A stretch of 32,034 bases of DNA, from the NCBI GenBank assembly GCA_003543135.1, contig DPJG01000028.1:1-32034 (forward strand). The letters run 5' to 3'. The position numbers were made by a program, and so were the translations under genes. Positions 1 through 32,034 of the stretch are shown here, in pieces; positions within the stretch are counted from its first letter, which is position 1; each line of letters opens with the position of its first letter. Under the pieces are notes generated by a model. It ran no database searches. It was not told the DNA's origin and saw only the letters and a program-made list of their open reading frames with translations. Source of the stretch: Rheinheimera sp. (GTDB lineage: Bacteria > Pseudomonadota > Gammaproteobacteria > Enterobacterales > Alteromonadaceae).

Positions 1-177
1 GCAACATCTGCCTATCTGTTGCAGGAAAACGGGCGTTACTGTCACCAGCAGCGCTATCTGTCTGCAGCACTGCAAGCCGCAGGTTTTAGCATCAAGCTGA
101 TGCAAGACATAGTCCCCCGGCTTGAAGGGGGCCAACATGTCGATGGTGCTCTCGTTGTTGCACAAAAACCCGGGTGA
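1..177 (+). CDS. C-terminal fragment of a SAM-dependent methyltransferase (5' end outside window)
   Basis: Reading frame 1 is open from the window edge to TGA at 175-177 and gives 58 residues. The pattern, GRYCHQQRYL, then an AAGF element, then a hydrophobic DGALVVAQKPG end, resembles the last strands of class I SAM methyltransferases of the predicted TPR-repeat methyltransferase type, where a GRYAHS..Y...GF pattern precedes the terminal beta hairpin. The SAM-binding motifs would lie upstream and cannot be seen, so the family call rests on the C-terminus alone. The next gene on the same strand starts about 210 bases downstream after a stretch with no convincing gene. Confidence 0.55.
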   Translation, partial: ATSAYLLQENGRYCHQQRYLSAALQAAGFSIKLMQDIVPRLEGGQHVDGALVVAQKPG

Positions 178-388
178 AGATGGCTCATTAGCTAACGGAC
201 AGTCGGTGTTGCACCAGATAACAATCACACTTCCTCAGCCTTTGTTACAAAGGCCCTCGCCACGGGCTAAGGGCAACCATAGTACAAACGCTGAACTCAA
301 CAGATTTTCACAAATTTACCCGGAGTCGACGCTTGAGCACATGCCCGAAGCGGCGTACTGTAACCACTTCATCAGCAAGGAGGTGTTT

Positions 389-1069
389 GTGTATCAGCTT
401 TATATCGCCAACAAAAACTATTCGTCCTGGTCATTACGGCCCTGGTTATTACTGACCGAACTGAACATTCCCTTTACTGAACAACTGCAGCAGTTTCTGC
501 CGGATAACTTTGCCAACTTCAGTCGTTTTTCGCCTACCGCCAAAGTGCCTTGTTTGCACGACGGCGAGACTGTGGTGTGGGAATCGCTGGCGATAGTGGA
601 GTATTTGGCAGAGCGCCACGAGGGCGTCTGGCCGGCAGATGCCAAAGCCCGTAACTATGCCCGTTGTGCTGCCAGTGAAATGCATGCCGGTTTTTCGGCA
701 TTGCGTAATATCTGTGGCATGAACTGTGGTGTCAGGGTTAAGCTGCATCAGTATCCGGCGGCTTTGGCCAAAGATGTGCAACGTATTGATGCGTTATGGC
801 AACAGGGTTTAACTGAATTTGGCGGGCCTTTTTTAGCCGGCAACAACTTTAGCGCTGTAGATGCGTTTTTTGCCCCTGTGGTGTTTCGTATTCAAAGTTA
901 TGGCCTGGAGCTCAGCGCTCCTGCCATGGCTTATGCCAAACGGATACTGGCCTTGCCCGGCATGCAAAGCTGGTACCAGGCCGCGCTGAACGAAAGCTGG
1001 CGCGACGAGGGCCATGAAGATGAAATGCGGGCCTCTGGCATTGTGGTGTCTGATTTACGCTTGAGCTGA
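389..1069 (+). CDS. Glutathione S-transferase family protein
   Basis: A 226-residue cytosolic protein of usual GST length. It begins with a thioredoxin-like N-terminal domain (LYIANKNYSSWSLRPWLLL); the Ser in the SSWS turn is the likely glutathione-activating residue. The VPCL...ES.AI.EYL pattern (about residues 50-75) is the conserved cis-Pro and glutathione-binding Glu-Ser element. A helical C-terminal domain contains the usual FLAG..FS..DAFFAPV motif. I chose the GTG at 389 because AAGGAGG (377-383) sits 5 bases upstream and the protein then begins exactly at the first beta strand. The frame stays open further upstream, but that extension has no GST similarity. Family membership is firm; the physiological substrate cannot be told. 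A hairpin terminator follows the stop. Confidence 0.9.
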   Translation: MYQLYIANKNYSSWSLRPWLLLTELNIPFTEQLQQFLPDNFANFSRFSPTAKVPCLHDGETVVWESLAIVEYLAERHEGVWPADAKARNYARCAASEMHAGFSALRNICGMNCGVRVKLHQYPAALAKDVQRIDALWQQGLTEFGGPFLAGNNFSAVDAFFAPVVFRIQSYGLELSAPAMAYAKRILALPGMQSWYQAALNESWRDEGHEDEMRASGIVVSDLRLS

Positions 1070-1087
1070 TTGCCACCGAACTTGCAA

Positions 1088-1127
1088 TAAAAAAACCGGC
1101 GTTTTGATAGCGCCGGTTTTTATTTTT
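1088..1127. terminator. Bidirectional rho-independent terminator
   Basis: A perfect 11-bp stem (AAAAACCGGCG at 1091-1101, CGCCGGTTTTT at 1111-1121) with a 9-base loop, A-rich on the left and T-rich on the right. It lies between the convergent GST gene and the EamA-type transporter gene and can serve both. Confidence 0.88.
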
Positions 1128-1180
1128 CCATGTGCCTGCTTGCTGCCAATAAGGATGACAACAACCCTTTTAACAAAGCC

Positions 1181-2041
1181 TTAACGCCTTTCCTGCCAAA
1201 TCAGATAAAGACCACTGGCCATAATTACCGAAGCGCCAATTAACAAAGTGGCATCAGGCCAGACTTGCCAGAGCAGAATATCAAAACCCAAACCCCATAC
1301 CAGCGCTGTATATTCAAAAGGTGCAATCACCGAAGGGGGTGCCAGCCGGAAGGCTTCGGTAATAAACACCTGGCCAATAGCGCCGGTTAAACCAATAGCG
1401 AGAAAATAAGGCCAGTGTTGCAGCTGCAGCGGTTGCCAGTCGGGAATGGCCAACAGACCCGCGCCAAGGCCAATCATCGTCATCAGCCAGAACACCATAT
1501 TGCCGCTATGGTCGGTCTTGGCCAGAATGCGCACCGTAATGGCAGAAATGGCATAACAGAGTGCCGACAATAACGCCGCCAGCGCACCTAAACTCAGCAG
1601 CTGATCACCATCAGGTTTAAGCATATAAAGCACAGCCGCCATGCCAACAGCGATGGCAACCCATTGCCTTGGCGCCACATAATCTTTTAACCACCACACC
1701 GACAACATAGTGATGAGCAATGGCGCGGCAAAAAAGATGGCATAAGCGTCAGCCAGCGACAGGGTTTTTAACGCATAAATAAAAGCTGCCAGCATCACCA
1801 CACCCAAAACAGCGCGGAAAATATGCAAAGACCAGCGGGCATCCAGCAAATGTTGCAGCCTGTTGCCATGCCACAGCCAGGCCACAATAAAAGGCCAGGC
1901 GCAGGCGGCACGTAAGCAGGTGATCTGCATCGGGCTGTAGTGGCTGGTCAGCGCTTTCATACTGGCATCCATACCAGAAAACATAAAAACGGCCAGCAAC
2001 ATGGCAAGAATGCCATGCAGGGGTTTGTCAGTGCTGTGCAT
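1181..2041 (-). CDS. DMT-superfamily (EamA domain) inner-membrane transporter
   Basis: A 286-residue, very hydrophobic protein with about ten predicted membrane helices arranged as two EamA repeats (roughly residues 8-140 and 150-285). The opening GILAMLLAVFMFSGMDASMKAL and the first-repeat LSLADAYAIFFAAPLLITML are typical of this family of small-metabolite exporters and importers. The second repeat begins at LSLGALAALLSALCYAISAI. The substrate cannot be read from sequence. The ATG at 2041 gives the normal N-terminus, but its Shine-Dalgarno sequence is weak. It lies 149 bases downstream of the DUF2141 gene on the same strand and ends into the shared terminator at 1088-1127. Confidence 0.88.
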   Translation of the reverse strand: MHSTDKPLHGILAMLLAVFMFSGMDASMKALTSHYSPMQITCLRAACAWPFIVAWLWHGNRLQHLLDARWSLHIFRAVLGVVMLAAFIYALKTLSLADAYAIFFAAPLLITMLSVWWLKDYVAPRQWVAIAVGMAAVLYMLKPDGDQLLSLGALAALLSALCYAISAITVRILAKTDHSGNMVFWLMTMIGLGAGLLAIPDWQPLQLQHWPYFLAIGLTGAIGQVFITEAFRLAPPSVIAPFEYTALVWGLGFDILLWQVWPDATLLIGASVIMASGLYLIWQERR

Positions 2042-2190
2042 ATCAGGAAGCTCAAATCAGAAGAGCCGCCAGTTTAACACAAGGTAAGCCCAGGCCGACC
2101 AGACTCCGACAGCAAGCCAGGGCACTTTGTCGCAATAACTGCTGCAGACTGAAATCAACCGCAATAATATCCCTGCCGCTTTCAGTATCA

Positions 2191-2610
2191 TTAATGCAGC
2201 TGAATGGCTAACTGCTGATTGGCACTGACTGTAAAAGCGGCTTCGTTAAAACTGGACGGGCCAAACTGACCACCATTATTGCTAAAACCATAACCTTCGG
2301 TCGGGATACCAAACATATTCCGGTCCAGCTCACCATTGTTGTTTTCGTCATGCATAATTTTAATGGCGTAAGTACCGGCCGCTAAACCGGCAAACTGCAA
2401 CTGCACCTTGTTGCTGCTGACCGCCACTTTATGCACAGCCACTGCCTGCTGGCCGGCGTCATAATTGGCTTCGTTGTTATACAAAGCTACATGCAAAGTA
2501 CCTTGCGGGCTTTTGATTTGATGAATGTTCAGATCCAGCTGGTAAGCCGCCAGCGCCTGAGTACTGGCAAACAACAAAGCGGCGGTGCAGAAAAAAGTTG
2601 GAAGTTTCAT
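2191..2610 (-). CDS. Secreted DUF2141 domain protein
   Basis: A 139-residue protein with a clear signal peptide (MKLPTFFCTAALLFASTQALA, cleavage after ALA about residue 21). The mature part is a single beta-rich DUF2141 domain: G.L.VALYN near the start, LAAGTYAIKIMHDENNNGELD in the middle, then FGIPTEGYGFSNN. The Asp/Asn-rich HDENNNGELD loop looks like a calcium-type loop and is the family hallmark. Function is unknown; it is expected in the periplasm or outside the cell. The ATG at 2610 was chosen because the signal peptide begins there and AGGA lies 8 bases upstream. The frame runs open further upstream, but that part lacks signal-peptide character. It is divergent from the membrane-protein gene at 2885. 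Confidence 0.85.
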   Translation of the reverse strand: MKLPTFFCTAALLFASTQALAAYQLDLNIHQIKSPQGTLHVALYNNEANYDAGQQAVAVHKVAVSSNKVQLQFAGLAAGTYAIKIMHDENNNGELDRNMFGIPTEGYGFSNNGGQFGPSSFNEAAFTVSANQQLAIQLH

Positions 2611-2884
2611 ATGTTTAATCCTGTTGCTGAGGTATCCACCTTGAACACCATGGCGGCATTCTATAAAGCGGCCGGTCCGGCAGCAGGTGCCGGAAGTCAT
2701 GATTTTTACCGGCCAAATAAGTGACTTTCGGCCTAATATCATTGATGTACAACGCGGCCCTTACCCACAACAGCATCTTGATACTGCAGCGGAAGGCGGA
2801 GTAGCGGATAATTTTGCTTACATTCTTGCGCCTTGGTTTGTCGTTGCAGCGCACTACACTGGTAGTTCTTCAGGGAGCAACAGC

Positions 2885-3430
2885 ATGACCAAAACATCAT
2901 TCAAAAAATATCAACTGGGTCTTACCTTACTGGCCAGTCTCTATATCTGGATTCTACTGACAATTGAACACTTAAATGGGGGCGTCGTCAGTCACCACCT
3001 ACTGAATCAGCCGGATCTACCGGCCATTTCCAACTGGTGGGGAGCACTGCTGATGCCAGCGTTAAGCTGGTTTTTACTGGGTTTGGTGTCTCGACGGGTA
3101 AACCAGCCTTATCCGGTTGCCGTGCTGGGCTCTTTTGCTGCCGCCCTTGGTTTTGGTGTATTGGTGTCTGTGTTGTTTTTGCAAGGCCGGGAGCAGGTAT
3201 TGTCACAGCTGATGCTGAGCCTGCCGCTGCTGGCATTGTTTTTCCCTTTGTACCGCGCCGAATTTTTATTGGGTTTTGTGCTGGCGATGAGTTACACCTT
3301 TGGTGTGTTGCTGCCGGCAGCTTTTGGCACGGCAATACTGTTGATGGCCGCACTGATGTACAAAGGTGTACGCCCTGTCTTTTTGTATCTGTTTGATCTG
3401 CTCACCGGTAGTAAAAAGACCGCTGGTTGA
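2885..3430 (+). CDS. Hypothetical integral membrane protein
   Basis: A 181-residue hydrophobic protein that I do not recognise. Five or six membrane segments are visible: about residues 11-27 (LGLTLLASLYIWILLTI), 51-68, 78-102, 108-122 (LMLSLPLLALFFPLY), 126-150 and possibly 152-170. The C-terminus is short and positively charged (SKKTAG). The ATG at 2885 follows CAGGGAGCAACAGC, a good Shine-Dalgarno sequence. The open frame extends about 200 bases upstream, but that part is not hydrophobic and is unlikely to be translated. It is transcribed divergently from the DUF2141 gene across a 274-base gap and stands 162 bases before fumC on the same strand. No function is proposed. Confidence 0.7.
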   Translation: MTKTSFKKYQLGLTLLASLYIWILLTIEHLNGGVVSHHLLNQPDLPAISNWWGALLMPALSWFLLGLVSRRVNQPYPVAVLGSFAAALGFGVLVSVLFLQGREQVLSQLMLSLPLLALFFPLYRAEFLLGFVLAMSYTFGVLLPAAFGTAILLMAALMYKGVRPVFLYLFDLLTGSKKTAG

Positions 3431-3592
3431 GCAGCATAAAGTAACAGGGCTATGGTAATCACACCGTTATTTTTTCTGTACTTGCCCTGCGATTTCAGTG
3501 TTTGTCCGTTATCGCGCAGCCAAAATGGCTGCTGCGGTCTATGCTGCCATTTGTAACAAAAAACTTCCGCCTTGCAACCCGGGGAGCCAATG

Positions 3593-4954
3593 ATGAAGAG
3601 CCGCATCGAACATGACAGTATGGGCGCACTGCAAGTACCAAACTATGCGTTATATCAGGCACAAACCCAACGTGCAGTCGACAATTTCCGCTTGAACAAC
3701 AGCACAATGCCACTGGCTTTTATCCGTGCTTTATTGCAAATCAAACTGGCAGCTGCGACAACCAATGCCGAGTTGGGGTTATTAAAACCGGCCATAGCCC
3801 AGGCAATAGTGCAGGCGGCGCAGGCACAACTGGCGGACACAGAGGCGCGGCAATATCCGGTTTCTGTGTATCAGACCGGATCTGGCACCAGCAGCAATAT
3901 GAATGTCAATGAAGTGCTGGCCACAGCGGCAAGCCAGCTTGCCGGCGAAACAGTGCATCCGAATGACCAGGTCAATCTTGGGCAAAGCAGCAATGACACT
4001 ATTCCAACCGCCATTCATCTGAGCGCAGCACTGGCACTGCAGCAACAACTGCTACCGGCTTTGGTTGGGCTGCAGCAGGTGATTGCCGACAAAAGTGCTG
4101 AATGTGGTCAGATACTCAAAACCGGCCGCACTCATTTAATGGATGCTATGCCGGTGCGTTTTTCGCAGGTGTTTTCCGGCTGGCAGGCCCAGCTGAATCA
4201 TGCTCAGACGTTACTCACTGAACAATTACCCAGACTGCAACAACTGGCGCAGGGCGGCACAGCGGTCGGTACCGGCGTCAATGCCCACCCCAGATTTGCG
4301 GCATTATTTGCCACACAGCTGAGTCAGCTCACCGGCCTGGCTTTGCGCCCCGCTGATAATTTCTTTTTTAGTATTGCCACTCAGGATGTGGCTGTGGCCT
4401 GTTCAGGTGCATTAAAAACACTGGCGGTGGCGCTGATGAAAATTGCCAATGATTTGCGCTGGATGAACTCAGGCCCGCTGGCCGGACTGGCCGAAATCAC
4501 TTTGCCAGCGTTACAACCCGGCTCTTCAATAATGCCGGGCAAAGTAAACCCGGTGATCCCTGAAGCTGTTGCTATGGCCTGTGCTCAGGTGATAGGTCAC
4601 GACTGTGCCATTACAGTGGCCGGTCAATCCGGCAATTTTGAGCTGAATGTGATGTTGCCTCTGGTTGCCAATAATCTGCTGGGTAGTATTGAGCTGATGA
4701 CGGGCAGCTGTCAGGCATTGGCACAGCAGTGTATCAGCGGCTTAGTGGTTTTACAGCACAATACAACCCGAACTCTGGCACTCAATCCTGTGCTGGTGAC
4801 AGCACTCAACCCACTGATTGGTTATGAAAAAGCGGCGGCTATTGCCAAACAGGCTTATTTGCAGCAAAGACCGGTACTGGATGTTGCAATTGAAATGTCC
4901 GGCCTGAGTGCTGACGAACTTAAACAACTGCTCGACCCTGCTTTGTTGGTGTAG
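3593..4954 (+). CDS. fumC: Class II fumarate hydratase
   Basis: A 453-residue enzyme of the fumarase/aspartase superfamily that interconverts fumarate and L-malate in the TCA cycle; class II enzymes are iron-independent homotetramers. The start MKSRIEHDSMG aligns with the E. coli FumC N-terminus. The GSG(T)SSNMNVNEV motif (residues 96-108), HPNDQVN..QSSND (122-135), the catalytic region GRTHLMDAMP (178-187) and the superfamily signature GSSIMPGKVNP (310-320, mobile loop with the catalytic Ser) are all intact. ATG codons at 3590 and 3593 are both possible; 3593 is better spaced (6 bases) from GGGGAG at 3581-3586. A small palindrome (CAGCCA-AAA-TGGCTG) lies about 60 bases upstream. There is no evident operon partner. 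Confidence 0.95.
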   Translation: MKSRIEHDSMGALQVPNYALYQAQTQRAVDNFRLNNSTMPLAFIRALLQIKLAAATTNAELGLLKPAIAQAIVQAAQAQLADTEARQYPVSVYQTGSGTSSNMNVNEVLATAASQLAGETVHPNDQVNLGQSSNDTIPTAIHLSAALALQQQLLPALVGLQQVIADKSAECGQILKTGRTHLMDAMPVRFSQVFSGWQAQLNHAQTLLTEQLPRLQQLAQGGTAVGTGVNAHPRFAALFATQLSQLTGLALRPADNFFFSIATQDVAVACSGALKTLAVALMKIANDLRWMNSGPLAGLAEITLPALQPGSSIMPGKVNPVIPEAVAMACAQVIGHDCAITVAGQSGNFELNVMLPLVANNLLGSIELMTGSCQALAQQCISGLVVLQHNTTRTLALNPVLVTALNPLIGYEKAAAIAKQAYLQQRPVLDVAIEMSGLSADELKQLLDPALLV

Positions 4955-5140
4955 CTGACATCACCGTCTTGTTTATGACTGCGCCGTTACTGGCGGTGTC
5001 ATGCCTTTTTTATAAATTCAGTGCGCTAACACACAATGCTGCCATCGCCCCAACTTTGCTCACCTATACTGCTTTTATGCAGATAAGCATGCCGTGCTGC
5101 ATAGGAGGCAATTCCGATCTTTTGCCAGCGGAGGCACTGT

Positions 5141-6391
5141 ATGAAAACGAAAAAACGAATTGTGATTTGTTGTGACGGCACCTGGAACGAACCGGATCAA
5201 AACCCAACCAATGTGATTAAAATTGCCCATCATCTGGCGCCGGTCGACAAAGATGGCATCCAGCAGGTGGTGTTTTATGATCAGGGTGTGGGCACAGGTG
5301 GCGCAGTTGATAAGTTTATTGGTGGAGCCACCGGCAAGGGCATCGAAAAAAACGTGCTGGATGGCTACCGTTTTATTATTCATAACTACGATCCACAGGA
5401 TGAAATTTACCTTTTTGGTTTTAGCCGCGGTGCTTATACCGCCCGGGCTATTGCCGGCATGATCAACGCCATAGGTCTGCTACCCAAAGATCATTGGGAA
5501 AAACTGCCACAGGCTTATCAGTATTACCGCACTGAACCTGCCAAAAGAAACACCAGACTGTATCAGGATAATCACAGACCCGATATTCAGATGATTGGTG
5601 TCTGGGACACAGTCGGTGCGCTGGGCGTTCCAACACCTGGCCTTCGGCAGTTGTCCAAATCGCTGGTGAGTTTTTTTGATACCGAAATCAGTCCGCTGGT
5701 GCGCCACGCATACCATGCGCTGGCGCTGGATGAAAAACGCGGCCCCTTTGCCCCCTCTATCTGGACCGGCGATTTAGCCGCCAATCAGGTGGTGGAGCAA
5801 TGCTGGTTTGCCGGTGTGCATTCAGATATCGGCGGTGGTTATGAAGATCACAGAGTGTCGGATTTGAGTCTGGTGTGGATGGTGGAAAAAGCCAGCCAGC
5901 TTGGGTTGGAATTTGATACTCAGGATCCGATATGGCAAGCCTCGGTGACACCCAGCGCACTGGCACCGCTGCATGACTCTTATGGCAAAGCGCACCAGTT
6001 GTTTGGCAAAGTGATGGACAGCCCTTATATCCGCCAAGTGCAAACGCCACCGGGTCAGGGCCATCTGATGCAGGTGCATGACTCGGTGTTTGAGCGCATG
6101 CAAGCCAGCAATTATCTGCCACAAAGTCTGAAACTGCCACCACAGCATCTGAACGGCAACCGCCGCCAGTTTGACCGTTTCCAAACCTTTGCCACTCAGG
6201 CCCGGCTGGCTCTGGGCGGGCAACAACACAACTGTACCCTGGAGAACTACAGCCCCGGCATGGGTGCTGCCATTAAAACCAACCTCCAACTGCAACTGAA
6301 TAGTCTGGTGGATTTGCTGGTTGGTAAACAACAACTCAAACTGCAATGTATCTGGGCCGCCGATAACAGATATGGGTTACGAAGGATATAA
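5141..6391 (+). CDS. DUF2235 (Tle1-like) alpha/beta hydrolase domain protein
   Basis: A 416-residue protein whose first about 260 residues form a DUF2235 domain, the fold of type VI secretion phospholipase effectors of the Tle1 group. Visible are the opening strand RIVICCDGTWNE, the nucleophile elbow GFSRGAYTAR with Ser95, the Asp156 element (VWDTVGALG) and the His227 element (GVHSDIGGGY), so the Ser-Asp-His triad appears complete. There is no signal peptide or membrane segment. The C-terminal about 150 residues are Gln/Leu-rich with no domain I recognise. Start ATG 5141 has GGAGG at 5129-5133. No VgrG, PAAR, immunity protein or other secretion gene is nearby, so a role as a housekeeping esterase or lipase is as likely as an effector role. 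Confidence 0.85.
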   Translation: MKTKKRIVICCDGTWNEPDQNPTNVIKIAHHLAPVDKDGIQQVVFYDQGVGTGGAVDKFIGGATGKGIEKNVLDGYRFIIHNYDPQDEIYLFGFSRGAYTARAIAGMINAIGLLPKDHWEKLPQAYQYYRTEPAKRNTRLYQDNHRPDIQMIGVWDTVGALGVPTPGLRQLSKSLVSFFDTEISPLVRHAYHALALDEKRGPFAPSIWTGDLAANQVVEQCWFAGVHSDIGGGYEDHRVSDLSLVWMVEKASQLGLEFDTQDPIWQASVTPSALAPLHDSYGKAHQLFGKVMDSPYIRQVQTPPGQGHLMQVHDSVFERMQASNYLPQSLKLPPQHLNGNRRQFDRFQTFATQARLALGGQQHNCTLENYSPGMGAAIKTNLQLQLNSLVDLLVGKQQLKLQCIWAADNRYGLRRI

Positions 6392-6456
6392 CAAGCTGCA
6401 CTATTGCCATTAAAATGTTCCAGCCAGATTTAGCGCCCGCTGCAGCACCCTGCATA

Positions 6457-6486
6457 AAAAACCACCGCACCTGCGGTGGTTTTTGT
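6457..6486. terminator. Bidirectional rho-independent terminator
   Basis: A perfect 12-bp stem (AAAACCACCGCA at 6458-6469 with TGCGGTGGTTTT at 6472-6483) with a very short loop, flanked by A and T runs. It lies between the convergent DUF2235 gene and modE and can stop transcription from both sides. Confidence 0.87.
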
Positions 6487-6538
6487 TATTTGAACTACGA
6501 CCTTCTCAACCGGATAAAAACATCAGTTCGTCAGGCTA

Positions 6539-6559
6539 TTAAGCATTAAGCATTAAGCA
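6539..6559. repeat. Three tandem copies of TTAAGCA at the modE stop codon
   Basis: TTAAGCA occurs three times without interruption (6539-6545, 6546-6552, 6553-6559). On the minus strand each copy supplies a TAA. Because the unit is 7 bases long, the three TAA codons fall in all three reading frames, the first being the modE stop at 6553-6555. Confidence 0.8.
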
Positions 6560-7365
6560 GGCACCGCAATAATGACGCTGGACTCGTTAAAAGCCACGCT
6601 GAGCGGCACGCCTTCGCACAACGCCATTTGCTCTGCGCTGACATTGGTGACAGTGGCAGCAATAGTGGTGATGTCGTTAAGGGCCACCAGCACTTCGGTA
6701 TTGATAGCACCTGGCAACAACCTGCTGATCCGGCCGGAATAATGATTGCGGGCAGAGGTTTGAATGTTCTGCCCGGCCGGAAGCAGCATCACGGCACTGG
6801 ATTTTACCAGCGCAAAAGCTTCAGCATCCGGGGTTAAACCAAGGCGCTGACAGCTGTCATGGGTGATGACAGCCACCACGTCAACCCCATTGCCAGTGCG
6901 CAGCACCACTTCAGCGTTCACTACGCCAGGCGTGATTTTGACCACTTTACCCAAAAACTGATTGCGTGCGCTGGTTTTCATACTGAGCCTGCGTAACAGC
7001 AGCATATCGTCCAGCAAGCCTCCGGTCTGACCCGCAATTTCAGTTAAATAACGCTGATGTGCCGCCTCAATTAGCTGAAAATTTTCCACCAGCTGAGCAC
7101 CACGCGCTGTCAGTTGTGAACCGCCGCCCCCTTTACCACCGGCGGCTCTGGCTACCAGCGGTGTGCCGGCTAAGTGATTCATTGTTTCAATGGCGTCCCA
7201 GGCGGTTTTATAACTAACGCCGACAGCTTTGGCGGCATGGGTGATAGAACCACACTTGTCGATTTCACTCAGCAGCAACACCTGCAGCTTGCCGCCTAAT
7301 ACCTGACCTTTCACCGACAACTTTAAATCCGCTTCCAGACCAAAAGTGGGGTTGAGATTGTCCAT
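6553..7365 (-). CDS. modE: Molybdate-responsive transcriptional regulator ModE
   Basis: A 270-residue protein with the full ModE layout. The N-terminal winged HTH of LysR-like type (about residues 26-90) has GSITHAAKAVGVSYKTAWDAI as the recognition region and the family-typical GGKGGGGSQLTARG wing. Two Mop/TOBE molybdate-binding domains follow (about 132-195, beginning TSARNQFLGKV, and 205-268, beginning TSARNHYSGRI). ModE dimers bind molybdate and repress modABC; a matching operator lies before modA at 9786-9809. It is the last gene of modA-modB-modC-modE, 38 bases after modC, so it is probably autoregulated. Two adjacent ATGs (7368, 7365) are possible; AGGGTG lies just upstream. Neighbours make the assignment very secure. 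Confidence 0.95.
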   Translation of the reverse strand: MDNLNPTFGLEADLKLSVKGQVLGGKLQVLLLSEIDKCGSITHAAKAVGVSYKTAWDAIETMNHLAGTPLVARAAGGKGGGGSQLTARGAQLVENFQLIEAAHQRYLTEIAGQTGGLLDDMLLLRRLSMKTSARNQFLGKVVKITPGVVNAEVVLRTGNGVDVVAVITHDSCQRLGLTPDAEAFALVKSSAVMLLPAGQNIQTSARNHYSGRISRLLPGAINTEVLVALNDITTIAATVTNVSAEQMALCEGVPLSVAFNESSVIIAVPA

Positions 7366-7403
7366 CATATGACACCCTGGTTTTATTCAAACATGGTTTT
7401 AAA

Positions 7404-8066
7404 TCAGCTTTGGCTTTTCAGCCGCCCCTGCTCCAATTCGATGACAGTTTGCCCCAGCACTGCCGCATCCTCTGCATCATGGGTGATCAACAACAGCGGC
7501 AACTGCGTCTGGACTTGCAGTTGCAATAATTCAGCACGCAGGCTTTGCCGCAACTTTAGGTCCAAAGCGGCAAAAGGTTCATCCAGCAGCAGGGCGCCGG
7601 GCTCACCCGCCAGCGCGCGCGCCAGCGCCACCCGTTGTTTTTGGCCGCCGGACAGCTGATGCGGATACAACAACGCATAAGGGGTTAATTCAAAACGCTC
7701 AAGCCAAAGCTGTATCACCGGATGCTGATGCTGGCGGCGCGGATTCAGCACACCTGATTTGAGTGCAAAACCAATGTTCTGACTGACATTCAGGTGCGGA
7801 AACAACGCATAGTCCTGAAACAGATAACCCAGCCGGCGCTCTTGCGGCGCAAGGTTCACACCGCTTTGCTGGTCAAACAACAGCTGATTGCCAATCTGTA
7901 TCCGACCGCTGTCGGGCTTTAATAAGCCGGCAATGGCTTTGAGCGTCAGACTTTTGCCTGCACCCGACGGGCCAAGCAACACCAGTCGCTGCGCATTGCT
8001 TTGAAAAGCCACATCCAGCGAAAATCCACTGTCAGAAAAACGTTTTTTGATCCGGATATCAAACAA
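7404..8066 (-). CDS. modC: Molybdate ABC transporter ATP-binding protein ModC (short form)
   Basis: A 220-residue ABC ATPase powering molybdate import. Walker A GPSGAGKS (32-39), Q-loop FQDYALFPHL (83-92), signature LSGGQKQR (138-145), Walker B ALLLDEPFAALD (158-169) and the switch His in LLITHD are all present. E. coli ModC is about 352 residues and carries a C-terminal TOBE/Mop regulatory domain; this protein stops right after the ATPase core, so cis molybdate sensing is missing and may be left to ModE. The start is TTG at 8066, giving MFDIRIKKRF, with GAGG 5 bases upstream. No ATG in frame gives a plausible N-terminus. It lies 43 bases after modB. Confidence 0.92.
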   Translation of the reverse strand: MFDIRIKKRFSDSGFSLDVAFQSNAQRLVLLGPSGAGKSLTLKAIAGLLKPDSGRIQIGNQLLFDQQSGVNLAPQERRLGYLFQDYALFPHLNVSQNIGFALKSGVLNPRRQHQHPVIQLWLERFELTPYALLYPHQLSGGQKQRVALARALAGEPGALLLDEPFAALDLKLRQSLRAELLQLQVQTQLPLLLITHDAEDAAVLGQTVIELEQGRLKSQS

Positions 8067-8109
8067 AATAGCCTCGACTCCCAGCGCAGATCTGCCAATA
8101 AAATCAGTC

Positions 8110-8787
8110 TCAGCGGCCTGAATTTGGCTGTTGCTGTTTTGCTTGTGTCAGCAGATTGGCCAAAACCAGCAGCAGCACACAAAGAACTGAAGTAACCAGC
8201 ACCAGCTCGTTGGCGCTTTGTTGCTCACCCGCCTGTACAGCTTCATAAATGGCAATAGATAAGGTTTGGGTTTTACCCGCAATACTGCCGGCCAACATCA
8301 GAGTGGCACCAAATTCGCCCATGGCCCGGGCAAAAGCCAGCATTAAACCGGCCAGCATACCGCGCCAGGCAAGCGGCAAGGTGATACGGCAAAACACAGC
8401 AAAGTTGCTGAGCCCCAACACTTTGCCTGCCTGAATCAGTTGAGAGTCCACCGCCTCAAAAGCAGCACGGGCGGGCTTGAGCACTAACGGGAAAGTCACC
8501 ACAGTTGCCGCCACAATAGCGCCTTCAATGGTAAAAATAAGCCTGATGCCAAACCAGCTTTCCAACCAGGCGCCCAGGGTGCTGTTGCGACCCAGCAACA
8601 CCAACAGGTAATAACCCACCACTGTGGGCGGTAATACCATAGGCAAAGTCAGCACTGCTTCAAACCAGGATTTACCAGCAAAATTGCGTCGCGCCAATAC
8701 ATAGGCACAGCCTCCGGCCAGCAACAGATTCAAAACTGTGGCGACGCAGGCCACCCAGAGGGATAATTGAATGGCGCTCCAGTTCAT
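8110..8787 (-). CDS. modB: Molybdate ABC transporter permease ModB
   Basis: A 225-residue inner-membrane permease with five hydrophobic segments, the usual ModB length and topology. The N-terminal helix MNWSAIQLSLWVACVATVL, the LTLPMVLPPTVVGYYLL segment and the cytoplasmic coupling EAA loop (GKVLGLSNFAVFCRITLPLAWRG..AG) are typical, as is LAFARAMGEFGATLMLAG. It forms the channel that accepts molybdate from ModA and couples to ModC. The ATG at 8787 has AAAGGAG 6 bases upstream and lies 10 bases after the modA stop. The open frame extends back over modA, but that part is not membrane-protein-like and is a shadow. Confidence 0.94.
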   Translation of the reverse strand: MNWSAIQLSLWVACVATVLNLLLAGGCAYVLARRNFAGKSWFEAVLTLPMVLPPTVVGYYLLVLLGRNSTLGAWLESWFGIRLIFTIEGAIVAATVVTFPLVLKPARAAFEAVDSQLIQAGKVLGLSNFAVFCRITLPLAWRGMLAGLMLAFARAMGEFGATLMLAGSIAGKTQTLSIAIYEAVQAGEQQSANELVLVTSVLCVLLLVLANLLTQAKQQQPNSGR

Positions 8788-8797
8788 GCCAGCTCCT

Positions 8798-9664
8798 TTA
8801 TTCGCCTTTGGCGCTAAAACCATGCTGCAACAAAATCTGCTGCGCAGCCTCAGAGCGGACAAAATGGCTAAATGCCAGCGCCGCTGCCGGATTGACCGGT
8901 GCTGTGCTGATGGCAAGCGGATAACGGATTGCCGTCCGGGTAGCAACAGCACCAAGCTGTAGCACCTGCTGTCCTTTGGCATCCGAAGCGTAGACAAAAC
9001 CGGCCTCGACTTCGTTACGCACCACATAATCAAGCACCTGGCGCACATGAGTCCCTGACACCAATTTGGCTTCCAGCGCTTTAGCTAAACCAGCATGCTG
9101 CAACGCCTCTTTGGCATAACGGCCGGCTGGCACGCTGGCCGGATTACCGATAGCAATGCGCTCAACCTGCGGTTTGCTCAGCTGCTGCAGCAGCACAGCT
9201 TGTGACTTTGACGACGCAGGCATGCCGCCAAGCCCGGCCGCACTGAGCAAGCTCACACTGCGCTCACTCCCACCGGGCGCAATTCCACTGAGAATGGCGC
9301 TGCCAACCGGGGCAATCAGCACTAAGGTGTTGGCAATAAAATCCTGACGGCTTTTTGGGTTAATCAGGCCATGTTGTACCGCCAGATCCATACTTTGTTG
9401 ATCGGCTGTCGCCAGCACATCCACCGGTGCGCCATGGCGAATCTGCTGTACCAGCACCCCTGAAGCGCCAAAGTTCAACCTGACCCTGCAGGCCTGACTG
9501 CTTTCAAAACGGGCAGCAATTTGTTTAAAAGCCGCAGTTAAACTGGCCGCTGCCGAAACGGTCAACTCGCAAGGGGCTGCTTGTGCCGGAACAGCACTGA
9601 GGAAACAAAGCACCGCAGCCAATCCGGCGGCATTTAAGCGGGCAAAAGAAAATGGACGCATCAT
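8798..9664 (-). CDS. modA: Periplasmic molybdate-binding protein ModA
   Basis: A 288-residue precursor with a signal peptide of about 29 residues (MMRPFSFARLNAAGLAAVLC...PAQA, cleavage before APCELTV). The mature protein begins with LTVSAAASLTAAFKQIAARFE, the ModA strand-loop-helix that supplies oxyanion-binding Ser residues. It continues with LNFGASGVLVQQI, GAPVDVLATAD, a typical VSGTHVRQVLDYVVRNEVEAGFVYASDA region and a C-terminal FSHFVRSEAAQQIL helix. It captures molybdate (possibly tungstate) in the periplasm for ModB/ModC. The second of two tandem ATGs would also work; CGGAG lies 7 bases before the first. It is the first gene of the operon and has a ModE-type operator 122 bases upstream of the start. 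Confidence 0.95.
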   Translation of the reverse strand: MMRPFSFARLNAAGLAAVLCFLSAVPAQAAPCELTVSAAASLTAAFKQIAARFESSQACRVRLNFGASGVLVQQIRHGAPVDVLATADQQSMDLAVQHGLINPKSRQDFIANTLVLIAPVGSAILSGIAPGGSERSVSLLSAAGLGGMPASSKSQAVLLQQLSKPQVERIAIGNPASVPAGRYAKEALQHAGLAKALEAKLVSGTHVRQVLDYVVRNEVEAGFVYASDAKGQQVLQLGAVATRTAIRYPLAISTAPVNPAAALAFSHFVRSEAAQQILLQHGFSAKGE

Positions 9665-9785
9665 TGATCTACTCCGGAGCTGGTCAGATAGTCTGCCTGC
9701 GCTGGTTATCTGCCACGCCCCTTTGATACGCAAAGCCTGTTGTTATGCCTTGTCGCGACCTTGCGCTTTTCACGGCGTTGTTATT

Positions 9786-9809
9786 CGTAATATACGCCGT
9801 TATATAACG
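9786..9809 (-). promoter_or_regulatory. ModE operator upstream of modA
   Basis: Half-sites CGTAATATA (9786-9794) and TATATAACG (9801-9809) are separated by 6 bases (CGCCGT). They are inverted repeats with a single mismatch and match the published ModE box form CGnTATATA-N6-TATATnnCG. On the minus strand TATATT inside the box can serve as the -10 of the modA promoter, so molybdate-loaded ModE would block RNA polymerase. The site lies 122 bases from the modA start codon. Confidence 0.8.
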
Positions 9810-10416
9810 ATGGCTATTGATCTGCCTGAGTACTCATGAAGGGGTAGTTGGTGGTTTTCACTGTCAGCATGACAGCTAATGGCTTTAGACTACGATGGAT
9901 TTTTAGCAGACAGGGCTGCGCCAGCCAGCTGCAGCTGCAACCGGAACAGAAACAACAGTCAGCAGCGCTGCAGCGCATAAAAGGCAGAATAAAATACAGA
10001 AAAACCTGCTTATGCAGCATTTTGTTTCAGGTGCAATCAGAGTGCAGACCAGGTCACAACCTAAGTCATTTTTTGTACCAAATATCAGATTTAAGTCATC
10101 ACCCACTCATCAAAAATCACATTTGCGACCTGTAGCCCATAGTCAAGATTAGTGTTGTCACGGCGTCCAGAATGGAGCCAACCTGGGTACAGAAACCATC
10201 AAGGTCAACTCTTTAGCACGGCGCTATCCGTTGATATCCGTGATTTATCAAGCCAATATCACAACTTCATTAATTTTCACAGGTGCTGTTTTTGTATCGT
10301 AGCGCCGGCGCAGAATCGTAATTTTCATGCTCACAGTGAGTTTTGTGCTGCCCGCTTGCCTGATTAGGTGACTGAGCCGCAACCTCTTATTGGACAGACA
10401 GAAGATTTAGTACAAG
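9810..10416. other. Long intergenic region without a convincing gene
   Basis: About 600 bases between the modA promoter and a small ORF. Open frames here have no recognisable protein character. Small sequence features are visible but unassigned: TAAGTCAT twice (about 10061 and 10094), TATCCGT twice (10225-10231, 10235-10241), an inverted repeat TTGATA-N9-TATCAA (10231-10251) and a perfect 10-bp palindrome GCGCCGGCGC (10302-10311). The region probably holds the promoter of the downstream small ORF and ParB-like gene. No tRNA-like or attachment-site structure was seen. Confidence 0.5.
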
Positions 10417-10611
10417 ATGAATGGAAACCCAATGGACATCATGACACACTTGTTACGCGAAATTTATAAGGACGCTTATCTGCAGGGGCGGGAAGATGGT
10501 TTGGACGGCATCCATATTGATCCCCAAATGGTTCTGCGACGGTACCTGACCGATGAATCCGTTAAAACAAAGTTAACTCAACTGGGTTATCCACCAGTCC
10601 CACCTATGTAG
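10417..10611 (+). CDS. Small hypothetical protein upstream of ParB-like gene
   Basis: A 64-residue product that I do not recognise. It has an amphipathic N-terminal half (LLREIYKDAYLQGREDGLDG), a charged middle and a Pro-rich end (GYPPVPPM), with no signal peptide or membrane helix. The regular AYxxG..DG spacing and clean codon use argue for a real gene, but no strong Shine-Dalgarno sequence is visible. ATG codons at 10417, 10432 and 10441 are all possible; GGAAA precedes 10432. It is followed after 106 bases by the ParB-like gene on the same strand, so the two may be co-transcribed. Confidence 0.5.
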   Translation: MNGNPMDIMTHLLREIYKDAYLQGREDGLDGIHIDPQMVLRRYLTDESVKTKLTQLGYPPVPPM

Positions 10612-10717
10612 ATACCAACTTTATTGCAAGCTGAACTTTAATGGTCAGATGACTTGCTGCCCCTACTTATAAATCTTACAATGCCTGGATATCGGATATT
10701 ACTACTGGAGCAGGCTA

Positions 10718-11815
10718 TTGAGCGGTATTTCCCTGGAGCAACAGCTGACGGCTGAGCTAAATCGAATGGATTTTTCCAAAATCCTGATTGAGCAACCCTA
10801 CGAATACAAATCAATTTTTCTCAATCGCATTCAACCCGATAAAAAAAATGCCCGATTTTTTCCTGCGGTAATCATACCGGATCAGCTCGCGTACCAAATT
10901 GCCTATAAAAGTTTGTCCAAAGCACAACTGATTGAACGGCTTGATTGTCGTGACACTGTTGTGATTGGCAAGTCCTGCATCGTCAACTGCTTTCACCGCA
11001 ATAGCATTGAGTGGAAGAAAGCCAACGCGACTATTGCCTCAATTATCGAGCTTGCTGCAAACGTATCAGTTTCTGAATTAATTCAGGTTCCAACCATTTA
11101 TCCGGTAGAAAATAATAACTATCAGTTGCTAACCGGCCATCGTCGTTTTTTTGCTTTGGTTTATACCAATGGTATCGATGGTGCAGCACATTTTAAAGTA
11201 TACAACCACAAGCCGTCGCTGCCCCGCACCAAACAGTTTCAGGAAAACGCCAGTCGGGAAGACCTTCCTCAATACGGTAAATTGCAGGCTTTTCAGGAAG
11301 CAATGCAGGAACTGGAAACATTAAGCTCTATGCGGCAACGGACGGAAGGCAAAGGCCTGACCGTGCGGGAGACCTCGAGCTTGCTGGGTATTTCGATGGG
11401 AGCTTTTGACAACTACAATGTACTGACACGTTATCCGGCAGTGATTGAGGCCTATCAAAACGGTAATTCCATTCCTTTTATTGCGATGAAAAAAATCGTT
11501 GTCACCGAAGAGCAGCGCTATCGCAAAAAGATAGGTCAGACAGTTCTTAATATTGAACATAAAAGAGCTGTGAACAAAAGGATTCAGGATGTCCTCAACA
11601 ATATCAAACCAACCGTCAGCCCGGAAAAGAAAAAACGTTATCGTTTAGGGACAGTTGAGTCACCTGAATTAATGAAGTTTATCCTTTCAGAAAATCTGCT
11701 GGCACTTAACTGTGGGGTAGATTGGGAACACATCGACTGGAATCATCCAAAAGCTGTTAATGAAGCTTTTGAACAAGTCATTCATTTTATTCAGGAAAAC
11801 TCACTAATAAAGTGA
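10718..11815 (+). CDS. Orphan ParB/RepB-family DNA-binding protein
   Basis: A 365-residue protein with the ParB-family core. A ParB-type CTPase-like domain covers roughly residues 75-185, with TGHRRFFAL (139-147) in the position of the GERR arginine-rich box and QFQENASREDLPQYGKL (173-189) as the ENxxRxDL box. A helix-turn-helix follows (about 213-236, LTVRETSSLLGISMGAFDNYNVLTRYP). The N-terminal 75 residues and Lys-rich C-terminus are less familiar. The TTG start at 10718 has CTGGAG ending 8 bases upstream. No ParA is nearby, so this is unlikely to be the chromosome partition pair. A nucleoid-binding or transcription-regulator role, or a relic of an integrative element, is possible. It is lower in GC than the mod genes. 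Confidence 0.78.
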   Translation: MSGISLEQQLTAELNRMDFSKILIEQPYEYKSIFLNRIQPDKKNARFFPAVIIPDQLAYQIAYKSLSKAQLIERLDCRDTVVIGKSCIVNCFHRNSIEWKKANATIASIIELAANVSVSELIQVPTIYPVENNNYQLLTGHRRFFALVYTNGIDGAAHFKVYNHKPSLPRTKQFQENASREDLPQYGKLQAFQEAMQELETLSSMRQRTEGKGLTVRETSSLLGISMGAFDNYNVLTRYPAVIEAYQNGNSIPFIAMKKIVVTEEQRYRKKIGQTVLNIEHKRAVNKRIQDVLNNIKPTVSPEKKKRYRLGTVESPELMKFILSENLLALNCGVDWEHIDWNHPKAVNEAFEQVIHFIQENSLIK

Positions 11816-12260
11816 CACCTACCAATCTCCGTCATCAACCGGCGTTTGTTCGCAGAAAAGCGCCTGGTTGCTGCGGTCATATTAAATTCAACGACTGATT
11901 TTCTTTTGTAACTTCCATTACAGATCCAACAGCCCTGCTTTATATCACGGTACAACTCTCCCGTTGCTGACATCAAAGCTGTCAGCGACAAACTATCAAG
12001 AACAACTTGCGTAACCGGGAACATCAGACATACAGCGCAGGTGTGAGTGCAATGTTAGGATCTGAACAATGTTAGAAAATGAATAGGATGATATGTACGC
12101 GAACTATGTTCGGTTCACTAAGAAATATTTAACATTACATTATTGAATTAATCATGTATTATCACCAATCAACTGCAATATCATTGCAGTAATTTAATTT
12201 ACTTAAAACTACCTGTATCGGCCAATCATTTTAGTCGCATTTATCGTACATAGGTACATC
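11816..12260. other. AT-rich intergenic region between ParB-like and dioxygenase genes
   Basis: About 445 bases with no convincing gene. Just after the ParB-like stop is an imperfect hairpin (CAACCGGCG at 11836-11844 with CGCC-T-GGTTG at 11861-11870) lacking a T run, so its role as a terminator is doubtful. The second half (from about 12060) is strongly AT-rich and looks like a promoter region for the dioxygenase gene at 12261. TATTAT at 12157-12162 is a candidate -10, followed closely by the palindrome at 12172-12190. Confidence 0.5.
12172..12190. promoter_or_regulatory. Perfect 19-bp palindrome, candidate operator
   Basis: ACTGCAAT-ATC-ATTGCAGT: two perfect 8-bp arms with a 3-base centre. 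It lies 70 bases before the dioxygenase ATG and about 10 bases after a candidate -10 (TATTAT, 12157-12162), the position expected for a repressor or dimeric activator site. No regulator gene is linked in the window. The CTG...CAG ends recall lux-type boxes, but the spacing is one base too long (N11). Confidence 0.5.
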
Positions 12261-13310
12261 ATGCTGCACAAACTAGATCTAGATGTCTTAGCAGGACAAT
12301 TCACAAAAGAGAATGCTAGTCACGGTCATGACAAGCTGAAAAAATATAGTGTTTCTTCATTTTCTAATCATCCTTATAGTTTGTATAAAGTTGAAGCCAA
12401 CGATAGTTCAGTCAGCGTTGAAACTATTTTTGCTGAAAGGGATTATTGGTTGAAGCAATTGTCGATCAGAGGCGGCATATTATTTCGTGGGTTTAACCTG
12501 GGAAATATCGCTGCAGTTGAACAATTCGCGAACCATTTTATGACTTCTGTTTTTCGTGAAAATACCGAACATACGCCGCTTGTTGGCAGCACTTTTGTGC
12601 AACAACCTGTTGGATATGCCAGTAATAGTTTCCTGCTTTGGCACAATGAAAATACCTTCAACCAGCGTTGGCCAACCAAAGCAATTTTTGCCTGTCACAC
12701 TGCAGCTAAAGTGGGCGGCGAGACCCCGGTGGCCGACAGCCGTGAGATATACCAGCAGCTGGATAAGCAGGTGCGGGAGGAGTTCGAACGCAAAGGTGTT
12801 CGTTACTGCAGACGTTACCAGGCGGAGAATGGCATCGGGCTGGGGTGGAAAACCATTTTTAATACCAGCAGCAAGCGTGTGATCGAATCCATCTGTTTGC
12901 GCGAAGGTATGCAATATCGCTGGTCGTCTGATGACAGTTTAATTACTTTGGCAGACAGACCTGCCGTATATCAGGTCAGGGAAACTGGCGATATGTGCTG
13001 GATTAACCAGGCCCAGCACTGGCATTTTTCCTGCCTGGCCCCTGAGCTACAACACACTTTACAAAAGCTGTGCAGCCATGCCGATGAATACCCTCGCAAC
13101 TGTTATTTTGCAGACGGTAGCCCAATCCCTGACAGCTACATGGCACACATTCTTGACGTCTACCGGCAACATCAGTTTGCATTTCAATGGCAGGCAGGCG
13201 ACCTGCTGCTACTGGACAACAGACTCAAAGCACATGCCAGAAACCCTTATCAGGGAGAACGCCAGTTATTAGTGTGCTTCGGTGATATGGCAAGCTTTGC
13301 ACCAGAGTGA
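12261..13310 (+). CDS. SyrP/TauD-like Fe(II)/2-oxoglutarate dioxygenase
   Basis: A 349-residue TauD/TfdA-family protein resembling the NRPS-associated SyrP group, whose members hydroxylate amino acids (for example beta-hydroxylation of Asp) free or on carrier proteins. The facial triad is visible: His128 and Glu130 in LLWHNENTF (HxE rather than HxD) and His325 in LDNRLKAHARNPY. Arg334 (GERQLL) is the expected 2-oxoglutarate anchor. ILFRGF (73-78) and GGETPVADSREIY (152-164) are family hallmarks. It is the only plus-strand gene of the peptide locus and converges on the cytochrome b561 gene with a 41-base gap. A palindrome and AT-rich promoter region precede it, so it may be controlled separately. 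Which residue it modifies is not known. Confidence 0.85.
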   Translation: MLHKLDLDVLAGQFTKENASHGHDKLKKYSVSSFSNHPYSLYKVEANDSSVSVETIFAERDYWLKQLSIRGGILFRGFNLGNIAAVEQFANHFMTSVFRENTEHTPLVGSTFVQQPVGYASNSFLLWHNENTFNQRWPTKAIFACHTAAKVGGETPVADSREIYQQLDKQVREEFERKGVRYCRRYQAENGIGLGWKTIFNTSSKRVIESICLREGMQYRWSSDDSLITLADRPAVYQVRETGDMCWINQAQHWHFSCLAPELQHTLQKLCSHADEYPRNCYFADGSPIPDSYMAHILDVYRQHQFAFQWQAGDLLLLDNRLKAHARNPYQGERQLLVCFGDMASFAPE

Positions 13311-13316
13311 TAAAGC

Positions 13317-13336
13317 GGCTGGCGTGCGTGCCAGCC
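13317..13336. terminator. Hairpin between convergent genes
   Basis: GGCTGGC (13317-13323) and GCCAGCC (13330-13336) form a perfect 7-bp GC-rich stem with a 6-base loop directly after the dioxygenase stop; an alternative longer pairing with GCCGCT is possible. No T run follows on either strand, so intrinsic termination is uncertain. Confidence 0.45.
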
Positions 13337-13351
13337 AAGCCGCTGCAGGCA

Positions 13352-13855
13352 CTAACGCCGGGCCGCCATTACGCCAATCACATGCATACCTATCAGCCAA
13401 CCCAAAGCGGTAATGCACCATAAATGCAATTCTCTGACTCCGTCAAAAAACTGATCACGGACAGGTAACACATCAGACACAGACATCCCAAAAATAAATA
13501 GCGGAATATGATTATTCTTGACCAGAATGGCGCCCGTAACCGCCAGGGCAGCCACTAACGTATACATCAGCACATGTGTCATTTTTATCATCATATTGTG
13601 CCCCCGGCCCGGCGCATGATGTCGCGGAATCAAAGCTTTATATTTCCTGTACCAGTAGACCCGGAGCAATAAAATTACCAGCAGAAAAAGTCCGGCCAGG
13701 ACATGCGACTCTATCGCTTCTTGCCGATGTGCATTCTGTCCTTTTACTTCATAATTGATGATATGGATTTGAGATTTCATATTAAGCATCATCAATAATA
13801 TACAAATCGCAGATATCCAATGTAGTACCCGATCTACAACATAATGTTTGTTCAT
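13352..13855 (-). CDS. Cytochrome b561 family membrane protein
   Basis: A 167-residue four-helix membrane protein resembling E. coli CybB. The di-haem ligand pattern is present: His12 (RVLHWISAI, helix 1), His51 (ESHVLAGLF, helix 2), then His144 and His158 (LHLWCITALGWLIGMH, helix 4); His94 (MTHVLMY, helix 3) matches another conserved family position. Such proteins transfer electrons between quinol or cytoplasmic donors and acceptors such as superoxide. ATG 13855 has GAGTGG 5 bases upstream. It lies 86 bases after the beta-hydroxylase gene on the same strand, so the two probably share a transcript. Its link to peptide production is unknown; it could serve redox tailoring, or protection, or be an unrelated neighbour. 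Confidence 0.87.
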   Translation of the reverse strand: MNKHYVVDRVLHWISAICILLMMLNMKSQIHIINYEVKGQNAHRQEAIESHVLAGLFLLVILLLRVYWYRKYKALIPRHHAPGRGHNMMIKMTHVLMYTLVAALAVTGAILVKNNHIPLFIFGMSVSDVLPVRDQFFDGVRELHLWCITALGWLIGMHVIGVMAARR

Positions 13856-13941
13856 GTTTCCACTCTTCGTAAACGTTGATATTCACCACATCAGGATTCA
13901 ATCCTGAGCTTGTTTCGCCATGCGGGCGCTACTCACACAGA

Positions 13942-14919
13942 TCACCAGTCTAACCATTTGGCTGGCACATTTGGCAAAGGACTGGCCGTTTTGCGGTGTA
14001 AAAAGCGGATAAATGCTTCTTTCCAGCCAGGCATAGGACGAAGGAAATCAACCATCAGAATCACCCGGGTTTCTTCAGTCTTATTCCATGCGGAGTGTGG
14101 GTAAAAATCGTCGAAAATCATTACCTTACCATTCTCCCAACTGAGCTTTTGATCTTCGAGCTGCAAGCAGACGTCTCCTGTTGGAATAATAATCCCCAGG
14201 TGCATTCGCAAAAAAGTACGCGAATTGGCCTTATGGTAACCAATGACAGTGCCGGGCCTGAGAATACTCAAGTCCGCGTTCAGCATCGAGGGAACAGACT
14301 CAACCAGTTTTGCAGTACAGGGCAGCAGCTTTTTGGCCTGCACCGTGGCCTGACCTTTTTCTGCAACCAGCACCGAATGCCAGTTCGCAAGTTTGTCCGG
14401 CCCGAGTGGAATTTCACTGACATCAACGTGATCAAAGATATTTCTGACTTCGTTACAGATGGCTGGCCATTCTTTCTCAAAGGCTAAACTCCAGGGAAAC
14501 TCAGCTGGCAAAAATGTCCGCCTGTGGATTTGCGGTAAACTTTGTTCAAGATTAAATAACGCTTTCAGAATAATCCGGAACAATAAACCAGGTCTGTGAC
14601 GATTAGGGATCTGCTGGCCATGTTGCGCTGCGAGCAGTGTCTCCAGCATTTTCCTGGCCGCCTCATCTAATGCGCCGAGTTCAGCAATAAACATTCCTTC
14701 GCCCACATCGATGACAGACGCAGAAAAAATAGGAAAGAAAGGGCGCCAGAAGATACCCTGCGAACCGGGTTGTGGCAGCTTTGCGTCTGTTTTTACAACA
14801 AACTGACGTTCAGAAAGCTCAGAAATCGTACATTCAATTTCTGTTTCGCCATTTCCTGTCCAGAATAGTTGTTTGATATCGTTGACTGCTACAGGAAACA
14901 GATTATTTTTCATTTTCAT
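13942..14919 (-). CDS. Aspartyl/asparaginyl beta-hydroxylase-like protein with extra N-terminal domain
   Basis: A 325-residue protein whose C-terminal half (about 205-300) is an Asp/Asn beta-hydroxylase (PF05118-type) cupin domain. LRPGTVIGYHKAN carries His229, LRMHLGIIIP the substrate-side Arg238 and His240, then W..GKVMIFDDFYPHSAWNKT with His275 and RVILMVDFLRP with Arg285. Iron ligation by the two His (229, 275) fits the AspH type. The first about 110 residues form a separate beta-rich domain, vaguely PilZ-like, that I cannot name. The longest frame begins at 14985, but that ATG lies in the T tail of the preceding terminator and has no Shine-Dalgarno sequence. I prefer ATG 14919, preceded by GGGTGGATG. 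The likely role is hydroxylation of a peptide or amino acid from the NRPS. Confidence 0.8.
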   Translation of the reverse strand: MKMKNNLFPVAVNDIKQLFWTGNGETEIECTISELSERQFVVKTDAKLPQPGSQGIFWRPFFPIFSASVIDVGEGMFIAELGALDEAARKMLETLLAAQHGQQIPNRHRPGLLFRIILKALFNLEQSLPQIHRRTFLPAEFPWSLAFEKEWPAICNEVRNIFDHVDVSEIPLGPDKLANWHSVLVAEKGQATVQAKKLLPCTAKLVESVPSMLNADLSILRPGTVIGYHKANSRTFLRMHLGIIIPTGDVCLQLEDQKLSWENGKVMIFDDFYPHSAWNKTEETRVILMVDFLRPMPGWKEAFIRFLHRKTASPLPNVPAKWLDW

Positions 14920-14985
14920 TTCATACATCCACCCGCTGAACTGACTATATCGCACCCAGTAAAAATCAATCTCAGGAATACACAT

Positions 14986-15020
14986 AAATAAAAAGCGTGG
15001 CTATCATTCGAAAGCCACGC
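14986..15020 (-). terminator. Rho-independent terminator after the transporter operon
   Basis: Read on the minus strand: an 8-bp perfect stem GCGTGGCT / AGCCACGC (15013-15020 with 14995-15002), a 10-base loop, then TTTTTATTT (14986-14994). It lies 11 bases after the permease stop and separates the NRPS-transporter transcript from the hydroxylase-cytochrome pair. Confidence 0.88.
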
Positions 15021-15030
15021 CATAATTTAG

Positions 15031-17472
15031 TTATGCAGCAATCCCCTTCAAGCCATTGACTATACTGTTCTTTTTAATTGCTCTCATCGAAATCGAGCTG
15101 GACAATATCAGAACAGCGAATACAGCAACGATCGTTATGGCATACATATACATAGAACTAATTGAGATATAAACACTCAACAAATCGTAGTAAAAATAGA
15201 GACAGACAATAATAAAGATAGTCCCTAATGAGGCACCAATCATCAGTATTGAAATATTTTCCCGCACGGTTTCATTAAAGATGTTGTTATATTTCGCTCC
15301 AATAGCCATTTTAATATTAAATTCTGTTGTACGTGATTTAACGCCATAGCTAATGATGCCAAACAAGCCCAGAAAGGCCAGCAACAAGGTAAATATGGCA
15401 AGACTTCCCGCAACTGTCAGCGTTACCAGGTGCGTAAAATTAGCCCTGTCCACATCTGCCTGTAATGAAGAAAAATTCGTCAGCGCAAACTGGTTGTTTG
15501 TATCACGCATGAGAGCCGTCACTTGTTCCCTTGTAACTACAGTACCTGGTTTCAGCTTCAGCATCAGCCACAATGCCGAACCACCGTTCGGGACATAAAA
15601 CCGTGGCGGAATTTCTGCTTTTGATGGCACGACCAGATCTTCAACAACGCCGATGATGGTAGCGGGTGGAATAGAATCGATTGCCAGGGTTTTCCCAATG
15701 ACACTGGTTATGTCGCCATGTCCCAATTGCTCTGCAAAAGTAGCGCTGACCATTGCAACGTTGGTGCGGCTCTGCACATCCTTTAACGCGAAACCCTGGC
15801 CTGCCAGCAGGCGTTGGCCAACAACATCCAGATAATTGTGGTCGACATTACGATGGAAGGGGTAATAACGCTTGCCATCTCCACTGTAAGTCAGCGCAAA
15901 CTGATAAATATCTTCCAGTGGTGAGCGGGCGAAGGTCACTGCCTCAACCTCTGGCAATGCGGCGAGTTTGTCACGAAATTCCGTCACTTTAGGGGCATAG
16001 GTATCCCAACCCTGCCAATCCAGAGTGGCGATCCTGAATTCCAGTCGTAACACATTTGTGCTGTCGAAGCCGACGTGTCGTTGCAGGGTTGTGGCCGCGT
16101 TTTTAATCAGGCTGGCACTGCAGAAAATCAGCACCACAGCGACAGAAATCTGCGAAACCAGCAACGCATTCCGGACTCCGGACGAAATTTGTACGCCCAC
16201 ACCTTTACCACTGCTTTTCAGCGACTGGCTGAGCTGCCGGTAATTCACAATACGGATCGACAATAATGAAATAATAAAAGCCAGCAGAACTGCAACCAAC
16301 AATGCCGAGCATAAGGTCATCCAGTCAAAGGATATCTCATGCGCGCGGGCCAGCTGAGTGCTGAAAAACCGCTGGATCAAGCCAAAGCCCAATAAAGCTA
16401 TCAAAATAGCAACAGCACTGGATGCCAGCATCAACACTAAGGTTTCACTGAACATTTGTAGCCACAAATGTTTTTTCTTCGCTCCCAGAGTGGCCGCAAT
16501 AGCCAGTTGTTTATGTTTTGACACCACCCGCGAGATAAAAAGATTGGTGATGTTACTGGTCGCAATCAACAGCAATCCCAAGCCGCCCGCCAGCAAAAAT
16601 ATAACTGTGGTCATATTACCGGCCACCAATTTTGACCGTAACGGCGTGATCTCGATATCGGCAGACCAACCGACAAAGTGCTGATTATCAATGGTCATTT
16701 TGCGAAACATTTCATTCGCCATAGCACTGAGCACAACACTGAGCTGGCCGGTACTGGCCGCTGGCGTTTTGATCAGATAAAACAACTTCCCTTCAACATT
16801 TCGCCAGTCTTCTTTGTATTCAGAATTATTAAAGTCCCAGGGCAACCAAAGTTGTGTAGTCAGGCCCACTTCCGCAAGTTGTGGTGCAACGAAGTCTGCC
16901 TGAATAACACCAATCACCGGATGACTGACTCCATTCACAACCAGTTTTTGACCAAGAATGTCTTCCCTTAAACTAAATTGCTCTGCCCATACCTGGTATG
17001 TGATCACTGCACCCGGCACGCGTTGCCCGAGTTCTGCAGGCGCAAACCATTGCCCTTTTGCCATAGGTATCCCCAGGATATCCGCAGTGCTTGCCGTGGT
17101 ATAAACAGTCGCAAGGTTAGGTTGCAGAGGTTCAGAGGTCAGGACTTCTTTGGAAAAAAACAACATAGACTGCGCTTTGACACCGATATCTTTGGCACTC
17201 TGAATATTGCGATACAAAGCTTCTGCTGCAGGGTAGAGAAAAAATGAGGTTTCTGCTTCACCACTCTGATTTATCCGCTGGTAATCCACCACAAAAAGCT
17301 CGTCCTGCTGCGGATAACTTAAGGGTTTTAACAGCATGTAGAACCCCAAAGTCAGTACAACAAGAAACACACCAATAGTGATACCCATCGTTACTACAAC
17401 ACCGGCAAAAAAAGACTTGTCAGCCAACGCCGCCTGAACGGATCTTTTGATCAGATAACGTAAGTTATTCAT
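15031..17472 (-). CDS. MacB-type ABC transporter permease, two FtsX domains
   Basis: An 813-residue permease without its own ATPase. One helix (about 22-47) is followed by a periplasmic MacB_PCD-like domain, three helices with an FtsX signature (about 290-410; ATSNITNLFISRVVSKHKQLAIAATLGA), a further helix (about 440-460), a second periplasmic domain (about 465-680) and three C-terminal FtsX helices (about 683-800; SRTTEFNIKMAIGA). This duplicated form differs from E. coli MacB, where ATPase and one FtsX unit are fused. Together with the ATPase and HlyD protein just upstream it should form a periplasm-spanning exporter, as MacAB-like pumps do for lipopeptides and siderophores. ATG 17472 has AAAGGA 6 bases before it; it starts 9 bases after the ATPase stop. 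An outer-membrane TolC partner is not in the window. Confidence 0.9.
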   Translation of the reverse strand: MNNLRYLIKRSVQAALADKSFFAGVVVTMGITIGVFLVVLTLGFYMLLKPLSYPQQDELFVVDYQRINQSGEAETSFFLYPAAEALYRNIQSAKDIGVKAQSMLFFSKEVLTSEPLQPNLATVYTTASTADILGIPMAKGQWFAPAELGQRVPGAVITYQVWAEQFSLREDILGQKLVVNGVSHPVIGVIQADFVAPQLAEVGLTTQLWLPWDFNNSEYKEDWRNVEGKLFYLIKTPAASTGQLSVVLSAMANEMFRKMTIDNQHFVGWSADIEITPLRSKLVAGNMTTVIFLLAGGLGLLLIATSNITNLFISRVVSKHKQLAIAATLGAKKKHLWLQMFSETLVLMLASSAVAILIALLGFGLIQRFFSTQLARAHEISFDWMTLCSALLVAVLLAFIISLLSIRIVNYRQLSQSLKSSGKGVGVQISSGVRNALLVSQISVAVVLIFCSASLIKNAATTLQRHVGFDSTNVLRLEFRIATLDWQGWDTYAPKVTEFRDKLAALPEVEAVTFARSPLEDIYQFALTYSGDGKRYYPFHRNVDHNYLDVVGQRLLAGQGFALKDVQSRTNVAMVSATFAEQLGHGDITSVIGKTLAIDSIPPATIIGVVEDLVVPSKAEIPPRFYVPNGGSALWLMLKLKPGTVVTREQVTALMRDTNNQFALTNFSSLQADVDRANFTHLVTLTVAGSLAIFTLLLAFLGLFGIISYGVKSRTTEFNIKMAIGAKYNNIFNETVRENISILMIGASLGTIFIIVCLYFYYDLLSVYISISSMYMYAITIVAVFAVLILSSSISMRAIKKNSIVNGLKGIAA

Positions 17473-17481
17473 ACATATCCT

Positions 17482-18162
17482 TTACGCAACAATTTGGCCA
17501 TCTATCATTTGAATCTTCTTCTTGGTGAAGTCCGCATACCGGCTATCGTGAGTCACCATAAAAATGGTACTTCCTGCGTCATTCAGTTCCCCCAGCAGGC
17601 TCATTACCGCATCACCACTTTTTGAATCAAGGTTACCGGTCGGTTCGTCCGCCAGAATCACGGATGGTTTGGAAATAAGCGCTCTTGCAATGGCAACACG
17701 TTGTTGTTGTCCACCTGATAACTGGTTAGGTTTATGGTTCATCCGGTGTTCAATACCCACTCTGGCGAGGCATTGGCGAACTTGTTCTTCGACCTGACTG
17801 GCATGGAAACGCTGTGCACTGTAACGAAGTGGCAAGGCCACATTATCAAACACTGAAAGCTCATCTATCAGGTTGAAAGACTGGAAAATAAAACCAAATT
17901 TTTGATTACGAATCTCAGCAGCACGATCGGATACAAGGTTACTGACATTGATACCATCCACTTTATATTCGCCACTACTGGGTGTATCTAACAGTCCGAG
18001 TAAAGACAACAATGTAGATTTTCCACATCCCGACGGACCAGATAATGATACAAAATCACCGTCGTATACTTTCAGACTTACATTTTTCAGGGCATGGGTT
18101 TCAACTTCATCAGTTTCGAATATTTTCCCAATACCATTCATTTCTATGGTCACTCTTTTCAT
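17482..18162 (-). CDS. MacB/LolD-type ABC transporter ATP-binding protein
   Basis: A 226-residue cytoplasmic ATPase with every motif in place: Walker A SGPSGCGKST (41-50), Q-loop FIFQSFNLIDELSVFDNV (91-108), signature LSGGQQQR (148-155), Walker B VILADEPTGNLDS (168-180) and switch His in MVTHD. The NLIDELSV and DEPTGNLDSKSG patterns are those of the MacB/LolD/FtsE group. It drives the FtsX-type permease encoded 9 bases downstream and lies 26 bases after the adaptor gene, so adaptor, ATPase and permease form one transcription unit. ATG 18162 follows CAGGGTG at good spacing. Confidence 0.94.
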   Translation of the reverse strand: MKRVTIEMNGIGKIFETDEVETHALKNVSLKVYDGDFVSLSGPSGCGKSTLLSLLGLLDTPSSGEYKVDGINVSNLVSDRAAEIRNQKFGFIFQSFNLIDELSVFDNVALPLRYSAQRFHASQVEEQVRQCLARVGIEHRMNHKPNQLSGGQQQRVAIARALISKPSVILADEPTGNLDSKSGDAVMSLLGELNDAGSTIFMVTHDSRYADFTKKKIQMIDGQIVA

Positions 18163-18188
18163 AAATCACCCTGTTCAATTTATAATAT

Positions 18189-19442
18189 TTATTCAAGCAC
18201 GATACTATTTTCAGAAGTCATCAGGTTTGATAAATCGGAAATAATAAACTTTTGTCCAACCTTGGTTCCGGATTTAATTTCAATATACTGGTTCGCGGTT
18301 TCACCCATTGTCAGTTGCACTAATTCCGCTTTTTTAGAATCATCGTCATCAATCCTGAACAATTTCAGCACCGTGTTTTCCGTACTTTTGGCAGGGCGTT
18401 CAATATACATAGCATCAGCCAAACTGCCGATAATGATTCTGCTTTCAACATTCTGCTCCGCTTTCAGACTCAGCGGCAATTCTCCGGGTAAGTCAATTTC
18501 CAGTTCAACCGTGTTGTCGACAACCACAGGATCGATCCGGCTGACTACCCCTTCAATCTGATCCTGGCGGTTATTAATCACCGCCTTTTGTCCAATTTGA
18601 ATCCGCTGCGCTTTATCCTGTGGGATCTTGATAAAGGCTTCCAGCGAACCCTCACTGCCAATAGTGGCAACCTCTTGTCCTATCACCAGACTCTGTCCCA
18701 AACCAATGGCTGATTTCAGCAACATACCTGTCAGCTCCGCCTTAATCTCCAACTGATCCACTTTGTGCTCAATCAGTTTTACTGTGCCTTCCTGCTGCCG
18801 GACCAAATCAGTTTTGATACTGATCATCTCTGCGTGAATTCGTTTAAGCCTTTCATTCTTCTCCCGTAAAAACACCAGTTTTGCTTTCAGACGTTCTGCT
18901 TCAACCTGGCTTTCGACATGGGTCACTTTGGAAATAATTCCCTTTTCCACCAGGGAAGATTCAGCTTGAACGATATAAGAGATTTTTTCGTAATTTGCCT
19001 GAGTATCAGAAACTTCAGTCGCTTCGTTGAGCATTGCCAGCTCATGATCAGCGATGGTTTGCCGTAAATCCGCCTGCACTTTTGACAGCTCCTGCCGGGC
19101 ATTTTGCAGCTCTTGTCTGACATCAGGGTTTTCAAGACGGGCAATCACATCTCCGGCCTGCACCCGGGCTCCGGGCTTCACCAGTATCTCTTTCACAATA
19201 GAATTACTTGGTGCTGTTAACAGTCTGATATCGTCTGATCTGACAACACCAAAACCGTCGACCGAAACCTCTAAATCGCCTTGGCGCACTTCGGCAATCA
19301 CCAGGCTTTTACGTTCCAGACTGATTTCCTGACTGGTCAGTCTGGCGTAAAGCATCCAGAGGCCAAGTATCAGCAGCAACCCCAGCCCCCACTTGACCGG
19401 TACACTTTTATCTTTGGTTACAACCTGCTTTTTTATATCCAC
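18189..19442 (-). CDS. HlyD/MacA-family periplasmic adaptor protein
   Basis: A 417-residue membrane fusion protein: short cytoplasmic N-terminus, one membrane anchor (about 19-35, WGLGLLLILGLWMLYA), first half of a lipoyl-like barrel (IVKEILVKPGARVQAGDVIARLENPDV, about 80-110), and a long coiled-coil hairpin (about 112-220, rich in Glu, Lys and Leu). The second lipoyl half and beta-barrel follow (SLVIGQEVATIGSEGSLEAFIKIP and after). It would link the inner-membrane ATPase/permease to a TolC-like channel. The start is GTG at 19442 with AAAGG about 8 bases upstream; an overlapping ATG two bases away is out of frame. The gap to the preceding TDO-like gene is 76 bases. The exported cargo is presumably the NRPS peptide. 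Confidence 0.9.
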   Translation of the reverse strand: MDIKKQVVTKDKSVPVKWGLGLLLILGLWMLYARLTSQEISLERKSLVIAEVRQGDLEVSVDGFGVVRSDDIRLLTAPSNSIVKEILVKPGARVQAGDVIARLENPDVRQELQNARQELSKVQADLRQTIADHELAMLNEATEVSDTQANYEKISYIVQAESSLVEKGIISKVTHVESQVEAERLKAKLVFLREKNERLKRIHAEMISIKTDLVRQQEGTVKLIEHKVDQLEIKAELTGMLLKSAIGLGQSLVIGQEVATIGSEGSLEAFIKIPQDKAQRIQIGQKAVINNRQDQIEGVVSRIDPVVVDNTVELEIDLPGELPLSLKAEQNVESRIIIGSLADAMYIERPAKSTENTVLKLFRIDDDDSKKAELVQLTMGETANQYIEIKSGTKVGQKFIISDLSNLMTSENSIVLE

Positions 19443-19518
19443 ATCAATACCTTTCTTACTTCCTGAACTGCCTGTCGCAATACCAAATAACTTTGGCGTA
19501 GCGGCTTCCCTCTATCCG

Positions 19519-21390
19519 TTATGGCCCCGGTTGAAACCGTAAATAACTCAGGTCAACTGTACCGGCTGCTGCTGAAAACAATTTGTGAATCAAAGTGATG
19601 GTGTCCTCAAGGCTGCCAGGTGCCATAGCCGGTGATGAAAACAACATCAGACCGAGGCGCCGTCCGGCCACAGGACCATCAGCCGCCATGGCTGTGCGGC
19701 TGCCCGGACCAGAAAAATACGAGGCCATCACTCCTGCCTGATCGCGCAACACCAATTCATTGGCCTGACAGATCACCTGACGGGATTTGCCGATACCACT
19801 GTAAACCTCAGCTTCGATACTGACGTCAACTAACACATCACCATCAATCCGGTCGATATCAAACACACCCGCCAGCACACCGCGATAGAACTCAAGATGC
19901 AGTAACAGGCGCGGAACCAGAGGAACTGTCGGTGCAGGCAACCCATGCTGCATCTGTTTGCGTAATGGAAAAGCAGCCTGTTTACTGCTGAAGAACCTCT
20001 GATAATCATCAAGGTTATGCTCTATCAGATCGGCATGTTCCAGCATCGACTGGCGGATATCTTCGGTATTGGTTTGTAAAGCGAACTGAAGTTTCTGCAG
20101 GTCAACGTCGGTACACTGTATCCAAACCAGAGTCAGTCCCTCAAATAGCTGACGAGCCCTTGTGGATAACCGAACTTCCGGTACTTCTCTGCTATGACGC
20201 CGCATCTCAGTCATATTGTTCCTTAAATTCGATTTCAGATAGCCGATACCCAGCGGACCTTCGGCTCCGAAGTTTTTAGGCAACATTTTTATTGCAATCG
20301 CCAGGTGTCTGGCTTTCCAGAACTGGAATTGATGCAACAGACGCTGACTGAAAAATGCCAGTTCCGGACAATCCCGGCAGTTCAGCATTGTCTGATAGAG
20401 TTGCCTTAAAGTCGGCATGGCAGTGTCTTTTAGCATGGACTTGTCCCTCAGTTCTGCTATCTGCAGCACAACGCCCAGTTTGTCCTGTTGAATACCGGTC
20501 AGGAGTCGCTCCAACCATTGATACTTTTCAGACTGTATAGCACCGGCATTACCGGTATCTACCCGAAAACCCTGATAAAAGTTTTCCACAGCCAGAGTAT
20601 CCATCACACTGAACAAACGGCTTAGTACGTCCATCAACACCGTCAGTTGCCGGAAGATATCAGCAGCCCTTTGCAGTTCTCCCTGCTGATAAAAAGCTAA
20701 CCCGTCGTGAACACCTTCTCCGACCGCAAAAAAGATACATTCCGTTAGTTGCACCATGCGCAGAAACATATATTCATCATGATAAATACCACCGGGAAGC
20801 CCCGTCAGCATGACTAAAGTCGTTAATGCTGCATCAGCATCACGGAAGTACTCAATATCATGTGGATAGCCATGGTCCGGAAACCCCTGGTCACGATGGA
20901 CGGAAAACGAATTTTCCGTTTCCATCAGGCTTTGTTTCAGCTCTTTTAACAGTTGCAGTCTGTCAGCGACAAGCTCGGGCCTATATCCCTTTTTGGTGTA
21001 ACCAATTGAGGTGTATTTGTTGAATAATTCCATTTCATAAATAAACCAATCGTTAACCAACGCTGCCAGAGCATACCATACATTTTTATTCTTTCTCCAA
21101 AAATCTCCATCGGTGCCGGCATCAAGATAACAATCAAAAACCGGCGAATAAGTGTATGAAGCATAATTGTGTTTTTCTCCCAGAGCGGTGAAGTTTTCAC
21201 ACCATAAAAACCGCTCCCAGAGACCACAGTCCGGGCTAAAATCGGGTTGCCGCGGATCAAGCCGGAAAGGGGCCATCATCGCTGCAATTTTTTCCCGCCA
21301 GTGCGCGGATACATGATTACGGCCATGCATTAATGCCTCCCGTATATAACCCTGAATATCAAAATCCAGTTGCTCAGGCGCTGTATTCAT
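19519..21390 (-). CDS. Tryptophan-dioxygenase-like haem protein fused to a B3/B4 domain
   Basis: A 623-residue protein. Residues about 185-395 show the all-helical TDO/IDO pattern: HDEYMFLRMVQLTE (204-217) at the FIxxHQxxEL position, VENFYQGFRVDTGNAGAIQSEKY (268-290) at the F..FR...SGFQS position with the carboxylate-binding Arg276 kept, and FWKARH (357-362) followed by FGAEGPLGIGYL at the proximal-His GTGGSxG element, so His362 is the likely haem ligand. The distal His is Val213. Residues about 490-615 resemble the B3/B4 domain of PheT (FDIDRIDGDVLV, NELVLRDQAGVMASYF, GSRTAM), known for editing mischarged aminoacyl groups. ATG 21390 has GGGAGG 5 bases upstream and overlaps the NRPS end by 17 bases, implying translational coupling. 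Residues 1-180 are unassigned. Reaction unknown; PrnB-like or hydroxylating haem enzymes of this superfamily are alternatives. Confidence 0.72.
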   Translation of the reverse strand: MNTAPEQLDFDIQGYIREALMHGRNHVSAHWREKIAAMMAPFRLDPRQPDFSPDCGLWERFLWCENFTALGEKHNYASYTYSPVFDCYLDAGTDGDFWRKNKNVWYALAALVNDWFIYEMELFNKYTSIGYTKKGYRPELVADRLQLLKELKQSLMETENSFSVHRDQGFPDHGYPHDIEYFRDADAALTTLVMLTGLPGGIYHDEYMFLRMVQLTECIFFAVGEGVHDGLAFYQQGELQRAADIFRQLTVLMDVLSRLFSVMDTLAVENFYQGFRVDTGNAGAIQSEKYQWLERLLTGIQQDKLGVVLQIAELRDKSMLKDTAMPTLRQLYQTMLNCRDCPELAFFSQRLLHQFQFWKARHLAIAIKMLPKNFGAEGPLGIGYLKSNLRNNMTEMRRHSREVPEVRLSTRARQLFEGLTLVWIQCTDVDLQKLQFALQTNTEDIRQSMLEHADLIEHNLDDYQRFFSSKQAAFPLRKQMQHGLPAPTVPLVPRLLLHLEFYRGVLAGVFDIDRIDGDVLVDVSIEAEVYSGIGKSRQVICQANELVLRDQAGVMASYFSGPGSRTAMAADGPVAGRRLGLMLFSSPAMAPGSLEDTITLIHKLFSAAAGTVDLSYLRFQPGP

Positions 21391-24300
21391 TGACGCCTCC
21401 CGCATGGCATAAGTCTGGGGTCTGTCCCTGGTGGGTTGTGCTGTTTTGTCCATTTGCGGCATCTCTGTCAGCCTGATGTGGCACAGGCAGTCGCAAATAT
21501 TCGGCCACAGACGTCGCCAGTTCCGCAGACTCAATCATGGTCTGATGCGATTGCTGTATTGGTAAAATTCTGACACTGCCACTGCTGTACAAGTCCCAGT
21601 TCAGGTTTTGATTAAAGCCATCTGCCGGTGGCGTCAGTTCAGCTCTGAACAGCACTAAATCCAGCGCTGACTGGCGAATGCAGTGGCCTCTTTTCAACCT
21701 GTCCAGCGTGATAAAATGCTGTAAATAGCGACAGGTCATTTCTTCTGTGACTTGTGCAATATAATGGTCAGGAAACTGCAGACGCAGCTGTTTGCTCAAA
21801 GAGCTCAGCGCTGCCGGAACATCCGTCGCATCGAGCTGATTCCAGTCCAGTTCCGGCTGTAACAACAGAATTTCCTGCAAGGCCAACTGTATAGGGGCAT
21901 ACCAGGCCTGGCTTGGTACTTCATATTCAGCCATAGTCGCGTAGCTATCTAACAGCAGAACCCGGACCTGATATCCCTGCTGAACCAGTTGGCAGGCCGC
22001 TTCATAAGCGAGGACACCGCCCGACGAATAGCCTAATAAAGTGACGGGCCCCTCAGTCTGGTATCGCAGTATCAATTGTACATAACGGTTGACCAGCGCC
22101 TTAAAATCAGCAAAAAACTGCGGTTCGTAGATCAGCGGCGAATGTAACCCGACCAACTGATATTGTCCGGACAACGCAGCCGCCAAACGCCCATAACAAT
22201 GGGCTGTGCCGGCTCCGGGATTAAAACAGAAGATAGTTCCCGAACCAGGTGTGGTGCTCAATTGCAGCATGGTTTCCGGCAACTCACTGGTCAAACTTTC
22301 CTGTTCCCGCAGCCGTAACTGATTGGCAAATTCCTGTAACTGCGGATGCAAAAACACATCACCCAGTGTGGCCTGCAACCCTAACTGACTGCGCACTTTC
22401 GCTATCAACCTGGTGGCGAGCAGCGAATGCCCGCCCAGGTCAAAGAAATTGGCTTTCATGCCAAGCTGAGGATTGGCAAAAATCTGTTGCCAGATCGCAC
22501 ACAACGAAGCCTCAAATGCGTCTGCCGGTAAGATCATTTCGGGTTCACTATGTTGCAACTGCGGCGCTGGCAATGCTTTACGGTCAACTTTGTTATTCGC
22601 AGTTACAGGCAAAGCGGACAGAATTTCGAACGCCTGTGGCACCATGTAATGCGGTAAGACGCTGCGCAGCCACTCGCGGCATTGCTCGATAAATTCCAGC
22701 CGGCTCGCTATGACCTGTTCGTTGTGCAGCACCAGATAAGCAACCAGCACTTTGTCACCTGAAGCTGTCTGCTGCACATCAACCACAGCCTGACCAATGA
22801 ACGGGTGCGATTTCAGCGTATGCTCTATCTCACCCAGCTCCACCCTAAAACCACGGATCTTGATCTGGTTATCCCGACGGCCGCGGAATTCAATCAGGCC
22901 ATCACTGCGATACCGGCCCAGATCTCCGGTCCGGTACAGTCGCTGCTTTAACTGCGGATGCCACAAGAACTGCCGCCCGGTCAACTCGCTGTCACGATAA
23001 TATTCGCGGGCAACGCCCAGCCCCCCGATAAAAAGCTCACCTGTCACTTGTGGCGGACAAGGTTGCAGCATGTCATTTAAGATGAAGAATGACTGTCCTG
23101 ACATAGGCCGGCCATAAGGGACACTGGATAACGCTGAGGTATCCTGTTCAATAGGGTAATGAATGGACCAGATAGAGCCCTCGGTGGCCCCGCCAAGACT
23201 GTATAACCGACTACCGGGAAATGACTGCCAGAGCCTTGCCGGTAACTGTGGATCAATCCAATCCCCACTCATCATGACCGCTTTAAAACAAATAGCAGAA
23301 CTGCGCCTTTGCTCTTCCAGTTGCTCTACCAACAGCGCTGCCGAAACCGGCACTGTGTTCCAGACAGTAACAGCAAAACGCTCGGTGAGTTCCAGCCAGT
23401 GCTGCGGATTTTTCGCCAATTCCGGCTGCGGGAACACAACAGTGCCGCCTGCTGCCAGCATCCCAAAATAGTCATACACCGACAGGTCAAAACTGAAAGC
23501 AGAAACCGCCAGCACTTTATCCGCCGCAGTTATGCCGTACTGCCGGTTGATATCAAGCAAGGTATTCACGGCCGCGCCATGTTCAATGGCCACTCCCTTG
23601 GGTTTGCCGGTGGAGCCTGAGGTAAAGATGACATAAGCCAGTGATGCAGGGGGTTGTACCGGCTTATAGCCGCTGGCCTGCGCCAGAAGTTCAGCACGGC
23701 TCTGCTCCGCTGCTGCTGGCTGCGGATAACAGACACTGAGTCCTTCTGCTGACAAAGCGGTCAGGCTGCTTGTGGTGATCAGCAACTGCACACCAGCCTG
23801 ACGCAGGATCTGCTCACATCTTGATGCGGGCCAATCGGTTTCCAGCGGCAGATAGGCTGCACCGACATATTGAACCGCCAGTGCCGCCACCAGTTGTAAC
23901 GGACTCTTTGGCAACCGAATCGCAATCAGCGGTTCAGTACTGACGGGAAGCAGCGGCTGTAACTGCGCGGCCAGCTGCACAACCTGACTGTATAATTGCA
24001 AATAAGTCAGTGTATGACCCGCAGCATCTATTGTCGCAATGTGGTCAGGCGCTGCTATCAGTTGCTGCATAAACAGCTCGTGCATACAAAGATCAGCCTG
24101 CCCCGGCCATTTGCTGTGATTCCAGTCTACAGTCACTTGTTGCATCAAGGCTGGCGGCAACATGTTGATCGCATACACGTTGAGTTCCGGGTCCGCCAGT
24201 ATGCCGTCCAGTAAGCATTCAAAGGCCGAGGCCATCGTTTGCACTGATTCCGGATTAAACAGGTCGGTGTTAAATTCCCAATTCAGCGTCAGGGCGCCAG

Positions 24301-27300
24301 CTTCTTCGTTAACGTGTAAGGTTAAATCAAACTTTGCAGTGGTTGTCGCATAATGCGGCGCTTCAGTGATCAGCCCCGGCAATGCAACAGCAGGCGGAAC
24401 CGCCGGATTAAATACCAGCATGATCTGAAACAACGGCGTGTAACTCTGTGTTCTTTCCGGTTTTAACCGCTCGACGACCAGTTCAAATGGTGTGTGTTGA
24501 TGCTCATAGGCAGCCAGCAGCATGGCTTTGCTTTGCGCTAACAGCGAACTGAATCCGGGCTTCCCGGTGAGATCGTTACGCAATACCAGCGTATTAACAA
24601 AGAAACCGATAAGTTGCTCAAGTTGCGGCTGTTCCCGATTAGACACAGGCGTTCCCATCGAAATATCCTGTTCATTGCTGAAGCGGGCAAGCAAAATGGC
24701 AAACAATGTCTGAATACCCATAAATAAAGTGGCATCGTGCCTGTGACACAGTGTCGCCAGACGCGCTGTCAGCTCTGCCGGGATCTGATGACAATACGAC
24801 GCACCAGCATAACTTTGCTGGAGCGGTCTGGGCCGGTCAATCGGCAGTTGGTGGACCTGAGGCAGACCATGGAGTTGCTGCTCCCAGTATTGCAACTGCT
24901 GTTCAAGCACATCCCCACTTAACCATTGGCGTTGCCAGTATGCGTAGTCAGCATACTGCACCGGCAATTCGGGCAGTTCAGCCACCAGACCTGCCTGCCT
25001 TGCACGGTACAACAGACTCAACTCATGCATCAGCAGGCCCACGGAATGGCCATCTGCAGCAATGTGGTGCATATTGATCAGCAACACTGCACTTTCCGCG
25101 CTGTCGCGCAGCAGATGTACCCGCAGCAAATAATCCTGGCTTAAGATAAATGGCTGCGCTAACAGCTGTTGGATTTGCACCTGTATTGTTGTTGCGGATT
25201 GTGCAGAGATATCCAGACTTTGCACCCGGAACCGGCTGGCTGGCTGGAGTTGTTGATACACCTCTCCCTGGTCATCACAAAGAAAAAGAGTCCGCAATGC
25301 TTCATGGCGCTGCACAATAGTGACGAAGGCATACTCCAGAGCATCACTATCCACCTGACCGCTTAATTTGAATATCGCAGGCATATTGTAGTGAATGCCA
25401 CCCCCATCAATCTGATCGAGCATCCATAAGCGATGCTGTGCATAAGACAAAGGCAGGCGCTGCGAGCGGGATACGTGATTGATCTTCACCTGAGCTTTGA
25501 CTCCGGTGATTTGGTCGAGCTGCGCCGCCAGCTTTGACAGCACCGGCGACTCAAATAACATTTTCAGGGGGATATGGATTTGCAGGACCTGCTGCAATCT
25601 CGCCAGCACCCGGGTCAATAATAAAGAGTGACCACCCAGCCGGAAGAAATGATCGGTCCGGCTGACCTGCGGCAATGACAGCACCTCCTGCCAGACCGCA
25701 GCAATAACTCTTTCTCCTTGTGTCTGCGGCGCTTCGAACCTCTGAACAGATTGCATGCTGTCCGGATGTGGTAAGGCATGCCGGTCTATTTTTCCGTTGG
25801 GATTGATCGGCAAAGCCGGCAATACCATGAACAGCTCCGGCACCATATATTCGGGCAAGGTAGCAGCCAGCTGCCGCTGCGCTTGCTGTGTCACCACCTC
25901 TGCTGATAACTCCGCATATTCGGACGCAACGGTCAGATAAGCCACCAGTTGCTGACCTCCAGACGGTGCCCTGATGGCAACAACCACCGCTTGCCCGACA
26001 AGCGGCATCGCCATCAGGCAGCTTTCTATTTCACCCGGTTCAATCCGGAAACCACGCACTTTCACCTGATGATCGGCCCGGCCGAGATACTCAATAGCGC
26101 CGTGTTCCAGCCAGCGGACTAAGTCGCCAGTGCGATACAGCCTGTCTCCGGTTCCTGTTGCCAAAGGATTGGCAATAAAGCGCTCCGCCGTAAGTTCCGG
26201 TCGGTTCAGATAACCACGGGCCACCCCCACACCACCGATGTAGAGTTCGCCAATAACCCCAACCGGGACCAGTTGTAACTGCGCATCCAGTACATAACAC
26301 TGTGCATTGGCAACCGGTTTACCAATACTGTTCGGATACAACAAATCAACGTCGGTATAACAGGCATCCACCGTGACTTCTGTTGGTCCGTACACATTTA
26401 ATAATCGTGGTGGCTGCTGATGCCTGTTGAAGTAATCCTGAATATCCTGGCTATTGAGCTTGTCGCCCCCGACACTAATGTGGCGGATCCCCTGCAGTTC
26501 ACCATTGCATGCCTGCACCACATATTCATGAAAAAATGCCGGTGTAAGATTTAATACATCAACCTGATACTGCCGGCACATGGCTGTAAAGGCCTGAGGA
26601 CTTTCAAACAATTGTTGTTTAAAAATCACCAGCGTTGCCCCACTGCATAAGGTCGGAAATATTTCTTCGACTGACTTGTCAAAACTCACCGAAGACAACT
26701 GCAGACAGCGGACCCCTGCAGCAAGCCCATATTCCCGGCTGATATAAGTCACATGGTTGGTCAGACTACGATGCTCAATCATCACACCTTTTGGCCGACC
26801 GGTAGAGCCCGATGTATAGATCACATAAGCAAGCTGATTTGAACTTGTCGGCTTTTGTGCATCAACCCCGGTACATGGAGCACTCTGAAGCTCCCGCTGT
26901 ACCACTGGATCATCCAGTACCAGTTGCACCTCAGCATCAGTTCTGCCGCTGGTGGATTGTTGCACCAGAATCACGGCTAAACCGGCATCCTCCTGCATCA
27001 GAGACAAACGTTGTTTTGGGTATCCTGCATCCAGCGGCACGTAAGCTGCTCCTGCTTTGAGCACGGCCAGCATCGCGATAATCACCAGTTCAGAACGTTC
27101 AAGGCACAAACCAATCAGCTGTTCCGGCGCGACTTGATATTGTGCGCGCAAATAATGCGAAAGTTGATTGGCGCGTCGATCCAGTTCAGCGTAGCTGAGC
27201 GTCACGCCATCGCAGACCACAGCCGGCTGCTCCGGCTGCAACGCGGCCCGTGCCGCAAAAAGCTGATGAACACATTGCTGCTGCGGATAATCAGACCGGG

Positions 27301-30300
27301 TGTTGTTCCAGATAAATTGCTGTTGTGCCCTCTCTTGGGTGGACAACAGACAGAATCCGGCCGGCCGCTCCTCTGGCTGTGCCAATGCATCGAGCATCCC
27401 GGCCAGTGCATGTTGCAGGTAACCCAGCAGACGCTCTGCCGGATATCCGGCGTGGGTTTGTAATGTCAGCTGAAAACTCTGGCCATCGTCATCAACAGAC
27501 AATTCCACCGGATAGTGACTGTGCAGGCTGAAATCAACCGGCTCAGGCAATTGGCCACTGACCGCAGGCTGTGTTTTTTCGGTATGGCGGTAATTGAGCA
27601 GAGTGTTAAATAAAGGCAATGGCGCTTCGATCGGACTCGACCGCTGCGCGACCACCAGCGGCACCTGAACATAGTTCAGCAACTGCTGCAAGCCGGAAGA
27701 AACCTGTTGTACCAATGACCTGGCCGTCGCGCCGCCAGTGTTGACCCTGATTGGCAGGGTATTGACCAACACCCCGAGCATCTGACCCGCCTGAGGTTTG
27801 TGATGGACCTGTCCGGACAAAACAGTACCAAACACAACGTCTTTGTCACCGGCACAGGCTGCAACCACCAGTGCCCAGGCACAGTGCATCAGCACTGCGG
27901 GGCTCACATGCAAAAGGGCCGCACTGTTTCGCAAACCGGCAGCCAGCTCGTCTGCCAATCTGATTTGTTGCCTTATGCTCTGCCCCGCCGGATCCGTTGT
28001 TATGTTGAACACCAGAGTGGCGTTATCTTTATCACCCAGCATGCGCCGGAAGAACAGACTGGCTGCATCCTGATTGGCAGACTGACGCACAGAGGCGATA
28101 AAATCGCGATACTGCCGGACAGCTGGCAACAGCTCATCCTGGCCGTTTTGCAGCAGCTGTAATTCTTCACAGACCAGCCGGATCCCCATCTGATCGGTCA
28201 CAAGATGATGGTACCTGAGTAGTAGGGTGCATTGCGAAACTGAAGGCTGGCTGACAATGTGCAAAGACAGTAACGGGGCCTGGGTTAAAGTCATCCGGCA
28301 GGGCTGCTGCATCAGCGCTGCAGTGTAATGCTCCGGATTTTGTGTTTCGCTTAATTTATGCCAATGCACGGGAATTCCGGCCTCACGGAAGACCACCTGA
28401 ACCGGTCTTGACAGGCCTTGCCAGAACACCGCTGTTCTGAGCACATCATGGCGTGTGATCACCAGCTGCAAATGCTCAATAAACCGGTTCACAGCAGCAT
28501 GATCCGGCAATGTGAATGTTGTTTGCAGTAAATAAGGATCGGCGGTTTCACTGGCGATATGCAGAAATAAAATCCCCTCCTGCAGCGGTCCTAAGTCATA
28601 GATATCCTGAATACGTGACACGCCACCCGGGATCTGGCTGAGCAGTTGGTCAATATCCTGCTGAGAAAGGTCTGTCAGAGGCAGCATTTCTGGTGTCACA
28701 GATTCAGTATTCACATCCAGCAGATTGGCGGGTACAGACTCTGACTCCTGCGCATCACTCTGCAGCTGCAAACTGGCTGCAAGCCCGGCTATCGTGGGGT
28801 ATGCAAAAAGTTGCAACGGACTGATCCGGATGCCATGCAAGCCCAACTGACTGACCACCTGAACCGCAATAATGGAATGCCCGCCCATGGCAAAAAAGTT
28901 ATCGTGCACGCCAATGTGCGACAGACCCAGACAATGCTGCCAGCACTTCGCAATCACCTGCTCCAGCGGTGTGACAGGCGCGACAAAAGGAGCAACCGAA
29001 GTGCCAAAATCTGGTGCCGGCAATTGTTTTCGATCGATTTTGCCGTTGGCAGTCAGCGGAAGCTCTGACAATTGCACAAAGAGTGCCGGCACCATATAGG
29101 CTGGCAGAACAGCCAGCAGCATGTCGCTGAGCACCTTGTGGAGCTCATTGCCGGCTACTGCAGGTTTTGCCGGCACGACATAAGCGACCAGTATTGGCTC
29201 TTGCTGAGGGTCACGTACCGCCACAACAACAGCCTCAGTCACCAGCTCTGACTGCTGCAACTGATACTCAATCTCGCCGGGTTCAATCCGGTAACCCCTG
29301 ATTTTCAGTTGCTGATCGGCGCGTCCCATAATCTGCAGCCGCCCATCAGGTAGCCAACGGGCCAAATCATGGGTGCGGAACAGCTTTCCGCCCGCTGAAG
29401 ACTGACAGATCTGCGGCATCACAGGCGCAACAAACATTTTGTTGCTCAGCGCCGGCTGATTGAGATAACCAGGGCTGACCCCCTGACCACCTATCCATAA
29501 CTCGCCAATGACTCCGGCAGGTAACAACTGACCTTTCGCAGAAAGGATATACAATTCGGTGTGGGTAACAGGACGGCCAACATGAATAGGTTCTGCCGGC
29601 TGCATCCTGCCACAGACGGACCAGACACAAGTTTCTGTGGGCCCGTACATATTCCAAAGTACTGCACCACCATGACAAAGTTTGTCGACCAAAGTCTGCG
29701 GCAATGCTTCTCCACCACACAGGCTGGTAAAGCCGGGGTCTGGCTGCCAGCCATCGGCCAGTAACATCTTCCAGCTGGCTGGTGTTGCCTGCATTATGGT
29801 GATTTGATGTTGCTGAAGCAGGAGGCGTAAGGCCCTGGCGTCCCGGCTTTGTGCAGAATTGGCGATCACAAGCCGGGCTCCGGCGAGCAAAGGTAAAAAC
29901 AGTTCCAGCACATGAATATCAAAGCTAATGGATGTTACGGCCAATAGGCGGTCACCGGACTTCAGGCCAGGCGCAGCCAGCATACCGGCCAGAAAATTCC
30001 GGACATTACGCTGCAACAGCAGTACACCTTTGGGCACGCCGGTGGTCCCGGAGGTATAAAGCACATAGGCCGGTAACTCGGGATCATCAGCCTCTGCGCT
30101 CTGGCTCTGCTCAGGCGCACAACTCTGGTGCATGACTGCAAGCACCTCAGGGTCATCAAGCCGGATTTGACCTATGCCGGCCTGGTCTATCCCGCTGTCG
30201 CTGACGCCCAATGTGGCCTGACAATCCTGCAATATCAGCTTTTGCCGTTCCGGCGGGCATAACGGGTCCAGTGGCACATAAGCAGCACCGGCGCGCCAGA

Positions 30301-32034
30301 TCCCTAAAAGTACCGGCAGCAGATAAATACTACGTTCAAGCTTCACCGCGATAAAATCGCCGGCCTGCACCTTGTGCGACTGCCGCAGGTATGCCGCAAA
30401 ATGCCCGGCCATATGGTCCAGTTGCTGATAACTGAGTTGCTCTTCTTCACAGCACAGTGCCACAGCCATGGGCTGAAGCTGCGCCACCTGGCTGATCAGA
30501 GTCGATACCGGGGCATTCAGGCTATGCTGTCGGTCCGGCCGGCCCCAGCATTTGATCTGTTCTGCCACTTCTGCCTCGCTGAGTAACGACATGTCACCCA
30601 CCAGCGCTGCAGAGCCGGTATTTAACGCATCCAGCACATGTTCAAGTGCCTTCAGGGTGTAATCCATCACCTGCCGGACATTGATCTGCGGTACGAGCTG
30701 CAGCTTTAACCGGAATTCTGAACCCAGGTCGTCAACGGTTAATTCAAACGGATAATTGCTGGTTTCTGTTGAAGTTAACAGTTGCAGTGCCGGCTCTGCC
30801 GCCTGTTGCTGTGCAGGCTCAGCTGACGAATGACGGAAGTTCAGCAGTGCACTGAACAATGGCATGTCGGCTGGTACCGCACTGCAGCGTTTGGCCTGAA
30901 CCAATGGGGTGTGCTCATACTGCAGCAGATCGTTCAGCTGGCTCTGCATTTGCCGGATCAATTCCGCCGCAGATAAATCATCAAGAGTGACACGCACAGG
31001 CAAGGTATTGATAAAAGTACCAACCATGGTGGCCATATCTGTATGTTGTGTGCGCCCAAGCAACACACTGCCAAAAACGACATCTGTCGTGGCACTGCAG
31101 GTGGCAATCACCAAAGACCAGGCTGCGTGAAACAATGCCGCCGGACTCACCTGATGTTTTGCTGCCAACTGGCGCAATAACCGGCTTTGCGCAACCGGCA
31201 TCAGGTGATGCTCCCGCACCGCGCCCTGACCATCCAGATGAATATCCCGCAAGCCAAAAGGTAAGGAGGGTTCCGCAAAATCAGCCAGCTTTGCCGTAAA
31301 ATATTGCTCCGCCTGAGTGGGCGATTGCTGTTTGAGCCAGCCGATAAAGCTGCTGAACTGCATTGGTGTTGCCAGTTGTTGATGTTTAGCCTGTAAAAAT
31401 AAGGCTATTTCACGGGCCAGTACTTCGAGTCCAACGTGATCAGTGACAAGATGGTGGAACCTGAGCAGCACCTGATGCTCCTCCGCAGCCCCAACCCAGG
31501 CGATCTCAGCGTGCATCAAGGGAGCACTTTGCAAGGAAAGTCCGTCAGGCCGCTGTAATTGTTGCTGCAAAAACGCCTGAGCCTGCGCCTGATTGTCAAA
31601 TTTCTGCCAGTGTGCAGCTAAGGTGGCCGTTCTTTGAACCACCTGAACAGGTTCAGGCAGTTGATCCCAGAGAAACATGGTTCTCAATACATCATACCGG
31701 GCGATCACAAACTCAAGTGCGCGCAGAAACACAGCAACAGTCGCTTGATCTGCAAACGAAAACAAAATCGGAATAATATAGGGGTCTTGTGGCTGACTGA
31801 GATGATGAAACAAGATCCCTTGCTGTAACGGCGTCAGGCCGTAAATATTCTGAATATTGCCAGCACCACCAGGTGTTTGTGCACAAATATAATCAAGCTG
31901 ATCCTGGTTTAGCGCCAGCCATGGCAGCATTTGCGGCACAATCACGTCAGATCCTGACGGCAAATCATCCAGCGGATGGACAGACAGAGGCTTGACCGGT
32001 GATGTTGTCTCCAATACCAATGCCAGCTGGCGGA
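21374..32034 (-). CDS. Nonribosomal peptide synthetase, C-terminal three modules plus thioesterase (5' end outside window)
   Basis: About 3550 residues of an NRPS whose reading frame is open to the right edge; the first residues (RQLALVLE) look like the end of a T domain, so more modules lie beyond. Visible order: C-A-T, C-A-T, C-A-T, TE. All three A domains have the core motifs (YTSGTTG/YTSGSTG/FTSGSTG, YGPTE or GGATEG, RTGDL-like, NGKIDR or NNKVDR). All three T domains have GGHS with the phosphopantetheine Ser. TE has GYSSGG and a late SHQTM His. Pocket residues suggest Gly, an unknown residue and Cys. There is no epimerase or methyltransferase domain in this part. The stop overlaps the start of the TDO-like gene by 17 bases. 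Product: a peptide ending ...Gly-X-Cys before tailoring, released by TE as acid, ring or thiolactone. Confidence 0.95.
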   Translation of the reverse strand, partial: RQLALVLETTSPVKPLSVHPLDDLPSGSDVIVPQMLPWLALNQDQLDYICAQTPGGAGNIQNIYGLTPLQQGILFHHLSQPQDPYIIPILFSFADQATVAVFLRALEFVIARYDVLRTMFLWDQLPEPVQVVQRTATLAAHWQKFDNQAQAQAFLQQQLQRPDGLSLQSAPLMHAEIAWVGAAEEHQVLLRFHHLVTDHVGLEVLAREIALFLQAKHQQLATPMQFSSFIGWLKQQSPTQAEQYFTAKLADFAEPSLPFGLRDIHLDGQGAVREHHLMPVAQSRLLRQLAAKHQVSPAALFHAAWSLVIATCSATTDVVFGSVLLGRTQHTDMATMVGTFINTLPVRVTLDDLSAAELIRQMQSQLNDLLQYEHTPLVQAKRCSAVPADMPLFSALLNFRHSSAEPAQQQAAEPALQLLTSTETSNYPFELTVDDLGSEFRLKLQLVPQINVRQVMDYTLKALEHVLDALNTGSAALVGDMSLLSEAEVAEQIKCWGRPDRQHSLNAPVSTLISQVAQLQPMAVALCCEEEQLSYQQLDHMAGHFAAYLRQSHKVQAGDFIAVKLERSIYLLPVLLGIWRAGAAYVPLDPLCPPERQKLILQDCQATLGVSDSGIDQAGIGQIRLDDPEVLAVMHQSCAPEQSQSAEADDPELPAYVLYTSGTTGVPKGVLLLQRNVRNFLAGMLAAPGLKSGDRLLAVTSISFDIHVLELFLPLLAGARLVIANSAQSRDARALRLLLQQHQITIMQATPASWKMLLADGWQPDPGFTSLCGGEALPQTLVDKLCHGGAVLWNMYGPTETCVWSVCGRMQPAEPIHVGRPVTHTELYILSAKGQLLPAGVIGELWIGGQGVSPGYLNQPALSNKMFVAPVMPQICQSSAGGKLFRTHDLARWLPDGRLQIMGRADQQLKIRGYRIEPGEIEYQLQQSELVTEAVVVAVRDPQQEPILVAYVVPAKPAVAGNELHKVLSDMLLAVLPAYMVPALFVQLSELPLTANGKIDRKQLPAPDFGTSVAPFVAPVTPLEQVIAKCWQHCLGLSHIGVHDNFFAMGGHSIIAVQVVSQLGLHGIRISPLQLFAYPTIAGLAASLQLQSDAQESESVPANLLDVNTESVTPEMLPLTDLSQQDIDQLLSQIPGGVSRIQDIYDLGPLQEGILFLHIASETADPYLLQTTFTLPDHAAVNRFIEHLQLVITRHDVLRTAVFWQGLSRPVQVVFREAGIPVHWHKLSETQNPEHYTAALMQQPCRMTLTQAPLLSLHIVSQPSVSQCTLLLRYHHLVTDQMGIRLVCEELQLLQNGQDELLPAVRQYRDFIASVRQSANQDAASLFFRRMLGDKDNATLVFNITTDPAGQSIRQQIRLADELAAGLRNSAALLHVSPAVLMHCAWALVVAACAGDKDVVFGTVLSGQVHHKPQAGQMLGVLVNTLPIRVNTGGATARSLVQQVSSGLQQLLNYVQVPLVVAQRSSPIEAPLPLFNTLLNYRHTEKTQPAVSGQLPEPVDFSLHSHYPVELSVDDDGQSFQLTLQTHAGYPAERLLGYLQHALAGMLDALAQPEERPAGFCLLSTQERAQQQFIWNNTRSDYPQQQCVHQLFAARAALQPEQPAVVCDGVTLSYAELDRRANQLSHYLRAQYQVAPEQLIGLCLERSELVIIAMLAVLKAGAAYVPLDAGYPKQRLSLMQEDAGLAVILVQQSTSGRTDAEVQLVLDDPVVQRELQSAPCTGVDAQKPTSSNQLAYVIYTSGSTGRPKGVMIEHRSLTNHVTYISREYGLAAGVRCLQLSSVSFDKSVEEIFPTLCSGATLVIFKQQLFESPQAFTAMCRQYQVDVLNLTPAFFHEYVVQACNGELQGIRHISVGGDKLNSQDIQDYFNRHQQPPRLLNVYGPTEVTVDACYTDVDLLYPNSIGKPVANAQCYVLDAQLQLVPVGVIGELYIGGVGVARGYLNRPELTAERFIANPLATGTGDRLYRTGDLVRWLEHGAIEYLGRADHQVKVRGFRIEPGEIESCLMAMPLVGQAVVVAIRAPSGGQQLVAYLTVASEYAELSAEVVTQQAQRQLAATLPEYMVPELFMVLPALPINPNGKIDRHALPHPDSMQSVQRFEAPQTQGERVIAAVWQEVLSLPQVSRTDHFFRLGGHSLLLTRVLARLQQVLQIHIPLKMLFESPVLSKLAAQLDQITGVKAQVKINHVSRSQRLPLSYAQHRLWMLDQIDGGGIHYNMPAIFKLSGQVDSDALEYAFVTIVQRHEALRTLFLCDDQGEVYQQLQPASRFRVQSLDISAQSATTIQVQIQQLLAQPFILSQDYLLRVHLLRDSAESAVLLINMHHIAADGHSVGLLMHELSLLYRARQAGLVAELPELPVQYADYAYWQRQWLSGDVLEQQLQYWEQQLHGLPQVHQLPIDRPRPLQQSYAGASYCHQIPAELTARLATLCHRHDATLFMGIQTLFAILLARFSNEQDISMGTPVSNREQPQLEQLIGFFVNTLVLRNDLTGKPGFSSLLAQSKAMLLAAYEHQHTPFELVVERLKPERTQSYTPLFQIMLVFNPAVPPAVALPGLITEAPHYATTTAKFDLTLHVNEEAGALTLNWEFNTDLFNPESVQTMASAFECLLDGILADPELNVYAINMLPPALMQQVTVDWNHSKWPGQADLCMHELFMQQLIAAPDHIATIDAAGHTLTYLQLYSQVVQLAAQLQPLLPVSTEPLIAIRLPKSPLQLVAALAVQYVGAAYLPLETDWPASRCEQILRQAGVQLLITTSSLTALSAEGLSVCYPQPAAAEQSRAELLAQASGYKPVQPPASLAYVIFTSGSTGKPKGVAIEHGAAVNTLLDINRQYGITAADKVLAVSAFSFDLSVYDYFGMLAAGGTVVFPQPELAKNPQHWLELTERFAVTVWNTVPVSAALLVEQLEEQRRSSAICFKAVMMSGDWIDPQLPARLWQSFPGSRLYSLGGATEGSIWSIHYPIEQDTSALSSVPYGRPMSGQSFFILNDMLQPCPPQVTGELFIGGLGVAREYYRDSELTGRQFLWHPQLKQRLYRTGDLGRYRSDGLIEFRGRRDNQIKIRGFRVELGEIEHTLKSHPFIGQAVVDVQQTASGDKVLVAYLVLHNEQVIASRLEFIEQCREWLRSVLPHYMVPQAFEILSALPVTANNKVDRKALPAPQLQHSEPEMILPADAFEASLCAIWQQIFANPQLGMKANFFDLGGHSLLATRLIAKVRSQLGLQATLGDVFLHPQLQEFANQLRLREQESLTSELPETMLQLSTTPGSGTIFCFNPGAGTAHCYGRLAAALSGQYQLVGLHSPLIYEPQFFADFKALVNRYVQLILRYQTEGPVTLLGYSSGGVLAYEAACQLVQQGYQVRVLLLDSYATMAEYEVPSQAWYAPIQLALQEILLLQPELDWNQLDATDVPAALSSLSKQLRLQFPDHYIAQVTEEMTCRYLQHFITLDRLKRGHCIRQSALDLVLFRAELTPPADGFNQNLNWDLYSSGSVRILPIQQSHQTMIESAELATSVAEYLRLPVPHQADRDAANGQNSTTHQGQTPDLCHAGGVNEYSA
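21500..22260 (-). other. NRPS type I thioesterase domain
   Basis: Follows the last T domain directly. IFCFNPGAGTAHCYGRLA is the opening strand and oxyanion region, VTLLGYSSGGVLAYEAA holds the nucleophile Ser of GxSxG, LLLDSYA the likely Asp, and PIQQSHQTMIE the catalytic His. It releases the peptide by hydrolysis or cyclisation. About 30 polar residues follow before the stop. Confidence 0.85.
22310..25480 (-). other. NRPS module 3 in window: C-A-T, predicted cysteine
   Basis: C domain (about 24170-25480) opens with LPLSYAQHRLWMLDQIDGG and has a canonical MHHIAADG motif, so it is an ordinary condensation domain (LCL-like), not a heterocyclisation domain. A domain (about 22560-24150): residues D-L-Y-N-M-S-L-I-W-K, one change from the cysteine code DLYNLSLIWK; the LGGATEGSIWS core variant is also typical of cysteine-type A domains. 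T domain (about 22310-22530) carries FFDLGGHSLLA. Boundaries are approximate. Confidence 0.75.
25525..28625 (-). other. NRPS module 2 in window: C-A-T, substrate unknown
   Basis: C domain (about 27360-28625) opens with IYDLGPLQEGILFLHI and has HHLVTDQ as catalytic motif. A domain (about 25745-27360): specificity residues D-K-E-N-S-G-V-V-D-K. Glu at 239 and Asp at 331 could suit a basic side chain, but Lys at 236 is unusual and I know no matching code. T domain (about 25525-25730) carries FFRLGGHSLLL. Boundaries are approximate. Confidence 0.7.
28755..31860 (-). other. NRPS module 1 in window: C-A-T, predicted glycine
   Basis: C domain (about 30595-31860) opens with IYGLTPLQQGILFHHL; its catalytic motif is HHLVTDH, not HHxxxDG. 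A domain (about 29000-30590): specificity residues aligned to PheA are D-I-L-Q-L-G-M-V-W-K, differing from the classic glycine code DILQLGLIWK at two conservative positions. T domain (about 28755-28990) carries FFAMGGHSIIA. Boundaries are approximate, placed from motifs. Confidence 0.72.

Follow-up and report, generated by a model that had tools for sequence, protein, structure and literature searches.

What might a protein do that joins a TDO-type haem-oxygenase domain to a relative of the B3/4 tRNA-editing domains and is made together with an NRPS? The question is posed by a gene of Rheinheimera sp.; the window analysed here, a stretch of 32,034 nucleotides, is one entire contig (DPJG01000028.1) of a 3.99 Mb genome. 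The original prediction placed a 623-residue frame at 19519..21390 and read it as a TDO-superfamily domain followed by a B3/B4-type domain that could recognise or proofread an aminoacyl group for the NRPS pathway. Coordinates and length stand and the strand is to be stated as minus, a plus-strand reading of the same interval, full of stops, being ruled out. All of the motifs quoted at that time (Arg276, FWKARH with His362, GAEGPLGIGYL, FDIDRIDG, NELVLRDQAGVMAS and GSRTAM) are found in the translation. The presence of putative TDO-type and B3/4-type parts in a single frame is confirmed, and the earlier interpretation of the protein as a whole is partly supported. The gene and its predicted parts are as follows.

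19519..21390, minus strand: HDAO-B3/4 fusion gene, 623 residues, ATG start (open frame; a 98% identical protein occurs in Rheinheimera sp. 4Y26)
20839..21390, minus strand: residues 1-184, an N-terminal extension (Pfam and NCBIfam list no family for it)
20206..20838, minus strand: predicted TDO/HDAO core, residues 185-395 (Pfam, NCBIfam, PDB, BLASTP, tree, profile and HMM matches)
19522..20190, minus strand: B3/4-related C-terminal region, residues about 401-623 (Pfam, pairwise and profile comparisons)
19693..19872, minus strand: best-supported B3/4 stretch, residues 507-566 (B3/4 profile scores against shuffles)

Genomic context

The fusion gene starts inside the end of the NRPS gene, with an overlap of 17 nt (21374-21390), and GGGAGG, a ribosome site, lies just 5' of its ATG. 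The coupling to the NRPS that had been proposed is thus borne out by the sequence as an overlap of the two genes. The neighbouring genes are as follows.

21374..32034, minus strand: last NRPS, with three C, three A and three carrier domains and a TE; its 5' end lies beyond the contig
18189..19442, minus strand: HlyD-type periplasmic adaptor
17482..18162, minus strand: export ABC ATPase; best models DarD, LolD and MacB, matched under their cut-offs
15031..17472, minus strand: ADOP-type permease, matched under the model cut-off
13942..14985, minus strand: Asp/Asn beta-hydroxylase-type oxygenase (PF05118)
12261..13310, plus strand (opposite to the fusion gene): TauD-type Fe/2OG oxygenase

A cytochrome b561 gene also lies downstream of the fusion gene on the same strand, and a 365-residue frame at 10718-11815 (+) is ParB-like by eye but unmatched in Pfam at E 0.01.

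Condensation-domain matches number ten in this genome and twelve in Rheinheimera sp. 4Y26, on four contigs in each. All four NRPS contigs of the present genome break off within an NRPS frame, and we infer that together with the window they would form one cluster. The stretch L057:5542-13964, upstream of an NRPS start at the contig end, encodes SbnA and SbnB (2,3-diaminopropionate), a stand-alone A domain, a penicillin amidase and a cyclic-peptide exporter, a gene set that we take to resemble pyoverdine-type export and deacylation. Motifs in another NRPS frame (L056:3-4907) follow the order C-A-T-C-T; the stand-alone A domain might act in trans on the carrier of this frame that has no A domain of its own. 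A 480-residue frame among NRPS genes (L055:3376-4815) resembles an ATP-grasp ligase by eye; Pfam gives no match to it at 1e-5.

Nine A-domain codes could be read from the NRPS contigs by motif anchoring. Judged by code tables, those of the window are presumably Gly-like, unassigned (DKENSGVVD) and Cys-like, and the other contigs include what we take to be Asn-like and Ser-like codes. None of the nine looks to us like a code for Trp, Tyr or Phe, a count that covers the recovered parts of the NRPSs, since the missing parts may hold other modules. The codes thus lend no support to an aromatic residue as the substrate.

The predicted haem-oxygenase core

Similarity searches place residues ~185-395 in the TDO/HDAO superfamily. 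The NCBIfam model trp_2_3_diox matches the protein at E=1.3e-9 and 37.9 bits, below its equivalog cut-off of 390.7 bits, and Pfam Trp_dioxygenase matches at E=5.7e-6, under the curated cut-off. TDO entries of the PDB match at E=7.5e-8 in two stretches (201-306 and 321-389). An HMM built from three actinomycete TDO-like proteins, with the window protein excluded, finds the frame at E=1.4e-15, and a profile that combines the window protein with its four actinomycete relatives reaches TDO at E=2.7e-20 over profile positions 203-397. Structure models of the whole protein (two-row alignment, mean pLDDT 33.4) and of the C-terminal region (three-row alignment, pLDDT 38.5) are too low in confidence for the fold to be read.

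As described in an excerpt of PMC11904535, MarE has a histidyl haem, a catalytic His, a carboxylate-binding Arg and a Trp197/His201 pair. Alignment assigns the following counterparts.

20779..20781, minus strand: His204, counterpart of the TDO/MarE catalytic His (role from the same excerpt of PMC11904535)
20563..20565, minus strand: Arg276, counterpart of the substrate-carboxylate Arg (role from the same excerpt)
20305..20319, minus strand: W358-K-A-R-H362, Trp and axial haem His (MarE Trp197/His201, same excerpt)

The alignment holds 14 sequences, the 12 others being three actinomycete TDO-like proteins, seven canonical-type TDOs and two short actinomycete partners. Arg276 is conserved in all 12 and His204 in ten. 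Trp358 and His362 are conserved in 11; the exception is the TDO from the same genome, which is cut before that part of the alignment and at full length has both the Trp and the axial His. Similarity and aligned residues (His204, Arg276, Trp358 and His362) together uphold the claimed TDO-superfamily domain and the presence of its key residues, and we infer that the protein would bind haem and oxygenate an amino-acid substrate.

Two features depart from TDO in the alignment: Ala376 replaces the Thr of the GTGG(S) loop, and the lid loop reads NAGA in place of the PSSG type. The former may mean that Trp is bound differently or that the protein acts on another substrate. A second, canonical-looking TDO gene lies elsewhere in the genome, so the fusion copy is probably not for Trp breakdown. 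An ordinary TDO is ruled out by the scores (37.9 against 390.7 bits) and by Ala376. The same two changes would also suit a dead haem domain, or a sensory one that controls the pathway through redox or gas sensing. However, His204, Arg276 and the axial pair are retained, and the TDO-like part is under strong purifying selection (dN/dS 0.05), and we regard a dead or sensory domain as improbable.

Relatives in actinomycetes

A tblastn search of plasmid records detected relatives in Micromonospora, Nonomuraea and two Streptomyces (four records, none with query cover of at least 80%). These proteins (L015-L018) have 414-428 residues, with the TDO core in the second half, after about 185-200 residues. 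The best single BLASTP match is the Micromonospora protein (65.9 bits); in this plain comparison a canonical TDO (L004, 53.5 bits) outscores both Streptomyces proteins (51.6 and 50.1 bits). In a tree of 22 rows, with the TDO from the same genome left out, the window pair and the four actinomycete proteins form a clade with support of 98/98 on a long branch. In this tree the fusion protein thus sides with the TDO-like proteins from actinomycete clusters and not with ordinary TDO.

The kinship is seen in the core. The N-terminal 184 residues align only loosely with the actinomycete N-termini (hhalign E=0.26), and an HMM comparison of the two scores -0.3, a value reached by 105 of the 1,175 shuffles listed from 2,000 made; shared N-terminal homology is unsupported by either result. 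A six-frame HMM search of the four loci gave no B3/4 protein near the TDO-like genes at E<1.

Each of the four loci has a second, short TDO-like gene nearby (pairs at L015:12507-15702, L016:10712-12699, L017:12352-15687 and L018:10697-12699), and both short partners that were aligned carry Arg at the position of the catalytic His, being the two sequences in which His204 is not conserved. NRPS genes surround both Streptomyces loci (two of the four). The Micromonospora pair adjoins a nitric oxide synthase oxygenase and a globin, and the Nonomuraea pair lies close to a frame that is KynB-like by eye.

The C-terminal region

Pfam B3_4 matches the fusion protein with 14.7 bits (E=0.023), short of its gathering score of 29.3 bits, and what the sequence supports is a relation to the B3/4 family, not membership. 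The closest relative is a 233-residue solo B3/4 protein from another genome of the same family, itself matched by Pfam B3_4 at E=3e-20; it shares 39% identity with the window protein over 59 residues (E=1e-8 as a single comparison). With six B3/4 proteins in the profile the score is 31.0 bits, against 7.0 for the best shuffle listed. Removal of the closest relative lowers the score to 16.9 bits (best listed shuffle 7.9); three solo B3/4 proteins alone give 7.1 bits (5.7) and PheT alone 8.9 bits (8.4), all four tests having used 10,000 shuffles, of which 4,964-5,944 were listed. Two further window-free profiles give 30.0 and 14.8 bits, with best listed shuffles of 6.4 and 6.5 (5,000 made; 2,588 and 2,570 listed). 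Comparison of profiles with B3/4 follows the same course, with E=1.7e-6 and a probability of 90% when the closest relative is included and E=6.4e-4 and 28% when it is excluded. A strong signal is thus obtained when the closest relative takes part, and a thin one when it is left out. The C-terminal B3/4-related domain of the original prediction is borne out by the pairwise match and the six-protein profile. Support is strong for residues 507-566 and weaker outside them, where it rests on collinearity across ~401-623 when the region is aligned to four solo B3/4 proteins (one CtdA-type).

Other comparisons gave no such signal: the window C-terminus as a lone profile retrieved no B3/4 entry from the PDB, a TDO-like profile compared with a B3/4 profile gave a probability of 0.2%, and the BLASTP match to the CtdA-type protein (L075) is insignificant (E=2.2).

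The gene for the closest solo relative (L021:9996-10697, minus strand) overlaps trpB in a stretch that also holds trpA, trpF and trpC, dehydrogenases and DegT-type aminotransferases (one by scan and one by eye); it is possibly a second Trp-linked use of B3/4. In two other genomes of the class, solo B3/4 genes (L027 and L028) adjoin frames resembling mitochondrial-carrier proteins by eye.

Is the B3/4 part an editing enzyme?

According to an excerpt of PMC3275996, the PheRS residues near the ester are His261, Glu334, Asn250, Thr249 and Glu323. In our alignment, in which Glu323 is unmapped, Thr249, Asn250, His261 and Glu334 correspond to Leu496, Leu497, Gly508 and Phe584 of the window protein. 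Solo B3/4 proteins have a VVDxxN motif that is lost here, residues 492-497 reading V-P-R-L-L-L, so that Arg494 and Leu497 stand where all four solo proteins have Asp and Asn, in a weaker part of the B3/4 alignment; Phe584 faces Glu or Asp in three of the four. Two of the changes say little by themselves: the same excerpt gives Gly at the His261 position in archaeal and eukaryotic PheRS, as do all four aligned solo proteins, and the closest solo relative, too, has lost WN. Since the Asp and Asn of VVDxxN and the four mapped PheRS ester residues are replaced, hydrolysis by this domain is unlikely, with the qualification that the motif falls in the weaker part of the alignment. The suggestion that the B3/4 part proofreads is accordingly not borne out.

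These replacements bear on two further explanations. In one, the HDAO part makes a mischargeable oxidised amino acid and the fused B3/4 part, with its changed site, removes it from tRNA. Excerpts of two papers give precedents, the solo B3/4 protein CtdA deacylating canavanyl-tRNA and so clearing canavanine from tRNA-Arg (PMC10018355) and PheRS B3/B4 clearing Tyr and meta-Tyr (PMC11295145). The closest B3/4 relative adjoins trp genes, and the RD, GV and RT positions of the CtdA-type protein are retained in the window. Against this stand the loss of VVDxxN and the change of Thr249, Asn250, His261 and Glu334 to Leu, Leu, Gly and Phe, with the His-to-Gly change counted as not decisive, and we think it unlikely that the domain edits tRNA. 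If it did, the protein would be a single-chain make-and-guard enzyme, uniting production and self-protection. In the other, the target of the B3/4 part is an aminoacyl or peptidyl thioester on an NRPS carrier, which it hydrolyses or recognises in off-loading or to gate the oxygenase; B3/4 domains act on aminoacyl esters (excerpts of PMC10018355 and PMC11295145) and the fusion gene overlaps an NRPS gene that ends in a TE. The same polar residues are lost, however, and the NRPS already has that terminal TE, so that we give this proposal, too, a small chance of being correct.

Distribution and selection

Only two genomes, the present one and that of Rheinheimera sp. 4Y26, were found to carry the fusion. 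It occurs in one of 369 genomes of a class sample (the present one; the three other matches are TDO core only) and in two of 295 of a family sample, where eight other matches comprise seven TDO-only and one B3/4-only; one of the 15 other genomes of the genus listed there has it. Sampling by B3/4 profile gave the fusion in one of 229 genomes (again the present one), with six others, two solo B3/4 proteins and four assigned to PheT by frame length (789-802 residues). With the TDO-like profile it was found in one of 398 genomes of the phylum (the present one); 105 other genomes match, and among the matches listed none starts before profile position 172. These four samples overlap. An exact-peptide scan across 84,980 species, a method limited to close relatives, returned 4Y26 alone. 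Outside the phylum, the sensitive searches covered plasmid records. Scans of a viral sequence collection found nothing related to the fusion or to TDO; one contig there carries a CtdA-type gene, which as a query returned the same contig.

Between the two Rheinheimera copies dN/dS is 0.10 overall, 0.29 for residues 1-190, 0.05 for 191-395 and 0.08 for 396-623; both halves are under purifying selection. A chance frame fusion or a decaying gene, which occurrence in two genomes only might suggest, is thus hardly credible, as both copies are intact at 98% identity and under purifying selection and the gene overlaps that of the NRPS. The fusion is real, conserved and rare.

Proposed function

Our preferred explanation, held with moderate confidence, is a pathway-specific HDAO oxygenase carrying a repurposed, non-hydrolytic domain of B3/4 descent. 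It draws on both homologies, the retained haem-pocket residues, the loss of editing residues in the alignment, the gene overlap and the purifying selection, all as read from the sequence. A histidyl-haem oxygenase of the TDO/HDAO type would be produced alongside the cluster's last NRPS and would oxidise one amino acid, free or carrier-bound, for the NRPS peptide. The C-terminal domain would derive from a solo B3/4 tRNA-editing protein that lost its deacylase site, and may bind the aminoacyl end of the substrate, dock on the NRPS or hold an oligomer together.

The original prediction knew of no described enzyme of this build, and this holds for the literature searched. No description of a TDO-B3/4 fusion was found in openly licensed literature, where the term B3/4 is not searchable as written, and the available part of a review of aminoacyl-tRNA-dependent enzymes (PMC12945691) does not mention haem or dioxygenase. 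For paenidepsin, a PrnB-type enzyme beside an NRPS has been proposed to hydroxylate Trp (excerpt of PMC13036774). HDAO enzymes beside NRPSs having thus already been proposed, the new element is the B3/4 fusion; none of the other genomes and papers searched showed the combined architecture. It adds a new domain arrangement to a superfamily of haem oxygenases known for reactions from dioxygenation to hydroxylation, suggests recruitment of a tRNA-editing fold to peptide biosynthesis and draws attention to a set of long TDO-like proteins encoded in actinomycete clusters.

Comparison with known systems

The relation to the B3/B4 editing domain of PheRS beta is seen through Pfam B3_4 and mixed profiles, whereas the four mapped editing residues are all changed and the PheT-only profile scores 8.9 bits against 8.4 for the best listed shuffle. 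Solo B3/4 proteins, the CtdA-type L075 among them, are collinear with residues ~401-623, and RD..GV and RT of L075 are kept; in contrast to CtdA (PDB code 9f7e) and the solo proteins, the window protein is without VVDxxN, WN and Glu and is fused to an oxygenase. In this comparison 9f7e was aligned to L028 and the window was related to the CtdA type via L075, so called because its motifs match those of 9f7e.

With TDO (PDB codes 3bk9 and 2nw8) the protein shares the aligned core, the catalytic His, the carboxylate Arg and the axial His. It differs in its 184-residue N-terminal extension, Ala376, the NAGA lid loop and the C-terminal B3/4-related domain, and it scores under the Pfam and NCBIfam cut-offs. 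With MarE and PrnB (HDAO) it has in common the superfamily features reported for MarE in the excerpt cited above (a histidyl haem, predicted for the window protein, catalytic His and carboxylate Arg), although the profile matches are weak, at E=0.13-0.15 for two PDB chains named TDO, which may be MarE, and 0.69 for PrnB. The actinomycete TDO-like proteins are without a fused B3/4 domain and retain the GTG-loop Thr, but share with the window protein 26-29% core identity, the placement of the core, the motifs HDE-x-x-F-x-R, LFS and AIQS and the 98/98 clade.
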